A stretch of 64,000 bases of DNA from Verrucomicrobiota bacterium (GTDB lineage Bacteria; Verrucomicrobiota; Verrucomicrobiia; Palsa-1439). Location: contig PLZV01000003.1 in the NCBI GenBank assembly GCA_003152315.1, positions 159-64,158 of the forward strand, given 5' to 3'. Below the pieces are notes generated by a model that did not search any database, was not told where the DNA came from, and was given only the letters and a program-made list of their open reading frames with translations. The position numbers and the translations under genes are program-made. Of the stretch, positions 1 to 64,000 are shown piece by piece; position 1 is the first letter of the stretch, and each line of letters opens with the position of its first letter.

Positions 1-224
1 CACTTGGGGCAATCGCCGGGATGGTCCTGCTGCACTTCGGGGTGCATCGGGCAGGTGTAAATATCTTTGCCGTGCGGCTTCTCTTCGTGCTTCGCAGAGG
101 CGGGTGCTGACAAAAACTCTTTCCGGCAGTGTTCGCTGCAAAAGAAGAAGGTCTTTCCATCACGCTCGGCGTGGAGCGCGGTGGCTTCGTCCACGGTCAT
201 TCCGCAAATCGGGTCTTTGGTCAT
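1..224 (-). CDS. YHS / heavy-metal-binding-domain protein, N-terminal part (probable metal P-type ATPase), runs off the left edge
   Basis: Only the first 74 codons are inside the window; the gene continues leftwards. Translation from the ATG at 224 begins MTKDPICGMTVDEATALH, a YHS-type domain with C-x2-M and a later C-x3-C pair (FCSEHC). It is followed by YTCPMHPEV and GDCPK, the hallmark of the heavy-metal-binding domain found at the N-terminus of many Cu/Ag/Pb P1B-type ATPases. By family knowledge the full protein would be an inner-membrane cation-exporting ATPase, but the catalytic core is not visible, so a stand-alone YHS-HMBD protein cannot be excluded. The first 50 residues are nearly identical to the mini-protein at 1036-1227, pointing to duplication of the YHS unit. 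The next gene upstream (238-987) is on the same strand. Confidence 0.7.
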   Translation of the reverse strand, partial: MTKDPICGMTVDEATALHAERDGKTFFFCSEHCRKEFLSAPASAKHEEKPHGKDIYTCPMHPEVQQDHPGDCPK

Positions 225-237
225 AATTGTGTTCGTT

Positions 238-987
238 TCATTTCAGTTCTCCTCTTGGCAAAAGAACAGTCGAGATTGGTTTCTGGTCTCGAATGGGCAC
301 GGCGCGCATCCAGGTAAAGTGCTCATAAACATCGGACCAATACATTCCGAAGAAGATGGCGAACAGCATCTCCTCCAGCGGCATGTGAAACAACTGGATT
401 CCTGTCAGTGCCTGGAGATTCCATACCCGCGCGATGTAGCCCGGCGACATCAACTCCAGAAATTGCAGGAATAGAATGTAAATGGTGAGAAAAAGAATGC
501 CGCCAACGCAGATTTTTACTTTCAGATGCGGTCGGCAGGCGACGGTGGCCACCGCGCCGATAAGCATGGCGGTCAGACTCGGATAAATCGGATTCCATGG
601 AAACCAGTACAGGACCAGAAACGCCACCCACGGCGCGGCCAGCGCTTTGTAGTGATGCCGGTGGAGTGGCTCACGCTTCCCCGCTTCACTCATTGGCTGG
701 TCCACCCGACGAGTCAGCACGTTATACGTCACCGCCCCCACGCCACCCATGCCGAAGCAAAAAATCAGGCTCTCAATATCAAAGCGCGTGGTTTGTGCCA
801 GATGAAAGAGGCTGGGCGGATTCCAGTAAGCAGGAACAAAAATTGGTTCGGTCAATCCGAACGGTGCAGTGAAAAGACTCGCCCACCACATGATCTTGCG
901 ATGCTGAGGGAAGAAGGTAAACAGCGCGACCCACGGCACAAGAAACGAGCAGGCCCACACCAACCAAATATATTGGTCAGAAATCAC
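238..987 (-). CDS. Polytopic membrane protein resembling fused lycopene cyclase domains (CrtYc/CrtYd, CarR type)
   Basis: A 249-residue, very hydrophobic protein with about six to seven predicted membrane segments in two similar halves. The second half carries HMPLEEMLFAIFFGMYW, matching the P-(L/I)-E-E motif of the heterodimeric/fused lycopene cyclase family; the first half has the equivalent FDIESLIFCFGMGG with a weaker match. Family members cyclise lycopene ends in the membrane, yet no other carotenoid gene is visible here, so the substrate is unknown. The start is a GTG at 987 without a clear ribosome site. It lies 13 bp upstream of the YHS/ATPase start and probably shares its transcript. 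The neighbourhood is otherwise metal resistance, which makes this location odd. Confidence 0.5.
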   Translation of the reverse strand: MISDQYIWLVWACSFLVPWVALFTFFPQHRKIMWWASLFTAPFGLTEPIFVPAYWNPPSLFHLAQTTRFDIESLIFCFGMGGVGAVTYNVLTRRVDQPMSEAGKREPLHRHHYKALAAPWVAFLVLYWFPWNPIYPSLTAMLIGAVATVACRPHLKVKICVGGILFLTIYILFLQFLELMSPGYIARVWNLQALTGIQLFHMPLEEMLFAIFFGMYWSDVYEHFTWMRAVPIRDQKPISTVLLPRGELK

Positions 988-1035
988 GGGCGCATTCCGT
1001 GCGTGCTAAGGTCACCAAGCTCGTGCTCGCGGATA

Positions 1036-1227
1036 TTACCCACAACAGCAGCCAGGCTTTTCCTCCAACTTGGCACCGGCAGGCGTGGACAGAAACTTCT
1101 GCCGACATTGGTCGCTGCAGAAGTAGAACGTCTTTCCAACGCGTTCGGCGTGGAGAGCGGTTGCTTCGTCCACGGTCATTCCGCAGATGGGATCCTTGGT
1201 CACGGGTTTCGATTCTTTCATCGTCAT
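1036..1227 (-). CDS. YHS-domain mini-protein with C-terminal Cys cluster
   Basis: A 63-residue protein made of one YHS unit (PICGMTVDEATALHAERVGK, then FYFCSDQCRQKF) ending in PGCCCG. YHS units in this context bind soft metals such as copper through the C-x2-M and C-x3-C cysteines; the terminal CCC adds ligands. It duplicates the N-terminus of the gene at 1-224 almost residue for residue, suggesting either a metallochaperone for that transporter or a by-product of duplication. It is on the same strand as its neighbours and probably in the same operon. No signal peptide is seen, so a cytoplasmic location is likely. Function is inferred only. Confidence 0.7.
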   Translation of the reverse strand: MTMKESKPVTKDPICGMTVDEATALHAERVGKTFYFCSDQCRQKFLSTPAGAKLEEKPGCCCG

Positions 1228-1279
1228 GTTTCTTTCTTGATTGTCGCTGTCACTTCATCGGCGGGTTATGTTCGCACGA

Positions 1280-1405
1280 TTATTTCTTGGACATCTTGCC
1301 AATCACGACGACCAGCAGGACAACCACCAGTACGCCGGTCACCGCCCAAATCCACATCCCTCCGCCCGTCCATCCGCCCATCCATCCGTTAGTTTGGTTC
1401 ATCAT
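1280..1405 (-). CDS. 41-aa single-pass membrane peptide of metal cluster
   Basis: A short gene starting at the ATG at 1405 (or the next codon) and ending at TAA 1280. The product starts MMNQTNGWMGGW, has a Gly/Met/Trp-rich N-terminus and one membrane segment (AVTGVLVVVLLVVVIG), and ends in KMSKK. A purine-rich ribosome site (GAAAGAGG) sits just before the start, supporting translation. Small Met/Gly/Trp-rich membrane peptides like this occur next to copper or RND efflux genes in other bacteria. A role in metal binding or in stabilising a membrane complex is plausible but not shown. It lies between the YHS mini-protein and the cytochrome, all on the minus strand. Confidence 0.6.
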   Translation of the reverse strand: MMNQTNGWMGGWTGGGMWIWAVTGVLVVVLLVVVIGKMSKK

Positions 1406-1487
1406 AAAGCCTCTTTCGTTGCGCTGCGACCAGCCCGCCACGGAACCGAAGCAACCGTTCGTCGCGGGCCATCGTGGTGCTCAGCAA

Positions 1488-2126
1488 TCATTTCTGTTCT
1501 ACTGGATGTTCTTTGTGATCGCCTGCCGGGTTTTCGCCCATGTCCTTCATACCCTCATGTTCGCTGTTGGCGTTCGGCTGAAAGCGTCTTTGAGAAATCG
1601 GTTCCACCGCGATCGGCAAATGTTGGCCGTACTTCGCGTAGACTTCCTTGATCTTGTCTTCGGCGGCTTTCTTCTCTTTGGGGGTGGCCATGGCCAGCAT
1701 TTCATCGACCACAGCTTTTTTGCGGACACTGCTGTCGTACGTCAGAAACTCAATGATCTGTTCGGCTTCCTTCTTGTTGATGTCGGAGCCGGGCTTGCGC
1801 CGCATGCGATTGACAATGCTTTCCCATTCGTCGGGCAGCGCGTGGTGGTCGGAGTTGATGGTGTGGTTGAGGTGGTGACATTGAGCACACTTCTCTGTGA
1901 ACAGCGGGTAGCTGTCCTGCCCGGCCTTGGGATAGGCGGAAACGTCAATCATGGCCGGGCCAGCATCCATCTGGGCACTGCCCGCTCTGGTCGCTTCATG
2001 GTGATGTTCCTCGGCAGCCCACAGGTGGACCGTCGTTAGCAGTGTCAGTGTCGCAGTCACGGCCAGTGCCGTAGCGGTCGTCAGTTTACCTGACTCTATC
2101 GAAGGTTGGGTTTGGTTCGACTCCAT
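1488..2126 (-). CDS. Periplasmic mono-haem c-type cytochrome
   Basis: From the ATG at 2126 the protein has 212 residues: a hydrophobic signal segment (TALAVTATLTLLTTVHLWAA), a His-rich stretch (EEHHHE), and one CAQCH haem-attachment motif followed by a His-rich loop (HHLNH, SDHHALP). A charged helical region and a disordered His-containing tail follow. An upstream ATG at 2189 would add 21 residues before the signal segment and is less likely. The haem motif makes periplasmic electron transfer very likely; the partner is unknown. The His patches fit the metal-island setting. The only proximal ligand that can be named is the CxxCH histidine; the distal ligand was not identified. Confidence 0.75.
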   Translation of the reverse strand: MESNQTQPSIESGKLTTATALAVTATLTLLTTVHLWAAEEHHHEATRAGSAQMDAGPAMIDVSAYPKAGQDSYPLFTEKCAQCHHLNHTINSDHHALPDEWESIVNRMRRKPGSDINKKEAEQIIEFLTYDSSVRKKAVVDEMLAMATPKEKKAAEDKIKEVYAKYGQHLPIAVEPISQRRFQPNANSEHEGMKDMGENPAGDHKEHPVEQK

Positions 2127-2236
2127 AGTCGGCACCAACAATCGTGCGCTGACTGACGGTTTATTTTGGAAAAACGCTTTGTTTTTCATGGGCTAGAAAT
2201 CATAACTTGGAAAGCTGTGCGGGCGTTATGGGGTGT

Positions 2237-2500
2237 TCACCCCACCGGAGATTTCGTTCCAGAGATGGGGAGTCCCTTTGCCCGCAACTGTAACTGATAT
2301 GGAATACGCGTACGCAAATCACACTCACAAAGCGTTTTTGCCAACGACGGTATCCAGTGAAGATTCTGACCTGTGCGTCCCGTAACAGTCTGCTGGATAT
2401 CCAGGAATGCCGCATCCGGTCGGACGCTGGTGCAGCCAATGAAAATGCTGGGCGCGAGTATGACAGAGCTCGCCACCAGTGTTTGTCTGGATCCGATCAT
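2237..2500 (-). pseudogene. Truncated N-terminus of a TolC/CzcC-type outer-membrane lipoprotein
   Basis: An 87-codon reading frame begins with a well-formed lipoprotein signal (MIGSRQTLVASSVILAPSIF, then IGC as lipobox). It continues TSVRPDAAFLDIQQTVTGRTGQ, which resembles the start of outer-membrane efflux lipoproteins of CzcC type. After about residue 45 the similarity is lost and the frame stops, whereas family members run past 400 residues. A strong ribosome site (GGAGGAAGGGG) still precedes the ATG at 2500. I read it as a decayed gene formerly co-transcribed with the methyltransferase just upstream (22 bp away). A short lipoprotein in its own right is the alternative. Confidence 0.5.
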
Positions 2501-2521
2501 AGGGCCCCTTCCTCCGACGTG

Positions 2522-3100
2522 CTATTTCTTTGTCCACACCTGCCAACGCTCCCTTCCTGCAAACAGCGGCAGCGAATCCGTCACGGGCGCGTCCGCCGTT
2601 CGCGCGAATTTCTTGCCCAACAACTGCTGCGCTTCCGTTTCCGTCAGCGGATAGGGGGGCGGTTCGTCTTCCTGACCGTAGAAGAAAAACCCGATTAACC
2701 TTCCACCATCCGCCAGCAAGTCTGCCATACGTTGCGCGTATTTCGGCCAGATATCGGGCGACAGCGAGCACAGAAACGTACGTTCGTAAATCATGTCAAA
2801 CTTCTGCCCGCGACAGTCGTAATCAAAAACATCCGCGAGCAGGATCTTGTCAGCCAGCGCATCCAAGCCCTGCCGGGCGCGGAGCACGGCAGCAGGCGAA
2901 TAGTCGATGGCCAGCACATTCCACCCGCGCTCGTGGAACGCTCGCACTTCGTACCCCGATCCACAGCCTGGAATCAGTACCCGGCCCGGCTCCACTGATT
3001 GCAGATAGGTCGACAAATCACGAGGTACGCCATTGAAGTCCCATGGCATCCTGCCGACGCGATAACGGCTGTCCCAGAATTCCATGTCGGGACTACTCAT
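2522..3100 (-). CDS. TPMT-family SAM-dependent methyltransferase
   Basis: A 192-residue class I methyltransferase. The N-terminus (FWDSRYRVGRMPWD) is the conserved thiopurine-methyltransferase-like opening. Motif I is VLIPGCGSGYEV, followed by an acidic ribose-binding residue (VLAIDYSP) and motif IV region YERTFLCSL. Members methylate S, Se or Te compounds, halides or small thiols; in a metal/metalloid-resistance neighbourhood, methylation of chalcogen or metalloid species is a reasonable guess. It is cytoplasmic, with no signal peptide. Its length is normal for the compact bacterial branch. It ends 22 bp before the TolC-like remnant, suggesting a former two-gene operon. Confidence 0.8.
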   Translation of the reverse strand: MSSPDMEFWDSRYRVGRMPWDFNGVPRDLSTYLQSVEPGRVLIPGCGSGYEVRAFHERGWNVLAIDYSPAAVLRARQGLDALADKILLADVFDYDCRGQKFDMIYERTFLCSLSPDIWPKYAQRMADLLADGGRLIGFFFYGQEDEPPPYPLTETEAQQLLGKKFARTADAPVTDSLPLFAGRERWQVWTKK

Positions 3101-3179
3101 GTTCTGATCCTCTAATGAATGATGTTACGGAGATGGTCGGCGCAAGCATTGCGACAGCTCCAGCAATTCATTTGCTCAT

Positions 3180-4271
3180 CTAACTCTTCTTCGTTTGGTG
3201 CTCGTGGCGATGGTGTATATCTGGATAGTGTGGGTGCGAGTGAGTCAGTTTTGTGTGCGTGTGAATGTGACTGTGTGGTTCGATGATGGGCGTTTCCGAT
3301 TCATGCTCGTGCCGATGGTGCTCGTTATGTACATGTAGATGCTCGTGTGTCACTTCTTCGTGAGCATGGACGTGCTCATGGCGTTCGCTGAGATGAAGCC
3401 AGACGCCAATACCCATCAGGAGCCCGGCAACGAGTATCCACCCTGTGATCGGTTCGGCCAGAAAAACAACCGAGACAATTGCTCCTAGAAATGGCGCGGT
3501 GGAAAAGTACGCTCCCGTTCGGGCCGTCCCGATATGGCGCAACGCCAGAATGAACAGCACCAGACTCACGCCATATCCGAAAAGGCCGACAAGCCCCGCG
3601 ACGAGCAGCGGCGTCACAGCGGGCATCTTCGCTCCAAGCCACCAGCCAATGCCGCAATTCACCAAGCCGGCCACGCTACCCTTGATCGCCGCGATTTAGA
3701 TTGGGTCACCCGCCGAGACATTGCGAGTAAAATTGTTGTCGATGGCCCAACACAAACACGCTGCGGCAATCGTTAGGTCTGCCCATGGGACCCTGAGTTG
3801 CAAATGTCCCGACCATGTGAGCAGCGCGCCACCCAATGTGATCAAAATCATCCCTGCCGCAATGCGCCGGTCAAAGTTCTCGCGGAAGACGAACCAGGCC
3901 AGGCCAGCCGTGAATACGCCCTCCAAGTTCAACAGCAGCGACGCATTGGCTGCCGTCGTCCGCGCTAGACCGATCATCAGCAGAACTGGACCGAGTAATC
4001 CGCCGCTCAAGATCGCTAGAGAAAGCCACGGAAGATTGGAGGCCCGCAGAGAAGTTTCCTTGGGATGCCTGCCGCCGGAGAACAACCTGCGACAAAAGAG
4101 CCACATACCGAGGCCTATCCCTGACCCGAGATAGAGCAGACCGGCAAGCAAGACGGCGGGAATTTCGCCCAAAAGCAACTTTGCGATGGGGGTGCTCACG
4201 CCAAACAGAACGGCGGCGAGCAAGGCGTATACTACGCCCGGCGAGCGTTGTGCAAACCGTGACTGATTCAT
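3180..4271 (-). pseudogene. DMT/EamA-type exporter with His-rich tail, interrupted by one in-frame TAA
   Basis: Two frames, 3696-4271 (191 aa) and 3180-3674 (164 aa from its own Met), lie in the same reading phase and together make a ten-helix EamA/DMT transporter. The first ends ...FTRNVSAGDPI, then TAA at 3696-3698, and the same frame continues IAAIKGSVAGLVNCGIGWW. A CAA (Gln) would restore the gene with a single base change. The C-terminus carries a tail of about 60 residues very rich in His (HEHVHAHEE, HNEHHRHEH, HSHIHTHTK), suited to Zn/Ni/Co-type ions. Family and neighbours suggest metal export at the inner membrane. A sequencing error, a recent nonsense mutation, or two half-proteins are all possible. 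Confidence 0.75.
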
Positions 4272-4398
4272 GGCTCAATGACCGTATTCGTATTCTTCTC
4301 CGTGCTTAACCGGAATGGTCGGCGGACCTTCAAGCAGATCCAGAGGGCCGAATCTGACCGCCCCTAGAGTGATCTAACTACGAACGCTGCCGCCTGCA

Positions 4399-4421
4399 AC
4401 GGCGGGGAATCCCCCCGCCGT
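4399..4421. terminator. GC-rich perfect hairpin downstream of the RND operon
   Basis: ACGGCGGGG and CCCCGCCGT form a perfect 9-bp stem around a 5-base loop, in the 200-bp gap between the DMT gene start and the end of the gene at 4474-4938. It could end or protect the long RND transcript coming from the right. There is no T-run after the stem, so it is not a textbook intrinsic terminator. Confidence 0.4.
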
Positions 4422-4473
4422 CGGATTGCACACACCTAGTTATTTAACGAAGTCCGCGTTTTCGAGCAGATTC

Positions 4474-4938
4474 TCACTCCTTCTTCTCGGCTGACTTGAG
4501 CATTTCGGGTGCGTATTGGGCTTCGATGGTTTTCAAGATGCCTTGAAGCTTCTTGAAGTTGGCTTCTGTGCCGGCCTGATCGTTTGCATCGCCAGATTTA
4601 TCGAGACGGTCTGCAAGGTCCGCAATGAATTTGGTGTTGGTTTTGACCTTCGCCAGTTTGTCGGCGGCAAGGTCCTTGGACTTGTCCGGCAGCGCGTTCA
4701 CCATGTCGCGAATCTCAAAGGCGACTTCGTGCACCTTGTCGAGTTTCTTGTCCGTGATGATCTTACCGAGTTGCTCCTCGTGTTCTTTCACTTCCGACCA
4801 GATGCCGGCAGCAGTGTCCGGTATCTTCATCTTGCCTTCTGTGTGTTCATGTTCTTCTTCGGCGGCCCAAGCAGCGGGCAACCTCGCGATGCCGAGCGCT
4901 ACGCCCAGCAGTGCGACGACGAGTATTCGTTTCTTCAT
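4474..4938 (-). CDS. Small periplasmic helical protein of the RND operon
   Basis: Start set at the ATG at 4938, which has a GGAGAC ribosome site. It gives 154 residues with a signal peptide (KKRILVVALLGVALGIARLP, cleavage near AAWAAEE) and an acidic/His patch (EEEHEHTEGK). The mature part is all helical and rich in Lys, Asp and Leu, reminiscent of helical-bundle metal-stress proteins, but I do not recognise a named family. It begins 19 bp after the RND pump stop and so is the last gene of the efflux operon. A periplasmic metal-binding or buffering role is inferred from the His/Glu patch and the position. Confidence 0.7.
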   Translation of the reverse strand: MKKRILVVALLGVALGIARLPAAWAAEEEHEHTEGKMKIPDTAAGIWSEVKEHEEQLGKIITDKKLDKVHEVAFEIRDMVNALPDKSKDLAADKLAKVKTNTKFIADLADRLDKSGDANDQAGTEANFKKLQGILKTIEAQYAPEMLKSAEKKE

Positions 4939-4957
4939 CTTGTCTCCTTCTGTACGG

Positions 4958-7900
4958 TTAGGTTCTTGCTTCCGAAGGGGAAAGCTGAACCGCGACAGCT
5001 TCTCCCTTTGCTTTCGTGGCACGCTGTTCGCGCCGTTCTTCAATCTTGTTGTACAAGGTCGGAATGACGACCATGTTCAGGAGTGTTGAAGTGAACAGGC
5101 CGCCCAAAATGACGTGCGCCAATGGTCGTTCCAGCTCCTTGCCGGTCGCGTCACCCCACAGCAATGGCACAAGACCAAACGCCGCCGTTGCGGCGGTCAT
5201 GAGCACGGGGTTGAGTCGGTCGAGCGAGCCGTGGATGACCGTGTCGGCGAGCGATTGGCCTTCTTTGCGAAGCTGGTTGTAATGGCTGATCAAAATGATG
5301 CCGTTCCGCGAGGCGATGCCGAAGAGACTGATGAACCCGATCATGGCCGGCACACTCATGTCGCTGCCAGTTAGAAAAATCGCGATTACGCCACCGATCA
5401 ACGCCAGGGGCAGGTTCAGCATCACCAGCAACGCCTCGCGCGCTGTGCCGAAGGCTTGGAACAGCATCAGGAAGATGCCCACCACAGCCCCGATGCCGAA
5501 CAGCATCAGGATGCGTTGCGCCTGTTGCTGGCTCTCGAACTGCCCGCCGTACTGGATGAAGTAGCCGCCCGGCAGCTTCGGAGTGACCTGTTCGTTGATT
5601 TTCTTCTGCGCTTCGGCGATCAGGCTGTTGAGGTCGCGGCCGGCCACATTGCAGGAAACGACGATGCGCCGTTGCACGTCTTCCCGGTTGATGAAATACG
5701 GTTTGTCCTCGAACGCGACGCTCGCCACTTCTCGCAGCGGGACTTTCGCGTTACCGTCCTTCGATAGCGCGGGCGCGTCCACTAGGATGTTGCGGATTGC
5801 GTTGACATCGTTGCGCGCAGAGTCTTGCAATCGCAAATACAAGTCGAACGATTTCTGACCTTCGAGCACTTGGGAGATCGTCACCCCGTTGAGCAACGTC
5901 TCGACCGATTTGGCTAGATCGCCCGCATTGATTCCGTAACGGCTCGCCCGTTCGCGGTCAGCTTTGATGACCAACTGCGGCACGTCGATCTGCTGCTCCA
6001 GCGCGAGGTCTTCCACGCCTTTGACGGTCTGCATGACACCGACCACCTGTTGCCCAGCCTGCCGCAACTTCGCCAAATCGTCGCCGTAAATCTTGATCGC
6101 GACTTGGGCCCGAACGCCAGACAGGATTTCATCCATGCGGTGCGAGATGAACTGGCCGACGCCGTAGACCGCGCCCGGAATCTCCGACAGGTCGGCGCGG
6201 ATGCGGCGGAGCAACTCGTCGGGCCGCATGTTCTTGTCGCGGTCGTAATCCAACCTCACGTCGAACTCGCTGAAGTTCGGCGGCTGAGCGTCCTCGTCGA
6301 GTTCACTGCGCCCCGCCCGCTGCGAGATGGAGACGACCTGCGGATATTTTAGAAGCTTCTGTCGCACGAGGTATCCGAGCCGCATGGATTCGTCAAGCGA
6401 GGTGCCCGGCAACGTACTTTGCACGAGGATGAAGTTGCCCTCGTGAAACTCCGGTAGGAACGAACGCCCAAAGAACGGGATTAGCGCCACGGCAAAGCCG
6501 ATCAATACCACCACAAGAATCACAACGGGCCAGACGTGACGCAAGGTGAAATGCAGCAGGCGCTCGTAGTATTTCTTGAGCCAGTGGGCCACGAAGCTTT
6601 CGCGTAGTTCCTTCTTGGTGTTGCCGATGAGCAGGTAGCAGAGCGCGGGCGTGACCGTCATCGCGACAATTAGCGAGCACAGCAATGAGCCCAGATACGC
6701 TAGGCCCAGCGGCGTGAAAATGCGTCCCTCCAAGCCGGAGAGGAAAAAGATCGGCAGGAACACAATCCCCACGATGAGAGTCGCGTAGATCACCGAATTA
6801 CGGATTTCGCTGCTCGCTTTGAATACAACATCGATGGTGGGTTCTGGGTTTGGCGATTCGCAATTGAGACGAAGCCGACGGAAAACATTTTCCACGTCAA
6901 TGATGGCGTCGTCCACGACTTCGCCGATGGCGATGGCCAGACCGCCAATGGTCATCGAGTTGAGGCTGACGCCGAACGCTCTCAGCACCATCACGCCCGC
7001 CAACAACGAAGTCGGCATCGCGAGAAAACTAATGAACGACGCGCGGATGTTCATCAGGAAGATCAGCAGCACGATAGTCACAATAATGCCGCCTTCGATG
7101 AGCGCCCATTTGAGGTTGCGGATTGAACCTTCGATGAAATCGGCTTGCCGAAATACTTGCATGTTCATCTTCACGTCAGACGGCAACTGTTTTTGGATGT
7201 CGCGTAGGGCCTGCTCGGCTTTGTAGGTCGTGGCAAGCGTATCTGCGCCGTACGTTTTCGAGATCGTGCCGATGACCGCGTTCTTGAGGTTGATCGCGGC
7301 ATCCCCGCGCTTGATCTCCGGGCCGAACTTGACCTCGGCGACATTGCGGACGTAGATCGGCGTGCCCTGGGCGTACTTGACGATCGTGTCGCGCACATCG
7401 TCGAGCGATTGGATTCGCGCCACGCCGGTGACGATGTATTCCTGACCCGGCGCTTGCAGAAATGCGCCGGGGACGTTGACGTTCGATTTCTCCAGCGCGT
7501 CGTGCACCTCGGCGACGCTGACGTGATATGCGCTCAGCCGGTCGGGATCGAGTAACACTTGGTACTGCTTCACGTCGCCGCCCATGCTGACGACGGACGC
7601 GACCCCGCCGAGCGCCAGAATGCGCGGGCGGATTTGCCAGTCGGAGATCGTGCGCAAGTCCATCGGTGATTTCGTGTCGCTTTCGAGGCTGTACTTGATC
7701 ATCCAGCCAACGGTTGATGTGACGGGCAACATCACGGGTGCGTGTGTGCCGGCGGGAAATCGCTCGCGCACGGACTGAATGCGCTCGTTGACCAACTGCC
7801 GCGCCACATACACGTCCGAACCCCAGCGAAACACGATGATCACCGTCGAGAGACCGACCGAGGATTGCGAACGCACCTTCTCCACGCCCGGCGTGCCGTT

Positions 7901-8119
7901 CACCGCGCTCTCGACAGGAAACGTGATCAACGACTCAACGTCTTCGGGCGCAAGACCGGGCGATTCGGTTTGTACAACGACCTCCGGCGGCGCGAACTCG
8001 GGGAAAACATCCACCGGCATCCTCATCGTGACATAGCTGGACGCAACGAGAAAGATGACGAGTCCGACGACGACGAGCAGGTGGTTCTTCAACGACCAGT
8101 GAATGATTTTGTTGAACAT
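4958..8119 (-). CDS. HME-RND heavy-metal efflux pump (CusA/CzcA family)
   Basis: A 1053-residue inner-membrane pump of normal family length. It starts with a short cytoplasmic segment, then TM1 (LLVVVGLVIFLVASSYV) and the RND signature PVDVFPEFAPP. The two large periplasmic loops follow TM1 and TM7, and the C-terminal TM block contains ASRNGIILISHY. The TM4 motif is AIGEVVDDAIIDVENVFRRL. This differs from the Zn/Co/Cd form (DFG..DGA..VEN) and the Cu/Ag form with a single Asp-Ala, and matches the HME3-like class whose substrate is less settled. The pump drives proton-coupled export through the adaptor (8144-9091) and outer-membrane factor (9088-10377), with which it forms one operon. Confidence 0.93.
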   Translation of the reverse strand: MFNKIIHWSLKNHLLVVVGLVIFLVASSYVTMRMPVDVFPEFAPPEVVVQTESPGLAPEDVESLITFPVESAVNGTPGVEKVRSQSSVGLSTVIIVFRWGSDVYVARQLVNERIQSVRERFPAGTHAPVMLPVTSTVGWMIKYSLESDTKSPMDLRTISDWQIRPRILALGGVASVVSMGGDVKQYQVLLDPDRLSAYHVSVAEVHDALEKSNVNVPGAFLQAPGQEYIVTGVARIQSLDDVRDTIVKYAQGTPIYVRNVAEVKFGPEIKRGDAAINLKNAVIGTISKTYGADTLATTYKAEQALRDIQKQLPSDVKMNMQVFRQADFIEGSIRNLKWALIEGGIIVTIVLLIFLMNIRASFISFLAMPTSLLAGVMVLRAFGVSLNSMTIGGLAIAIGEVVDDAIIDVENVFRRLRLNCESPNPEPTIDVVFKASSEIRNSVIYATLIVGIVFLPIFFLSGLEGRIFTPLGLAYLGSLLCSLIVAMTVTPALCYLLIGNTKKELRESFVAHWLKKYYERLLHFTLRHVWPVVILVVVLIGFAVALIPFFGRSFLPEFHEGNFILVQSTLPGTSLDESMRLGYLVRQKLLKYPQVVSISQRAGRSELDEDAQPPNFSEFDVRLDYDRDKNMRPDELLRRIRADLSEIPGAVYGVGQFISHRMDEILSGVRAQVAIKIYGDDLAKLRQAGQQVVGVMQTVKGVEDLALEQQIDVPQLVIKADRERASRYGINAGDLAKSVETLLNGVTISQVLEGQKSFDLYLRLQDSARNDVNAIRNILVDAPALSKDGNAKVPLREVASVAFEDKPYFINREDVQRRIVVSCNVAGRDLNSLIAEAQKKINEQVTPKLPGGYFIQYGGQFESQQQAQRILMLFGIGAVVGIFLMLFQAFGTAREALLVMLNLPLALIGGVIAIFLTGSDMSVPAMIGFISLFGIASRNGIILISHYNQLRKEGQSLADTVIHGSLDRLNPVLMTAATAAFGLVPLLWGDATGKELERPLAHVILGGLFTSTLLNMVVIPTLYNKIEERREQRATKAKGEAVAVQLSPSEART

Positions 8120-8143
8120 GTTTTCCTCGCGCGTTGGTTCTCG

Positions 8144-9091
8144 CTAGTCGGTATCGGTTGGCGGTTTCACGCCTTGGCTCATGAGCGATTTGGTGTAAAT
8201 CTCCCGTTTGCCGTCGGTCACCACGACATCGTCCGGCACGAGACCGTCCTTGATCTCGACGAAGCGGTCGTCCTCCGCGCCCGTCTGCACGTCTACGCGG
8301 CTGAACGAGTCGCCCGTCTGCACGAAAACGAATTTCTCGCCACCCGCTTCCTGGATCGCTTCCTTCGGCACGGACAGAACGCCCTCGTTGCGTGCGAGCA
8401 CGACCGCGACCTTGGAGAACATCTCCGGTTTGAGCTTGGCGTCCGGGTTCTTGACCGTGACCCATACTGGAAGCGTGCGCTTCTCGGAATCGAGTTCCGA
8501 GCCGATGAATGTGATTTTCCCCTCGAATGACTCGGTGGGATAACCGAGCACGCGGATGCGCGCCGTCTGGTCGAGCTTCACCTTGCCCACGTCCTCCTCG
8601 TACACCTCGGCCACGACGATCACCTGCGACAGATCAATAATGTGAAACAGTTCCTTGGTCGGATCAACCGACTCGCCGAGCGTGACCGGGCGGTCGTTGA
8701 TGACGCCACTCATAATGGCCTCAATTTTTACGATGGGTGGCGGATCACCTATCTGGCGCGACTGGATTTCGGCGAGCTTCTGTCCCTTCTCGACTTTGTC
8801 GCCGACCTTGGCGAAAAGACTCTCTATGCGCCCCTCGATGCGCGAGGTGACGTGCGCGTGAAGGTTGGGGTCGAGCTGCACCTTGCCGTTGAGAATCAGC
8901 ACGGTGTCGATGTCGCTTGATTCGGCCTTCGCGGTCTTCAAGCCGATGGCCGCCTGCTGTTCCTTGGTCAGCTTCACCGGCCCTCCTCCTCCCCCGCCGC
9001 CGACCTCGACAGCCGCGCCGTGCGGAAACGCCGGCCGCGCTCCCGCGACCAGCAGTGTCACTATGCTAAGAATAGCTGCGATGTGTTTCAT
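8144..9091 (-). CDS. RND periplasmic adaptor (CusB/CzcB family) lacking the alpha-hairpin
   Basis: A 315-residue membrane-fusion protein with a signal peptide, a poly-Gly linker (VGGGGGGG) and the first lipoyl half (VGDKVEKGQKLAEI). The second lipoyl half (IEAIMSGVINDRPVTLGESV), beta-barrel and membrane-proximal domain follow. In usual adaptors 60-100 residues of coiled-coil hairpin separate the two lipoyl halves; here only QSRQIGDPPPIVK intervenes, so the hairpin that docks on TolC is absent. It overlaps the outer-membrane factor gene by 4 bp (ATGA) and lies 24 bp before the pump gene. It should couple pump and channel, but docking must differ from the standard model. Confidence 0.88.
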   Translation of the reverse strand: MKHIAAILSIVTLLVAGARPAFPHGAAVEVGGGGGGGPVKLTKEQQAAIGLKTAKAESSDIDTVLILNGKVQLDPNLHAHVTSRIEGRIESLFAKVGDKVEKGQKLAEIQSRQIGDPPPIVKIEAIMSGVINDRPVTLGESVDPTKELFHIIDLSQVIVVAEVYEEDVGKVKLDQTARIRVLGYPTESFEGKITFIGSELDSEKRTLPVWVTVKNPDAKLKPEMFSKVAVVLARNEGVLSVPKEAIQEAGGEKFVFVQTGDSFSRVDVQTGAEDDRFVEIKDGLVPDDVVVTDGKREIYTKSLMSQGVKPPTDTD

Positions 9092-10377
9092 GGTTTCTTC
9101 ACCTCGGTTGATTGCCTGAATTTTATGGTGCTGGGGAAAATCCCGGCCGCGATGTCCAAATCGATCAGCCCTTCTTGGTATTCTCGCAGCGTGTCGATGT
9201 AAGAGGATTTCAGTTCGGCAAACTGTTGGCGCGATTGGATCACTTCGACAATGCTGACCTGCCCCTGCCGGTAGCCGTTCTCGACAAGTTTGACATTTTC
9301 CTCGGCGCGTTTCAGGATTTCTGGCGAGTAGGATTCCAACAACGGCGCAAGGGTCTTCACGCGCTGCTGGGCGTCCGCTAGTTCCTGAGCAATTTGAAGC
9401 TTGAGCGCCTCGACGCTCTTTTCCGCTCGGTCTTCGAAGGCCACGGTCTCGCGGATGCGCCCCTTCTTTCGATCAAACAACGGCAACGGAACGGTAAGCT
9501 TCAGTCCGACGAACTGATCCGTGGGTTGAGGCGGCGCACCGTCCACGACACTATGTTCGCTTTCATACGCCGCACCAATGCGCCAGTCCTCGAACCGTTC
9601 AGCCTTGGCGAGTCGCTGTTCCGCTTTGGCTGAGTCCACGTCCAGCCGGGCCGCAACAAAACCCGGCCGCCGTTGCAGCGCATTCTCCAGAGTGTACGCG
9701 GACAGGTCAGGCAGCGGCTGAAAGTCGAGTTTGCCCACCGCGACGAATTCATTATCAGCGGGTTTGCCCACAAGCTTGTTCAGTTCCAGCAGGTGACTGC
9801 GACGTTGTGTTTCCAGCACTGTCTCGCGCTGACGCGCCTGTTGCAACGCGATGTGGATCGCATTGACATCCTTCTCGGAAAGCTGACCACGCTCCACCGC
9901 GCCTTTGGTTGCCGCCAGCAATTCCTCGTTCAACCCGATCAGGAATTGCTGAAGTTTGATCTGTTCCTCGACTGCGAGAAATTCAGTAAACGCCCGTCGC
10001 ACCTCGCCCACGATGCGTCGCTCCAAGTCGGCAACCTCTGCCGCCGTGCGTTCAATCTCCACACGGGCTACGCCCTTTTGCGCACCGATGCGTCCGCTGA
10101 CACTGAACGGCTGGTTGATACCTACGGAAAGATTATGCTGGCCTTCGTCCCTGAACGTGTTGTCGAACCGTCCACCAAGTTCCAGTTCGGGATTGGGCCA
10201 CACACCCGCCTGCTCCAATCCTGCCCGTGTCTCCTCGATGCGCACGCGCGTCGCCGCCAATTCGCGATTGTTCGCCAGCGCGCTTTCCACCGCCGCATCC
10301 ACCGTGAGCGACTCCCGTGCGAGCACGGACACGCTCGTCAAGATCACTACTGCCATGATTAAGATTTGTTTTTTCAT
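9088..10377 (-). CDS. TolC-family outer-membrane efflux factor (CzcC-like)
   Basis: Start set at the ATG at 10377, giving 429 residues with a signal peptide (KKQILIMAVVILTSVSVLA) directly before RESLTVDAAVESALANNREL, the usual start of the mature OEP domain. Two long coiled-coil repeats typical of TolC channels follow (for example ELAATRVRIEETRAGLEQAG and, in the second half, EQRLAKAERFEDWRIGAAYE). No lipobox is seen. It forms the outer-membrane tunnel of the tripartite system, is first in the operon, and overlaps the adaptor start by 4 bp. The longer frame with 14 extra N-terminal residues would place non-signal sequence ahead of the signal peptide and was rejected. Confidence 0.9.
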   Translation of the reverse strand: MKKQILIMAVVILTSVSVLARESLTVDAAVESALANNRELAATRVRIEETRAGLEQAGVWPNPELELGGRFDNTFRDEGQHNLSVGINQPFSVSGRIGAQKGVARVEIERTAAEVADLERRIVGEVRRAFTEFLAVEEQIKLQQFLIGLNEELLAATKGAVERGQLSEKDVNAIHIALQQARQRETVLETQRRSHLLELNKLVGKPADNEFVAVGKLDFQPLPDLSAYTLENALQRRPGFVAARLDVDSAKAEQRLAKAERFEDWRIGAAYESEHSVVDGAPPQPTDQFVGLKLTVPLPLFDRKKGRIRETVAFEDRAEKSVEALKLQIAQELADAQQRVKTLAPLLESYSPEILKRAEENVKLVENGYRQGQVSIVEVIQSRQQFAELKSSYIDTLREYQEGLIDLDIAAGIFPSTIKFRQSTEVKKP

Positions 10378-10463
10378 TCTTGCCTTGAACCTTTTTGGAA
10401 ATGCGCAACACAACTCCACTGCGGGAGTGCAACACAGGTGTGACTCAGTCCGAAACCGAGCCT

Positions 10464-10883
10464 TTAGGCAAGACAGGGGGGTGAACGAGGTGAGAGCGAA
10501 CTGACCAAAAGAAATTCAGGCGGCGTTACGCCAGGCGGTCCATGGTCATACGTCAGACCTGCGCGCGGCACGGTCACAGCGGAATCCGTCGCAAGAATAG
10601 CAACCGCCACTTGGAAAGCCCAGCCCACAGCGGGAATTTGAATGGTCGTCTGTGTGGAAGGAACGATGCTCTTGAGGCTGGCGCAACAATCCGCCTTGCC
10701 GCAGTCATCGTGATGCGAATCCGCGTCGCCGGTATGATGGGATGCTGGCTCGGCCTGCTCATGGCCGCGCCCCAGCATCTGTTCGGCTGCGCACGCGAAA
10801 TTCGCTGCGAAAAACAGCAGTGCAACTGTCGCGGACATTATCCGCAACACGTTTTGCCCTGCCGTTGCCTTTCCAGACATCAT
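10464..10883 (-). CDS. Secreted or membrane-anchored His/Cys-rich small protein upstream of efflux genes
   Basis: A 139-residue protein with an N-terminal hydrophobic signal (IMSATVALLFFAANFACA), then a metal-ligand-rich patch (HHTGDADSHHDDCGKADCCA). A second hydrophobic stretch (AVGWAFQVAVAILATDSAV) is followed by a Pro-rich tail. No named family is recognised. Short proteins with a signal, a His/Cys patch and a late membrane segment commonly open heavy-metal efflux operons, and this gene lies 86 bp upstream of the outer-membrane factor on the same strand. A periplasmic metal-binding or sensing accessory is the best inference. It could equally be a regulatory leader protein. Confidence 0.6.
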   Translation of the reverse strand: MMSGKATAGQNVLRIMSATVALLFFAANFACAAEQMLGRGHEQAEPASHHTGDADSHHDDCGKADCCASLKSIVPSTQTTIQIPAVGWAFQVAVAILATDSAVTVPRAGLTYDHGPPGVTPPEFLLVSSLSPRSPPCLA

Positions 10884-11043
10884 TAGTAAGTGTATTCTCC
10901 GAGGTTCAGACAGTCAACCTAAGGCTCAACGGCGCAAGATCCGATAAATCCTGACGGGCAAGAATTCCCATCCCCGTCCCCGACAAATGAGAGAAGCCTC
11001 CTCCGCCAAAGCCGAAGGGACTTCTTCCCAACCAACACCATTC

Positions 11044-11457
11044 CTACTGACCCTTTTCCTTCTTCTCCATCCCTGGCGTCGGTTTGGCAGGCACGGTTGT
11101 CGCGCAGCAGAATGCAGAATTATCACCGCACATACTGCACGTGTGAACCCAGCCCTGCTTGAGCGTCATCTTGCCACCGCAACCAGGGCAACCGTGAACA
11201 GTCTCGACTCTCGTCACTTCCTGCATGCCGCCGGACCGTCCACGCCAGACTTGCTCCTTCTTCATGACGGTCACGGATTTACACATACTGCAAGCCATGG
11301 AGACGGTGGTGCCCGCCGGTAGCGCATCGAAATCCGCTTGGCTCTTGACCTGTGTTTGCTTCTGAACATCGCCCTTGTCAGGCTCTTCAGCCCAGATCGC
11401 GGTCGCCAAGAATGTCACACTCACGAGTGCAAGTAGTCGGACAATTTGCTTCTTCAT
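11044..11457 (-). CDS. Secreted Cys-rich protein, paralogue 1 of 3
   Basis: 137 residues: a signal peptide (KKQIVRLLALVSVTFLATAI, then WAEEP) and three cysteine centres, CSMCKSVTVMKK, HGCPGCGGKMT and HTCSMCGD with FCCAT close behind. The arrangement of C-x2-C pairs is rubredoxin/zinc-ribbon-like. The tail PGMEKKEKGQ is charged. It shares its whole layout with the genes at 11540-11956 and 12055-12393, so the three form a tandem family. I recognise no named domain. Export plus six or more Cys suggests binding of Zn, Cu or another soft metal in the periplasm, which agrees with the neighbouring efflux operon. Whether the cysteines are thiol or disulfide is unknown. Confidence 0.72.
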   Translation of the reverse strand: MKKQIVRLLALVSVTFLATAIWAEEPDKGDVQKQTQVKSQADFDALPAGTTVSMACSMCKSVTVMKKEQVWRGRSGGMQEVTRVETVHGCPGCGGKMTLKQGWVHTCSMCGDNSAFCCATTVPAKPTPGMEKKEKGQ

Positions 11458-11539
11458 CTTACCTCCGGTTTGTTGGTCCTTTTCTTACGTTTCTCCTCAA
11501 GCTCTCGCAGGCAGATCAGGTAAAGAGGCTCCCCAATGA

Positions 11540-11956
11540 TTACGGCCTCTTACCTTCCATCCCTGGGGTTGACTTGCCCGGTGTAGTCGCACAGCAAAAC
11601 GCGCCCGCGCCGCACATGCTGCACGTGTGAACCATCTTCGTCTGCTTCAATTCCGTGGTCATTTTGCCGCCACATCCGGGACATTGATCGACCTGCAGTG
11701 CCTCCTCGACAGTCCCATGCCCGGGTTTGGTAGTGATATTCTCCTTAACGATCATGGTCACAGACTTGCACTTGGGACAGGACATCGCGATGGTCGCATT
11801 GCCGGGAAGCGCAGCGAAATCGTTTGTTGTCTGGACGTGCGTTAGCGTATTCCACGGTTTGGTGCTTTGGCTCGCATCTTGAGCGTACACAACCTTTGCG
11901 GCGGAGACGGTCAGCAAGGCCGCCGTCATCACTGTAATCAGTTTGTTCATTCGCAT
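11540..11956 (-). CDS. Secreted Cys-rich protein, paralogue 2 of 3
   Basis: 138 residues with a signal peptide (LITVMTAALLTVSAAKVVYA) and the same cysteine centres as its neighbour: CPKCKSVTMIVK, DQCPGCGGKMTTELKQTK, HTCSMCGAG and FCCATTPGK. The phrase TTKPGHGTVEEA is shared with paralogue 3, and the PGMEGK tail with paralogue 1, so it bridges the other two. It starts 83 bp upstream of paralogue 1 on the same strand and is probably co-transcribed. Function is unknown; a periplasmic metal-binding role is inferred from the cysteine pairs and the cluster. Confidence 0.72.
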   Translation of the reverse strand: MRMNKLITVMTAALLTVSAAKVVYAQDASQSTKPWNTLTHVQTTNDFAALPGNATIAMSCPKCKSVTMIVKENITTKPGHGTVEEALQVDQCPGCGGKMTTELKQTKMVHTCSMCGAGAFCCATTPGKSTPGMEGKRP

Positions 11957-12054
11957 CTCCTTTGGATAACTACCTTTTTCATTGTTCCTACTCTTCTGCT
12001 TTTGCAGTTATTTGTTAAATGGCTCGCCGCAGTTTGAACGGTGTCCGTTCCCGG

Positions 12055-12393
12055 TCAGGCCCCGCAGCAATGATAGGCGCAGGTGTGGACGTATTTGGTC
12101 TGCTTTAATTCCGTGGCCAGCTTGGCGCCGCAACCGGGGCATTGGTCTACGTTCACTGTCGCCTGGATCGTGCCATGGCCCGGTTTAGTGGTGACTTGTT
12201 CATTGATCGTCAACGGAACCTTGCATTTGGAGCACATCCGCTCGATTGTAAATATGTTCGGCTCAATTTTGGACGCGGGAGCTTGGTTCGCGCTGAGCCA
12301 CGGCTTGGTGCTGTAAGCGGTTCCATCCTGGGCGGCGTTCGCGGCTATGGCGGCGAAGGCGATTACTGCAACGATGCTGAGTACCTTATTCAT
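12055..12393 (-). CDS. Secreted Cys-rich protein, paralogue 3 of 3 (short form)
   Basis: 112 residues, with a signal peptide (NKVLSIVAVIAFAAIAANA) and centres MCSKCKVPL, DQCPGCGAKLATELKQTK and HTCAYHCCGA. The last centre is altered: CSMCG is replaced by CAYHCC, which brings in a histidine, and the C-terminal extension of the other two is missing. It shares TKPWLSANQ / TKPWNTL phrases with paralogue 2. It is the first gene of the minus-strand run and lies 98 bp ahead of paralogue 2. The changed last centre may bind a different metal, or be relaxed. Confidence 0.7.
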   Translation of the reverse strand: MNKVLSIVAVIAFAAIAANAAQDGTAYSTKPWLSANQAPASKIEPNIFTIERMCSKCKVPLTINEQVTTKPGHGTIQATVNVDQCPGCGAKLATELKQTKYVHTCAYHCCGA

Positions 12394-12933
12394 GACAACT
12401 TCCTTTCGTGACGCCGATGGGGTGCTACGGCTTCACCAAGTAATACGTCAACGGTCAGAAAGACCCTCGCGGGAAAAGACAGGTAGAGCACCCGCGCCAG
12501 GACTAACATAGATCCGCTTGATTTGTTCATCGTAGGCGAAGCGCTGGAGTTGAGGAGGCGGTCGTGTTGCAATGTTTTGTTGCAATGTCGCGGCTGGATT
12601 TGAGTGGCTTCAGGCAAACGCGAGCAAACTCCCAACCTGCAGAAAACCCCGATGTTTATTGGTTTTGTTCACTCCAGTAAAGGTGAGCGAACAGAGGCTA
12701 AAACTGTCGGCAGGAATTAGAAATCCCCTCGTCTCAAAAGACACCGTCGCCCCACCTGAACTTGGCAACCCGTTTATTGCCAGTTCAAAGATGTAGGCCC
12801 ACGTGCCATATATCGGGGATATACATGCTTCGGTAGAGCCCTTCAACGCAGATTGCCAAGTCGTGAACGCGGTTTGGGCTGTTTCGTTCTCACGGCTGCA
12901 CGCCTATATCGATACTCTTTATGCCACCAGCCC
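12394..12933. other. Gene-poor gap with repeat copy A
   Basis: This 540-bp stretch separates the Cys-rich gene set from the giant gene. Its centre is the direct repeat at 12564-12726. To the right of the repeat, an open minus-strand frame (up to 12846) shows protein-like composition but no recognisable family or ribosome site. No promoter or RNA gene was recognised. Confidence 0.5.
12564..12726 (-). repeat. Dispersed direct repeat, copy A (inner)
   Basis: 163 bp that closely match 22663-22826 in the same orientation, with scattered substitutions. On the plus strand it begins with two copies of GTTGCAATGT three bases apart. On the minus strand it opens with GGATTTCTAATTCC, the same core that in copy B is the anticodon loop of a tRNA-Arg. 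No transposase is present in or next to it. Confidence 0.8.
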
Positions 12934-15900
12934 CTACGGGACAAGCCGCACCCGGTAGAAGCGAGAAGGGGAATTCGTTGCACCTCCGACGTCCAGGTAA
13001 TTGGTGATCATGTCGCCTGATCCGGGGAGTATTAACGCGAGGCCGATATCGCTAAAGTTGCCGCCGCTGCCGAAAGTGTCGCTGGCCTGCACGGCATTTG
13101 TCCTCCCCCCACCTGCCCGCCAAACAATGCTCAGATCATTGCCTTGCGGAACGAGCGAGACAATCCGGAAAACCGAAGCGGGGTTGGTCGGGTTCAATCC
13201 AGCCAGATACTTATTGAGGTTGTTCTGGCCCGTGCCATCGGCATCGCAAATCGCACAGGAATGGTCGTTGGTCTGGCTGGTGGGATGCCCAAAATACTGT
13301 TGTGACCATAAGTCAGGGATGCCGTCACCATCGCTGTCAGCCGCCGGTGCATTCGTGGATTGGCCCAGTTTGATTCGGTAGAAGACGCTGGGGACCGCGG
13401 CGCCGCCGCTGTCTTTGACCCATTGGACGGCAGCGTTGCCGGGAATGTCGGTGACGATGTCCGTCCAAGGACCGCCGATGAAGTCACAGCGTTCCAGCGA
13501 GTAATACTTTCCGCCGACAGACGTGAAAAACACGCGCGTATCACTTCCCGACGAGTTGATCGCCACGATTCGCAATGCTGAACGGGAGTCGGTTGGATCG
13601 GTCCCGGCCAGAAACTCCACCCAGTTATTTTGACCGTCACCGTCGGCATCGGCCATTGCGGCCGCTTGTGGGCAATTGGTACAGCCAAAATACTGCATCC
13701 GCCACTGCTCCCACGCCAGCGAACTGACGACCAAGCTGACTGAACGGTTGGTTGTGCCGATCCCATTGGCCAGATTCGTGAACGTGACGGTGTCCGTATA
13801 GCTGCCGGGAACCAGATCGCTGGCGGTGCCGTTAACGCTTACGGTGATGTTCGTGCTGGTACCCGGGGATAGCACGCCGCCGGCTGAAGAGAGGCTCAAC
13901 CAACCAGCCGCGTTTGTCACTGCCCAACTCAGACTGCCCATCCCGGTGTTGGTGACCGCGTATACTTGCGAGGCCGGAAGGAACGGTCCCCCCACCGAAC
14001 CGGTGGAACTCAGGCCGGCGCCGGGCATAGCGGAGAGAATGCCGACGCCTTGCACCACGAATTGCACGCTCTTGCCGGAGTGACCGATGCCGTCACTGGC
14101 CACCAGCACCACATTTGTAGCCGCTTGAAGAACCGTGACCGCCCCGGTCCACACGCCGGCAGCGAAGCTGCCCGAATTCGTGGGCGTCATCGCCAAAGCG
14201 GCTCCGCTCCCCGACTTGATCATATCCAAAGACCAACTACCAAAGGAGCGCATGGCAACACCACCGGCCAGGGAACTCTTGTTCGTGTAACTGAGCGAAT
14301 TCAAGAGAGTCACGCCGTCCGTGTCGTACAGACTGCATTGCACCGATATCGGCGACGTGAACCGCACGACTGCCTTGTACCATTTGTTTAGCTGCCAGGT
14401 CTGATTCGTTATCACCACGTTGGTGAATTGATAACCCAAATTCTGATCAATCATGATTTGACCGGAGTTTGGCGCAGCCACAAACGACCAGGCGCCTGTC
14501 GACGATGCGGCAAATCCAAGATAGGCCCGGCCAGCGGTGCCGGAAGGTCGAATCCACCACGAGAGTTCGTTCCCCACATCGCCCAGTCGAACGTCTGTCC
14601 GATATGCCCAATCCGGATCGCGCAACCCGAAGTTGCCATCGTGGGCGAAAGCGGCGGACAGTGTCCCGGCATTGCCAAGCAACACCCACGGGGCATGCGG
14701 CCAAACTCCGCTCTCAAAATCTTCCACCACACTGGTGACGCCATCCGCCGAAGCCGTAAGACCCACCGGGCCCGTGAAGCTCGTCACGGTATTGTTTCCC
14801 GCATCCTGCGCAGTGACGGCGACAGAGAACGGGATGCTCTGCGATTGCGGCGAAGGCACAGTGCTCCATGCGAAATGGTCGAGTGGACCGACCTGTACAG
14901 TGAAGGGATTGCTCAGGCCGATATGGCCGGAGCCGTCGGTGGCAACCAGCCGCACGTTCGTCAACGGGTTGGTGATTGTGACGCTGCCGGTCCACTGTCC
15001 CGCACTAAACGTCCCCGAGTTTGCAGGCGAGATCAAAACGGCGCCGAGGGTACTTGTCGCGGTCAACGAAACAAAGCCCGCAAATCCCGTGAAGATTCCG
15101 TTCGTGGCGTCTCGTGCGGTAATCGTCACAGTGATGGGCACTGCCGCTGTCTGCGGGCTGGCAACTGCGGAGAATGAGAAATGGTTCAACGGCAGGAGGA
15201 TCGTCAAACTGGCGCTCCGGATTACGCTGCCGCTGCCGTTCGTAAGATTGGTGATGGCCACAGTGTCGGAGTAACTCCCAATTCCCAGAGCACTTGCATT
15301 TGAATTAATCGAAACTGTCACAGTTGTGCCTTCACCCACACCCAAAGTCCCACTCGTGGCCGACAGACTCAGCCAGCTTTGGCTGTTGTTCGCCGACCAA
15401 CTCAACCCCGCGCTGCCACTATTCGTCAATGAGTACACCTGGCTGGCCGGACTAAATGGTCCCCCGATAAATCCACTGGAAGCCAGCCCCGCCGCCGGTG
15501 TGACCGTGAGGATTGCGGCCGGCGTGACCGTCAGGGACACACCGCGGGTGGTGTTGCCCAATCCGTTTACAAGATTGTTGAAGACGACGCTGTCGGTGTA
15601 ACTGCCCGCCCACAGGTTATTCGCATTGCTATTGATCGAAACCGTCACTGTCGTGCTGCCACCCCCCGAAAGGGAACCGCTGGTGGCAGACAATGTCAGC
15701 CAGTTATTGCTGTTGCTCGCGGTCCAATTCAGCGTCGCGGTGCCGGTATTGCTCACCGTGTAGTTCTGGCTCAATGGAGCGAATGGTCCGGTTTGCGGTC
15801 CCGTCGAGTTCAGTCCGCTACTCGGTGTCACAGCAAGATTGGCTGGTAGAGTAATCGTCAACGTCACGCCGCGCTGCGTTGTCCCGTAGCCATAGGTGAG

Positions 15901-18900
15901 ATTGGTAAATGTAATCGTGTCTGCATAGGTACCAACCGCCAGGCCGTTGGCACTGGAATTGATCGTGGCGTCGACCGTCGTGCTGGCTCCCGGGGCCAGT
16001 GTTCCACCGGTGGCCGACAAACTGACCCAGGGGGCCATGTTCGTTGCTGACCAGTTAAGTGCCAATACGCCGCTGTTGGTCAGTGTGTATGTCTGGTTCA
16101 CCGGGCTGAATGGTCCGCCGATCAAACCTGCGGAAACCAGGCCCGTGGTGGGGGTGACAATCAACGACCCCGCCGCATCAACGCTGGTCACTGCAGTGGC
16201 AACATTGTTAGACGGGTTGGGATCCGCCCCGCTCGAAACAATCGCGGCGATGTTGGTAAGAACGGTGGGCTGCGGCGGGAGCACTACCACATTGATTGTT
16301 GCATTGCCTCCCGCGTTGATCGCGCCGAGACCGGCAGTAACCACGCCATTTGACTGGCTCCAAGTTCCCTGGGACACATTCGCCGAGACGAACGTCGCGT
16401 CTGACGGCAGGCGATCCAGAACCTGCGCGTTGACGACCGCGCTGGGGCCGCCGTTGGTGGCGGTGATCGTGTACGTCAGATAGCTTCCCGTGCCAACAGG
16501 CGCCGGCGAAACAGATTGGGTGAGGGCGAGGTCCGCCGGAAGCCCAACCCCTTGGGAAATCCAGCGCACCCCATTGCCGATCGTGACGAACACGTTGTTG
16601 CCGTCGCGAGACACGCGCACGCGACCGGCTGAGAAGCTTGAGTTATTGGGGGCCCAGCCAAATGAATAACCGCAATCGTAGCGCGTGACTTCCGCGAGTG
16701 TATGGGTTTCGTAGACGCGCAAGTAGGTGGTGGGAATCCACGGCAGATAGACCAGATCGGCCTGCGGATGATAGCCAACACCCAGCGGGCCCTCGGAAAA
16801 GTAAGCGCCCAGAACAGCGACCCGGGTCAGAGTGGCATCGAAAATCGGCATCCCGAAATAGGCTGGCGTCGCAAACTGCGTGCCGTCGCGATTCACACCG
16901 ATATCGAACGGCTCGGTCATGCCGGAATGAACCGTCACGGTTTGGGTCGCAACATCATACCGGTCGAACGATCCGGGATCCATGTGGGTCTCCGCCCGTC
17001 CGATCGTGCGTCCGTCACCGCTGCTGGTAAGCATGTCCGCTGTGCCGCCCCCAACGAGCGTATATTGGTTGGTAGCCGGGTCAAATCGCAGTAACGGTCC
17101 GGCGGCAAAATACTGGCCCACGGAGCTAACCAAAGCCGCGTTGTCATTCCCGAAGGCTACGCACCAACTGCCAGCTCCTGCTCCGGGCGGATACTCAGAT
17201 TTTCGAATGTTGCCACTCGGGAGATCCACGACGTAGACCCAGAGCGCGTTGGTTCCAATCACGTTGTCCGCTACGACCAATGTATTGTTGTCGGGCGAGA
17301 TGTCGATTCCGATAAGGTTGCTTCCAAAGATAAACGGCGATAGAAACGCCCCGGCGTTGAGGTCATAGCGCAGTACCTGGTTGCCAGCGGTAATGTACAA
17401 AAGACCGCGCGCTGAATCGGACACCATGTCCACGCGATTGGTGGCAGGGATGAATGTGTTTGACGCTGGACGCACCACGTAGAATGCGTTGCTTTGGCCT
17501 GTGTGACCGAATCCATCGTCCACAGTGATCGTCAGATTCGCGAGAGTAAAGGTGTTCACAGTTATGAAGCCGGTCCATTGTCCGGCCGTGAACGCGCCTG
17601 TGTTTGTCGGCGAAAGGGAAACACCTCCGACACTGCTCGTGGCGCTCACGGTAACGGCATTTGTGAACGACGTGAAGATCCCATTCGTAGCGTCACGCGC
17701 TGTGATCATGACTGTAAAGGGCACCGCCGAGGTCTGTGGGTTGGCGATCGCGGATAGCGTGAAATGGTCAGGCGCGGGCCCGACGGAGAGTCGCATGAAG
17801 CGGCTGGTGTTGCCGAAGCCATTGGAAAGATTGGCGAACGCCACACTGTCGAAATAGTAGCCGCTGGTCAAGCCGTTGGCGCTAGCGTTGATCGAGGCCG
17901 TAACGCCGACGCCGGCACCCGGGGACAGCATCCCACTTGTGGCCGACAGGCTCACCCATTGGCTCGCATTTGTCGCTGACCAAGCCAGGGCCACATTGCC
18001 TGTATTGGTCAACGTATACAATTGACTCGGCAGGCTGAATGGCCCACCGATCGGCCCACGAGACGTTAGCCCGTTAGTGGGCGTGACCGATAAATAGGGG
18101 ACTCCGTACACGGTCAGGTCCACTCCGCGGCTGGTGTTGCCGATTCCGTTCGTGAGATTCGCAAATGTGACGGTGCCGTGGTAACTCCCGAGGGCGAAAG
18201 CGGCGGCATTCGAATTGATCGAGATCGATACGGTACTGCTCTGGCCAATCGCCAACGTTCCATTCGTGGGGGACAGACTCAGCCAGTTCTGCCCACTGCT
18301 GGCGGACCAATTCAAGAGCGAGCTTCCGTTATTGGTCAGCGTATACGTCTGGCTCGACGGGCTGAACGGCCCGCCCACCTTACCGGCGGAGACAAGGGAC
18401 GTTCCCGGCGTGACACTCATCGCCGCAATCCCTTGCACCGCGGTAATCGCCTGGACGGTATTGTTGTTAGGGTTGGGATCCGCGGCACTTGACGTGAGTG
18501 CCGCGACGTTCGTGAGGATGGCCTCGGCAGACTGGACAATCACGACGTTCACTGTCGCGGAGGCGCCGCCGGCCAGCGCGCCGAGCGCACACGAGACCAA
18601 TCCATTTGAGAGACTGTACGAACCTTGCGAAGTGGTTGCCGAAACGAAGGTGACGCCGGGCGGGAGAAGGTCAAACAATTGCGCATCCGGGACTCCGTTC
18701 GGGCCGTTGTTGCTCACCGTGATGGTGTACGTCAGGTTACTTGCCACGCCAACCGGGTCGGGTGAGTCGAGCATGGACACGACGAGGTCCGCTGGTGGAG
18801 CGGTTCCACGCGAAATCCAGCGCACACCCCCACCAACGCTGACGAACACATCGTTGCCATCCGCCGAAGTTCGTACACGCCCTCCCTGATAGGTCGCCCC

Positions 18901-21900
18901 TCCCGGTCCACTGAAGGTGTATCCGCAATCGTAACGTGCCACTTCGGCCAACGTGTGCGTTTCATACGCGCGGAGAAACGTGGTCCCGTTCCAGGAAAAG
19001 AACGCCAGGTCCGCCTGCGGATGATAGCCAACCCCCACGGGACCTCCGAGGGTTACGATGGGGTTGAAATTGCCATCGAATATCGCTGTGCCCTGGGACG
19101 TTGGCACAGCAAACTGACTGCCATCCCGGTTCACGCCGATTTCATCCGTATACCATCCGGAACATCGCCCGGAGGGGATAGTCTGGGTCGCCACATCGTA
19201 CTTTAGGCCGGGCCCGCAGGAGTCGTTGGATTCCGCGATGCCGATCGTTTTCCGGTCGCCGCTGCTGCGCAGCATGCTGTACTGATCCAATCCATCGAAA
19301 ACCACCTTGACCTGCTTCGTTACGGGATCGTACCGACGCAGGGGAGTGAACCCGGAACCCTGGAACCCGGACGTGAACAAGACCGCGCCGTCATTGCCAA
19401 AGGCAACCGACCAGCTGCCGCTCTCATATTGGGCCAAGGGGAATTCGGCCTTCTGGCTCGTACCGCTTGGCAGGTCGATGACCCAAATCCACAGATTGCT
19501 CGTGTAATTCCCGTCTGCCACGACCAACGTGTTGTTGTCGGGCGAAATATCCAGGCCCTTCAGGTTGCTGCCGGAAAAGGTAAACGACGGCAGGTACGTG
19601 CCGCCGACAAGATCATAACGCAATACCTGAGAGCCTGCCGAGATGTAGAGAATCCCCCGCGTGGCATCCTCTACCATGTCCGTGGGAGTGGGGGCGGGTA
19701 TGAGCACGTTGGCTGGTGGGCGGAACACATCGATAGGGTTGCTCGACACCGTGTGGCCAACACCATCATTGGCTGTAATGGTCACATGGGCGAGGGTAAG
19801 CGAGTTGACCGTCAACAGACCGGTCCATTGTCCGGCAGTGAACGCTCCCGATGTCACTGGTGAGAGCGAAGCGGGTTGCACGCTGCTGGTCATGCTGAAG
19901 GTAACGACGTTGGTAAACGCTGTGAAGATCCCGTTCGTCGCATCCCGAGCCGTGATTGTCACCGAGAAGGGAACCCCCGAGGTTTGAGGGTTGGAGATGG
20001 TGGAGAATGAGAAATGGTCAGGGGTGGGGCCAACAGCCAGTCCCACGCCGCGGTTGGTGTTGCCGATCCCGTTATAAAGATTGGCGAATGTAACCGTGTC
20101 GAAATGGTTTCCCGTCGTGAGGCCATTCGCAGCCGGGTTGATACTCACGGTGACAAAGGCGCTGCCGCCCGGGGTAAGTGTCCCGGTCGTAGCTGACAGA
20201 GTTACCCACGGACGCGTATTGGTTGCCGACCAGGTCAATGTCGCGTTGCCAGTGTCAGTTATGGTGTACACTTGGCTGGTTGGGTTGAACGGACCGCCGA
20301 CGGGACCGCGTGAAATCAAGCCGCCCAGCGGATTAACCGACAGGGTTGGCGCAAGCGCCGCGGTGGTAGCGACGGCCTGATTGCCATAATCGGAATCCGC
20401 TACCGCGTTGTAAGCCCGGACCCGGTACCAATACTTCGTGTTCGGTACCAGTCCTGTATCAGTCAACGACGTGATGCTCGCACCGACGAGCGTGATTTGC
20501 GACCACGTTCCGGGACTACCACTGCTGTCTGGCGCCCGCTCGATCTTAAATCCGTCCTGATTACCGGCGTTGTTGGTCCACGACAGCCTAATCTGATCAA
20601 TAGCAAATGAGGTAGCCGTCAGGGCCAAGGGTCCATTCGGGGCACAGGTCAATGCCAATGCGTGACCACCGCAGGCGATTGTTCCCACCGCCTTCAAACC
20701 AGTGGGCGGCGTTGGCGTGCCGTACCCGTTGTACCCCCAACCCACAACGGTGCCATCGCTCTTCAATGCGAGGCTTGTCGCGCCACCGGCCGCTATGGCC
20801 ACCACGTTGCTTAATCCCGCCGGCACGATGGTCTCGCCATACCTCTCCCATCCCCAAGCGACGACAGTGCCATCGCTTTTGAGCGCGAGACTGTGATATT
20901 GACCGGCAGCGATGGCGACCACTCCGGTCAAACCTGCCGGCGGATCCGCCGCAATACCCGATGGCCAGCCAACGACCGTGCCGTCGCTCTTGAGCGCCAA
21001 TGCGTGATAACTGCCGGCGGTGACTGCCACCACACCGTTCAGGCCGGCGGGCTGATTCGTCAACGAATCGTTGCCCCAGTCAATAACCGTACCGTCACTC
21101 TTCAGGGCAATATTGTGGATCTCACCCGCGCTGATGGCGACAACTCCACCCAGACCCGGCGGCAGCGCTGTTAGATTGGTTTCACCCCAACCCACAATCG
21201 TACCGTCATATCGTAGTGCAAGACTGTGATACTGGCCAGCGGCAAGGGCCACTACTCCGGTCAGCCCTGTTGGTGGTGTGGCTTGGCCGAAGTAATTGTA
21301 ACCCCAAGCGAAGACTGTCCCGTTGGTTTTCAAGACCAGACTGTGCCAGCCGCCCGCGGCGACGGCGGCCACGCCGGCCAGGCCCGGCGGTGGTGTTGCC
21401 TGACCCTGGTCGTTCAGCCCCCAGCCGACAACGGATGTCGGGCAGAGAGACGGCGCAGTCACCCCGGGCATGTTGGAAAAGGCAGACGCACCATTTGCAC
21501 TGTAAGCGCGTACTCGATAATAATACCTTGTGCCGGGCCAAACCCCGGTGTCGCGATAAACCGTCGTGTTCGGCAGCACCTGAGCGATCTGGGTGAAGTT
21601 CGTATTATCAAGAGATCGCTCGATCTTAAATCCGTCCTCATCGCTGGAGTTGTCTATCCACGACAGATTGATCTGATGGTAGGAGAATGCTGCAGCCGTC
21701 AAATTCGAGGGCGGGGATGGTGGAGGGGGGACAGTCGTCGAGGCTTGGTTGCTGTACGCTGAATCACCACCGGTGTTATAGGCACGTACACGATACCAGT
21801 ATGTCCCGATAGCAGGAAGTCCCGTATCGCTATATGCGGTGACATTGGAGCTGACACTTGTTATTTGCGCCCAAGTGCCGGGAGTTCCCAGGGTGTCCGG

Positions 21901-22404
21901 TGCGCGCTCGATAAGGAATCCGATTTCGTTGCCGGAATTGTCGGCCCAGGACAGGTTGATCTGAGTCGCGGAAACCCCGGTGGCGATCAAGACGGAAGGT
22001 GCAGGAATTGGGTTGATAGTCAGACTTACGGCGCGGTTGGTCGAACCCTTTCCATTGGTGAGGTTCGTGAAGGTAACCGCGTCCGCATATTGGCCGGCCG
22101 CGAGACTGTTGGCATTGGAGTTGATGGAGACTGTTACCGTGGTGGCGACGTGAACGGCCAGGGTCCCATTGGTGGCTGAGAGGTTTAGCCAAGGTTGGTT
22201 CTTGCTCGCCCTCCAAGTCAGGCTTGCGGTGCCACTATTGCTCAGCGCGTACTGTTGGCTCGATGGGCTGAATGGTCCCGCAAGGAATCCGCTCGACGCC
22301 AAGTTATTGGTTGGGGAAACGAAGAGCACGCCTGTGGGTGCGGCGTTCAGCACGGGCGAACTCCAGAACCCCAGAATCAGGCTGATACACACGATCAGCC
22401 ACAT
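12934..22404 (-). CDS. Giant modular secreted/surface protein (BACON-like, FN3, RCC1-like, DUF11, LamG-like, Asp-rich C-terminus)
   Basis: 3156 residues after a signal peptide (LIVCISLILGFWSSPVLNA). Eight copies of a ~105-residue BACON-like unit recognisable by GGPFSP-S-Q-Y-TLTN and WLSLS-TGTL. FN3 units near 136-320 and 590-690 (NQDGFKIERAPD, WYRVRAYN). Seven RCC1-like repeats near 325-585 (GQYHSLALKSDGTVV). Two seven-bladed-propeller-like blocks with VLRYDL and LVVAD. Two DUF11 units near 1204 and 1956. A LamG-like segment near 2560-2735. Two Asp-rich calcium motifs (DADGDGQNN, DSDGDGIPD) near 2930 and 3025. No PEP-CTERM or sortase signal was seen. Such proteins are exported and likely act in adhesion or polymer contact; no catalytic site was found. 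The gene stands alone between the two direct repeats. Confidence 0.9.
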   Translation of the reverse strand: MWLIVCISLILGFWSSPVLNAAPTGVLFVSPTNNLASSGFLAGPFSPSSQQYALSNSGTASLTWRASKNQPWLNLSATNGTLAVHVATTVTVSINSNANSLAAGQYADAVTFTNLTNGKGSTNRAVSLTINPIPAPSVLIATGVSATQINLSWADNSGNEIGFLIERAPDTLGTPGTWAQITSVSSNVTAYSDTGLPAIGTYWYRVRAYNTGGDSAYSNQASTTVPPPPSPPSNLTAAAFSYHQINLSWIDNSSDEDGFKIERSLDNTNFTQIAQVLPNTTVYRDTGVWPGTRYYYRVRAYSANGASAFSNMPGVTAPSLCPTSVVGWGLNDQGQATPPPGLAGVAAVAAGGWHSLVLKTNGTVFAWGYNYFGQATPPTGLTGVVALAAGQYHSLALRYDGTIVGWGETNLTALPPGLGGVVAISAGEIHNIALKSDGTVIDWGNDSLTNQPAGLNGVVAVTAGSYHALALKSDGTVVGWPSGIAADPPAGLTGVVAIAAGQYHSLALKSDGTVVAWGWERYGETIVPAGLSNVVAIAAGGATSLALKSDGTVVGWGYNGYGTPTPPTGLKAVGTIACGGHALALTCAPNGPLALTATSFAIDQIRLSWTNNAGNQDGFKIERAPDSSGSPGTWSQITLVGASITSLTDTGLVPNTKYWYRVRAYNAVADSDYGNQAVATTAALAPTLSVNPLGGLISRGPVGGPFNPTSQVYTITDTGNATLTWSATNTRPWVTLSATTGTLTPGGSAFVTVSINPAANGLTTGNHFDTVTFANLYNGIGNTNRGVGLAVGPTPDHFSFSTISNPQTSGVPFSVTITARDATNGIFTAFTNVVTFSMTSSVQPASLSPVTSGAFTAGQWTGLLTVNSLTLAHVTITANDGVGHTVSSNPIDVFRPPANVLIPAPTPTDMVEDATRGILYISAGSQVLRYDLVGGTYLPSFTFSGSNLKGLDISPDNNTLVVADGNYTSNLWIWVIDLPSGTSQKAEFPLAQYESGSWSVAFGNDGAVLFTSGFQGSGFTPLRRYDPVTKQVKVVFDGLDQYSMLRSSGDRKTIGIAESNDSCGPGLKYDVATQTIPSGRCSGWYTDEIGVNRDGSQFAVPTSQGTAIFDGNFNPIVTLGGPVGVGYHPQADLAFFSWNGTTFLRAYETHTLAEVARYDCGYTFSGPGGATYQGGRVRTSADGNDVFVSVGGGVRWISRGTAPPADLVVSMLDSPDPVGVASNLTYTITVSNNGPNGVPDAQLFDLLPPGVTFVSATTSQGSYSLSNGLVSCALGALAGGASATVNVVIVQSAEAILTNVAALTSSAADPNPNNNTVQAITAVQGIAAMSVTPGTSLVSAGKVGGPFSPSSQTYTLTNNGSSLLNWSASSGQNWLSLSPTNGTLAIGQSSTVSISINSNAAAFALGSYHGTVTFANLTNGIGNTSRGVDLTVYGVPYLSVTPTNGLTSRGPIGGPFSLPSQLYTLTNTGNVALAWSATNASQWVSLSATSGMLSPGAGVGVTASINASANGLTSGYYFDSVAFANLSNGFGNTSRFMRLSVGPAPDHFTLSAIANPQTSAVPFTVMITARDATNGIFTSFTNAVTVSATSSVGGVSLSPTNTGAFTAGQWTGFITVNTFTLANLTITVDDGFGHTGQSNAFYVVRPASNTFIPATNRVDMVSDSARGLLYITAGNQVLRYDLNAGAFLSPFIFGSNLIGIDISPDNNTLVVADNVIGTNALWVYVVDLPSGNIRKSEYPPGAGAGSWCVAFGNDNAALVSSVGQYFAAGPLLRFDPATNQYTLVGGGTADMLTSSGDGRTIGRAETHMDPGSFDRYDVATQTVTVHSGMTEPFDIGVNRDGTQFATPAYFGMPIFDATLTRVAVLGAYFSEGPLGVGYHPQADLVYLPWIPTTYLRVYETHTLAEVTRYDCGYSFGWAPNNSSFSAGRVRVSRDGNNVFVTIGNGVRWISQGVGLPADLALTQSVSPAPVGTGSYLTYTITATNGGPSAVVNAQVLDRLPSDATFVSANVSQGTWSQSNGVVTAGLGAINAGGNATINVVVLPPQPTVLTNIAAIVSSGADPNPSNNVATAVTSVDAAGSLIVTPTTGLVSAGLIGGPFSPVNQTYTLTNSGVLALNWSATNMAPWVSLSATGGTLAPGASTTVDATINSSANGLAVGTYADTITFTNLTYGYGTTQRGVTLTITLPANLAVTPSSGLNSTGPQTGPFAPLSQNYTVSNTGTATLNWTASNSNNWLTLSATSGSLSGGGSTTVTVSINSNANNLWAGSYTDSVVFNNLVNGLGNTTRGVSLTVTPAAILTVTPAAGLASSGFIGGPFSPASQVYSLTNSGSAGLSWSANNSQSWLSLSATSGTLGVGEGTTVTVSINSNASALGIGSYSDTVAITNLTNGSGSVIRSASLTILLPLNHFSFSAVASPQTAAVPITVTITARDATNGIFTGFAGFVSLTATSTLGAVLISPANSGTFSAGQWTGSVTITNPLTNVRLVATDGSGHIGLSNPFTVQVGPLDHFAWSTVPSPQSQSIPFSVAVTAQDAGNNTVTSFTGPVGLTASADGVTSVVEDFESGVWPHAPWVLLGNAGTLSAAFAHDGNFGLRDPDWAYRTDVRLGDVGNELSWWIRPSGTAGRAYLGFAASSTGAWSFVAAPNSGQIMIDQNLGYQFTNVVITNQTWQLNKWYKAVVRFTSPISVQCSLYDTDGVTLLNSLSYTNKSSLAGGVAMRSFGSWSLDMIKSGSGAALAMTPTNSGSFAAGVWTGAVTVLQAATNVVLVASDGIGHSGKSVQFVVQGVGILSAMPGAGLSSTGSVGGPFLPASQVYAVTNTGMGSLSWAVTNAAGWLSLSSAGGVLSPGTSTNITVSVNGTASDLVPGSYTDTVTFTNLANGIGTTNRSVSLVVSSLAWEQWRMQYFGCTNCPQAAAMADADGDGQNNWVEFLAGTDPTDSRSALRIVAINSSGSDTRVFFTSVGGKYYSLERCDFIGGPWTDIVTDIPGNAAVQWVKDSGGAAVPSVFYRIKLGQSTNAPAADSDGDGIPDLWSQQYFGHPTSQTNDHSCAICDADGTGQNNLNKYLAGLNPTNPASVFRIVSLVPQGNDLSIVWRAGGGRTNAVQASDTFGSGGNFSDIGLALILPGSGDMITNYLDVGGATNSPSRFYRVRLVP

Positions 22405-22662
22405 CGAGCTTCTCGCTTTGATCAGACGCTTCTCCTACCCTGCGGAGTGATGAGTAAGCTTTTACTACACATTTTCCGCCTCAATTACAAGGCGATTGTG
22501 GTCGGCAGCTTGAGCCTGTTTCGCAATCGCATCGAGCGCCAACGCTACGGACCAGCCGCACGCGGTAGTGGCAGGCAAGGTCCGTGTTTTCATCCTCGTT
22601 TAATCCGTCCTACTCGGAGTCGCGGTTCACAACTCCGTGCAAACACAGATTGGACAACAAGT

Positions 22663-22855
<193 letters not shown>

Positions 22856-23000
22856 CCGGATTGTCAATTAACTGCTGGCAACTCATTAAAATCTTCTACG
22901 CCATTTTCACCATTTTCAAGACCACCCGCAAGCAGATACGCCGTGGCCGTCAGTCATCTTCCCTTTCTCCTCAATCTGCCCCGTTGCCGGATTGTAGGGC

Positions 23001-23021
23001 GCGAAGCCCGAAGGGTTTCGC
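23001..23021. repeat. Short REP-like hairpin
   Basis: GCGAAGCCC and GGGTTTCGC pair (one G-T) around GAA. It is one of several short palindromes in this gap and has no gene close enough to be its terminator. Confidence 0.5.
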
Positions 23022-23125
23022 AGCCAATCCCTTCTTTCACATTGGTCCCAAAGCCGAATCGGACGGAGCCGAGTCCGACGAGACGCCGAGATGCTATTTT
23101 CGAGGCAAATGGATTCGGCTTTCCC

Positions 23126-23235
23126 AAACGAACCCGAATCAAATTCTCCCACTCATAGTCGCAACTAACTACATTGCTGCATGTTACAACGCTATTTGCC
23201 AATATTACAATCGGGTTCGTTTCGCAGAAACGCAT
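23126..23235. repeat. Paired inverted REP-like element, copy 1
   Basis: AAACGAACCCGAATC (23126-23140) and AATCGGGTTCGTTT (23209-23222) form an inverted pair about 70 bp apart. The right end carries the hairpin CGTTTC-GCA-GAAACG. The same layout and core recur at 56541-56668. Two copies of a BIME-like unit without a coding region point to a REP family moved by an enzyme encoded elsewhere. Confidence 0.6.
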
Positions 23236-23288
23236 GTTTTTACGGTCCTCCTCTCCCCTTGGGGGGAGCCGAGTCTGCGAGACGCCAC

Positions 23289-23307
23289 GAACTCCGAACC
23301 GGAGTTC
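23289..23307. repeat. Perfect 8-bp hairpin
   Basis: GAACTCCG and CGGAGTTC pair around AAC. It lies in the palindrome-rich gap with no T-run behind it. Probably another REP-type unit rather than a terminator. Confidence 0.5.
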
Positions 23308-23750
23308 GGATCAAAGGATTGAGGTGAGGGGTGTTTTCGCCCCCTGTCGCGCCGCATCGCCCTCGACTGGTCCTCCGTACTCATACCACCGACTATACTA
23401 CTATCGGAATACGATGTCCAGAAGAAGCGTGATGCCGTTTTTGCGGCAGCCGAACCGATCTCGGTTCCGTTGTGGCCACACTATACGACGGGCTTCGTAC
23501 CCGGCACCTTCGGCATTCTGTAAATTGTAAAGCGCTGGCACGGAGAAATGTGGTGATTTACCTTCTCATTGATGTCGGAAAGCTGACTTATGTTCGAGGA
23601 ACAGCACTTTCACATTTTTGGTAAAGATGAATAGTGTATCTCGGTGGGGGTCACGTGCTTTTGTCATGCGCGGCAGGCAACCCGAATTAACAGGGATGAC
23701 GGAGAAATCGTTCGGAGTTCATCGGGATCACATCTCAACATTGTAACATT

Positions 23751-23985
23751 TGCCAGTTCCGCATCCCGCCGTTTCCTTTCCGCACTCCGCTCTTGTCCTC
23801 TCGGTCCGGCCCGATCATCGGCTTCCGGGCAATCCACCAGCGTCGTATTCTCCGGGTTCAGCCCCACCTTGGCGCACTCACCGGCAAACCATTCCCGTTT
23901 CGCCGGGGTCCTTGTAAGGATTGATGGTTTCGGCAGAATCCGACCAGGCTTTCACATCCACCGCCGTTTTCGGCACGCCGTGCGA
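23751..23985 (-). pseudogene. Decayed coding fragment of unknown family
   Basis: On the minus strand, VPKTAVDVKAWSDSAETINP can be read first. After a change of frame it continues as KREWFAGECAKVGLNPEN, then TTLVDCPEADDRAGPRGQER and SAERKRRDAELAN. The two parts join into one protein-like sequence if a frameshift near 23905 is assumed. No start codon with ribosome site and no stop in a sensible place were found. I do not recognise the family. A chance open region in GC-rich DNA is the alternative. Confidence 0.35.
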
Positions 23986-24245
23986 TCAGTCTACTATGTC
24001 GGCAACCTTCTGTTAGTCTTCTACAAGTAAAAGGCGCCTATCAAACCTGGACAATCATGTACCATGACAGACTCAGATTAAATCCGCCTGACTATCACGT
24101 TACAATTCGTTCGGAAACATTCATTGGGTATGGACTTGTGGTAAATAAGCCTTGTTTTTAAAGGCCTGTAGGCTTACTCTCTTTTTTCAGGTACCACAGA
24201 AGTGTGGTCAAGTTGCGCCTGCAATTATAATACAGGAGAAGAACC

Positions 24246-24497
24246 ATGAATAATCGTTTGGCCACTTGGTTGATGGTTGGGATGTTGCCCCTGTTGGCTG
24301 CTTGCGCCACCTCGAGCCATTCCGCTGCGCTCAGCCCCGTTGATCCGCAGTTGTCGACGGCCAATGAGTTGACTTCTAAGGAGTGCGCAAACGTCTACAC
24401 GGTGTGGGACGATGCCCTGGCCAAGAGCGAAGCTGATATCGTGCGGCTCCCGGACGGGCAAATCGTCGGTCTTCTACCACCCGAAGGGACCCCGTAA
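24246..24497 (+). CDS. Small lipoprotein with a possible in-frame extension past its stop
   Basis: 83 residues behind a strong ribosome site (CAGGAGAAGAACC before the ATG). The signal ends in LLAACA, a lipobox, so it should be an acylated outer- or inner-membrane lipoprotein. The mature part is short and ends VRLPDGQIVGLLPPEGTP. After the TAA at 24495-24497 the same frame stays open for 27 codons to a TAA at 24579-24581 and repeats the motif as VRLPDGDIVDW. So either the gene has lost its last part to a nonsense change, or the tail is a relic. No family is recognised. It is convergent with etfA. Confidence 0.65.
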   Translation: MNNRLATWLMVGMLPLLAACATSSHSAALSPVDPQLSTANELTSKECANVYTVWDDALAKSEADIVRLPDGQIVGLLPPEGTP

Positions 24498-24616
24498 ACG
24501 CGCTTGCGGACCTTGGTAAGACTCCCGGATGGCGATATCGTTGACTGGCGAGCCCTCGCAGAAGGTACACGCACTTCGTAATCCACCCAGTTCGCCATGA
24601 TGCTGGCGAATGAAAC

Positions 24617-25657
24617 CTACCGGGCCGGTTTCGCCGCCAGAAGCGCATTGACCTTGCGCATCACTTCGAACGCGTCTGCCACGTAAAGCACGTCGGTTTT
24701 TCCGCGCGCCCAACCGCAGTTCGGATCGAGGTTCACCGCGCGGCGCTCGCTGATGAATCGCCAGCCCACGGCATGCGGTTCTTCCCCGTGACAACAGGTC
24801 GAGAGGCCCTTGAGATGCCGCGGGGTCGAGCCGGTTTGGCCAATCTGGTTCAAGTGCGTCATCAGCGTCAGCACCGCCTGCCCGTCCTTGCTCAGATCCA
24901 CCAGGGATTTGCTGCTGCCAAGAGAGGCGTTCGTGAGCTGGAGAAATCCGCGGATCAAGCTTTCAGCTTCGGGCGCATGGGCTTGACCGTCGGATTGTTT
25001 TTTCGTCCAACCGGCTCCGGCAACGAACAACAGTTCGGCGTCCGGACGGATCGTCTGCTGGCCCGACGTGGGCGCTTTCACGCCAATAACGGCTGTGCGT
25101 TTTGCGGCCACGGGCACCGTCGCGGTGACCAATTCGATTTTCACGGTGCCAACATCTCCCGTCCAGGGGGCATGACAGCCTGTCTCCAGGACAATGACCC
25201 AGGGACGTTGCGTGCGCTGCAATACCGCCTCCATGCGCTGGCGGTAATACCAACGCGTGATCGTCGCCCCACCTTCCGCAGCGACGAGATCGGTTACATG
25301 CGTATCAGCCCGTCCACCGAGACGATGTGCCAAGCCCGCAACGACCCGGTTCCAACGGGAGGTTGCCGGTGCAATCACCATTGTCGGGTTCACGGCCCGG
25401 CAGACAGCTTCGGCTGCGGCAATGTCGCTACCGTATCGAGAATGGCCAAACTCGGCCCCCTCGACTCCCAGGAACCGTGAAGCTCCGCACCCGGCAATGA
25501 GGTTCGCCGCCACCTGAAGAGATTCACCGACCAGGCCAACAGCCAGGTCCGCTCCGCCCGCCTCGGCAACGTCCTTCGCCGCGCCCAACGCTTCCAATGC
25601 CGACTTTGCCAGCCCGGCATCTTTTTCCACGTGCATCAAAATCAAAACTGTGTCCAC
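24617..25657 (-). CDS. etfA: Divergent electron transfer flavoprotein alpha subunit
   Basis: 346 residues with an ETF-type N-terminal domain (DTVLILMHVEKDAGLAKSAL) and a C-terminal part containing LNQIGQTGSTPRHLKGLSTC. The QIGQTG motif is the classic FAD-contact sequence of EtfA. The rest of the usual FAD site (GISGA-Q-H, ADYG) is replaced by GLSTCCHGEEPHAVGW and RGKTDVLYV, so the alpha subunit is strongly diverged. With EtfB it would take electrons from the acyl-CoA dehydrogenase and hand them to the ETF dehydrogenase, all encoded in this operon. It is the last gene, 21 bp after etfB. The product is cytoplasmic. Confidence 0.8.
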   Translation of the reverse strand: MDTVLILMHVEKDAGLAKSALEALGAAKDVAEAGGADLAVGLVGESLQVAANLIAGCGASRFLGVEGAEFGHSRYGSDIAAAEAVCRAVNPTMVIAPATSRWNRVVAGLAHRLGGRADTHVTDLVAAEGGATITRWYYRQRMEAVLQRTQRPWVIVLETGCHAPWTGDVGTVKIELVTATVPVAAKRTAVIGVKAPTSGQQTIRPDAELLFVAGAGWTKKQSDGQAHAPEAESLIRGFLQLTNASLGSSKSLVDLSKDGQAVLTLMTHLNQIGQTGSTPRHLKGLSTCCHGEEPHAVGWRFISERRAVNLDPNCGWARGKTDVLYVADAFEVMRKVNALLAAKPAR

Positions 25658-25678
25658 GGTCGTTCTTTTCCTTTCGTG

Positions 25679-26491
25679 TCAGGCGTTCGTGACCCAGGAA
25701 ACGATGTCCCGAGCAACTTCGTCGGTGCTGAGATCTTTCACGATTTTCGTGTCGCGGCGCTGTTTCGGCAGCGACACACTGGCAAAAGTGACGCCCTCTG
25801 CGCCCACCTTGCTAGTCCCGGCCTTTTGAAGGGCGGGCATGATGCCGCGCATGTTCGCCATGCCGACCTGGGGATTATTCGGCGGTTCGGGCAGGCTGCC
25901 GGTGGCCCATCCAAACACTGCCGGCGGACCGGTGCATTTCGATACCTGATGTTTGCCGCCCTCGATCCGTTCGAGTATCTCGATGGAGCCATCTGCGCCG
26001 ACGGTAAGCTTGTCCACACCTTGGAACTGGTCCACGATCCCGAGCATCTCCCCAACGATTTGCATCGTCGCGCCCGCACCCCGCGAAGCGGATTCCCAGC
26101 CGCCGAAGACCAGCAACCGCGACATATCGAGTCCAGGAATCGCTTTGATGGCGCCGGCCAACACCGCCGCCACTTCGGACGCCTCGGTAAACCCGCTGGC
26201 GGAGCCGTCAATCGCAATCAACTCAAACGGCGCCTTCTGGGCGACGGTCATCATCACTTGCTGGAGCTTGGCTTTCGGGCCAAGGCTGACGAGCCACACC
26301 TTGCTGCCCGGCGCGCTCTTCGCCAGGTGCGCCGCTTCAAAAAGCGCGTGCCACGCCCAGGGATCAAGCACCGCGGGCAACATCATTTCGTTCTTCAACG
26401 TTGGCCCGGCCGCGCCCGCCACCGGCTCCAACGTTTGCAGCGGATCAGGCACAATGCCTCCACAAACGACAATTTGATACGCAACACTCAT
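25679..26491 (-). CDS. etfB: Divergent electron transfer flavoprotein beta subunit
   Basis: Start set at the ATG at 26491, preceded by AAGGAG, giving 270 residues. The opening (YQIVVCGGIVPDPLQTLEPV) and the core (VWLVSLGPKAKLQQVMMTVA, LLVFGGWESASRGAGATMQI) follow the EtfB/FixA fold, including the beta-subunit nucleotide-binding loop region. Several usual EtfB motifs are altered, in step with its diverged EtfA partner. It should form a heterodimer with EtfA and bind AMP or FAD. It lies between the ETF dehydrogenase (23 bp upstream) and etfA. The longer frame up to 26632 overlaps the upstream gene and has no ribosome site. Confidence 0.82.
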   Translation of the reverse strand: MSVAYQIVVCGGIVPDPLQTLEPVAGAAGPTLKNEMMLPAVLDPWAWHALFEAAHLAKSAPGSKVWLVSLGPKAKLQQVMMTVAQKAPFELIAIDGSASGFTEASEVAAVLAGAIKAIPGLDMSRLLVFGGWESASRGAGATMQIVGEMLGIVDQFQGVDKLTVGADGSIEILERIEGGKHQVSKCTGPPAVFGWATGSLPEPPNNPQVGMANMRGIMPALQKAGTSKVGAEGVTFASVSLPKQRRDTKIVKDLSTDEVARDIVSWVTNA

Positions 26492-26514
26492 CCGTTCATC
26501 TCCTTGGTAAGAAA

Positions 26515-28392
26515 TCAGTTTTCGGCGGAATGCAGTCCACCCGCTCCGGCGCGAAACTCGATCAGACCCCGGTCGGGATCGGTGGGATGGGGGGTGGTGC
26601 AGTTCCAGATACACGCGCCGCAATGGATGCATTTCTCCCGGTCAAATGCCGGAACTCCATTACCACCCGGTGTGATCGCCTGGCCGCTGCAAATCTCGAT
26701 GCAAATCTTCGTGCCGCATTTCTCGCAGAGTTCGGGATACAAAAACACGACATGGTCGGCGTAACCCGCGGGGGCCTGCACTTTGCCCCCCAGCAACAAT
26801 GCGTCCTGATGTGAGAGCAGCAACTTGCCGTCATGGGGAATTGCGGGCCAACCCACGCGGTCCATGAGCGCACTGTGGATGCCGACCGCCTTGACCGCGC
26901 ATTCTTCGCGCAGCTTTTCAATTTCGTGCAACGGAACCCGTCCCTGGTAGTATTTCTCCAGCCGCAGCAAGTGTTCCGTTGGATGCCGCGGCTCAACCGG
27001 GGCGGCCAGCCAGCCTTTCGTCGCGCCCGTCAATGCCATGCCGATCAGGCCGGTGACGACACCGCGATGAAACCCGTCCCGCGCGCGCTCGGCCACGCGA
27101 CCCTCGGCTTCCACCCAGCTGGCGCGGCGCCGTTTCACATAGGTCGCTTCCAGATTCTCTTTCGTGAACGGCTTGTGCTGTCCGAGCAACTCCAACACCG
27201 CCTCGCCAAGCTGGACTCCCGTGACCCAGGCCTCGTCTACTCCGCTGCCGGTAAGGACGTTCGTGCTGCCTGATCCTTCGCCAATACGCGCATAACCATC
27301 ACCAACCAGATGCGGTTCGCCGCGACGGCCGGATTCACCCAACGTCTTTGCGCCCCACGAACGTAACGTCCCTCCGTTCAGGTAGCGCCACAGATACGGA
27401 TGCAACATCCAATGTTGCAGATAACGGTAGGCCGTGCGCACCGGGCTTTCGAACCAGGAGGGCACGAAAATGCCGATGGACGCGATGCGGTCAGGATACA
27501 CGTACAGGAACCCGAAGATCTCCGGTTCCGGATAGCCCAGCGTGTGCAAGACCGTGCCCGCTTCGAGCGGGCAATTCTCCGGCAGATTGACCACGAATTT
27601 CATGCCGACCGCCCAATCGCGCTTGTGATGGCCCTGGGGCATGCCGAAATGTTGGTCGATCTGCCGTCCAATGGGTCCGACCGGGCCATCGCCAACCACC
27701 GTAAGCGCCGCGTGGATATTCATGCCCGGCATGAAGCCCGCTTCAGGAGAACCCGTTTTGTCCGTTCCTTGGTCGGTAAGTTGGACACCAATGACACGGT
27801 CGTTTTCAATCAGGGGTTTGGCGACGGGCGTACCGGGCCAGATCTGCGCCGTACCAGTGTTCATCAATTGCGCGCCGACCCATTGATTGAACTGTCCGAT
27901 GGACATGACCAGTCCGCCGTGTTTCTGCAGATACGGCGGAATATACGGCAACTCAAAGGCGCCGCTCTCGACCGGTAAGAACCTCTTAAACGCGCGAATC
28001 AGCGTGTCCACTGTTCGCAGCGTGACTGACCGCCGACTGGTACCGATGGGGTCGAGAAGATAAAGCACCTTCTCGTGTTTTACCGGCGCGCACATGGGAA
28101 TTTGAGACGGGTCAAGGTCTGGAAATGTCTTCCGAATACCGCGTGCCCTCGTCACGACACCTGAGACGCTGAATCCAATATCGTCCGCGCGTTCGTAACA
28201 GATGATTTGCGGAGGCGCGCCGGGCATCACCGAGCTTTCGAGTTTTGGCGTGCTGTCCGCACTCATTAACTCACGAGACAAGGTTGTGAGAAACCCGCCG
28301 GTGGCTGGTCCGAATCCGACGCAGACGATGTCCACATCCATCCTCTGACGATCAATGGGCGGCGTTTGGCAACTCGTGCTTGGATCGCTCAT
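26515..28392 (-). CDS. ETF:quinone oxidoreductase / FixC-type flavoprotein with fused FixX-like ferredoxin
   Basis: 625 residues if started at the ATG at 28392; an ATG at 28341 is an alternative. The N-terminal FAD site is VDIVCVGFGPATGG, with a middle section typical of the geranylgeranyl-reductase/FixC fold (MKFVVNLPENCP, IGEGSGSTNVLTGSGVDEAW). The C-terminal ferredoxin has two Cys groups: CEKCGTKICIEIC and CIHCGACIWNC. Classical ETF-QO has a single 4Fe-4S set; the CxxC...CxxxC plus CxxCxxCxxxC pattern is that of FixX. It should pass electrons from ETF to the membrane quinone pool. It sits between the outer-membrane channel gene and etfB. Confidence 0.85.
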   Translation of the reverse strand: MSDPSTSCQTPPIDRQRMDVDIVCVGFGPATGGFLTTLSRELMSADSTPKLESSVMPGAPPQIICYERADDIGFSVSGVVTRARGIRKTFPDLDPSQIPMCAPVKHEKVLYLLDPIGTSRRSVTLRTVDTLIRAFKRFLPVESGAFELPYIPPYLQKHGGLVMSIGQFNQWVGAQLMNTGTAQIWPGTPVAKPLIENDRVIGVQLTDQGTDKTGSPEAGFMPGMNIHAALTVVGDGPVGPIGRQIDQHFGMPQGHHKRDWAVGMKFVVNLPENCPLEAGTVLHTLGYPEPEIFGFLYVYPDRIASIGIFVPSWFESPVRTAYRYLQHWMLHPYLWRYLNGGTLRSWGAKTLGESGRRGEPHLVGDGYARIGEGSGSTNVLTGSGVDEAWVTGVQLGEAVLELLGQHKPFTKENLEATYVKRRRASWVEAEGRVAERARDGFHRGVVTGLIGMALTGATKGWLAAPVEPRHPTEHLLRLEKYYQGRVPLHEIEKLREECAVKAVGIHSALMDRVGWPAIPHDGKLLLSHQDALLLGGKVQAPAGYADHVVFLYPELCEKCGTKICIEICSGQAITPGGNGVPAFDREKCIHCGACIWNCTTPHPTDPDRGLIEFRAGAGGLHSAEN

Positions 28393-28405
28393 CTGGTTAG
28401 CCGGA

Positions 28406-29332
28406 TTAGAAATGATGCACCCAGCGAAGATTGTAGCGTTCGCCCTCGGGACGGTTCTCAGCGGCAAACTCGGCATACGCATTGAAGAAAATATGGTCGT
28501 TTTGCGAGATATGCCAGACGACGCCGGGACCCACGCCGACCACTTGTTCGTTGCGACCGGAGACATCGGCGCCATTGATCTTCGTGTCGGTCACCTGTTT
28601 GAGGTAATAGCCGTTGATGCCAAGACGCAGATGCTTCGGTAGTACCTCATATTCGGTGGCGTAGTTTAGATGCACAGCCTGACCGGCCTGCAGCGTATTG
28701 AATCCGCCGCCTGGATCGTCGTTTTCATTGTTCCACAAATAATGAATGCGCCACGAGGCGGTCCACCGTGGCTGGATGAACCACGTCGCCGCCCAGTACG
28801 GATCAATCGAAAAGAAGTTGCTGCCGGGATTGAGCGAGTCATTGCGATTGTAGCGGCCGGTGGGCAACAGCATTTGGAATTCAACCCGGTGCATAAATAC
28901 CGGGCCGTTTTGGCCCATGATCGGATCCCATTGCAGATACGGGCCCACGAGCAGATCACCCTGACCCCCGCCATTGTCGGTGAGGGGCGTACCCTTGGGA
29001 TCGAGGTCGAAGGCCACGAGTGGCAGGATCACATCCATGCCCCACTTGCCGCCCAGCAGTACTTTCTGGTCTGACTGGTAAATCAACTGGGAGAGACTGA
29101 CCCACGCATCGAGTTTGAACGGGCCGATCTTGTTGCCATGCTGATCCGTAAACCTGTCCGAGGTGTACCATTGGCCGTACTCCGTGAAGTAAAAACCCGG
29201 GCCGGCGGGAGGACCGCCGTCGAGGAAACTGGTGAAACCGAGGTTGACGGCCGGCAGGTCGTACGCCCGAACAGGCGCCGACGTGACAGCCATGATACTA
29301 CAGAGGACGACAAGAAGGCATGATCGTTTCAT
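28406..29332 (-). CDS. Outer-membrane channel of the SphA / phenol-degradation (MetA) family
   Basis: 308 residues with a signal peptide ([20 protein letters not shown], cleaved near RAYDLP) and a beta-barrel pattern of alternating residues ending in an aromatic (NLRWVHHF), as expected for Bam-assembled porins. The sequence resembles the putative MetA-pathway family ([39 protein letters not shown]), which is found in operons for breakdown of phenols, alkylbenzenes and other hydrophobic compounds. A role in substrate uptake is inferred. It lies 14 bp before the ETF dehydrogenase and 46 bp after the acyl-CoA dehydrogenase, as the second gene of the operon. Confidence 0.8.
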
Positions 29333-29377
29333 TGAGGGCTCTCCTGTTGTTTGATCAGTGATTGAAGTTCTCGGTCG

Positions 29378-31621
29378 TTACGCGGGATAATCCAATGCCT
29401 CCGGGATCATCACTTTCGTGAGAGCCCCGGCCGCGCGGTCTTTGGCGAGGCGCGAGCCTGTGAGACAACCATCCAGTTTCACACGCAAGCGCGCGAACGT
29501 CTCGTAACCGTCGAAATGCACACAGGGACCGGCCTTCGTCGGGTGGTCCTGGCCGGTTTCCACCACGTCACTGGAACCGCGAGCCCCGCTGGCGATGCCG
29601 GGTATGAAGCCTTCCAGCTCGTCAAGGTCTTCGGCGGCATAACACGCGGCGCAGGCGGCGTTATCCCAAGCGGGGTGACGGTTGTAGCCGAACACGAGCT
29701 CGGCGCAGATACGCCCAACTTCGCCGGCGGCTCGCGTCGACTGGACGTGGCAGAGATCGGTCATGAAATTCAATCGACCCGGCAGACCCTCCGCAACCAC
29801 TGGATTCGCGGCGCCCTTCGCTTCGAGCTCGAGCACGTCGAGAATCATCCACCGCGCCGCCAACAACCAGCATAGCGCGTCCGCGAGTGGGAACGTCACT
29901 CCCTGGCGGTTCCCGTGATATAGATCGCGGCCATCGGCGTCCGTGGCTTTCTGGAGATGTTCAAATGTCCACAACCACAGCTGCATGGCAGTGGCCAGCG
30001 TACAGGCGCCCGTGCCGGGACGTTGGGACGCGATCTCGCGCATATCGTTGATCCAATTTCGAAATTGCGCGAGGAACAGTTTACTCGTCATCGTAATCGA
30101 AAGCTGTCGCCGTTGGACGGCTTCGGGGCCTTCGTAGGTTGCCTCCAATTGCGCATCCATCCACTTGTGACCGAGGAATCCCGGGCAATCTTCCGTGATG
30201 CCGTACCCTCCCATCAGGCTGACCGCTTCGCGCATCATGTTCGCGCCGTGGCCTGTGTTCCACAGCTTCACAGCGGGACACAACACATTCGCCAGGGAAT
30301 CGAGGACGGCGAATTGCAGCAGCGGATCCTTGCTCAAGACGTCGTAGTGCGTGGCGGCGCGGCGGTCTTCGGAGAGGTTGGACAGCCGCAAATACTCGAG
30401 CGCGTCCTTTTCGAGTTCCATGATCGCGCGGAATTGCGCGCGCCCTTTCTCGACCTTGCGCGCTGCAAAAACCTCCTCCTTCTTTATCTCCAGCGGATCA
30501 AGTTCGTCGAACAGCCGCGCGGCCGCGAAACCCAGGGACGCGGCGGCTTCGCCCGTGGCCCAGACGTCCACCAGGCGATGCAGCGCGTCCTCTTTCATCT
30601 GCAATCCGAACTCGTAGCGAGGAGAGCCCAGGGCGGCGGCGTCTCCCCCGCGGAACCGGCCGCGCTGGTACCGAATCACCGGTTCGACCGCCGAGAGCAG
30701 CTTCGCCGCGGTCATCAACCCCACGGTCACGCGCGTGCGACGGAATACCGCCTCAATGATTTCGCCATGGGAGAAGTTGGGGACGATCACGCCATCCTTG
30801 ATTTTGTAACCGCCGATGATGCGACTGGCGGGAACGCGAAGATTGAACACCGGGTCGCGTGTCGATGAAAGCTGATGCACGAGTTTGCGCGTTGGGGTAC
30901 CACGGTCGAAAACGCCTGCGTCGCTCTCTTCAAGGATCACCATACAACTGCCTTTGATCCGGTCGTCGGCAGAATCGACGGCCGCGGTCACGAAATTGGC
31001 AAAACCCATGTTCGTAATGAAGCGTCCGCGTTTTTCGACCTGCAGAACCGGATCCTCTCCCTTTTTCCATGCCGCGATACGGACTTTGCCGCTGAGAAGT
31101 CCCGTTTCAACGCCAACGTACGGCAACGGTTCGGTGAGGGCGAATGCACCTCGCCCAATCTCGCGGTCTTCACCCGGCTTGGGCGGGCAGGCGCGACGCA
31201 TATACGTGTCGCGCTGTTCTGGTGTGCCGCGGCCGTGAATCGGCGCGAGAGCAAGATTGCCAGCCATACTGCAGGTCGCCGCCCCGCCGTCCACCCATGA
31301 CAGTTCAAAGGCGAGCAGCGCCAGCGCAAGATTCTTCGGGCCTTCAATAAAGCCACCCTGCTCGGGGTCCAAAAAGACGGACGAAAGCCCCGCTTCGTCG
31401 AAGAGATGCAAGAGTTCCGCTTTTTGCTTCGTCCACTCGTGTGAATTGCGGCCACCCTCGGCGACCATGCGGGCCACGGGACCACGGGCCACGCGCCGCG
31501 CGGATTGGACGAGCATTTGGAGGTCAAATCGATCAGCGAAGCGCCACATGATCTGGCGTAGGTCGTCACCCGGCAGCGTGCGGAGGAATTCGACAGGCTG
31601 AGCTACAGTGGTCGTAGGCAT
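29378..31621 (-). CDS. Large acyl-CoA dehydrogenase (FadE-like)
   Basis: 747 residues, much longer than the ~380-residue core and close to the extended FadE class. The N-terminal part has the helical domain and FAD-binding middle domain (GRGAFALTEPLPYVGVETG, VEKRGRFITNMGFANFVTAA). The C-terminal core has LMGGYGITEDCPGF and LEATYEGPEAVQRRQLS, with the catalytic Glu in YEGPE. The last 150 residues form an extra helical region. It oxidises acyl-CoA to enoyl-CoA and gives electrons to ETF. It is first in the operon with the channel and ETF genes, so it defines the substrate. Chain length and kind of acyl group are unknown. Confidence 0.9.
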   Translation of the reverse strand: MPTTTVAQPVEFLRTLPGDDLRQIMWRFADRFDLQMLVQSARRVARGPVARMVAEGGRNSHEWTKQKAELLHLFDEAGLSSVFLDPEQGGFIEGPKNLALALLAFELSWVDGGAATCSMAGNLALAPIHGRGTPEQRDTYMRRACPPKPGEDREIGRGAFALTEPLPYVGVETGLLSGKVRIAAWKKGEDPVLQVEKRGRFITNMGFANFVTAAVDSADDRIKGSCMVILEESDAGVFDRGTPTRKLVHQLSSTRDPVFNLRVPASRIIGGYKIKDGVIVPNFSHGEIIEAVFRRTRVTVGLMTAAKLLSAVEPVIRYQRGRFRGGDAAALGSPRYEFGLQMKEDALHRLVDVWATGEAAASLGFAAARLFDELDPLEIKKEEVFAARKVEKGRAQFRAIMELEKDALEYLRLSNLSEDRRAATHYDVLSKDPLLQFAVLDSLANVLCPAVKLWNTGHGANMMREAVSLMGGYGITEDCPGFLGHKWMDAQLEATYEGPEAVQRRQLSITMTSKLFLAQFRNWINDMREIASQRPGTGACTLATAMQLWLWTFEHLQKATDADGRDLYHGNRQGVTFPLADALCWLLAARWMILDVLELEAKGAANPVVAEGLPGRLNFMTDLCHVQSTRAAGEVGRICAELVFGYNRHPAWDNAACAACYAAEDLDELEGFIPGIASGARGSSDVVETGQDHPTKAGPCVHFDGYETFARLRVKLDGCLTGSRLAKDRAAGALTKVMIPEALDYPA

Positions 31622-31730
31622 AACAGACGTCCTTTCCGTCCACGTGTAGGGAAATAACCCCTGGCGTGGCTAAACTGCACACCGAGCAGTTCGACGCGGA
31701 CGGGGTGAGAAACCGCGTAACTTCGTGACG

Positions 31731-31759
31731 TTTATAGTGTGTCCCAGCCGGTAAGTCAA
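31731..31759 (-). promoter_or_regulatory. Sigma70-type promoter of the acyl-CoA dehydrogenase / ETF operon
   Basis: On the minus strand, TTGACT (31754-31759) and TATAAA (31731-31736) are separated by exactly 17 bp. Transcription would begin near 31724, leaving about 100 nt of leader before the ATG at 31621. No clear operator was seen in the leader. Confidence 0.7.
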
Positions 31760-31868
31760 TCCTCTTCAACCGCTTTGACCTTCGCTGGCCATCAAGCGGC
31801 GTGGGCGATGCAGATTTCCCTCGGCCGTTCTTGCCGGGAGGCGTGGCTGTGTTAATAATCCAGCCATC

Positions 31869-32153
31869 ATGGATCTGCAACCGGACGATTTCCAGAACGA
31901 GATTGCCACCGCCGTGAAGAGCTACGACAAGTTCGTGGTCTGCATGGAGAAAACGCCCGATGAATTTCTCAAGAGCCTGCAATCACTGATGGCCAAGGCG
32001 ATCACCGCCTTTCAGAATCGGGCCCCCGGCCTGCGTCACGGCATCGCCCTGGATCGTCACGTGACCATCATGCTCAGTCAAAATGAAGACGACCGCCCCC
32101 TCTGCGGAATTTACTTCAACCTGCACTCCCCATACCGCAAAAAGTCCGGCTAG
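31869..32153 (+). CDS. Small hypothetical protein
   Basis: 94 residues, starting MDLQPDDFQNEIATAVKSYD. It is helical and charged, with no signal or membrane segment. The codon pattern is protein-like, and the gene is divergent from the acyl-CoA dehydrogenase operon, sharing its 247-bp upstream region. No family is recognised. It could be a regulator or a core protein of unknown function. The last part has two His-containing strands (RHVTIMLSQNED) and ends HSPYRKKSG. Confidence 0.55.
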   Translation: MDLQPDDFQNEIATAVKSYDKFVVCMEKTPDEFLKSLQSLMAKAITAFQNRAPGLRHGIALDRHVTIMLSQNEDDRPLCGIYFNLHSPYRKKSG

Positions 32154-32169
32154 TGCCGGGTCAATAAAC

Positions 32170-32219
32170 GGGTCAGTTCGCCTGTCGACTCATTATAATT
32201 ACGAAAGACGAACTGACCC
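32170..32219. repeat. 18-bp near-perfect inverted repeat between convergent genes
   Basis: GGGTCAGTTCGCCTGTCG (32170-32187) pairs with the complement of CGAAAGACGAACTGACCC (32202-32219) with two mismatches, around an AT-rich 14-base loop. It lies between the + gene ending at 32153 and the - gene ending at 32240 and could end transcription from both sides. It also looks like a REP palindrome. No second copy was seen in the window. Confidence 0.6.
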
Positions 32220-32239
32220 CTTCGATCGAGTGAGTTCGA

Positions 32240-32746
32240 TCAAGTTCTCCTCTTAAGCTGGAGCCATCCCCCTACGCGGGGAAGTCTTCGTCCATCAGTA
32301 CATACCAACTCGTAACTCCAGAACAAAATAATGTCTTCTTCAGTGAGCGACTTCACCAGAGTCGGAAAATGCGTGTGAAGCGGGATGCGTCCTTGAACTT
32401 CACTCCCAGGCTTCATGACAAAAACACTTGGCCCCGGATTATCAAGTGGGAACACATTTTCAAGAACCTCCCCATCGTGTCCTGGTCTGGCTGCAACAAG
32501 AATTATGCTCTGCCAATGCCGCCATGGTAAAGACCCCTCATAAAGACTAATGGAGTTTGTTAAATGCGAGGTAAAGTGCACATTCAAGTACACTTCGTTT
32601 GCCTTGGATTGATCAATTGAAACCTCGACTAAAACTGGCGGCCCATCAGTCGGTGCGCCATTGGCGTCCGCAAAGACCACAATTTCCAGTACTGTAATCG
32701 CAATCGCAGTTGCCAAAAAAGGGGTTAGTTCGTTTCTCATAATCAT
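32240..32746 (-). CDS. Hypothetical secreted or anchored protein
   Basis: 168 residues with an N-terminal hydrophobic segment (FLATAIAITVLEIVVFADA) that could be a signal peptide or anchor. A beta-rich domain with many short hydrophobic strands follows (PPVLVEVSIDQSKANEVYLN, YELVCTDGRRLPRVGGW). No catalytic or cysteine motif is visible. It lies 38 bp before the FHA protein and may follow that gene on the same transcript. No family is recognised. The base composition is slightly more AT-rich than its neighbours by eye. Confidence 0.5.
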   Translation of the reverse strand: MIMRNELTPFLATAIAITVLEIVVFADANGAPTDGPPVLVEVSIDQSKANEVYLNVHFTSHLTNSISLYEGSLPWRHWQSIILVAARPGHDGEVLENVFPLDNPGPSVFVMKPGSEVQGRIPLHTHFPTLVKSLTEEDIILFWSYELVCTDGRRLPRVGGWLQLKRRT

Positions 32747-32783
32747 GTCCTTCGTCCGTAGCGACTCATCGCTGCTTCCGACT

Positions 32784-33698
32784 CTAAAACGTCACAAACC
32801 CGCGCTTCATCAACCCCAACAGGCACGTGTAGGCTTCAAAGTCCGTGCCGGGAAAACTGTCGATCACGGTCTCCAGCGATCCGTTGTGCAACACGAGCTG
32901 GAACAATTGGATCTCTTCCGTGGCGAGATCGCGGAGGTTGCCAGGCAGCGGTTCGGCTGCCGCCAATCGCGCCCCGGGCCGCGGTAACTTGGGTTCGAGG
33001 ATGCGGATCTCATCCAATTGTCGCATCCCCTCCAACATGAGCGATGTCGTGCTCTCGGTGATTTCCTCCGTCACATGGTGCTCGCCGATCGGCTGCAACT
33101 CGAACACCCCCTCCGTCCAGCGGAACATGCGATAAAACGCCTTGTACAGCGTCACCAGTGGATTGCCTTCAATCTCCGCGTAATAAACCTGACCGTCACG
33201 GAGGTAAACCTTGCCGATCCCCTGGTCGGAACGAACCGTCAACACGCCGCTTTTGCGCGAACCGGAGAAGAGTTGCAGCAGATCCGGCAAGGGCATCTCG
33301 TGGATCGACCCGGAGATGAGCGGCGCAAGCGCGTCAGACACGCCGGCAGGCGACGGTAACCCCGCCACAGCCCCGGGCTGCGGCGACCGCGAACTGACTT
33401 CACTAATGGAAACCAGCTTCATGGTGGATGAGCCAACGACGATTTGGTCGCCTTCCTGAAGCTCAATGCTGCGGATCCGGACACCATTCACAAAGGTGCC
33501 GTTCCTCGAAGCCAGGTCCTCGATCATGACCCGGCCCCCGTGCGTGGAAATCTTCGCGTGCTTGCGCGAAATCTTTTCGTCAAGCAGCAAGAGATCGGCA
33601 TCGTTGACCCGCCCGATCACGATGGTCAAATCCGGCGGCAAGGGAAACTCCCGACCCTGGTCCTTGCCCGCCACGAAACGGAGGACGTATTGCAACAT
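32784..33698 (-). CDS. FHA-domain protein with DUF4388 (PATAN) domain
   Basis: 304 residues. Positions 6-98 form an FHA phosphothreonine-binding domain with the usual GR, S-R-x-H and N-G-x-F-V-N-G motifs (VIGRVNDADLLLLDEKISRK, SRNGTFVNGVRI). Positions about 128-230 match DUF4388 (SGSIHEMPLPDLLQLFSGSR, KSGVLTVRS, GQVYYAEIEGNP), a domain common in two-component and motility-linked proteins of Deltaproteobacteria and related groups. FHA binds phosphorylated partners, so a signalling adaptor is likely. No signal peptide is present. It is followed by the hypothetical gene at 32240 and preceded by a 66-bp gap after the MFS gene. Confidence 0.85.
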   Translation of the reverse strand: MLQYVLRFVAGKDQGREFPLPPDLTIVIGRVNDADLLLLDEKISRKHAKISTHGGRVMIEDLASRNGTFVNGVRIRSIELQEGDQIVVGSSTMKLVSISEVSSRSPQPGAVAGLPSPAGVSDALAPLISGSIHEMPLPDLLQLFSGSRKSGVLTVRSDQGIGKVYLRDGQVYYAEIEGNPLVTLYKAFYRMFRWTEGVFELQPIGEHHVTEEITESTTSLMLEGMRQLDEIRILEPKLPRPGARLAAAEPLPGNLRDLATEEIQLFQLVLHNGSLETVIDSFPGTDFEAYTCLLGLMKRGFVTF

Positions 33699-33764
33699 TC
33701 GTTCCTGTACGGTTCTATCGCACGGCTGTCCGCAGCAAAACTCTACCCAGACCCGGCAGTTGGG

Positions 33765-35024
33765 TCAAGCTACTGTGCCCGTCGTTACGGGTTGTTTTCG
33801 CGCCTGTACCATCACCACGGTCAGCACCGCCACGACCATCGACCCCACTCCCAGCCAAAAGAATACTGTCGGCGCCGGGGTGCGACGGAATAGCGCTGTT
33901 CCGAACTGCAACCAAAACGCCACGATCATGGTGGCCGAAGTCAACATCCCGCGCGCCGCGAATACCGCGCCGCGCCGCGCGTCCTCGACCTGCGCCTGGA
34001 GTCGTGCGTCGAAGTAAATCAGCATGGTCGCAATGACCCCGCCCAGCACGACGATACCAATTGAGGCGACCCAGATGCGCACGGTGAGCGCCAGCATGAT
34101 GAGCGCGCCACCCATGATGACCAGGTGCGCCAGGGGAAACCAGCGGGATTTTGTCCAGCGGTGTTGCGTACTCAATGACCCGATGCCGGCGGCTGCGCCC
34201 ACGCCTCCGGCCAGGGCCAGATAGCCAACCTGGCTGGTGGTGAGCCGCAAGGTATCCATTGCGTAGCCGACAAATACGACCGCCAGAATGCCCACAATGA
34301 ACATGAAGACCCCGTTCAACAACACCAACGGCATCGCCGTGGGATGTGTCCAAAGGTATTCAAGACCAATTCGTAATTCGGTCCAACTGTTGCGGGTTCC
34401 GGGGTATTGGGTCGCCGTCGTCGCATGGGGTACCATCCGGATCTTCCAAAGCAATCCCGCGCTGACCAGGCACATCGCCACGTTGGCCAGCACGGTCGTC
34501 AGCACCCCCACTTTCTCGGCGATCAATCCACCCAAGGTGATCCCCCCGACAGTGGCGAGCGCGAGCGTGATGCCGAAAATAGTATTGGCATGAACGAGAT
34601 CGTCTGTGTCGACCAGATTCGGTAGCAACGCGGAACGCGCGGCCAGATAGAATGTCGCGATGATCCCCAACACACCCGTCATCCAATAAACGAGTTGCAG
34701 CCCGCGATTCTCGACCTGGCCTGACAACAGCGGCAGCAACCAAAAGGCGATTGCGAGCACGACCACGGCACGGATGACATCGCTTACGATCAACACACTG
34801 CGGCGCTGCCACCGATCCAAGACCACCATTACCAAGGGGCCGAAAAGCAGCCCCGGCACTGCAACCGCAAAAGACAACTTGGCGATCTCGACACGTTTGT
34901 CGAAATGCTGATGCTCGCGCAACACCTCCACCAGCCCCATGCGCATCAATCCATCACCGAGGGTCAATGCAATCTGCGAAGACAACAACCACAGAAAGCG
35001 GGCGTTCTTGATCACCGCCTTCAT
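33765..35024 (-). CDS. MFS exporter
   Basis: 419 residues with twelve predicted membrane helices and no signal peptide. The loop after helix 2 has LDRWQRRSVLIVSDVIRAVV, a variant of the MFS motif A (usually G-x-x-x-D-R-x-G-R). The overall pattern is that of the enterobactin-exporter/DHA3-like branch, whose members export siderophores or macrolides; the substrate is unknown. The gene starts at 35024, directly against the stop of the RluA gene (35025-35027), so translation is coupled. It is the end of the minus-strand run that begins at pyrD. Confidence 0.8.
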   Translation of the reverse strand: MKAVIKNARFLWLLSSQIALTLGDGLMRMGLVEVLREHQHFDKRVEIAKLSFAVAVPGLLFGPLVMVVLDRWQRRSVLIVSDVIRAVVVLAIAFWLLPLLSGQVENRGLQLVYWMTGVLGIIATFYLAARSALLPNLVDTDDLVHANTIFGITLALATVGGITLGGLIAEKVGVLTTVLANVAMCLVSAGLLWKIRMVPHATTATQYPGTRNSWTELRIGLEYLWTHPTAMPLVLLNGVFMFIVGILAVVFVGYAMDTLRLTTSQVGYLALAGGVGAAAGIGSLSTQHRWTKSRWFPLAHLVIMGGALIMLALTVRIWVASIGIVVLGGVIATMLIYFDARLQAQVEDARRGAVFAARGMLTSATMIVAFWLQFGTALFRRTPAPTVFFWLGVGSMVVAVLTVVMVQARKQPVTTGTVA

Positions 35025-35771
35025 TCAAGGATGCTCCTCGATAAATACCCTCATGTCGTCGGGTAATTGGGCCTGAAAGGCGCAAGGCTGCTGCGTGCGC
35101 GGGTGAAGAAACGCGACCCGCTCGGCGTGCAGCGCGTGACGCGGCAGCAGTAATATATCCAGCATTTCGTTGGTCACGCCTTTCTCGATGAACTGCAGGT
35201 ACAACGTCTCGTCCGGCCCGTACACCTTGTCGCCCACAATGGGGTGACCGAGCCACGCCAGATGCACGCGCAATTGGTGTGCCCGCCCGGTGCGCGGCAA
35301 CAGCCTCACAACCGTGAAATGATGCAACCGCTGCTCGACCACGAACCGCGTCAGGCTGGGCTGGCCAGCCGCGCCATCCACCACGCGCTTTGTGTAGACG
35401 ACAGAGGATTGGCTCACCCCAATCGGTTGGTCGATCACGCCAAGCTCCTCGGCAAACTCACCCTGGCAAATCGCAACGTATTCTTTCTCAATTTCGCGTC
35501 GCAATACCGCCTTGCCAAGGGTTTTCGCCGCACCCTCGTTTTTCGCGACGACCACCAGCCCGCTGGTTTCGCGATCGAGGCGGTTGATCATCCGCGGCGT
35601 TGGCACCCCATGCTCCCGCAGCCATTCCGCAAGTGAAGTATGCTCGGGCCGTTGCGCCGAATGGCAGACCATTCCACCGGGCTTATCCACCACGAGCAGC
35701 TCTTCATCCTCGAAGATGACCTGGGGAGCAGCGTTGGTGATCGTGTGCACGGCGGATGTTAACTTCTGCAA
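35025..35771 (-). CDS. RluA-family pseudouridine synthase
   Basis: 248 residues. The catalytic motif is INRLDRETSGLVVVAKN, with the nucleophile Asp in RLDRETSGL. Other family motifs are ELLVVDKPGGMVCHSA and PRTGRAHQLRVHLAWLGHPI. It converts uridine to pseudouridine in rRNA or tRNA; the target site cannot be given from sequence alone. No S4 domain is present, so it is a short member, and it is cytoplasmic. It is packed between the glycosyltransferase (38 bp upstream) and the MFS gene (0 bp) and shares their transcript. Confidence 0.92.
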   Translation of the reverse strand: MQKLTSAVHTITNAAPQVIFEDEELLVVDKPGGMVCHSAQRPEHTSLAEWLREHGVPTPRMINRLDRETSGLVVVAKNEGAAKTLGKAVLRREIEKEYVAICQGEFAEELGVIDQPIGVSQSSVVYTKRVVDGAAGQPSLTRFVVEQRLHHFTVVRLLPRTGRAHQLRVHLAWLGHPIVGDKVYGPDETLYLQFIEKGVTNEMLDILLLPRHALHAERVAFLHPRTQQPCAFQAQLPDDMRVFIEEHP

Positions 35772-35809
35772 GGAGAGCCTGGCAATGAAAAGCGCCTTGT
35801 GCGGATGCG

Positions 35810-36940
35810 TCAGCGCACGCCGGCTCTGTCCAAAATCGATTGCAATACCTTTGGTGCGTCGAGTCTTTCCTCCGCCAGCTTCCGCGCAGCCATGCTGTGC
35901 GCGGCGTAATCCGCGTTGATTGACTCAATGCCCCGCACCGCTTCCTCAAGGGTCGTAAATGTGAGTAGCCCTTTTCCCGTCGGCAGGTGTTTGCCAAGAC
36001 CCGTGTCCTGAACCAACACGGGCCGACCGGAGGCGAGATAACACGCCGTGCGGTCGCTCAGCCAGCCGCTCCATGTCTTCACGTAACCGTGCTTGGCCAC
36101 GCTGAACTCCGCGCGCGACCCCTGAATGTAGGAACGATAGCCGTCGCGTCCGCCTGCCGCTTTGTGAGGGTTCACGAGTTGCCAACTATTCGTCCGGAGC
36201 GCCGCGAGATCGTCCGTCTCGGTCTGGTGGATCAGCAGCGCAAGTTCGATGGGCTGCGGTGTCTTGCGGGGCAACTCCACAAACTTGAGGAACTCATCGC
36301 ACTTCGGTCCATACATCTCGTCCTTCCACACCGCATACTGGCCGCGCCACTGGCCAATCGTCGTGAAGTTTTTGGCGTTGGCGTCGGTTTGCGCCGGCCA
36401 ATACTCCAGCGCCACGGGCGGCATGAACGTCTGCCATTCGATCCCGCGCAACGGGATGCCAAAGTCGGACTGCCCGACGTTGAGGCCAACGGTGAAGAAG
36501 AGGTTGTGCTTGCTGAGGTCCATGTCCCACTCGTGCGCCCAGATTTGCGTGAAGCCGGGATCCAGATCGAAATACGCTCGACGCTGGGTGCGACGCAGCA
36601 GTTCGTCGTCTTTCAGGGCGCCGCAAAGATTAATCAGCAACACCGCATCGCCGCAAAGCGAATGCAGCAAGCGCTCCGTCATTCCAAAGATCTTTTGGCT
36701 GTCGTAGAGGACCGCCCAGTGATCTCCGAGTCCGAATTGTTCGCACTGCGCGCGAAACCCAGCGACCATCTCGTCAAGCGAGCGTTGGGCGCCTTTCTTC
36801 GGCGACCCGAGAACATCCAGCCAGAACACCTCGAAACCCAGCGCCCGCAAACCCGCGGCGTAATGCAGGTTGAGCCACTGCATCCCGCCGCCTTCGAGAT
36901 AGCCCGCGCCCCACGTGCTGGTGACAATGACCTTCTTCAT
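35810..36940 (-). CDS. Glycosyltransferase-like protein (GT-B fold)
   Basis: Start set at the ATG at 36940, whose ATGA overlaps the ABC exporter stop by 4 bp; the product has 376 residues. The start (KVIVTSTWGAGYLEGGGMQW) and the C-terminus (YLASGRPVLVQDTGLGKHLP, FTTLEEAVRGIESINADYAA) match GT-B glycosyltransferases and CgeB-like proteins. The latter motif is the nucleotide-sugar-binding Glu/Gly region. The substrate is unknown. With the ABC exporter it may make and export a surface glycolipid or polymer. There is no signal or membrane segment, so it is cytoplasmic. Confidence 0.7.
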   Translation of the reverse strand: MKKVIVTSTWGAGYLEGGGMQWLNLHYAAGLRALGFEVFWLDVLGSPKKGAQRSLDEMVAGFRAQCEQFGLGDHWAVLYDSQKIFGMTERLLHSLCGDAVLLINLCGALKDDELLRRTQRRAYFDLDPGFTQIWAHEWDMDLSKHNLFFTVGLNVGQSDFGIPLRGIEWQTFMPPVALEYWPAQTDANAKNFTTIGQWRGQYAVWKDEMYGPKCDEFLKFVELPRKTPQPIELALLIHQTETDDLAALRTNSWQLVNPHKAAGGRDGYRSYIQGSRAEFSVAKHGYVKTWSGWLSDRTACYLASGRPVLVQDTGLGKHLPTGKGLLTFTTLEEAVRGIESINADYAAHSMAARKLAEERLDAPKVLQSILDRAGVR

Positions 36941-38715
36941 TGTGGCGGCGCGCCGAACTGCAGTTCGCACACCCGCGCATAGTGCCCACCACGCGCCACC
37001 AACTCGTCGTGCCGGCCGCGTTCGACAATTTGACCATCGTGCAGGACGAGCAGCAAGTCCGCCTGCCGCACGGTCGATAACCGATGCGCCACCACGAATA
37101 CCGTGCGCCCCTGCCGCAGGCGCTCAAGCGAACGCAACACCGCCACCTCCGTCTCGGAATCGAGCGCGGCGGTCGGTTCATCGAGAATCAGAATCGGCGA
37201 ATTCTTCAGGAACGCCCGCGCCAGCGCGAGGCGTTGCCGCTGCCCACCCGAAAGCGTTACCCCGCGCTCGCCAATCGGCGTGTCGTAACCCTGCGGCATC
37301 GCCCGGATGAACTCGTCGGCCTCGGCGGCGCGCGCCGCCTCCAGGATTTCGTCCAGCGTCGCCGCGGGCCGACCGTAGGCGATGTTGTCGCGCACAGAAG
37401 TCGAGAACAGCACCGGCTCCTGCGGCACGATGCCAATCTGGCGCCGCAACGACCGATACTGAAACTCGCGAATGTCCTGCCCGTCGAGCAACACGCGGCC
37501 TTTCTGCGGATCGTAAAAGCGTAGCAACAGGCTCAATAGCGTCGATTTACCCACGCCGCTCGGCCCGACGAGTGCCACCATTTGGCCAGGTCGCGCTTCG
37601 AAGTCGACACCCTTCAGGACAGGATGATCCGTAACATAACCAAACCACACGCCCTCGAACCGCACGACGCCGTTGCACCGCGTGAGCGGTCGGGCGCCCG
37701 GTTTGTCGCCTATCGTCGGTTTCGTTTCGAGAATCTCGATGACGCGACGGAATGGCGTGAGCGCGCCCTGAACCGCCGTGGCGATGCCGCTGATTGTGCT
37801 CATTGGGCCGTAGAGCATCCCGACGTAGGTGATAAAGACAAGCAATTCACCGATGCTGAGCCGCCCCGCCAGCACGCGTTGGCCGCCGATCCAGATCATC
37901 GCCACCGTGCCCACCGCCGTGATCAGCCCGACGACGAACGACGACATTACCTGTACCTTCGTCATCCGCACGTTGGCGTCCACACTTTGCGCCGCGCCTG
38001 TGCTGAAGCGCCGCACCTCATCTTCCTCGCGCGCAAACGCCTGGATGGTGCGGATGGCCGAGAGCGACTCCTGAATCATCGCGCTGACCTTGCTCTCGTG
38101 CGTGTAATACTCGGTCGAAACATCCGTCATCAAGCGATTGTAGCGCTTGATGGTCAACGCCAACGCGGGTGCAATGGCTAGTGCCAACAGCGTCAGCACG
38201 ACGTCGAGATGCAGCATCCAAATCATCATCCCGATCAATGTCGCAATGGCCGACACCAACGGGATGAGGCCGCCATTGAAAATGGTCTGGATGGAATACG
38301 TGTCCCACGTCACGCGGTAAATCGAATCGCCCACCGCGCGGCTGTCGTGGAACACCAGGCTCAGTTTTTGCAAATGTTCATACACACGGAACCGCAACTC
38401 CTGCGTCATCCGCAGTCCCGCGCGCACAAGATACGTCGTACCCCACGCACCCAACCCGCCGCGCACGACATTGATGACCAGGAGCGCCAGGCAGACGGTG
38501 AGCAACGCCGCCGGCTTGTTATCAGCGAACCCGGCCAGCGATGCCGGCATGGGCACCGAGCCGAGAATACTGTCGACAATAATCTTTAACGGCCACGGTT
38601 GCAGCAAGCTTGCGGCAATGCTGAACAACGTCAACACCAGCCCGACCAGCGCGACGCGCTGCTGGCCGCGAATCAGCGACCAGGCGTGTGGCCAAAGTTT
38701 GGGCGTTTCGTTCAT
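36937..38715 (-). CDS. ABC exporter, fused permease and ATPase (MsbA-like)
   Basis: Start set at the ATG at 38715, giving 592 residues; this ATG overlaps the pyrD stop by 4 bp. The N-terminal half has six membrane helices (RVALVGLVLTLFSIAASLLQ, LLTVCLALLVINVV). The ATPase has Walker A GPSGVGKSTLL, Q-loop, signature LSGGQRQRLALARAF, Walker B ILILDEPTAALD and switch His (VAHRLSTV). It is a half-transporter that works as a homodimer and exports lipids, peptides or polymers. The next gene downstream is a glycosyltransferase, which suggests a lipid or glycan substrate. The longer frame upstream has no support. Confidence 0.9.
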   Translation of the reverse strand: MNETPKLWPHAWSLIRGQQRVALVGLVLTLFSIAASLLQPWPLKIIVDSILGSVPMPASLAGFADNKPAALLTVCLALLVINVVRGGLGAWGTTYLVRAGLRMTQELRFRVYEHLQKLSLVFHDSRAVGDSIYRVTWDTYSIQTIFNGGLIPLVSAIATLIGMMIWMLHLDVVLTLLALAIAPALALTIKRYNRLMTDVSTEYYTHESKVSAMIQESLSAIRTIQAFAREEDEVRRFSTGAAQSVDANVRMTKVQVMSSFVVGLITAVGTVAMIWIGGQRVLAGRLSIGELLVFITYVGMLYGPMSTISGIATAVQGALTPFRRVIEILETKPTIGDKPGARPLTRCNGVVRFEGVWFGYVTDHPVLKGVDFEARPGQMVALVGPSGVGKSTLLSLLLRFYDPQKGRVLLDGQDIREFQYRSLRRQIGIVPQEPVLFSTSVRDNIAYGRPAATLDEILEAARAAEADEFIRAMPQGYDTPIGERGVTLSGGQRQRLALARAFLKNSPILILDEPTAALDSETEVAVLRSLERLRQGRTVFVVAHRLSTVRQADLLLVLHDGQIVERGRHDELVARGGHYARVCELQFGAPPQ

Positions 38716-39743
38716 TCCGTTCCCACAGCTTCGGCTATGCTGCCAAATCCATCGCGTGCAAGCAATCGCAGTAGTCCGCGATTGATGTTTCGCACGATGG
38801 CGGGACCCTCGTAGATCATCCCCGTCCAAACCTCAATCAGGCTCGCGCCCGCGCGGATCTTCTCGTAGGCGTCTTCCGCCGTGAAAATGCCTCCGACACC
38901 AATGATCGGGAGCTTGCCCTGGTTTTGACGCGAAACGTGACGGATACATTCAGTGGCCCGCGCCCGCAGCGGCGCACCGCTCAATCCACCCTCCGGCGGC
39001 GTTGGATGATCAATGGTTGTATTCGTGGCGACAATACCCGCGATTCCATGCTTCTGAACCAGAGTAATCACATCATCGATTTGGTCGAAGCTCAGGTCGG
39101 GGGCGATCTTCAAAAGGATGGGAACCTGTTCGTGAAGCTGCGCCAGCAAGGCATCGAGCATTTCCTTGTCCTGCAACTTCCGCAGGCCGGGTGTATTGGG
39201 TGAACTGACGTTAATAATGAAAAAATCCGCGCGATCATGAAGTTTATGGAGAGTGGCTGCATAACTTTCGCCGGCGCGCGTCAGATCCACCTCGCGGTTT
39301 TTTCCGATATTAACGCCGATGGGGATGCGGTGCGGGGTCGGCGAGATGCGCGCTGCAATCGCGTCGGCGCCATCGTTATTAAAGCCCATGCGATTGATGA
39401 GCGCGTGTTGGGTAACCTGCCGAAAAAGACGGGGCGGTTCGGCACCGGGCTGCGCCTGCGAAGTCACGCTGCCGACCTCAACAAAACCGAACCCCAACGC
39501 CGGCCACAGTTCCAGCCCGAGCGCGTTCTTGTCGTAGCCCGCACCCAGTCCAACAGGATTCGGAAAATCGATCCCAAACACAGTTTGGCGAAGCCGTCGG
39601 TCCTCCACCAGGAAGACACTCTCGACGGCATCAGAAGCGATGCGGGAACGGCCCAGCGAGGCGACAAGATTCAAAGCCCGCTCATGGGCAACTTCGGGAT
39701 CGGCCCGGTAGAGCCAGGGACGCACCAACGCCTTGTAGAACAT
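38712..39743 (-). CDS. pyrD: Quinone-dependent dihydroorotate dehydrogenase
   Basis: Start set at the ATG at 39743, giving 343 residues, normal for class 2. Motifs: N-terminal amphipathic membrane anchor (FYKALVRPWLYRADPEVAHE), FPNPVGLGAGYDKNA, catalytic Ser site INVSSPNTPGLR, ATNTTIDHP and the FMN site IIGVGGIFTAEDAYEKIRAG. It oxidises dihydroorotate to orotate and passes electrons to the quinone pool on the inner face of the inner membrane. It starts the long overlapping minus-strand run (ABC, glycosyltransferase, RluA, MFS). The nearby carB genes belong to the same pyrimidine pathway but are not adjacent. Confidence 0.95.
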   Translation of the reverse strand: MFYKALVRPWLYRADPEVAHERALNLVASLGRSRIASDAVESVFLVEDRRLRQTVFGIDFPNPVGLGAGYDKNALGLELWPALGFGFVEVGSVTSQAQPGAEPPRLFRQVTQHALINRMGFNNDGADAIAARISPTPHRIPIGVNIGKNREVDLTRAGESYAATLHKLHDRADFFIINVSSPNTPGLRKLQDKEMLDALLAQLHEQVPILLKIAPDLSFDQIDDVITLVQKHGIAGIVATNTTIDHPTPPEGGLSGAPLRARATECIRHVSRQNQGKLPIIGVGGIFTAEDAYEKIRAGASLIEVWTGMIYEGPAIVRNINRGLLRLLARDGFGSIAEAVGTE

Positions 39744-39822
39744 TCTGCTACCATGGCAAATCGGCTGAACGCTTGCTATATTATTGTGTTGGGGTGATAG
39801 TACTGGCGTGAAACCTCGAGCC

Positions 39823-40347
39823 ATGATGCCCGAAGTTCAGAAATACATCGAATACGCATCGGGGTATCTCGACCTGAAGATGTACGAGGACGCGATGCGG
39901 GAAGCCGACAAAGCGCTGGCGCTCGCCCCCGATCTTCCGCAAGCCATCGTCATCAAGTCCGCCGCATTGTGCCAGGCCAACCGGTTGAGCGAGGCCGAGC
40001 CATTCATGGCCCAGCTTGCCGAGTTGAATCCCCGCGATTCCGCGATTTGGATCAACCTCGCCTACATCCGTCGTCGGACGCAATCGGTCGACGCCGCGGT
40101 AGACACGTTGCAGCGCGCGTTTGACGCCAATCCGCAAGACGCGCTGGCCCACTACAATATGGCCTGTTACCGCGCCGTCCAGCACCGCCAGCAGGAAGCG
40201 ATTGAACTGCTACAGAACGCCTTGCACCTCGATCCGAAATTGAAGGCGCTCGCCAAGGCCGAACCCGACTTCGCGGGGCTGCGTGAACTACCCGCCTTCC
40301 AGAAACTGCTCGGCAGTCGCGGACTTCCGTCCGGCGCGTCCCGGTAA
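39823..40347 (+). CDS. TPR-repeat protein
   Basis: About 174 residues, helical, with three or four tetratricopeptide repeats (YLDLKMYEDAMREADKALAL, LNPRDSAIWINLAYIRRRTQ, VDTLQRAFDANPQDALAHYN). No signal peptide is evident, so it is probably cytoplasmic and mediates protein contacts. The start is uncertain: tandem ATGs at 39823 and 39826 lack a good ribosome site, and the frame is open from 39784. It is divergent from pyrD and lies 126 bp before the first bactofilin gene. No partner can be named. Confidence 0.75.
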   Translation: MMPEVQKYIEYASGYLDLKMYEDAMREADKALALAPDLPQAIVIKSAALCQANRLSEAEPFMAQLAELNPRDSAIWINLAYIRRRTQSVDAAVDTLQRAFDANPQDALAHYNMACYRAVQHRQQEAIELLQNALHLDPKLKALAKAEPDFAGLRELPAFQKLLGSRGLPSGASR

Positions 40348-40473
40348 TTCTTGCAATCCCTGGTCTTTCGTCTTGTCATGCCTGCCGGTTTTTGCGACTC
40401 TCGCCCCAGCGAGTTTGGGCGGCGCGCACATATGCGCGTCTAAATTGAGCAGGTAACTTGGAGGAAGGCAGTT

Positions 40474-40908
40474 ATGGACAACAGCACACCCCCGCAGTCA
40501 GTCATTTCCAGCGAAGTCGAAATCACCGGTACGATCAAAAGCTCCGGCTCCATCCGCATCGATGGCAAGCTGGAGGGTGAATTGCACTGCACCGGCGACG
40601 CCGTCATCGGCAAGGCCGCGCAAATCAAGGGCAATCTTGTGGTCACTTCGGCGACCATCGAAGGCGCGGTGCAGGGCAACGTCACCGCCAAGGACCGTAT
40701 TGAGATGAAATCCTCCGCCCGCGTGACAGGCGACATCCGCGCCAAACGGCTCAGCGTCGAGGATGGCGTGACCTTCATCGGTCGCTCCGAGGTCAATCCT
40801 TCCGGCTCGCCGCTCAGCGCGGCCGCGCCGATAATGAGCGAATCGACCGAATCCGCCAACGACGAGCACGCCGAGGCGGCGACCGTCCGGTCTTTCGCGC
40901 GGCGCTAA
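40474..40908 (+). CDS. Bactofilin
   Basis: 144 residues behind a strong ribosome site (GGAGGAAGG). The core is the beta-helix bactofilin domain (EITGTIKSSGSIRIDGKLEG, VIGKAAQIKGNLVVTSATIE, GAVQGNVTAKDRIEMKSSAR) with short flexible ends. Bactofilins polymerise without nucleotides and organise cell shape, stalks or polar complexes in Gram-negative bacteria. It is followed by a second, longer bactofilin 44 bp later; together they probably copolymerise. It is cytoplasmic or membrane-associated. Confidence 0.92.
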   Translation: MDNSTPPQSVISSEVEITGTIKSSGSIRIDGKLEGELHCTGDAVIGKAAQIKGNLVVTSATIEGAVQGNVTAKDRIEMKSSARVTGDIRAKRLSVEDGVTFIGRSEVNPSGSPLSAAAPIMSESTESANDEHAEAATVRSFARR

Positions 40909-40952
40909 TGTGCCGTGCCGGCCGGCGGCACGTGTTCTTATGGGAGTGAGCT

Positions 40953-41696
40953 GTGCCCAAGAACCGCAAGGTCAACACACTCGATAGTTACGCGACGATC
41001 CGGGCCGTCGCGCGCACCAAACCTGTGCCCGGCTCGCCGCCTTCCGCGCCGGCTGCCGACGAAGCAACCCCCGCCGATGCGCCACCGACTGACCCGCAAA
41101 AGACCGGCGCACGCGTGGCGCGGACTACGGTTCCCGTCAAACACCACATCGAGTGCTACGAGTGCGGTTACAAGTTTCAGGTGCATGGCCGCGCGACAAC
41201 CACCCACTGTCCCAAGTGCCGCGTGCTGCTGGATTTCAAGGATCATCTCATCGACTCGGAGTGGGTGGAGACAATCAAGACGGCAGGCACCATTCGCCTC
41301 ACCGCCACGGGCGTGCTGAAGAGCGGGGACTTGATTGGCGCGGAGGTGATCATCGAGGGGATCATCGAAGGCGGACGAGCCCGCGCCCTGCGAACCATCG
41401 AACTGGGTGCCGGCGCGATTTTCTCGGAGAAAGCCGTGTCCGCCCCCGATCTCCGCATCGCGCCGGGGGCGGAGTTTAAGTTCAAGCAGGATACCAAATA
41501 CCGCAATGTCGAGATCTTCGGCACCCTCCACGCCAAACTCGAATCCACAGGAATCATTACCGTGAGACCCGGCGGCCTGCTGTCGGGCGAGGTTCAAGCC
41601 CAGCATCTCGTGGTGGAAGACGGTGGTGGACTGAAAGCGATGCTGCGCATTGCCCCCAAATTGGAAGCCGTCCCCGAAGGCCAAGAAACCGCCTAA
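40953..41696 (+). CDS. Bactofilin with N-terminal zinc ribbon
   Basis: 247 residues from the GTG at 40953 (ribosome site GGGAGTGA). A disordered Ala/Pro stretch of ~50 residues is followed by a zinc ribbon (IECYECGYKFQVHG, HCPKCRVLLDF, C-x2-C twice) and then the bactofilin beta-helix (TGVLKSGDLIGAEVIIEGII, GGLLSGEVQAQHLVVEDG). The ribbon is uncommon for the family and may bind nucleic acid, protein or zinc. It is cotranscribed with the bactofilin before it and overlaps the carB C-half stop by 4 bp at the convergent end. Confidence 0.85.
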   Translation: MPKNRKVNTLDSYATIRAVARTKPVPGSPPSAPAADEATPADAPPTDPQKTGARVARTTVPVKHHIECYECGYKFQVHGRATTTHCPKCRVLLDFKDHLIDSEWVETIKTAGTIRLTATGVLKSGDLIGAEVIIEGIIEGGRARALRTIELGAGAIFSEKAVSAPDLRIAPGAEFKFKQDTKYRNVEIFGTLHAKLESTGIITVRPGGLLSGEVQAQHLVVEDGGGLKAMLRIAPKLEAVPEGQETA

Positions 41697-43501
41697 ACAC
41701 CCCGCAACGCGGCGTGGTATTCCTGCAGTGAACAAACGGTGAGGCCTTTTTCGCGGAACGCTTTGATCCCCAACAACGCGGCGTTGGCGCCCGCCAGCGT
41801 CGTCATGATTGAAATTTTATGTATGATGGCGGCGGTACGGATCTGGACTTCGTCGGCGCGCGGCGTCTGGCCGGCGGGCGTGTTGATGATGAGGTTGACT
41901 TCTCCGTTCTTGATCATGTCGAGCACGTTCGGGCGCCCTTCGGTGAGCTTGAAGAGAAATTGAACCTTGATCCCGTTCTCCTCCAGAATCTTGGCTGTGC
42001 CACCGGTGGCGCACAACTCGAAGCCGAGGTCGCAGAACCCCTTCGCGACCGGCACGACGAGGTTCTTGTCGGAGTCGCGCACACTGATAAAAATCCGGCC
42101 CTTCTGCGGCAGCGCCGGCGCGGCGGCCATTTGTGATTTGGCGTAAGCCACGCCCCAATCCTCGCCGATACCCATCACTTCGCCCGTCGACCGCATCTCG
42201 GGACCCAGTAGGATGTCCTGACCGGGAAACTTGTTAAACGGGAAAACGGATTCCTTCACACAATAGTACTTCGGCCAGATTTCCTTCGTAAATCCGAGTT
42301 CGGGGAGCTTCTTGCCGGTCATCACCTTGGCGCCGAGCTTGGCCAGTGGTACGCCAATGGCCTTGCTGACGAACGGGACGGTCCGCGACGCGCGCGGGTT
42401 CACTTCCAGCACCCAGACATTCGTGCCCTTCACCGCAAACTGCACGTTCATGAGGCCGGCGACTTCCAATTCGCGCGCCATCGCCTCGGTGTAACGGCGC
42501 ATCGTGTCGATGTTCTCAGGCCAGATCGAATGCGGCGGCAACACCATGGCCGCATCGCCGCTGTGACAACCCGCAAACTCGATGTGCTCCAGCATTCCTC
42601 CAACCACGACCGTGTTGCCCCCAACGCCGATGTCAGCAATGCAATCCACGTCCACTTCGAAGGCTTCTTCCAGGAATTTGTCCACCAGCACGGGCCGTTC
42701 GGGCGACGCCTCGACGGCAAAGCGCATGTAGTGGCGGACTTCGTCATCGCTGTACACGATCTGCATCGCGCGCCCGCCGAGCACGAATGACGGACGCACC
42801 AGCACGGGATAACCAACCTTGTGCGCAGCCGCGAGCGCTTCGTCTTCATTGGTGGCCAGGCCATTCGGCGGTTGCGGGATGCCGAGCTTGGTGAGCATCG
42901 CGGAAAACATCTTGCGGTCCTCGGCCATCTCAATGCTCTGAGGCGAGGTTCCGATGATGTTGACGCCGTTTTTCTGCAGTCCCAGCGCGAGGTTGAGCGG
43001 TGTTTGCCCGCCGAATTGCGCGATCGCGCCCCAGCATTGCTCGCGCTCGTAAATGTGCAGCACGTCTTCCAGCGTCAGCGGCTCGAAGAACAGCTTGTCG
43101 CTGGTATCGTAGTCGGTGGAGACCGTCTCGGGGTTTGAGTTCACCATGATGGTCTCGATCCCCAGTTCCTTCAGCGCGAACGCCGCATGCACGCAGCAGT
43201 AGTCAAACTCGATGCCCTGCCCGATGCGGTTCGGCCCGCCACCAAGGATCATCACCTTGCGTGTATCCGTCTTCCGCACCTCATCGTCGCCCGTATCGTA
43301 GGTGGAATAATAATACGGTGTGTAAGCCTCAAATTCCGCCGCGCACGTGTCCACCAGCCGGTACGACGGCACGAGCCCGATCTTCTTGCGCAACGCCCGC
43401 ACCTCGTCCTCCGTGCTCCCCACCAGCGTCGCAATCTGCCGGTCGGAAAACCCCATGGACTTGGCTTTCTGAAGAAGTGACTGCTTGTGAATGCTCGCCA
43501 T
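41693..43501 (-). CDS. carB: Carbamoyl-phosphate synthase large subunit, C-terminal half as its own gene
   Basis: 602 residues with its own ATG at 43501 and stop at 41693. It begins inside the oligomerisation region (LLQKAKSMGFSDRQIATLVG) and has the second ATP-grasp synthetase (MILGGGPNRIGQGIEFDYC, VLVRPSFVLGGRAMQIVYSD, WVLEVNPRASRTVPFVSKAI). It ends with the MGS-type allosteric domain (FELCATGGTAKILEENGI). In most bacteria this is the second half of one ~1075-residue protein; here the first half is at 49071-50534. The two should associate to make carbamoyl phosphate from glutamine, bicarbonate and ATP with CarA, which is not in the window. Each half has a sensible end, so both look functional. 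Confidence 0.95.
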   Translation of the reverse strand: MASIHKQSLLQKAKSMGFSDRQIATLVGSTEDEVRALRKKIGLVPSYRLVDTCAAEFEAYTPYYYSTYDTGDDEVRKTDTRKVMILGGGPNRIGQGIEFDYCCVHAAFALKELGIETIMVNSNPETVSTDYDTSDKLFFEPLTLEDVLHIYEREQCWGAIAQFGGQTPLNLALGLQKNGVNIIGTSPQSIEMAEDRKMFSAMLTKLGIPQPPNGLATNEDEALAAAHKVGYPVLVRPSFVLGGRAMQIVYSDDEVRHYMRFAVEASPERPVLVDKFLEEAFEVDVDCIADIGVGGNTVVVGGMLEHIEFAGCHSGDAAMVLPPHSIWPENIDTMRRYTEAMARELEVAGLMNVQFAVKGTNVWVLEVNPRASRTVPFVSKAIGVPLAKLGAKVMTGKKLPELGFTKEIWPKYYCVKESVFPFNKFPGQDILLGPEMRSTGEVMGIGEDWGVAYAKSQMAAAPALPQKGRIFISVRDSDKNLVVPVAKGFCDLGFELCATGGTAKILEENGIKVQFLFKLTEGRPNVLDMIKNGEVNLIINTPAGQTPRADEVQIRTAAIIHKISIMTTLAGANAALLGIKAFREKGLTVCSLQEYHAALRGV

Positions 43502-43636
43502 CGCCCGCGACCTTAGCGAAGCCTCGCGGTTTTGACAAGTGGCCGGTTAATCCGGGACGAGCCAATGTAAAAGGCGCGGAAACCAAATTGGCAGCAGTTA
43601 CCGGAGGGCTACGGCCTCTCCGCTTTGAACGATTTG

Positions 43637-43652
43637 CGAACCTTAAGGTTCG
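43637..43652. repeat. 16-bp perfect palindrome upstream of carB C-half
   Basis: CGAACCTTAAGGTTCG reads the same on both strands. It lies in the 200-bp gap between the carB C-half start and a small membrane protein gene. It could be an operator or a REP unit; nothing decides between them. Confidence 0.4.
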
Positions 43653-43701
43653 AACTTCCGAGGGTCTTCGCGCCTGATTGTGTGGGCGTATCGTTTTTGT
43701 T

Positions 43702-44049
43702 ATGCTTTGGTTTGTGCCAGTGAAAACACCCAAATTTTCCGTTAAGACTACCGCTCTGGTTTCTGTCGCAGTCTTTCTGTTTCATCTCACTATTTTGTGC
43801 GCCTCCCTACTCAAGCTGAATGCCAAGATTTGGAGCGTTTACAAGAATTACTGCGATACGTTCGATCTGACGTTTTTCGGCCTGTATTGCTTCACTTTCA
43901 TAATTGCCTTAGCCGTTTGGTTTTTCGCAGATGCTCCAGCCTCCAAGAGAGCGTTGTACGCTGGTGTGCTGTTTCCGCTTTATTTTGTGATTTCGTTAGT
44001 TGCTTGCATTATCGTCTGCCACGTCTATGCGGTAGGCGTTTGGGGTTAG
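43702..44049 (+). CDS. Small hypothetical membrane protein
   Basis: 115 residues from the ATG at 43702, with three membrane helices (VSVAVFLFHLTILCASLLKL, LYCFTFIIALAVWFFADAPA, LFPLYFVISLVACIIVCHVY). No family is recognised. The DNA is richer in A+T and runs of T than the neighbouring core genes, which fits recent arrival. It is inside the accessory stretch between the carB halves. The ribosome site is weak, and an upstream TTG at 43678 is possible. Confidence 0.5.
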   Translation: MLWFVPVKTPKFSVKTTALVSVAVFLFHLTILCASLLKLNAKIWSVYKNYCDTFDLTFFGLYCFTFIIALAVWFFADAPASKRALYAGVLFPLYFVISLVACIIVCHVYAVGVWG

Positions 44050-44125
44050 CTCCCCAGACAGGGCTCGAACATTCGGCTAGAACAGCCATACATCTACATT
44101 CCGTCAACGCATTCGCTTAAGTGCT

Positions 44126-44329
44126 TCAGCGGCGAGAAGCGACCTGTGTCTGGGGCGACTCGGTAGCGGAGCGGATTTCGTAGAGGTGGTAGCCGATTTC
44201 GCGGGCGGCCTGGATGGTCTCGGTGTAGGGCGTGTCGGCCACGTCGACGAAGCCGTTTTGGTAATTCTCGCCATCGAGCGTTTGGCCTGTGGTCGGCTCG
44301 TCGCGGCGGGCGGGGCGATGGGAGTTCAT
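44126..44329 (-). pseudogene. Duplicated 3' end of the GH50-like gene
   Basis: Positions 44126-44306 align without gaps to 44998-45178, the 3' end of the hydrolase gene, with about 14 base changes that are nearly all transitions and mostly silent. The encoded tails differ at only about three residues (for example SATESPQTQ against SATEPSQTQ). So this is the tail of a second, formerly selected copy that has lost everything upstream. Its frame is open from an ATG at 44329 that overlaps the toxin stop by ATGA, which may be chance. Confidence 0.8.
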
Positions 44330-44670
44330 TTCAAGCTGAAGAGACGTTTCAGTTTTGCGTCCACTTCGGTGAGTATGGCCGGTGGCAATTCACCCAATTC
44401 TCGCTGGATCACCGCAGTCGTGATGGTCATCAGCCGATGCAAACGCAGTGCCGAGGAGACGCGCAGCCCGGTCGTGGCAAAGATGGATGACCTCTCGTCC
44501 AAAACCAAATCGGAATCCAGAAGTGGTGTGGGAACCTGGCTTGTGATAAACGCCACCACCACATGCCGATGCAGGCCGATGGGTTCTGTGAGGCAAACGG
44601 CGGGGCGCACCTTCGTGGCGGACAGGTCATCGAAGGGAAACGGCAGGAGGACTACTTTACCGCGAATCAT
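44326..44670 (-). CDS. PemK/MazF-type toxin
   Basis: 114 residues. The start MIRGKVVLLPFPFDDLSATK and RPAVCLTEP are characteristic of the PemK/MazF fold (V-L-x-P-F-P-F-x-D, K-x-R-P-x-x-x-L), and the centre has VVVAFITSQVP. Family members are sequence-specific mRNA endoribonucleases neutralised by a cognate antitoxin. The gene overlaps the antitoxin upstream by 14 bp, the normal order (antitoxin first). The pair is in the accessory insert between the carB halves and is flanked by copies of the hydrolase tail. Confidence 0.82.
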   Translation of the reverse strand: MIRGKVVLLPFPFDDLSATKVRPAVCLTEPIGLHRHVVVAFITSQVPTPLLDSDLVLDERSSIFATTGLRVSSALRLHRLMTITTAVIQRELGELPPAILTEVDAKLKRLFSLK

Positions 44671-44899
44671 GGAACGGTTTCCCGTCGGTCGGGTCGTAAA
44701 GGTCTTCTGCCGGATCCTTCAAGAAATCGAAGGCGGGGTTGGCAGCCGCGAACTGCATCCACCGTCGTTCGTCCGTCTCTCCGTTTTCCGCCACGAGAAT
44801 CAGGACACGGACCTGGCTCGGGCCATCAATCGGGAGCGCTTCAGACACGTGGAGCCGATGCTGTTCGTCAACCGTTCCTGTTGTTTCCACCGCTTTCAT
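44657..44899 (-). CDS. Antitoxin partner
   Basis: 80 residues, acidic. The first half is a small beta domain (VETTGTVDEQHRLHVSEALP, QVRVLILVAENGETDE) and the second a helical, extended tail (FDFLKDPAEDLYDPTDGKPF) as expected for a toxin-blocking peptide. Similar proteins with FDFL-DP-ED and DGKPF precede PemK/MazF genes in other genomes. It probably binds the promoter and autoregulates. It overlaps the toxin by 14 bp. The type of DNA-binding fold was not determined. Confidence 0.75.
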   Translation of the reverse strand: MKAVETTGTVDEQHRLHVSEALPIDGPSQVRVLILVAENGETDERRWMQFAAANPAFDFLKDPAEDLYDPTDGKPFHDSR

Positions 44900-44961
44900 A
44901 CTCGTTATCTAATCATATCGCGATGCTGAATTCAATGACTCAATCCGTAAAGCGGCTAACA

Positions 44962-44980
44962 AACAGGCGAGACACCTGTT
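44962..44980 (-). terminator. Weak hairpin after the hydrolase gene
   Basis: On the minus strand AACAGG-TGTCTCG-CCTGTT is followed by TGTTAG, a short T-containing run. It lies 18 bp after the hydrolase stop and before the antitoxin, so it may end the hydrolase transcript. The 6-bp stem is short. Confidence 0.4.
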
Positions 44981-44997
44981 CAGCTTGGAAAACTGCG

Positions 44998-47163
44998 TCA
45001 ACGGCGGGAAGCGACCTGCGTTTGGGACGGCTCGGTGGCGGAACGGATTTCGTAGAGGTGGTAGCCGATTTCGCGGGCGGCCTGGATGGTTTCGGTGTAG
45101 GGCGTGTCGGCCACGTCGACGAAGCCATTTTGGTAATTCTCGCCGTCGAGCGTTCGGCCCGTGGTCGGCTCGTCGCGGTAGGAGAACCAGTGGCAGCCGA
45201 CGATGTTGGGATGGCGGAGCGCGTCCGTCACGAAACCCTTGTACGCGACGGCGCGCTCCGCTTGATCCTTAACCCTCACCAGGCCGGGGTAAAACTGTCC
45301 ACGATCCGTCGCACCGAAATGAAATTCGCCGATCAGCACGGGCACATCCACGTTCGCGGGCAACGTGAAATCGGCGACCGACCGTCGATAAATATTATAG
45401 CTAAGCACGTCGCAGAACCGCGCGGCGGTTTCGACGACGGCGGGATTTGAACCGGCGAAACGGCAACCGAGGTAAAGGTGGTTGGGCGCCGTTGCCCGCA
45501 CGGCCTGGCGGCAGAGCTTGAAGTATTGCCGGGCGGTGTGCTTGTAGAAGGCCAGCAAATCATCGTGGGCGCGTGTTTTGTCCGGTGTCTCGCGGCTCTC
45601 GATGATGTCACCCCACGACTTGTAGGCCGTTCCCCAAGTGCCGTTGAGTTTCTCGATGGCGTGATACTTCGCCATCAAATCAGCCACGAGAACCTGCTTG
45701 GCGGCCTGGTACGGTGGCGAGTCGAGAGTCGCAAGCGCGAGCGAGATCTCGGTGCCCCAACCGATTTCGTTGTCGATGAAATAACCGAGGCACCATGGAT
45801 CGTTCGCGGTGGCGCTGGCCTGGTCCGCCACGCTGGCGCGAAGTTGCCGACCAAAATCGGGGTCAAACACGTCGCGGAACCGTCCCCAGTAACCTTTCGT
45901 CCCTTCGAGCGGTTTGCTGGCGAAATGAACCGCCGCCACGTAGGGAGTCCGTTGCAGCGCACAGATCGCGGGATCGGACCAGTTGCCGATCGTGTTCAGG
46001 CCCCAGCTTCGCAGCCGTTGTTGTGTGATCGCGGCGAAATCGCCCGACCAGCCCGCGCCGTACTTGCGTTTGAGGTTGGCGCCCGCGAAATCGTAGCAGG
46101 CGGGTTTGGTATCGAGATAATGGCCCCACTGCGAGTCGCTGCTGGAGAGAAACTCCTTGTAATCAGGTTGCGACCCCGGAAAATCCTGAAACCACGTGGC
46201 GCGGCCATCCAGCGGCGTTGTTTCGCCGGGCCAAATGCAGTCGATCCCATTCGAAAAGAACAGTCGCCCGTCCGGGTCCACCAGCCACCACTTCCCGTGA
46301 AACTTCGCTGTGCGGAAAAAGCCCGTTCCCAGCAGGAGCGGTCCGGTTTTCCAGCCGCCGTACTTGTCCCACGATTTCGCCCCACGCCACGTGGTTAATT
46401 CATCCAATTCCGTGGTTCGCTGCGCGGTCAAGTCCTCGATGGCGTGCGTCTTATTCGGCCAATCCGTGTGAATATATTGCCCGAAGGTGTCGATGAACGG
46501 AAAGAGGGAGTGCACTGCGTCCGACGGCCTCTCGACGCTGACTTTCAGCGAACTCAGCCGGACATCACCAATCTCGAAACTGAATTTACTTTTCGGTTTC
46601 AGGACGAGGATGGACACACTCGAGACGGTGCCCGGGTCGATCGTATCCTCGCCAGAATCCGGCGGCGGGAACCCGTGCATCCCGAACATATGAATCGAAG
46701 CCAGGCTGAAAGCCGACCGTTTGAAGGGCACCGCCAGGGTACCCTGTGTACCCGGCGCGAGCGTTACCTGACCCTCGTTGCAGTGCAGTGGCGGGTCCGC
46801 GTCGGCGTTTGCCACGCGGCACACGATGGTGAGTTCGTCCGCACCCACATTGCGCACATCGAGCATCAACCCGTCGTGCTCCGCGAGATTCCAGCGACCG
46901 TGCGGCGCCTTTAACACGATGCCGGCCCACGCCGTGTCGTCCTCGCCGTCCACGTGCAGGGCCATACCGGAGTCGGGTTTCGCGGTCGTGACATCCACAC
47001 TGCGCAGCTCGACAGCGTCGCTCGGCTTGCCGCCGTGTGTAAAAGCAAACAGCACCGACTCGGCATTAACCCGAGCGGTGCCGATCAATCCCATCAGCAT
47101 GCAAACCCCGCTGACCACCACCCTACTTGTGTTCGCAGGCCGAGCTAAAACTTGTCCTGTCAT
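44998..47163 (-). CDS. Secreted GH50-like (beta-agarase type) glycoside hydrolase
   Basis: 721 residues with a signal peptide (VVVSGVCMLMGLIGTARVNA), an N-terminal beta-sandwich of about 190 residues, and a TIM-barrel catalytic part. Likely catalytic acids are Glu466 in YFIDNEIGWG and Glu613 in VLIGEFHFGATDRG, the pattern of GH50 and GH-A clan enzymes. WWLVDPDGRLFFSNGID is another match to agarase-like proteins. Substrates of the family are agar or related galactans; in a soil or sediment organism a plant or algal polymer is equally possible. It is divergent from the pectate-lyase-like gene. A second copy of its 3' end lies at 44126. Confidence 0.75.
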   Translation of the reverse strand: MTGQVLARPANTSRVVVSGVCMLMGLIGTARVNAESVLFAFTHGGKPSDAVELRSVDVTTAKPDSGMALHVDGEDDTAWAGIVLKAPHGRWNLAEHDGLMLDVRNVGADELTIVCRVANADADPPLHCNEGQVTLAPGTQGTLAVPFKRSAFSLASIHMFGMHGFPPPDSGEDTIDPGTVSSVSILVLKPKSKFSFEIGDVRLSSLKVSVERPSDAVHSLFPFIDTFGQYIHTDWPNKTHAIEDLTAQRTTELDELTTWRGAKSWDKYGGWKTGPLLLGTGFFRTAKFHGKWWLVDPDGRLFFSNGIDCIWPGETTPLDGRATWFQDFPGSQPDYKEFLSSSDSQWGHYLDTKPACYDFAGANLKRKYGAGWSGDFAAITQQRLRSWGLNTIGNWSDPAICALQRTPYVAAVHFASKPLEGTKGYWGRFRDVFDPDFGRQLRASVADQASATANDPWCLGYFIDNEIGWGTEISLALATLDSPPYQAAKQVLVADLMAKYHAIEKLNGTWGTAYKSWGDIIESRETPDKTRAHDDLLAFYKHTARQYFKLCRQAVRATAPNHLYLGCRFAGSNPAVVETAARFCDVLSYNIYRRSVADFTLPANVDVPVLIGEFHFGATDRGQFYPGLVRVKDQAERAVAYKGFVTDALRHPNIVGCHWFSYRDEPTTGRTLDGENYQNGFVDVADTPYTETIQAAREIGYHLYEIRSATEPSQTQVASRR

Positions 47164-47336
47164 GCTGCGCTTCCCGATGCTTGAAAGTTACGCCGGATTT
47201 TCACCACGTCAATCAAGGAAGACGATTTCATGAAGATTTTTTGTGGATTGGTAACCATTGCTAGCCGGGTTTCGCGTCTTTGAGAGAAATGCGGTGTTCT
47301 GCTCCTTAAATCCACGCGTTCCTTCGCTCACCGACC

Positions 47337-47365
47337 TTGCCCAATCGGCGTTGCGCACCTATAAT
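47337..47365 (+). promoter_or_regulatory. Sigma70-type promoter of the pectate-lyase-like gene
   Basis: TTGCCC (47337-47342) and a perfect TATAAT (47360-47365) are 17 bp apart. Transcription would begin near 47372, only a few bases before the preferred GTG start at 47378, so the mRNA would be almost leaderless. Confidence 0.6.
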
Positions 47366-47377
47366 GAGCGCAAGGTC

Positions 47378-49063
47378 GTGCATTTCCCCCAAAAACCAGT
47401 TTCCCCTTCGTCTCGCCACCATTCTGGCTGGCTCGTTCTCGTATTGTGCTCATTATCACTGCCGCTGTCGTCGTCGAACGGCGCCCAGTTCTTCAACAAC
47501 TGGGCGGCAACAAACCTGAACACGGTCCCGTCCCAGAGTGGGCCGACAAACGATCCCGATAGCGATGGCGCTGCCAATCTTGCGGAGTTTGCCTTCGGCA
47601 CGGATCCGCTCGTTGGCACCGGCCTGGGCAATGCGATAACAACCATCTTCGGGGGGACGAACGGTTTTTTTTGGGTCGAGTTATTTGAGCGAGCGGGGCA
47701 TGTACCCGGAGTGCAGATCGATGTGGACGCCACAGTCGATGTGGTGCATTGGATTCGACCATGGTGGCTGAGGACACTGACCAATTCATTACCGGGCGAT
47801 CCGCCGGGTTCGGTGCGAGAACGGCTCACGACTTACCTGCCCGGCACGAATATTTTCATCGTGCGTGGTGTTGTCACCCTGCTCCTGGCCGGCCCCGAAA
47901 CAGCCACCTACTATGTCGCGACCAACGGCAACGACAGTGCCGCGGGTACCAGTATTAACACACCCTTTCGGTCGCTCGCCAAAGCCGCGAGCGTTGCCAG
48001 CCCGGGGAACCTGATTTATGTGCGCGGTGGCACGTACACGACCAACGCCACCATCTCCATCAGCCGTAATGGCAGCGCGGCGAGTCCCATCCGCCTACGA
48101 GCGTATCCGGGCGAGCATCCGGTCCTGGATTTTTTTCCACAGGCGTTTTCGTCCAGCAATCGCGGGATCAACTTTTCCGCGAGTTGGTGGCAGGTTTACG
48201 GACTGGAAATCGAGAATGCCGGCGACAACGGCATGAATGTGTCGGGCAGTTCCAATATCATTGAACAGTGCGCTTTCCATAACTGCAGCGATACCGGCCT
48301 CCAGCTCAGCCACCCCGCCAGTTCCAACCTCGTCCTCAATTGCGATGGTTACCACAATTGTGACGGCCCAACGGGCGGTGAAAACGCGGACGGTATCGAC
48401 GCCAAGCTCGCCGGGCTTGGTCCGGCCAATGTGATCAGCGGCTGCCGCGCCTGGGAAAACTGCGATGACGGTTTCGATCTGTATGCCGCGCCATTCCCGG
48501 TCATCATTACGAACTGTTGGAGTTTTCGAAACGGCACAAACCTCTTGAACATCGCGAGTTTTGCGGGTGATGGAAATGGATTCAAACTCGGCGGCGGCAA
48601 CATCCCGTCAGCCAATCGCATCTTCAATTCCATGGCGTTCAAGAATCCCCAAAACGGCTTTGATCAAAATGACAATATGGCGGGCTTGACCGTGGACCAA
48701 AATACCGGTTGGAAGAATCTCGGCCAAAATTTCGACCTGAACCACGGGACCGTGACGACGGGCGTGCATGTGGTGCGCAACAATCTTTCGATCGACGGCA
48801 CCATTTCCACGGCAGCCGGATCAATTCTGTCAAACAATAGTTGGCAGGTAATAACTTCCCCGGTTGCCAGTACCAATGACGTGTTGAGCATCGATGACTC
48901 GTTCGCCACTGCCGCGCGGCGTGACGACGGCAGTCTCCCTGATATTCCCTTCATGCGACCCGTGACAGGCGGTCGGCTGGTGGACAAGGGCGTCAATATC
49001 GGCCTGCCATTTTCCGGCTCCGCGCCCGATCTCGGCGCATTTGAATCACCAATCTGGCCGTAA
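47378..49063 (+). CDS. Secreted right-handed beta-helix protein, pectate-lyase (PL9)-like
   Basis: 561 residues from the GTG at 47378; the frame is open from 47258. A signal (WLVLVLCSLSLPLSSSNGA) is followed by an Asp-rich motif (NDPDSDGAANLAEFAFGTDP) of the kind found in the giant protein, then a parallel beta-helix. Helix turns contain ENADGIDAKLAGLGPANVIS, CRAWENCDDGFDLYAA and GDGNGFKLGG, closely matching PL9 pectate lyases (NADGF-AK, DDG-D-Y, NGFKLGG). It should cut pectin-like polymers outside the cell. It is divergent from the GH50-like gene, suggesting a small polysaccharide unit. It ends 7 bp from the carB N-half stop. Confidence 0.8.
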   Translation: MHFPQKPVSPSSRHHSGWLVLVLCSLSLPLSSSNGAQFFNNWAATNLNTVPSQSGPTNDPDSDGAANLAEFAFGTDPLVGTGLGNAITTIFGGTNGFFWVELFERAGHVPGVQIDVDATVDVVHWIRPWWLRTLTNSLPGDPPGSVRERLTTYLPGTNIFIVRGVVTLLLAGPETATYYVATNGNDSAAGTSINTPFRSLAKAASVASPGNLIYVRGGTYTTNATISISRNGSAASPIRLRAYPGEHPVLDFFPQAFSSSNRGINFSASWWQVYGLEIENAGDNGMNVSGSSNIIEQCAFHNCSDTGLQLSHPASSNLVLNCDGYHNCDGPTGGENADGIDAKLAGLGPANVISGCRAWENCDDGFDLYAAPFPVIITNCWSFRNGTNLLNIASFAGDGNGFKLGGGNIPSANRIFNSMAFKNPQNGFDQNDNMAGLTVDQNTGWKNLGQNFDLNHGTVTTGVHVVRNNLSIDGTISTAAGSILSNNSWQVITSPVASTNDVLSIDDSFATAARRDDGSLPDIPFMRPVTGGRLVDKGVNIGLPFSGSAPDLGAFESPIWP

Positions 49064-49070
49064 GCGCGGC

Positions 49071-50534
49071 CTACACCAGCGCTGCCAAACTCCCCGCCTT
49101 GGCGAGCTGCTCTTCCATGTCCACGATTTCTTTGATGTTCTGGAGGAACCAGCGGTCGATCTTGGTGAGCAGGTAAACGGCGTCGACTTTGAAGCCGGCA
49201 CGGAAAGCGTGGCGGATGTAAAAGATTCGTTCGGCGCAGGGGGTGATGAGCTTGCGCTCGATTTCCTCGCGGGGCGGAATTTCGCGGCCACCCCAACGTC
49301 CGCCGCTGAGGCCGTGGGCGCCGATTTCCAACGAACGCAGTGCTTTCTGCAGTGATTCCTTGAATGTTCGCCCGATAGCCATCACTTCGCCAACGGATTT
49401 CATCTGGGTCGTGAGCGTCGGGTCGGCTTGCGGAAATTTTTCGAAGGCAAAGCGCGGGATTTTCACGACGACGTAATCAATCGTCGGCTCGAAACTGGCG
49501 GGTGTGGATTTCGTGATGTCGTTGGGGATTTCATCGAGCGTGTAGCCGACGGCGAGCTTGGCGGCGATTTTCGCGATGGGAAAACCTGTGGCCTTCGAGG
49601 AGAGTGCACTGGACCGGCTGACACGCGGGTTCATCTCGATGACGCAGAGTCGCCCGTTTTCTGGATTCACGGCGAATTGGATGTTCGAGCCGCCGGTTTC
49701 CACGCCGATCTCGCGGATGCAGGCGAAGCTGGCATCGCGCATGAGCTGCCACTCCTTGTCGGTCAACGTCTGGATGGGCGCGACCGTGATCGAGTCGCCC
49801 GTGTGCACACCCATGGGATCAAGGTTTTCAATGGAGCAAACGATGACGCAGTTGTCAGCCTTGTCGCGCATCACTTCGGTCTCGTATTCCTTCCAACCGA
49901 TGAGAGATTCTTCGACGAGGATCTCGGAAACCGGCGAGGCCTCGATACCGCTCTGCGCCATGGCATCGAACTCTTCACGGTTATAGGCGATGCCGCCGCC
50001 CGTGCCGCCGAGCGTGTAAGCCGGGCGAATGATAACGGGGAATCGGCCAATCGTGCGCGCCACCTCACGCGCCTCCTCCACCGTGTGGGCCACACCACTG
50101 AGAGGCAGGTCGAGGCCGATTTTTTGCATTGCCTGTTTGAACTTCAGGCGGTCCTCGCCCTTCTCGATGGCCTCCGCCTTCGCCCCAATCATTTCCACGC
50201 CATGCTTCTGCAGGACACCGTTACGCCAGAGCGCCATGGCCGTGTTGAGGCCAGTCTGGCCGCCGAGTGTTGGCAGGAGCGCGTCGGGTTTCTCGCGTTC
50301 GATGATCTTCTCAACCGCCTCCGGCGTGATCGGCTCGATGTACGTCGCGTCGGCGAATTCCGGATCGGTCATGATCGTGGCCGGGTTCGAATTCACCAGC
50401 ACGACCTGGTAACCCTCTTCGCGCAAGGCTTTGCAGGCCTGCGTTCCCGAGTAATCAAACTCGCAAGCCTGGCCAATCACGATCGGCCCGCTGCCAATGA
50501 TCAAAATCTTGTGGATGTCGGTTCGCTTCGGCAT
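49071..50534 (-). CDS. carB: Carbamoyl-phosphate synthase large subunit, N-terminal half as its own gene
   Basis: 487 residues, starting [20 protein letters not shown], the usual CarB N-terminus. The first ATP-grasp synthetase is complete ([26 protein letters not shown] replaced by [35 protein letters not shown]). The oligomerisation part runs to [19 protein letters not shown] and stops at TAG 49071. Together with the C-half at 41693-43501 it makes 1089 residues, the length of an intact CarB, so nothing is lost. The reaction is glutamine-dependent synthesis of carbamoyl phosphate for arginine and pyrimidines. Splits at this boundary are known in some archaea and Aquifex; here the two halves are about 5.6 kb apart. 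Confidence 0.95.
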
Positions 50535-50553
50535 TTAGCGGACGAAGTTTAGC

Positions 50554-50580
50554 CACAGATTCATACAGATGCACATAGAT
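50554..50580. repeat. Three-copy 10-bp tandem repeat upstream of carB N-half
   Basis: CACAGATTCA, TACAGATGCA and CATAGATTTT follow each other with a 10-bp period. Together with the ten-base repeat at 60423-60452 it belongs to a class of short, scattered, period-10 repeats. It lies 20 bp upstream of the carB start and could lie in its 5' region. Confidence 0.55.
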
Positions 50581-50741
50581 TTTTTACGGCTTCGTGGCGA
50601 GTTCCGAGAATATGCTTTGTTGGTGTCAAAAACCCGCTTTTAAATTCTAGGTGCCCCCAACGAGTCGGCGATGGTTTGCCCGGTGGCGCTGGCGATTAGC
50701 TCTTGCCGTTAAGATGGGAATTGAATACAAGTCGAAGTGCC

Positions 50742-51596
50742 GTGGAGATCAAATTCGATTGTGTGAGTTGCGGGCAGACTCTGTCAATTGACGAAGCTGG
50801 CGCAGGTCTGACAATTGATTGTCCCAAGTGTGGTCTGCCGGTTGTCGTTCCATCGCCTCCGAAGACAATTGCCCCAGCCAAAGTGCAAACTTCTCCACCA
50901 GTCCCACCTGCCGTGAATGACAAGGATACAAAGAAATGTCCTTTCTGCGACGAGACCATTAAGAAAGGGGCGAGGGTCTGTAGATTCTGCGGGCGCGATC
51001 TCGTACCACCACTGACTCACACTGCTGAAGCGGCTCAGTCGAACCCTCCGGCTAGTTCACAAGGCAGGAAGAAAACGCCGCTTCTTGTGGCGGTTGCGTT
51101 GGTTATTTTGGCAATCATCGTTGGCGCGGTCGTCTTGAAGCAACAGCGATCCGTTCCCGACTCTTTCAAACGTGAGGCTCGCGAGTTTCTCGCCAAAGCA
51201 GACAGACTCACATTAGCTACATCGGCTGGCGTTAACTATTCGGAATACAAGGAAAACGCGCTAGATGTGATATCTTCCTTCCGAACACTTAGCGAAACTT
51301 GGCCCGTGAACGGCGTCGTGGGGCAATTCAAATTGGGTCAAGCTGTCGAGTACTGGGCGGGCAGTCTTGTAGCATGGCAATTTTATGACGCCTCGCGGAC
51401 CGGCGATATGGACACATTCAATCAACTTCGGGAACAGGTGAGTCATTTCCTAGCACGAGCGGAAACAGATTACCCTGCCCTTGAGAGTGAGGTAAAAGAG
51501 GGCGATCAATCGCGTTATGCATCCATACTAATGACGGCTGCTTCACTAAAATACGCGGAAGGAAGACAAGAACTGCTGCCATCGGTGAAAGAGTGA
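50742..51596 (+). CDS. Zinc-ribbon single-pass membrane protein
   Basis: 284 residues from the GTG at 50742; the frame is open from 50703. The N-terminus is a zinc ribbon (FDCVSCGQTL, IDCPKCGLPVVVP). A second ribbon follows (KKCPFCDETIKKGARVCRFC). A linker, one membrane helix (PLLVAVALVILAIIVGAVVL) and an extracytoplasmic helical domain (SFKREAREFLAKADRLTLAT) come next. It resembles the widespread ribbon-helix membrane proteins of unknown function. It lies 31 bp before the AbiGi-like gene on the same strand, so the two may form a unit. No catalytic motif is seen. Confidence 0.7.
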   Translation: MEIKFDCVSCGQTLSIDEAGAGLTIDCPKCGLPVVVPSPPKTIAPAKVQTSPPVPPAVNDKDTKKCPFCDETIKKGARVCRFCGRDLVPPLTHTAEAAQSNPPASSQGRKKTPLLVAVALVILAIIVGAVVLKQQRSVPDSFKREAREFLAKADRLTLATSAGVNYSEYKENALDVISSFRTLSETWPVNGVVGQFKLGQAVEYWAGSLVAWQFYDASRTGDMDTFNQLREQVSHFLARAETDYPALESEVKEGDQSRYASILMTAASLKYAEGRQELLPSVKE

Positions 51597-51627
51597 GCGG
51601 ACAAATCAGATCCGAATTGGTGCTCAA

Positions 51628-52467
51628 GTGAAATACCGCGGGGTTCACCGTCAGCAGTTGTTCCACTGGATTGGTCACCACATTGATTACCCCGACAGAG
51701 ATAACCAACGCCGCCGTATCAAGAAGCTGGAAGATTCGCACCGCCGAGAGTACATCCAGTGCCTGAGATCGGCATTGGAGAGTGGTCTGCGACTGAAGAT
51801 CCCTAATCCGGCCGATGCGATTGATGACGGGCGTCTCATAAAAGTCACCAGACCAATCCTCTGTTTCACTGAGTGGTCTCTTGGAGATAGCCAGCCGCAC
51901 GTGTTCAAGTATGGACGACTTGGGTTGGGACTGCCCAAATCGTTCGTGCTAAGCAAGGGCGGTCTTCCTGTCGCATACATCCGTGACCGGAGAGCGGCAT
52001 ATGTTAAAGCACTCTTGCATTTGGCGGAGCATGTACGCGATCTCCCAGAAGACAGAAAACATCGAGGGGTCAAGGATGATTTTGATTTTGTTTCGCAGTT
52101 TTTCAAGGCGTTGCGCAAACCGGGAGAGAAAAGACGAAAGTCCGCTCCTTTCTCCCGCGAACGCAGAAAGGGCGGCAAGTCTCCCGATCCATTTAAAAGA
52201 AGATTTGGTGGTTACCTCCAGTACTTGGAAGAGCGCGAGTGGAGGATCGTCATGTCGGAAGCGATGAAACGCAAACTCAAGCGCGAAGACGATGGGGATA
52301 TCTGGTGTCTGCCGGTCAGGCCCGGACATGAGCTTTTCACGGTCGTACTCCCCGACAATAGGACAACGAACATGGCCTTGAACGACGGCTTCATTCGCGG
52401 TCGGCTTTTCCCCACGAGTGGGCCACACGTAACAGTGCTCTCGTTAGAGGACATTCCTACGTTCTGA
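51628..52467 (+). CDS. AbiGi-family (abortive infection) antitoxin-like protein
   Basis: 279 residues from a GTG at 51628. The core has PILCFTEWSLGDSQPHVFKY, GRLGLGLPKSFVLSKGGLPV and AYIRDRRAAYVKALLHLAEH. It resembles AbiGi (AbiG system first component), where an F-x-E pair and a K-Y-G-x-G-x-G-F/L motif recur. A basic stretch (GEKRRKSAPFSRERRKGGKS) and ...EREWRIVMSE follow. AbiG proteins act in phage abortive infection as a toxin-antitoxin pair; no AbiGii partner is visible next to it, so the role is open. It follows the zinc-ribbon gene by 31 bp and precedes ruvB on the opposite strand. Confidence 0.6.
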   Translation: MKYRGVHRQQLFHWIGHHIDYPDRDNQRRRIKKLEDSHRREYIQCLRSALESGLRLKIPNPADAIDDGRLIKVTRPILCFTEWSLGDSQPHVFKYGRLGLGLPKSFVLSKGGLPVAYIRDRRAAYVKALLHLAEHVRDLPEDRKHRGVKDDFDFVSQFFKALRKPGEKRRKSAPFSRERRKGGKSPDPFKRRFGGYLQYLEEREWRIVMSEAMKRKLKREDDGDIWCLPVRPGHELFTVVLPDNRTTNMALNDGFIRGRLFPTSGPHVTVLSLEDIPTF

Positions 52468-52550
52468 AGTTCTACTAACTGCTGTGCATTGCTTCACTAA
52501 TTACCGCTTCTCATGTTGTAGCTGCATACGAAACTGCGCGTGGTCGCGAT

Positions 52551-53564
52551 CTAGAAGAGTTCATTCCCTGCGGCGTTTCCTTTTACACCAAGTTTCTTGT
52601 ACGTCAATTCTGTCGGCACGCGGCCTTGCGCAGTGCGTTTGAGGTAGCCCTCTTGAATCAGGAACGGCTCGTAAACTTCCTCGAGGGTGTCCGGTTCTTC
52701 ACCGACAGCGACGGCGAGCGAACTGATGCCGACGGGTTTGCCGCCGAACTTGTGCACGAGGGTCTCGAGAATGCGTTTGTCCATCTCGTCGAGACCGTGT
52801 TCGTCGATTTCCAGCATGGCCAACGCTTTGTCCGCGATGTCCTCGGTGATCTTGTTGGACTTCGCCTTCACCTGCGCGTAGTCGCGGACGCGCTTCAATA
52901 GATTATTGGCGATGCGCGGTGTGCCCCGCGATCGACCGGCAATCTCGGTCGCACCGCCGCCGTCAATGTCCACATTCAGGATGCGCGAGGACCGATCAAT
53001 GATGGAGGTCAATTCGTCGGCGCTGTAGTAGTTGAGTCGTTCGGTGATGGGAAACCGCGAACGTAGCGGCGCGGTCAGCAGTCCGCTACGCGTGGTCGCG
53101 CCAATTAACGTGAAGCGCGGCAGGTTCAGGCGAACGCTGTGGGCGTTCGGGCCCTGGTCGATGACAATATCCAGGCGGAAATCTTCCATCGCGGGATAAA
53201 GGTATTCCTCGACGACCTTTTGCAGGCGATGAATTTCATCGATGAACAACACATCGCCTTTGTCGAGTTTCGTCAGCAACCCGGCGAGGTTCGCGGCCTT
53301 TTCGAGCGCGGGACCGCTGGTGACGACGATGTTCACGTCCATGACCTTCGCGAGTATATGCGCGAGCGTGGTCTTGCCCAGTCCCGGCGGGCCGCTCAAA
53401 AGAATATGGTCGAGTGATTCCTTACGCTGGCGGGCGGCCTGGACCGCGAGATCCAACCGCTCTTTCACCTTGCCCTGTCCTTGAAAATCGGCGAAGAGAC
53501 TGGGGCGCAACGATACGTCCAGCGTCTTGTCGTGGATGGTTTCGGTGACGAAGCGTTCCGGCAT
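52551..53564 (-). CDS. ruvB: Holliday junction branch-migration ATPase RuvB
   Basis: 337 residues, normal length. Walker A is [11 protein letters not shown] (residues 58-68), Walker B FIDEIHRL, sensor 1 [18 protein letters not shown] and a C-terminal winged-helix domain ([20 protein letters not shown]). It forms a hexamer that drives branch migration together with RuvA. In many genomes ruvA is directly upstream; here the two are about 6.2 kb apart, with a sensor pair and a peptidase between them. It is convergent with the AbiGi-like gene and starts 46 bp from the divergent peptidase start. Confidence 0.97.
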
Positions 53565-53610
53565 GCATGCAAGATGCTAAAACCAAGAGTGTCGAGGCAA
53601 GACTAATCAT

Positions 53611-55731
53611 ATGAAGAGAGCCTTCCTGGTCATTTGGGTTTCGCTGTCGTTGCTCGGCGGCTGTCAATCGACACCGCCACGGCACGCCTCGGCGGAAAAC
53701 CAACCGCCAATCGCGAAAAAAGTCCCGCACATCACCACGATCCACGGAGAACGGCTGGTGGATAACTATTACTGGCTTCGCCAGAAGGACAGCCCCGAGG
53801 TTCTCGCCTACCTGAAGGCGGAAGATGCTTACACTGATTGGTTCATGAAACCGACCAAGCCGTTGCAGGAGACGCTCTACAAGGAAATGTTGGGACGCGT
53901 GCAGGAGACTGACCAGAGCGTGCCCTATCGCCAGGGTGATTGGTTCTACTACCACCGCACGGAGGAAGGAAAGCAGTACCCGATCCATTGCCGGAAGAAA
54001 GGTAGTATCGATGCCCCCGAGGAGGTCACGCTCGACTTGAACGAGATGGCCAGGGGCAAGGAGTTCCTGGAAATCAACGTCTATGAAGTGAGCGACGATG
54101 GCAACCTGCTCGCGTTCAGCACGGATGAGACCGGCTTTCGGGAGTACACGCTTTATGTGAAGGATCTGCGCTCTGGCGAGACGCGTAGCGAGAAAATACC
54201 ACTCGTCTCAAGCGCGGCTTGGGCATCGGACAACGAAACGTTGTTCTACGTGACCGAGGACGACGCCAAACGACCGTACCGCATCTGGCGGCACAACCTT
54301 GGCGAGAAGGCGGACACATTGCTCTATGAAGAGAAAGACGCCCTTTTCGATTTGGGTGTCAGTCGGTCACGCAGCGAGCGGTTCGTTTATGTTTCGATCA
54401 GCAGTAAAACCACGGACGAGGTGCGGTACCTGCGCGCCGATCATCCCGATGAACTCCTGAAGATCGTCGTACCACGCCAAAAGGACCACGAATATGACGT
54501 CGATGACGGCGGTGATTTCTTCTACATCCGCACGAACGACAAGGGCCGCAATTTTCGCATCGTGACCGCGCCGATCACCGACCCGCGCCGCGAAAACTGG
54601 AAAGAGATCGTGCCACAGCGTGCCGATGTGTCGATTGACGATCTCGGGGTATTCACCAATCACTTCGTACTGGCCGAACGCGAAAAGGGCCTGCCGCAGA
54701 TCAGCGTCTACGACATTGTGACGGGCGCGGCGCATCGCATCGAATTCCCGGAGGCGTCTTACGCGGTGGCCATGGAGGAGAATGCTGAATTCAATACAAC
54801 CAAGCTGCGCTTCACCTATGAGTCACTGACGACACCGTCCTCCGTTTACGACTACGACATGATTACGCACGAACGGAATCTGCTCAAACAGCAGCCGGTC
54901 AAAGGCGGCTACGATCCCGACCGCTACCAGAGTGAACGGGTGTTCGCGACCGCCGCGGACGGCACGCTCGTGCCGATCTCGCTCGTCTACCGCAAAGATC
55001 TGAAACGCCAGAGTGGCAATCCACTCCTGCTCTACGGTTACGGTTCCTATGGCGACCCGACGGACGTCTGGTTCTCGTCGAATCGCCTGAGCCTGCTCGA
55101 CCGCGGGCTGATCGTGGCGATCGCCCACGTGCGTGGCGGCGGCGAATTCGGGAAACGCTGGCACGATGAAGGCCGCATGCTAAACAAACGCAATACGTTC
55201 ACCGACTTCATCGCGTGCGCCGAGTTTCTCGACGCGCACCGTTACACTGACGCGCAACACACTGTCATCGAAGGCGCCAGCGCGGGCGGACTGCTCATCG
55301 GCGCCGTGCTGAACATGCAGCCACGTCTGTTCAAGGCGGCGCTGGCGGAAGTGCCGTTCGTCGATGTCATCAACACGATGCTCGACGAATCATTGCCGCT
55401 GACCGTCGGCGAATTCGAGGAATGGGGCAACCCGAAGATCAAGGAGCAGTATGACTACATCAAGACGTACAGCCCCTACGACAACGTCCGGCGGCAGGCG
55501 TATCCCACAATCCTCGTCGAGTCATCGCTCAACGATAGCCAGGTCATGTACTGGGAGCCGTCGAAATACGTCGCCAAACTTCGCGCGACCAAGACGGATT
55601 CCAATCCCCTGGTTTTCCAGGTGAACTTGGAACCGTCCGGCCACAGCGGCAAGAGCGGCCGCTACGACGCGCTGCACGACGTCGCCTTCGAGTACGCCTT
55701 CATGCTGTGGGAATTTGGAATCGATAAGTGA
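53611..55731 (+). CDS. S9A oligopeptidase (oligopeptidase B / prolyl oligopeptidase type), lipoprotein
   Basis: 706 residues. A lipoprotein signal ends LSLLGGC with the Cys at 18, so the enzyme is membrane-anchored in the periplasm or outer membrane. A seven-bladed propeller fills the first 400 residues (DGNLLAFSTDETGFREYTLY). The hydrolase domain has Ser557 in GASAGG, Asp642 in LNDSQVMYWEP and His678 in PSGHSGKSGRYD, a complete triad. The family cuts short peptides after basic residues or proline. It is divergent from ruvB and followed by a convergent hypothetical gene. Confidence 0.93.
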   Translation: MKRAFLVIWVSLSLLGGCQSTPPRHASAENQPPIAKKVPHITTIHGERLVDNYYWLRQKDSPEVLAYLKAEDAYTDWFMKPTKPLQETLYKEMLGRVQETDQSVPYRQGDWFYYHRTEEGKQYPIHCRKKGSIDAPEEVTLDLNEMARGKEFLEINVYEVSDDGNLLAFSTDETGFREYTLYVKDLRSGETRSEKIPLVSSAAWASDNETLFYVTEDDAKRPYRIWRHNLGEKADTLLYEEKDALFDLGVSRSRSERFVYVSISSKTTDEVRYLRADHPDELLKIVVPRQKDHEYDVDDGGDFFYIRTNDKGRNFRIVTAPITDPRRENWKEIVPQRADVSIDDLGVFTNHFVLAEREKGLPQISVYDIVTGAAHRIEFPEASYAVAMEENAEFNTTKLRFTYESLTTPSSVYDYDMITHERNLLKQQPVKGGYDPDRYQSERVFATAADGTLVPISLVYRKDLKRQSGNPLLLYGYGSYGDPTDVWFSSNRLSLLDRGLIVAIAHVRGGGEFGKRWHDEGRMLNKRNTFTDFIACAEFLDAHRYTDAQHTVIEGASAGGLLIGAVLNMQPRLFKAALAEVPFVDVINTMLDESLPLTVGEFEEWGNPKIKEQYDYIKTYSPYDNVRRQAYPTILVESSLNDSQVMYWEPSKYVAKLRATKTDSNPLVFQVNLEPSGHSGKSGRYDALHDVAFEYAFMLWEFGIDK

Positions 55732-55733
55732 TA

Positions 55734-56243
55734 CTACTTGGTTGCCCTGTCCGGAGGTCTAATAACTTTGCCCTTCAACACGTCCACATCAATCCAGAGT
55801 TGACCAAAGTCCAATCGCAGGCCGTCCTGTCGCGGGTTTATCTCCTGAGTGTCGAAAGGGAACCGGCAAACCAAAAGACCTTCCCCGGTATAAACGAAAT
55901 GCACCTCCGACTCGTTGAGTTCGGCGTGGTATTCTGAGGGATTAATTTGAAGACTTGCGGTTGCCAGACTTATCCAGTGGACTTCAATATAGTGCCTCAC
56001 TTTCGGAATCCACTCCGCTACGTCAAACAGCTCGGGAATGTGAACTGACATGGGCTTTAAGATGACGGAGTTGAAGTATTCGAGACACGAGCCGTCGCTG
56101 TCCTCAATCACTATTCCAATGCTCTGATTTTCGATTAGAACATTGTCTTCTTTTCGGATCCACCCGTAGTGAGTGAACCGTTCCGAGTGGCTAATTCGAG
56201 TTTCAGTGAAATGTATCCACAACGACGCGGCAACGCGCTGCAC
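55734..56243 (-). CDS. Hypothetical protein
   Basis: 169 residues from a GTG at 56243, no signal or membrane helix. Beta-rich with many aromatic and acidic residues (IVIEDSDGSCLEYFNSVILK, YIEVHWISLATASLQINPSE). No family is recognised. Its stop is 3 bp from the stop of the oligopeptidase gene (convergent). Base composition is visibly more AT-rich than ruvB or the peptidase, which fits acquired DNA. It lies in the segment between ruvB and the ruvA remnant. Confidence 0.5.
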   Translation of the reverse strand: MQRVAASLWIHFTETRISHSERFTHYGWIRKEDNVLIENQSIGIVIEDSDGSCLEYFNSVILKPMSVHIPELFDVAEWIPKVRHYIEVHWISLATASLQINPSEYHAELNESEVHFVYTGEGLLVCRFPFDTQEINPRQDGLRLDFGQLWIDVDVLKGKVIRPPDRATK

Positions 56244-56469
56244 AACGTTGTTTTGAGGATGTGTTCACATTGTGGGAGTGACCGCGCGTTTTTGAACACC
56301 GCGCTTAATGAAATGAATTAAAAAGCCAACTCACTTCAAAGCTCTAGTTGCTTAACGGCGTGACACCGAATATCTCACATTGATAATTTTGCTGGACTTG
56401 GCCCTGTTAGGGAGGTAGGATTAGAATGGTTCTTTGACAATTGAAAGCTCGGCTGGCGAGCATCCCAAA

Positions 56470-56487
56470 CGCAGGCTAAAGCCTGCG
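56470..56487. repeat. 18-bp palindrome (REP-type)
   Basis: CGCAGGCT-AA-AGCCTGCG is a perfect 8-bp inverted repeat around two bases. It lies in the repeat-rich gap; no T-run follows. Probably a REP unit. Confidence 0.5.
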
Positions 56488-56540
56488 ACTACAGGGGTTG
56501 GTGCGGCAGGTTTTTTGGGAGAAGAGGGGCTGCAAAAACA

Positions 56541-56668
56541 TGCGTTTCTGCGAAACGAACCGGATTTTTTTGGCGAAGAATTCTAGTGGATGGTGTTGCC
56601 ATGGAGTTGGTTAGGTCGAAAAGTTGGCGATTTGTGAATCCGGTTCGTTTTCCGCGAAATGCGCGAAT
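56541..56668. repeat. Paired inverted REP-like element, copy 2
   Basis: The left unit has the hairpin CGTTTC-TGC-GAAACG running into AACGAACCGGATT. The right unit reads AATCCGGTTCGTTT (56637-56650) and then CCGCGAAATGCGCG, its inverted counterpart, about 70 bp away. The same design occurs at 23126-23235. The right end lies 20 bp from the ruvA remnant stop. Confidence 0.65.
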
Positions 56669-56687
56669 GTTGGATCGATCACATGCT

Positions 56688-56777
56688 CTACAGCGCGGCA
56701 CGCACCAATTCCTCGACTGTGGCCTTGGGACCGGCCTTATCGGCAACAGCGAGCACAACACGGCGGGTATCGACCGC
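56688..56777 (-). pseudogene. Left-over copy of the ruvA 3' end
   Basis: In frame with the stop at 56688 the minus strand reads VDTRRVVLAVADKAGPKATV, then EELVRAAL. The true RuvA ends VDAHRIVLAAAGKSGPKTSV, EELVRTALRTQ. So this is the last ~28 codons of a ruvA gene, with no body upstream. Directly upstream in the same frame is the stop of the histidine kinase gene (56784-56786). A second ruvA end after the kinase indicates that the kinase and FIST pair was inserted at the ruvA end with a duplication. Confidence 0.8.
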
Positions 56778-56783
56778 TAGGGA

Positions 56784-58526
56784 TCAGGAAGTCGCCATCT
56801 CAAGCAACGCCGATGGTTCATCCAGTACCGCGCGCACCCGTCGGGCAAGTTGCTTTGGCGAGAAAGGTTTCTCCTGAAAGGCAATTCCCGGGCCCAGGGC
56901 GCCGCAATCCGCCAGGGCGTCGTCCGTGTACCCTGAGATGAACAATATTTTCATTTCCGGAAGCTTGAGCCTGATGTTCTCGACGAGCTCCCTGCCTCCC
57001 ATCCGGGGCATGATGACATCGGAAATGATCAGGTCAAACTTGGGACTCTGGTCACTGGAAATGAGTTGCCACCCCTCCAGGCCGTCGCTGGCTTCATGGA
57101 CGACATAACCGCAACTACGAAGGATTGTGGCGGTCAGGTGGCGCACGGATATTTCATCTTCGATCAGCAACAGAGTCTCGGTTCCCCGGCACGGCGGCGC
57201 GTTTTCGACCGGCGATGTCTCGGCTGCCGCGGAGTGGTCAATTCGCGGGAAATAGATTTTGAAGCTGGTCCCGTGATCGGGTTCGCTGTAGACACGGATG
57301 TCCCCGCCGCTTTGCTTGACGATGCCGTAACACGTCGCCAATCCCAAGCCGGTGCCCTTGCCCGGTCCTTTGGTTGTGAAGAATGGCTCAAACAGATGCG
57401 CTTTCACGGCGTCGGTCATGCCGACTCCCGAGTCGGTGATGGTCAACATGACATAATCGCCGGCTTCCAGTTCGTGATTCCTTGACTGGTTCTTCTGATC
57501 GAGCGTGACGTTTCCCGTTTCGATCAGGATGCGGCTGCCGCGCGGCATCGCGTCGCGCGCGTTGACCACCAGGTTTAAAATGACCTGTTCGATCTGGCCG
57601 GGATCAGCCGTGATCCGGCCGAGCGGCTTCTTGAAGGCCGTGCGCAGCTCGACGTCTTCGCCGATCAATCGCCGCGTCATCTTTTCCATACCGGCCACAA
57701 CGTCATTCAGATCCAGCACCTTGGGCTGCAACACCTGTTTCCGGCTGAACGCCAATAGTTGGTGAGTCAACGTGGCCGCCCGTTCCGCCGCCTTTTGAAC
57801 CTCCTCGGCGTTCCGTCTCAAGGGGTCGTCCGGCTTGACCTGCGCCGTTAACAGCTCGCAGTAACCGATGATCACCGTCAGTAGATTGTTGAAATCATGC
57901 GCCACGCCACCGGCCAGTCGTCCAACCGCTTCCATCTTCTGCGACTGCCGGAATTTCTCCTCACTCTGAAGCAATTGCTCTTCGCTCTGATGCAAGGCTT
58001 CTTCCGACTGTTTGCCCTTGGTGATATCCCGCACAATGACCAAGATCTGGCTTTCCAGCAACGGCAGGAGCCGCGCTTCATAATGCTTTGATTCGTGGGC
58101 CAGTCCCAGCGAGTATTCCACGCTGACGAGCGCCTTGGTGTGCTTCACTTGAGCAATCGCTTCGCTGAATTTCCCACTGACGCCCTGTTCTGGAATATCC
58201 TGGATTTTCTTGCCCACCAATTGCGCAGAGGGAAGACTCAGGTCCGTCTCGCTCCCGGCTTTTACTTCCAGTATCTTTCCCGTGTCGTCGAGACGAAAAT
58301 AGAGGTCGGGGAATGTCTGAAACACGGCACGCATCTCCGAGTTGGCAGTGAGCAGTTCCTGCGAACTGAGTTCCAGGGACCGTTCGAGCATGTTGCGGTC
58401 GCCATCCGCTTGCCAATAGGCCTCGTTGACCGCGTCAATGAGACCCTGCACTTCCTTCGGATAATCGACGGACTGGCCGAACTGTCGCTTAAGCTGACGC
58501 CTCAGCAAGCTGTGGAGTGGCGCCAT
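56784..58526 (-). CDS. Hybrid sensor histidine kinase (PAS-HisKA-HATPase-REC)
   Basis: 580 residues, no membrane helix, so soluble. A PAS-like domain (about 66-170) is followed by a short coiled coil, HisKA with His210 in GGVAHDFNNLL, HATPase with N-box LVVNARDAMPRG and G-box GPGKGTGLGLATC, and a C-terminal receiver with Asp503 in IISDVIMPRMGG. Such kinases pass phosphate to a separate phosphotransfer protein or act as a phosphatase. The gene follows the FIST sensor by 3 bp, so the FIST protein probably feeds a signal to the kinase. No output regulator is nearby. Confidence 0.9.
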   Translation of the reverse strand: MAPLHSLLRRQLKRQFGQSVDYPKEVQGLIDAVNEAYWQADGDRNMLERSLELSSQELLTANSEMRAVFQTFPDLYFRLDDTGKILEVKAGSETDLSLPSAQLVGKKIQDIPEQGVSGKFSEAIAQVKHTKALVSVEYSLGLAHESKHYEARLLPLLESQILVIVRDITKGKQSEEALHQSEEQLLQSEEKFRQSQKMEAVGRLAGGVAHDFNNLLTVIIGYCELLTAQVKPDDPLRRNAEEVQKAAERAATLTHQLLAFSRKQVLQPKVLDLNDVVAGMEKMTRRLIGEDVELRTAFKKPLGRITADPGQIEQVILNLVVNARDAMPRGSRILIETGNVTLDQKNQSRNHELEAGDYVMLTITDSGVGMTDAVKAHLFEPFFTTKGPGKGTGLGLATCYGIVKQSGGDIRVYSEPDHGTSFKIYFPRIDHSAAAETSPVENAPPCRGTETLLLIEDEISVRHLTATILRSCGYVVHEASDGLEGWQLISSDQSPKFDLIISDVIMPRMGGRELVENIRLKLPEMKILFISGYTDDALADCGALGPGIAFQEKPFSPKQLARRVRAVLDEPSALLEMATS

Positions 58527-58529
58527 GAG

Positions 58530-59669
58530 TTAGCTCTCTGAGAACGTCGTGATCGTCATGGTTTGGTTATGCAATTCACACTTCGCGTTGCGCGTAAATG
58601 GCGAGATTTCCCCGTAGGAATAGAACCCGGTCAAGACAGCCTGTTCTCCCAGGACGTCGCGCACGGCCTCCACCTCTTCTTCAATCCGTTGCTTGAGGAC
58701 CAGCTTGCGACCGACACAACTGATCAGCACCGCCAGATCCGGGGTGGAAGACGCAAGGCCTTGATGACAGGCTTTTGCTGCACCGGCCGCCCCGTCGATC
58801 AATCGCTCGAAATTCGCCGTCATCAACCGCACGTAACCGCCCACGGGAATGTCGCCCGCAAACGTCATGCTGCGCTCCTGTTCGTTGACCGATAGAATCG
58901 TGCGCACAACCGCCGTGTCACCTTCCCTGACTCGAAGATTCAATGGAAACAATAGTCCAGTCGCCGGCAAGCCCTTGGCGTGGTCGCCCAAATACTGTTT
59001 GTACAAGTCCAGTGCCGGCTTCCCGTCAAATTCGTACAACACGTTGCCGGTAGCCTTGGTGACCAGCCGTTCTGGACCGAATGAGTCCCAACCGCCCAAC
59101 GAGCCATATCCAATCTTCAAACGATCACCGTACAGGCCCAGGACCGCAATCGTTCCCGGCGCAGGCGTGCCGCCGCACATGACCAGCGTCTCCTGAAATC
59201 TCGCGCCATCGCCCGACAGCCCGCCCGTCACGATCACCTCTGGGGGCAAATGCTTCGTGAGACCCCTGACCAATTCACTGCCGTTGACTTTCAGTCCATC
59301 AGAAAGAACAAAGACATGCACCAGACCATTTTTATCCAGGGCCTCCGCCAATCGTTGGCCCGCCTGATGGGATCCATCCACGTCAGCGATATTGACACAA
59401 GAGCCCTTGATCTGGGTCGCTTCAAAGTCAACCGCTGTGACCACCAGGGCTTCATCAGTTACCTGGGTCCCGCAGATCTCTCCGGCTGTCGAGCAGCCCA
59501 GAATCAAAGCCTTGGGATAGGACTTTTGCAGCGTGGCGATGGACACTTTCTCCTTAAAAATCGCCGTGCTTCCAAACAGCAAAACCAGATCCGCAGACTC
59601 GCCCAAACGACCTGGTGTTTGCGGCTCCCATCCCTTTGCCTGCATCCAGCGGTTTTGTTCGATTTTCAT
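58530..59669 (-). CDS. FIST-domain sensor protein
   Basis: 379 residues from the ATG at 59669. The FIST N-terminal half has SADLVLLFGSTAIFKEKVSI, ALILGCSTAGEICGTQV and VTGGLSGDGARFQET. The FIST C-terminal half has FGPERLVTKATGNVLYEFDG, VGRKLVLKQRIEEEVEAVRD and VLTGFYSYGEISPF. FIST domains bind small ligands, probably amino acids, and usually sit on or next to kinases and cyclases. It is 3 bp upstream of the histidine kinase, so the two form one unit. The longer frame to 59759 adds residues without a ribosome site. Confidence 0.9.
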   Translation of the reverse strand: MKIEQNRWMQAKGWEPQTPGRLGESADLVLLFGSTAIFKEKVSIATLQKSYPKALILGCSTAGEICGTQVTDEALVVTAVDFEATQIKGSCVNIADVDGSHQAGQRLAEALDKNGLVHVFVLSDGLKVNGSELVRGLTKHLPPEVIVTGGLSGDGARFQETLVMCGGTPAPGTIAVLGLYGDRLKIGYGSLGGWDSFGPERLVTKATGNVLYEFDGKPALDLYKQYLGDHAKGLPATGLLFPLNLRVREGDTAVVRTILSVNEQERSMTFAGDIPVGGYVRLMTANFERLIDGAAGAAKACHQGLASSTPDLAVLISCVGRKLVLKQRIEEEVEAVRDVLGEQAVLTGFYSYGEISPFTRNAKCELHNQTMTITTFSES

Positions 59670-59806
59670 TCTTGAAGATTCCTCGAGTTTTCGTAGTCGG
59701 ATTGAAGCATTCTTGGTGGGAGCGCCCAATGGGTACAGTGGGCGCACATTGCGTGCCAAAGCACGAAAAAGGATTTTTTGTAACCGGCAGAACTACAGAG
59801 GGTTAC

Positions 59807-60406
59807 CTACTGGGTGCGAAGAGCGGTCCGCACCAGTTCTTCGACGCTGGTTTTTGGGCCCGACTTACCAGCGGCGGCGAGCACGATTCTGTGGGCATCG
59901 ACCTGCTTGTAGCCCAGAGAAACGAGGGCGAGGACAGCGTCGATAAGCTTCTGTTCCTCGGGAGTGGCGGCGCGACTTTTCGTCGCAAAGGCCGCGGCTC
60001 CGCCGACTTTGTCCTTCAACTCGACGATGAGGCGCTCGGCGGTTTTTTTGCCGATGCCGCGTAAGGTCGAGAGCGTCTGGGTGTCGCCGGATGCGATGGC
60101 ATTGCGTAATGCCGAGATCGACGTGCTGCTAAGGATGTTAATGGCCAGTTTCGGGCCGATGCCGCTGATGCTGATGAGCAGCAGGAACATCTCGCGCTCC
60201 TCTGCCGTCACAAATCCATAGAGTTGCTGCGTGCCATCCTGGGCAATGACGTGATGATGGGTCAGTAGTTTCACGTCGCCACCGCGCGGTGGGAGTTTGT
60301 CGTAGCTCGACAGCGGAATGAACACCGAGTAGCCGACCCCGTGGCAGTCGACGACGACATGCGTCGGCGCGGCCTCCGCGAGTTGGCCATGGAGATACGC
60401 GATCAT
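59807..60406 (-). CDS. ruvA: Holliday junction DNA-binding protein RuvA
   Basis: 199 residues from the ATG at 60406, normal length. Domain I (IAYLHGQLAEAAPTHVVVDC), helix-hairpin-helix motifs (ISGIGPKLAINIL, LRGIGKKTAERLIVELKDK) and domain III (LVSLGYKQVDAHRIVLAAAG) are all complete. It forms tetramers on four-way junctions and loads RuvB. It follows ruvC by about 40 bp and is in the order yebC-ruvC-ruvA. RuvB is not next but 6.2 kb away. A second 3' end of this gene lies at 56688. Confidence 0.96.
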   Translation of the reverse strand: MIAYLHGQLAEAAPTHVVVDCHGVGYSVFIPLSSYDKLPPRGGDVKLLTHHHVIAQDGTQQLYGFVTAEEREMFLLLISISGIGPKLAINILSSTSISALRNAIASGDTQTLSTLRGIGKKTAERLIVELKDKVGGAAAFATKSRAATPEEQKLIDAVLALVSLGYKQVDAHRIVLAAAGKSGPKTSVEELVRTALRTQ

Positions 60407-60422
60407 CGCAGGCCAGTGTAAC

Positions 60423-60452
60423 CGCGAATGGACGCGAATCAACGCGAATCAG
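60423..60452. repeat. Three-copy 10-bp tandem repeat at the ruvC end
   Basis: CGCGAATGGA, CGCGAATCAA and CGCGAATCAG, exactly ten bases each. The last copy overlaps the ruvC stop codon (60449-60451). The design (7-base core plus 3 variable bases) is the same as at 50554-50580. Confidence 0.6.
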
Positions 60453-60946
60453 ATCTGCTTCGGCGGCTTGACCTGGATGCCACGGCAACTGTGGGCGTGA
60501 CAGATGGCGACGGCGAGGGCGTCACCGGCATCGGCTTGTGGCAGTTCCTTGAGGCCCAGCATGACTTTCACCATGTTGCCGACTTGTGTCTTGCCGGCGC
60601 CGCCGAGGCCGGTGACAGATTGCTTCACCTTACGCGGGGCGTATTCGTAAATCGGCAGGTCGTGTTTCGCGGCGGCGGCGATGATGACACCGCGGACCTG
60701 GCCGAGGGTGAAGGCGATGCGGGTGTTCTGCACGTAGACCAGGCCCTCGATTGCGACCGCCTCCGGTTGGTGGTCGGCAATCAATTTCATCACGGTATCG
60801 CCGATGCGCACGAGGCAGCGCGACGGCAATACGGTCGGGAGATTCTTGAGGTTACCATGGCAGAGTGCAGTTAGCTGATTGCCCTGAGCCTCAATCACGC
60901 CGAAGCCGGTGGACCGCAGACTGGGATCGATACCGAGAATTCTCAT
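60449..60946 (-). CDS. ruvC: Holliday junction endonuclease RuvC
   Basis: 165 residues, normal length. Acidic active-site residues are in LGIDPSLRSTGFG (Asp7), VAIEGLVYVQNTRIAFTLGQ and GDALAVAICHAHSC. It cuts four-way junctions symmetrically after RuvAB. It follows yebC by 35 bp and is followed by ruvA. The last codons overlap a short tandem repeat. Confidence 0.96.
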   Translation of the reverse strand: MRILGIDPSLRSTGFGVIEAQGNQLTALCHGNLKNLPTVLPSRCLVRIGDTVMKLIADHQPEAVAIEGLVYVQNTRIAFTLGQVRGVIIAAAAKHDLPIYEYAPRKVKQSVTGLGGAGKTQVGNMVKVMLGLKELPQADAGDALAVAICHAHSCRGIQVKPPKQI

Positions 60947-60981
60947 GACGTATGGTCGGCTCTAGCAGACCGCCGCTACAG

Positions 60982-61743
60982 CTAAGCAGCGGCGGCTTGA
61001 ACCTTCTCCATGATCTCGTCGGGGATTTCACAGTTGGAGTAGACATTCTGCACGTCGTCGCTGTCTTCCAGCGCGTCGATGAGCGCGAGAACGCCACGCG
61101 CGGTCTTTTCGTCCGTGATGGGCAACGGCGTCAGCGGGAAGAATGCAGCCTCGGCCGACTCGGGCTTAATGCCTTTTGCTTCCAGAGCCTTGTGCACGGT
61201 CTCGAGTTGGTGCGGGTCGGTCAGGATTTCGTAGTTGTCGGGGTGCGCGAGCATGTCCTCGGCGCCCGCGTCGAGCACCAACGCCAGCAGGTCATCCTCG
61301 GAAATCTGCTCTTTCGAGACGAGAATCTGGCCTTTGCGATGGAAGAGATGCTTCACGGCGCCCATGACCGCCATGTTGCCGCCGTGTTTCGTGAAGATCA
61401 TGCGAATCTCGGCGGCGGTACGGTTCTTGTTGTCGGTGAGCAGTTCCATCAAGAGCGCGACGCCGCCGGGTCCGTAGCCTTCGTAGGTGACTTCCTCGTA
61501 CGTGACACCGGGGAGTTCGCCGGTGCCTTTCTTGATGGCGCGGTCGATGTTGTCAGCGGGCATGTTCATAGCGCGGGCTTTCATCAGGATTGTGCGCAGG
61601 CGCGGATTGAACCCGGGGTCGCCGCCGCCGTGTTTACAGGCCACGGCCATTTCCTTGCCGAGCTTGGCGAAGATTTTCCCGCGTTTGGCGTCGATGGTCC
61701 CCTTGTAGTGCTTCACTTTCGACCATCTGGAATGCCCTGACAT
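60982..61743 (-). CDS. yebC: YebC/PmpR-family protein (TACO1 family)
   Basis: 253 residues. The start MSGHSRWSKVKHYKGTIDAK and RGKIFAKLGKEMAVACK are family signatures; the end of the core (EISEDDLLALVLDAGAEDML) is typical. The family acts as transcription regulator and, in recent work, as a translation factor at difficult (proline-rich) stretches. It is the first gene of the yebC-ruvC-ruvA group. It ends 35 bp before ruvC. It starts 66 bp from the tRNA-Leu gene on the other strand. Confidence 0.94.
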   Translation of the reverse strand: MSGHSRWSKVKHYKGTIDAKRGKIFAKLGKEMAVACKHGGGDPGFNPRLRTILMKARAMNMPADNIDRAIKKGTGELPGVTYEEVTYEGYGPGGVALLMELLTDNKNRTAAEIRMIFTKHGGNMAVMGAVKHLFHRKGQILVSKEQISEDDLLALVLDAGAEDMLAHPDNYEILTDPHQLETVHKALEAKGIKPESAEAAFFPLTPLPITDEKTARGVLALIDALEDSDDVQNVYSNCEIPDEIMEKVQAAAA

Positions 61744-61759
61744 AGCGGGAAATCTTAGC

Positions 61760-61786
61760 TTGCTGGCGGTCGGCTTTCCATATAAT
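61760..61786 (+). promoter_or_regulatory. Probable promoter of tRNA-Leu
   Basis: TTGCTG (61760-61765) and a perfect TATAAT (61781-61786) are 15 bp apart, shorter than ideal. Transcription would begin near 61793, 17 nt before the tRNA at 61810. Confidence 0.55.
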
Positions 61787-61809
61787 TTATCAGCGACCCA
61801 ATCACTCGT

Positions 61810-61894
61810 GCGCGGGTGGTGGAATTGGCAGACACGTACGCTTGAGGGGCGTATGGCGAAAGCCGTGCAGGTTCAAGTCCTGTCCCGCGCACCA
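61810..61894 (+). tRNA. tRNA-Leu(GAG)
   Basis: 85 nt with encoded CCA. Acceptor stem GCGCGGG / CCCGCGC is perfect. D-loop GGAATTGGCAGAC, anticodon stem TACGC / GCGTA and loop TTGAGGG give anticodon GAG at 61844-61846. A long variable arm (TGGCGAAAGCCGT) marks it as a class II tRNA. T-arm CAGGTTCAAGTCCTG is normal. It reads CUC and CUU. The methylase-like gene on the opposite strand ends 19 bp beyond its 3' end. Confidence 0.97.
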
Positions 61895-61912
61895 ATCCCT
61901 GAATTCATCCTG

Positions 61913-62452
61913 TCAACGAGACGACTTTGCTGGTGGGGTAACAGGTGTTGGGCCTGAACGGGGCTGGTTTCCGTTTGTAATGCTGTGCATCCATCGATCC
62001 ACTTCTTCGTCATGTTCCGATATTCTCGTCGCGAATCTAAAATCGTAATCCAGAGCGCCTCGCGGGTATTTCTTACCTACCGGCGTGACAATGATGTGAT
62101 TGAGAACTTCAGCAGTCATGGCGCGGGTAATTGTGTACCCGTTTTCGGAGACAAACCTAAGCAGACGCCGTCTGCATTCTTCAACCTTATCAGCCATGAT
62201 GTCTATGCCATAGATGGTCAAAAGAGCTTGATGCGGGTTGTGTCCCTTCTGCAGTTTCCGATGTAGAACCTCAACGAGCATGTCCCCATCGCCGCAAGTC
62301 GGATCGCAAGAGTCCCTTTGTGGCTCCCACATTTCTGGAGGCAGCTTGTCGAGGATCTCGTTGACTGGCCTTGGTGGAGTAAAGCCGTCAGCCGTTTGCT
62401 TGGCGCGTTTCTCTCGTTTGACCTGATTCACGGCCAGTGGTTTCTTATTCAT
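61913..62452 (-). CDS. Small methylase-like protein (phage-type N6-adenine methyltransferase fragment)
   Basis: 179 residues from the ATG at 62452. It has FTPPRPVNEILDKLPPEMWE, then the SAM motif I DPTCGDGDMLVEVLHRKL, YGIDIMADKVEECRRRLL and LNHIIVTPVGKK. This is like short adenine-methylase-type proteins of phages and integrated elements. The catalytic NPPY motif was not found, so it may bind SAM without methylating or be a shortened gene. It lies next to tRNA-Leu, a common integration place, and 8 bp after the GT87 gene. The frame to 62464 begins with TTG. Confidence 0.6.
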   Translation of the reverse strand: MNKKPLAVNQVKREKRAKQTADGFTPPRPVNEILDKLPPEMWEPQRDSCDPTCGDGDMLVEVLHRKLQKGHNPHQALLTIYGIDIMADKVEECRRRLLRFVSENGYTITRAMTAEVLNHIIVTPVGKKYPRGALDYDFRFATRISEHDEEVDRWMHSITNGNQPRSGPTPVTPPAKSSR

Positions 62453-62460
62453 GGTTGCAG

Positions 62461-63753
62461 TCAATCCCCAAGGTTTTTTTCGACTCCAAATTCACTCACG
62501 CCAGCCGCCTCACCCTTTGGCCCGGGCCAGCAAGTGATTGAGACTGACAGGCGCTTATGGCGGATCACCACGAGCAACAGCGCCCCCCACACCATCAGGG
62601 TTCCCCAGCAAGGCGCGCCCACAACCTCAAGCTGGCGGATGCCGGCTGAGGCAGGAACGAGGACACAAAATACAATCAACGCCCAACGGATAATTCGCCG
62701 CGTCGTATCATTTGGCTCATTCATCGCCACCGCAAGCAACACCATCAGGGGCAAGAGCAGCAAGATGAAATAGTGCGTCTCCGATACCGGCGGCACCAGT
62801 AGCATCCAGGTCATCACGGCAGAACCAATCAGCAGTTCGGATCCTTTCCCCGCATTCCGTCCCACCACCCACATCGCTCCAACCATCCCCAATCCAATAA
62901 ACACTGTCGCCACCCGGGCAAACGAATTGTTCGTCAAGCGGCTCAGCACGGCGGGCAGTGATTGGTTGCGCGGTTTCTGGGGGTCGAGCAGTTGTTCGTT
63001 CAATCCGCTCTGCGCCCGCTGGCCTTCATTCGCGAGTGCCGGTCGGGCAATGATCTGTTCCCAACTCTCCCAGTACGCGAGGTTCCTTTTGAAACCGAAT
63101 ACGGCACTGGGGAGAATTAACCCGCCGATGATGATGCTCACCACTGCGGCCAGCAGGAACTTCCATTTCCTCCGCCACGCGAAATACCCAAGCAAGACCA
63201 GCGGAAATGCTTTCAAGAGGACTGCGCCGGCCAGACAGGCGCCGCCCCGCAGGTCGTGACCTTCCCAGTGCCAACAGAATGCCGCCAGCACCAGCCACAT
63301 CAATAACACCGAGGCCTGTCCGCGGGTGAGCCCCGATATGAACCATACCAACAGCAGGGCGATGGGCACTATGGACAAAATCAACCGATGGTTATCCATG
63401 CTGAAGACCGAGCGCACCGTCCTCACGCACATCACCAGGGCCCAAACGATCAGTGCCACTGAAATTGCGTACCAGACCAACGCCCCCCAAAACACCGACA
63501 GCAGTGCGAATGGCGCCATAAGAATCGCAAATGGCGGCGGGTAGACATACGCCCACCCCCGCACGTTGCGCACTTGATAAATGTCGGTGCCGTCAACAAC
63601 AGCTTGTCCGGCCAGTTGGTAGACAGTGAAATCGGTCCTCTGGATTGGCCAAATTGCCGCGCGATACACGGTATTCACGCCCAGCCCGACTATGAGAGCC
63701 AAGGCCACCGCTAATAGAGCTGCCGTTCGTTTATCGACTGACAACAAGATCAA
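62461..63753 (-). CDS. DUF2029 / GT87-family polytopic membrane glycosyltransferase
   Basis: 430 residues with about ten membrane helices (LAVALALIVGLGVNTVYRAA, VWYAISVALIVWALVMCVRT). After the first helix comes RTDFTVYQLAGQAVVDGTDI, with the Asp of the GT-C type catalytic site, and YVYPPPFAILMAP, a DUF2029 hallmark. The family uses polyprenyl-phosphate mannose or related donors to make cell-envelope glycans. The start is a TTG at 63753 (AGG ribosome site adjacent) and is uncertain. The end touches the start region of the methylase-like gene. Confidence 0.85.
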   Translation of the reverse strand: MILLSVDKRTAALLAVALALIVGLGVNTVYRAAIWPIQRTDFTVYQLAGQAVVDGTDIYQVRNVRGWAYVYPPPFAILMAPFALLSVFWGALVWYAISVALIVWALVMCVRTVRSVFSMDNHRLILSIVPIALLLVWFISGLTRGQASVLLMWLVLAAFCWHWEGHDLRGGACLAGAVLLKAFPLVLLGYFAWRRKWKFLLAAVVSIIIGGLILPSAVFGFKRNLAYWESWEQIIARPALANEGQRAQSGLNEQLLDPQKPRNQSLPAVLSRLTNNSFARVATVFIGLGMVGAMWVVGRNAGKGSELLIGSAVMTWMLLVPPVSETHYFILLLLPLMVLLAVAMNEPNDTTRRIIRWALIVFCVLVPASAGIRQLEVVGAPCWGTLMVWGALLLVVIRHKRLSVSITCWPGPKGEAAGVSEFGVEKNLGD

Positions 63754-63916
63754 CCTCGCGTTCGCGATTCTTCCGGCATCGTTTCGATATCATTCAGAAT
63801 TCTCCGTGTGTCGCGCACCGGGAGCAAGGGGAAAACCAAATTAATGCGACATCGCATCTCAAGTTGGTTTTTCCATCTCAAGCAGGTCGGCGAAGATCGG
63901 GACGACCTCTGCCTCA

Positions 63917-64000
63917 TCAGGCGCTGTTCTTGCCAACGGCGTGCGTGAGCATCGTGTGCGTGGCGTTCGTTGAGATTTCGGCGTCGATTACGGTCAGGCC
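63917..64000 (-). CDS. C-terminal end of an unknown gene, runs off the right edge
   Basis: The last 27 codons read GLTVIDAEISTNATHTMLTH and end AVGKNSA at the TGA 63917-63919. The pattern G-L-x-V/I-x-x-A-x-I-S-T is like ACT domains, so this could be the end of an ACT-domain regulator, but the fragment is too short to be sure. The codon use is coding-like. It lies upstream of the GT87 gene with a 163-bp gap. Confidence 0.35.
   Translation of the reverse strand, partial: GLTVIDAEISTNATHTMLTHAVGKNSA

Follow-up and report, generated by a model that had tools for sequence, protein, structure and literature searches.

What three small, cysteine-rich proteins, encoded one after another at the side of a metal pump, might do for the cell is the question raised by this locus in a genome of the Verrucomicrobiota. 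The initial annotation of the window, by which we mean the whole 64,000-nucleotide stretch of DNA analysed, had described tandem paralogues sharing a signal peptide, a C-x2-C centre, CPGCG and a last Cys group, altered to CAYHCC in the shortest one, next to metal efflux genes. The open reading frames and motifs are as claimed, the altered group being that of member 3, and the efflux genes (a CusA/CzcA permease, an adaptor and an outer-membrane protein, 4958-10419) adjoin the array on the same strand. The trio opens, on the 5' side, a run of eight genes that share one direction, with the CusA/CzcA-type RND pump genes towards the 3' side:

12055..12393, (-) strand: family member 3, 112 aa, short form ending in CAYHCCGA; most upstream gene of the run
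11540..11956, (-) strand: family member 2, 138 aa; CPKC / CPGC / CSMC / CC, tail TPGME
11044..11457, (-) strand: family member 1, 137 aa; CSMC / CPGC / CSMC / CC, tail TPGME
10464..10883, (-) strand: exported His/Cys protein, faintly CopL-like (HHDDCGKADCC); NF033807, 18.6 bits, E 0.0023, cut-off 40
9088..10419, (-) strand: outer-membrane efflux protein, CusC/CzcC type; PF02321, 139 bits
8144..9091, (-) strand: periplasmic adaptor, CusB/CzcB/IhpB type; PF16576, 139 bits; TIGR01730, 132.9 bits, cut-off 94.9
4958..8119, (-) strand: heavy-metal RND permease; TIGR00914, 885.6 bits, cut-off 701.45; TM4 motif AIGEVVDDAIIDVEN
4474..5043, (-) strand: small exported-looking protein, 3'-most gene of the run; PF20531 (DUF6746-like), 17.7 bits, cut-off 27

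The window thus holds a complete heavy-metal RND set, formed by a permease scoring over the TIGR00914 cut-off, an adaptor and an outer-membrane factor. From 5' to 3', the genes of the run are separated by gaps of 98, 82, 160 and 44 bp, and thereafter overlap or come into near-contact; the start of the last open reading frame (4474..5043) overlaps the end of the permease gene, and its true start is therefore probably internal. Promoter and terminator scans of the window gave results at chance level only, so that it is from gene order that we infer an operon. Neither a regulator nor an ECF/CnrX module was seen at its side, and an Rfam scan of the window detected only a tRNA. The gene immediately upstream of the array (12934-22404, (-) strand) encodes an exported-looking repeat protein of 3156 aa, in which fibronectin-like, RCC1-like and BACON-like repeats can be recognized by eye; past the other end of the run, an EamA-type transporter (3180-4271, (-) strand) is split into two open reading frames (3180-3674 and 3696-4271), possibly by a frameshift.

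The interpretation that we hold to be probable, by a reasonable degree of confidence, is that the three proteins are Sec-exported, Cys-thiolate metal-binding accessory proteins, either chaperones or buffers, of a heavy-metal efflux operon. Their leaders are of the expected kind, featuring a Met-Lys/Asn start followed by a hydrophobic stretch and by a cleavage site of the A-x-A type, and plausible signal-peptidase I sites (AIWA|EE, VVYA|QD and AANA|AQ, one per protein) can be read from the sequences. After a variable linker follow, in this order, C-x2-C-K, V-x2-CPGCG-x-K and LKQ...VHTC; C-x2-C-K, CPGCG-x-K and VHTC-(x2 or x3)-C-C/G are invariant in all three. Members 1 and 2 end in CSMCG-x(3-4)-FCCAT...TPGME, member 3 in CAYHCCGA. 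Pairwise identity is about 45-50%, with E values around 1e-25 between the paralogues and as low as 6.5e-24 for homologues in other genomes: the similarity of the three proteins is far above chance. A tandem repeat search found no DNA repeat at the array, which accordingly represents gene duplication.

The graded loss of cysteines, which the initial annotation had proposed for the array, is overstated. The three proteins contain 8, 8 and 7 cysteines, and a fourth member in the same genome, on contig 48 (L004/L051:9566-9904), contains 7, is 68% identical to member 3 and ends in HTCVNACCGA. The dN/dS ratio between member 3 and this copy, about 0.35, indicates that the short form is under selection rather than decaying, and, as far as the comparison of one pair of sequences goes, it is a stable subtype under purifying selection. 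The fourth copy, solitary and of the short CC-GA type, adjoins a sigma-factor-like gene, and no metal genes are found there. In a tree of 46 rows, members 2 and 3 of the window group with the solitary copy (91/87), while member 1 is unplaced.

Taken as a whole, the family comprises 46 independent loci, all from Verrucomicrobiota wherever the record gives a phylum. Whole-genome searches detected members in 26 of 236 genomes of the class, using a single protein, and in 19 of 289 genomes of the phylum, using a profile. A scan of all GTDB contigs with one protein produced no relatives; when all GTDB representatives were scanned with an alignment of intermediates, 14 loci were found, assigned to Verrucomicrobiota where a phylum is named and otherwise recorded as "bacterium". 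A plasmid search gave no family match. The family has so far been found only in Verrucomicrobiota, this restriction being read from a database-wide scan with short exact patterns, for which absence elsewhere is no proof of absence. Export-type leaders and conserved cysteines are general features of the family: a hydrophobic run is present in 50 of 52 members, an A-x-A-like site in 39 and a lipobox in 8, as counted by simple patterns and not by a trained predictor, and among 26 divergent members five cysteines never vary (C60, C63, C92, C95 and C112) and a sixth, C115, hardly does. A few loci depart from the common arrangement. One encodes a 191 aa protein in which two family repeats follow each other, and a small YHS-like protein and an ECF gene precede it (L107:9615-10190); in one genome, several Cys proteins with a weak and divergent likeness to the family are clustered (L101:5007-10853); and in one case the leader and the body of a member lie in different frames, because of either a pseudogene or an assembly error (L052:9564-10113).

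The initial annotation had judged the proteins to be unlike known metallothioneins or copper chaperones, and no Pfam, NCBIfam or PDB family does in fact claim them, nor was a strong match to a known family of another role found. None of the three window proteins matches a Pfam or NCBIfam family over its cut-off, and a search with 26 members yielded no more than scattered matches to zinc ribbons, all of them sub-threshold, the TFIIB and IS1595 types being the best; on the window proteins, the highest zinc-ribbon scores are 19.5 bits for PF08271 (cut-off 29) and 16.8 for PF13453 (cut-off 22). From PDB sequences, a profile search retrieved zinc-ribbon and zinc-finger proteins alone, all of them marginal (best E 0.008). 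Two AlphaFold models, mainly beta strand, are of low confidence (pLDDT 66.6 and 57.5), and Foldseek found no usable fold with them (best E 0.48). Haem binding was considered and ruled out, no CxxCH being present. A literature search found no description of the family. The proteins thus form a genuine family that is new to description, while the role proposed for them is of a familiar type.

The likeness to zinc ribbons, suggested by the spacing of CPxCG and HxCxxCG, is a lead only. It would also be compatible with a purely structural zinc, holding the fold of a protein that functions through protein-protein interaction, the adaptor and the cell envelope being conceivable partners. Such a role is quite improbable, in spite of zinc ribbons of the TFIIB and IS1595 types being the best sub-threshold matches, since the C-terminal pair varies in number and spacing (CC, C-x3-CC, CxxC) more than one would expect of a site serving structure alone, and since the family is associated specifically with metal export. 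Multiple CxxC pairs in an exported protein, in a context of metal stress, might alternatively belong to a thiol-disulfide protein, which protects or repairs oxidised proteins under such stress and whose CxxC pairs are either redox-active or structural disulfides. We regard this as fairly improbable: no thioredoxin or Dsb family is matched over its cut-off, and the CPxC and HxCxxCG pattern resembles the metal knuckles of zinc ribbons, at the sub-threshold level described. That the cysteines could be disulfides in the oxidising periplasm was counted against metal binding.

A metal-binding accessory role is supported by the association with metal-efflux genes. All CusA/CzcA homologues were located in the 35 family-bearing genomes, distances being taken from the match tables and expectations being computed from pump number and genome size. 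A CusA/CzcA gene lies within 5 kb of a member in 16 of these genomes, against 0.68 expected, and within 10 kb in 18, against 1.2. The corresponding P value for 5 kb, about 7e-19, is nominal, the genomes being related; the linked cases nonetheless span about 15 families. The family does recur beside metal genes in other genomes. Within 10 kb, the 46 non-duplicate loci feature RND genes in 19 cases; CusB-like genes are found at 22 loci and DUF3347 at 9, with one of the DUF3347 neighbours scoring over the cut-off and two just under. CPx ATPases with HMBD adjoin members at several loci. The plan of the window is repeated at one locus (L036), where a member, a YHS-like protein, a small Cys protein, CusC, HMBD-CusB and CusA follow each other on one strand. 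Some metal gene was scored at 37 of the 46 loci, a figure to be taken as an upper bound, because the P1B and YHS counts are contaminated by the HMBD shared with CusB and by zero-distance matches to the family itself. At four Methylacidiphilum-like loci (L044, L046, L049 and L053), members adjoin a P-type ATPase with a Cation_ATPase_N domain, in which no CPx/HMBD motif was found, and the role of the family may differ there. Nine of the 46 loci lack any scored metal gene; these, together with the Methylacidiphilum-like group, the low-confidence models and empty fold search, a window pump devoid of the CusA methionines and a window operon with no ECF/CnrX module or regulator seen at its side, count against the accessory-protein reading. 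The genomic link of the family to metal export and sensing is, at the level of gene neighbourhoods and within one phylum, robust.

Sensing enters the picture through genes which adjoin many members. CnrX-like, anti-sigma and ECF genes are found within 3 kb of a member at 13, 13 and 16 of the 46 loci, respectively, and ECF density, 7.3 per 100 kb within 2.5 kb of a member, falls to 0.5 or less beyond 5 kb, a decrease with distance which serves as an internal control. One of the CnrX-like neighbours scores 28.7 bits with PF13801 (Metal_resist), cut-off 29.2. At two loci (L048 and L055), the order anti-sigma, CnrX-like, ECF, member is found on one strand. Lying in or beside such modules at many loci, the family genes are probably metal-induced. 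The same neighbourhoods, with a member adjoining all three kinds of genes at about 13 of 46 loci and, at several of these (L048 and L055), immediately following the ECF gene, would also suit a role in signalling. The protein would then be no pump buffer, but either an accessory sensor or a ligand through which the CnrX/anti-sigma/ECF system responds to metal or redox state. Such a signalling role is unlikely. About two thirds of the loci, the window operon included, feature pump genes or other contexts and no module; the role of sensor is already filled by CnrX; and the presence of three paralogues in one operon is easier to understand for a binder, as a matter of dosage, than for a sensor. 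The similarity to the CnrYXH system of Cupriavidus is one of neighbourhood, Metal_resist (CnrX-like), anti-sigma and ECF sigma genes adjoining many members, whereas the family itself is none of the three regulators, and the module was not seen beside the window operon.

The different metals or doses at which the array hinted, according to the initial annotation, are a conjecture: the cysteine counts of the three copies differ by one, and the family as a whole adjoins Cus-type, Czc-type and P-type pumps. Cu(I)/Ag(I) is suggested by most neighbouring pumps, which display the CusA-like Met motifs LLYMP and RIDML and are accompanied by adaptors or ATPases of the HMBD type; some pumps are of the Czc type (DFG...DGA...VEN; L050, L091 and L103). 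The window permease, aligned to ZneA and CusA, fits neither set. It lacks the CusA three-Met cluster, featuring V, F and E at M573, M623 and M672, as read by eye from an alignment with CusA (3t51), and DFG-x3-DGA-x3-VEN, the TM4 motif of the HME1/HME2 CzcA-CnrA subgroup (PMC3637150), is replaced by AIGEVVDDAIIDVEN. The window adaptor contains no HMBD motif, and its scores, all under the respective cut-offs, are 131 bits for IhpB, 114 for CzcB and 48 for CusB. With neither motif set in the pump, and an adaptor closer to IhpB/CzcB than to CusB, the metal of the window operon may be divalent.

Among known systems, the closest functional analogue would be CusF, which chaperones Cu(I)/Ag(I) in the periplasm for the Cus system of E. 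coli and is a five-stranded OB-type barrel using one His, two Met and a Trp (PMC7558416). Like CusF, the family consists of small exported proteins encoded with a CBA-type RND pump, to which they would be expected to hand over metal; the two differ in that the conserved residues of the family are cysteines, with no Met/His/Trp set, and they appear unrelated by sequence, no CusF-type Pfam or NCBIfam family being matched by the window trio up to E = 1. Exported, Cys-based metal holding, as predicted for the family, is also characteristic of Csp1, a Tat-exported four-helix bundle which binds up to 13 Cu(I) (PMC7558416). The family leaders are, in contrast, Sec-like or of the lipoprotein type, the cysteines number about 7-8 and the low-confidence models are mainly beta; no Csp-type family was found among the profile matches of the members. 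Bacterial metallothioneins of the SmtA type are small thiolate binders as well, a property predicted for the family, but the family is exported, lower in Cys and free of CxC-rich clusters, and the Pfam and NCBIfam results include no bacterial metallothionein. Zinc ribbons (Zn_ribbon_TFIIB, Zn_Ribbon_TF and the YgiT/MqsA finger) share the CPxCG ... CxxCG knuckle pattern and give weak matches, all below curated cut-offs. Known proteins of these types are cytoplasmic nucleic-acid or enzyme domains, whereas the family is exported.

For Cys-thiolate accessory proteins of an efflux operon, the following course of events may be envisaged. The proteins would be exported to the periplasm through their Sec leader, the lipoprotein subfamily remaining at a membrane, and the paired cysteines (C-x2-C, CPxC, HxCxxC and the terminal CC or C) would bind metal ions of the soft or borderline class. 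At most loci these would be Cu(I)/Ag(I); at some, of which the window may be one, Zn, Cd or another divalent ion is possible. The metal would be buffered and then delivered to the co-expressed RND pump, or held until efflux. What the sequences themselves show is the gene family, its export-type leaders and conserved cysteines, the purifying selection on one pair and the genomic association; metal binding, buffering or hand-over, the identity of the metal and induction are all steps that we infer.

A broader and more doubtful, albeit possible, hypothesis is that a zinc-ribbon-like, phylum-restricted periplasmic scaffold represents the Verrucomicrobiota counterpart of CusF, that is, an exported multi-thiolate metallochaperone working with Cu/Ag, Czc-type and P-type exporters, wired to ECF/CnrX sensing, and whose paralogues are tuned to different metals. 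Verrucomicrobiota are abundant in soil and water, and their metal tolerance is little described in searchable papers. If the proposed role is correct, the family would mark the metal-response loci of this phylum, and would allow thiolate chaperoning to be tested outside the cytoplasm, a setting in which the pump chaperones known so far, CusF for example, rely on Met and His.
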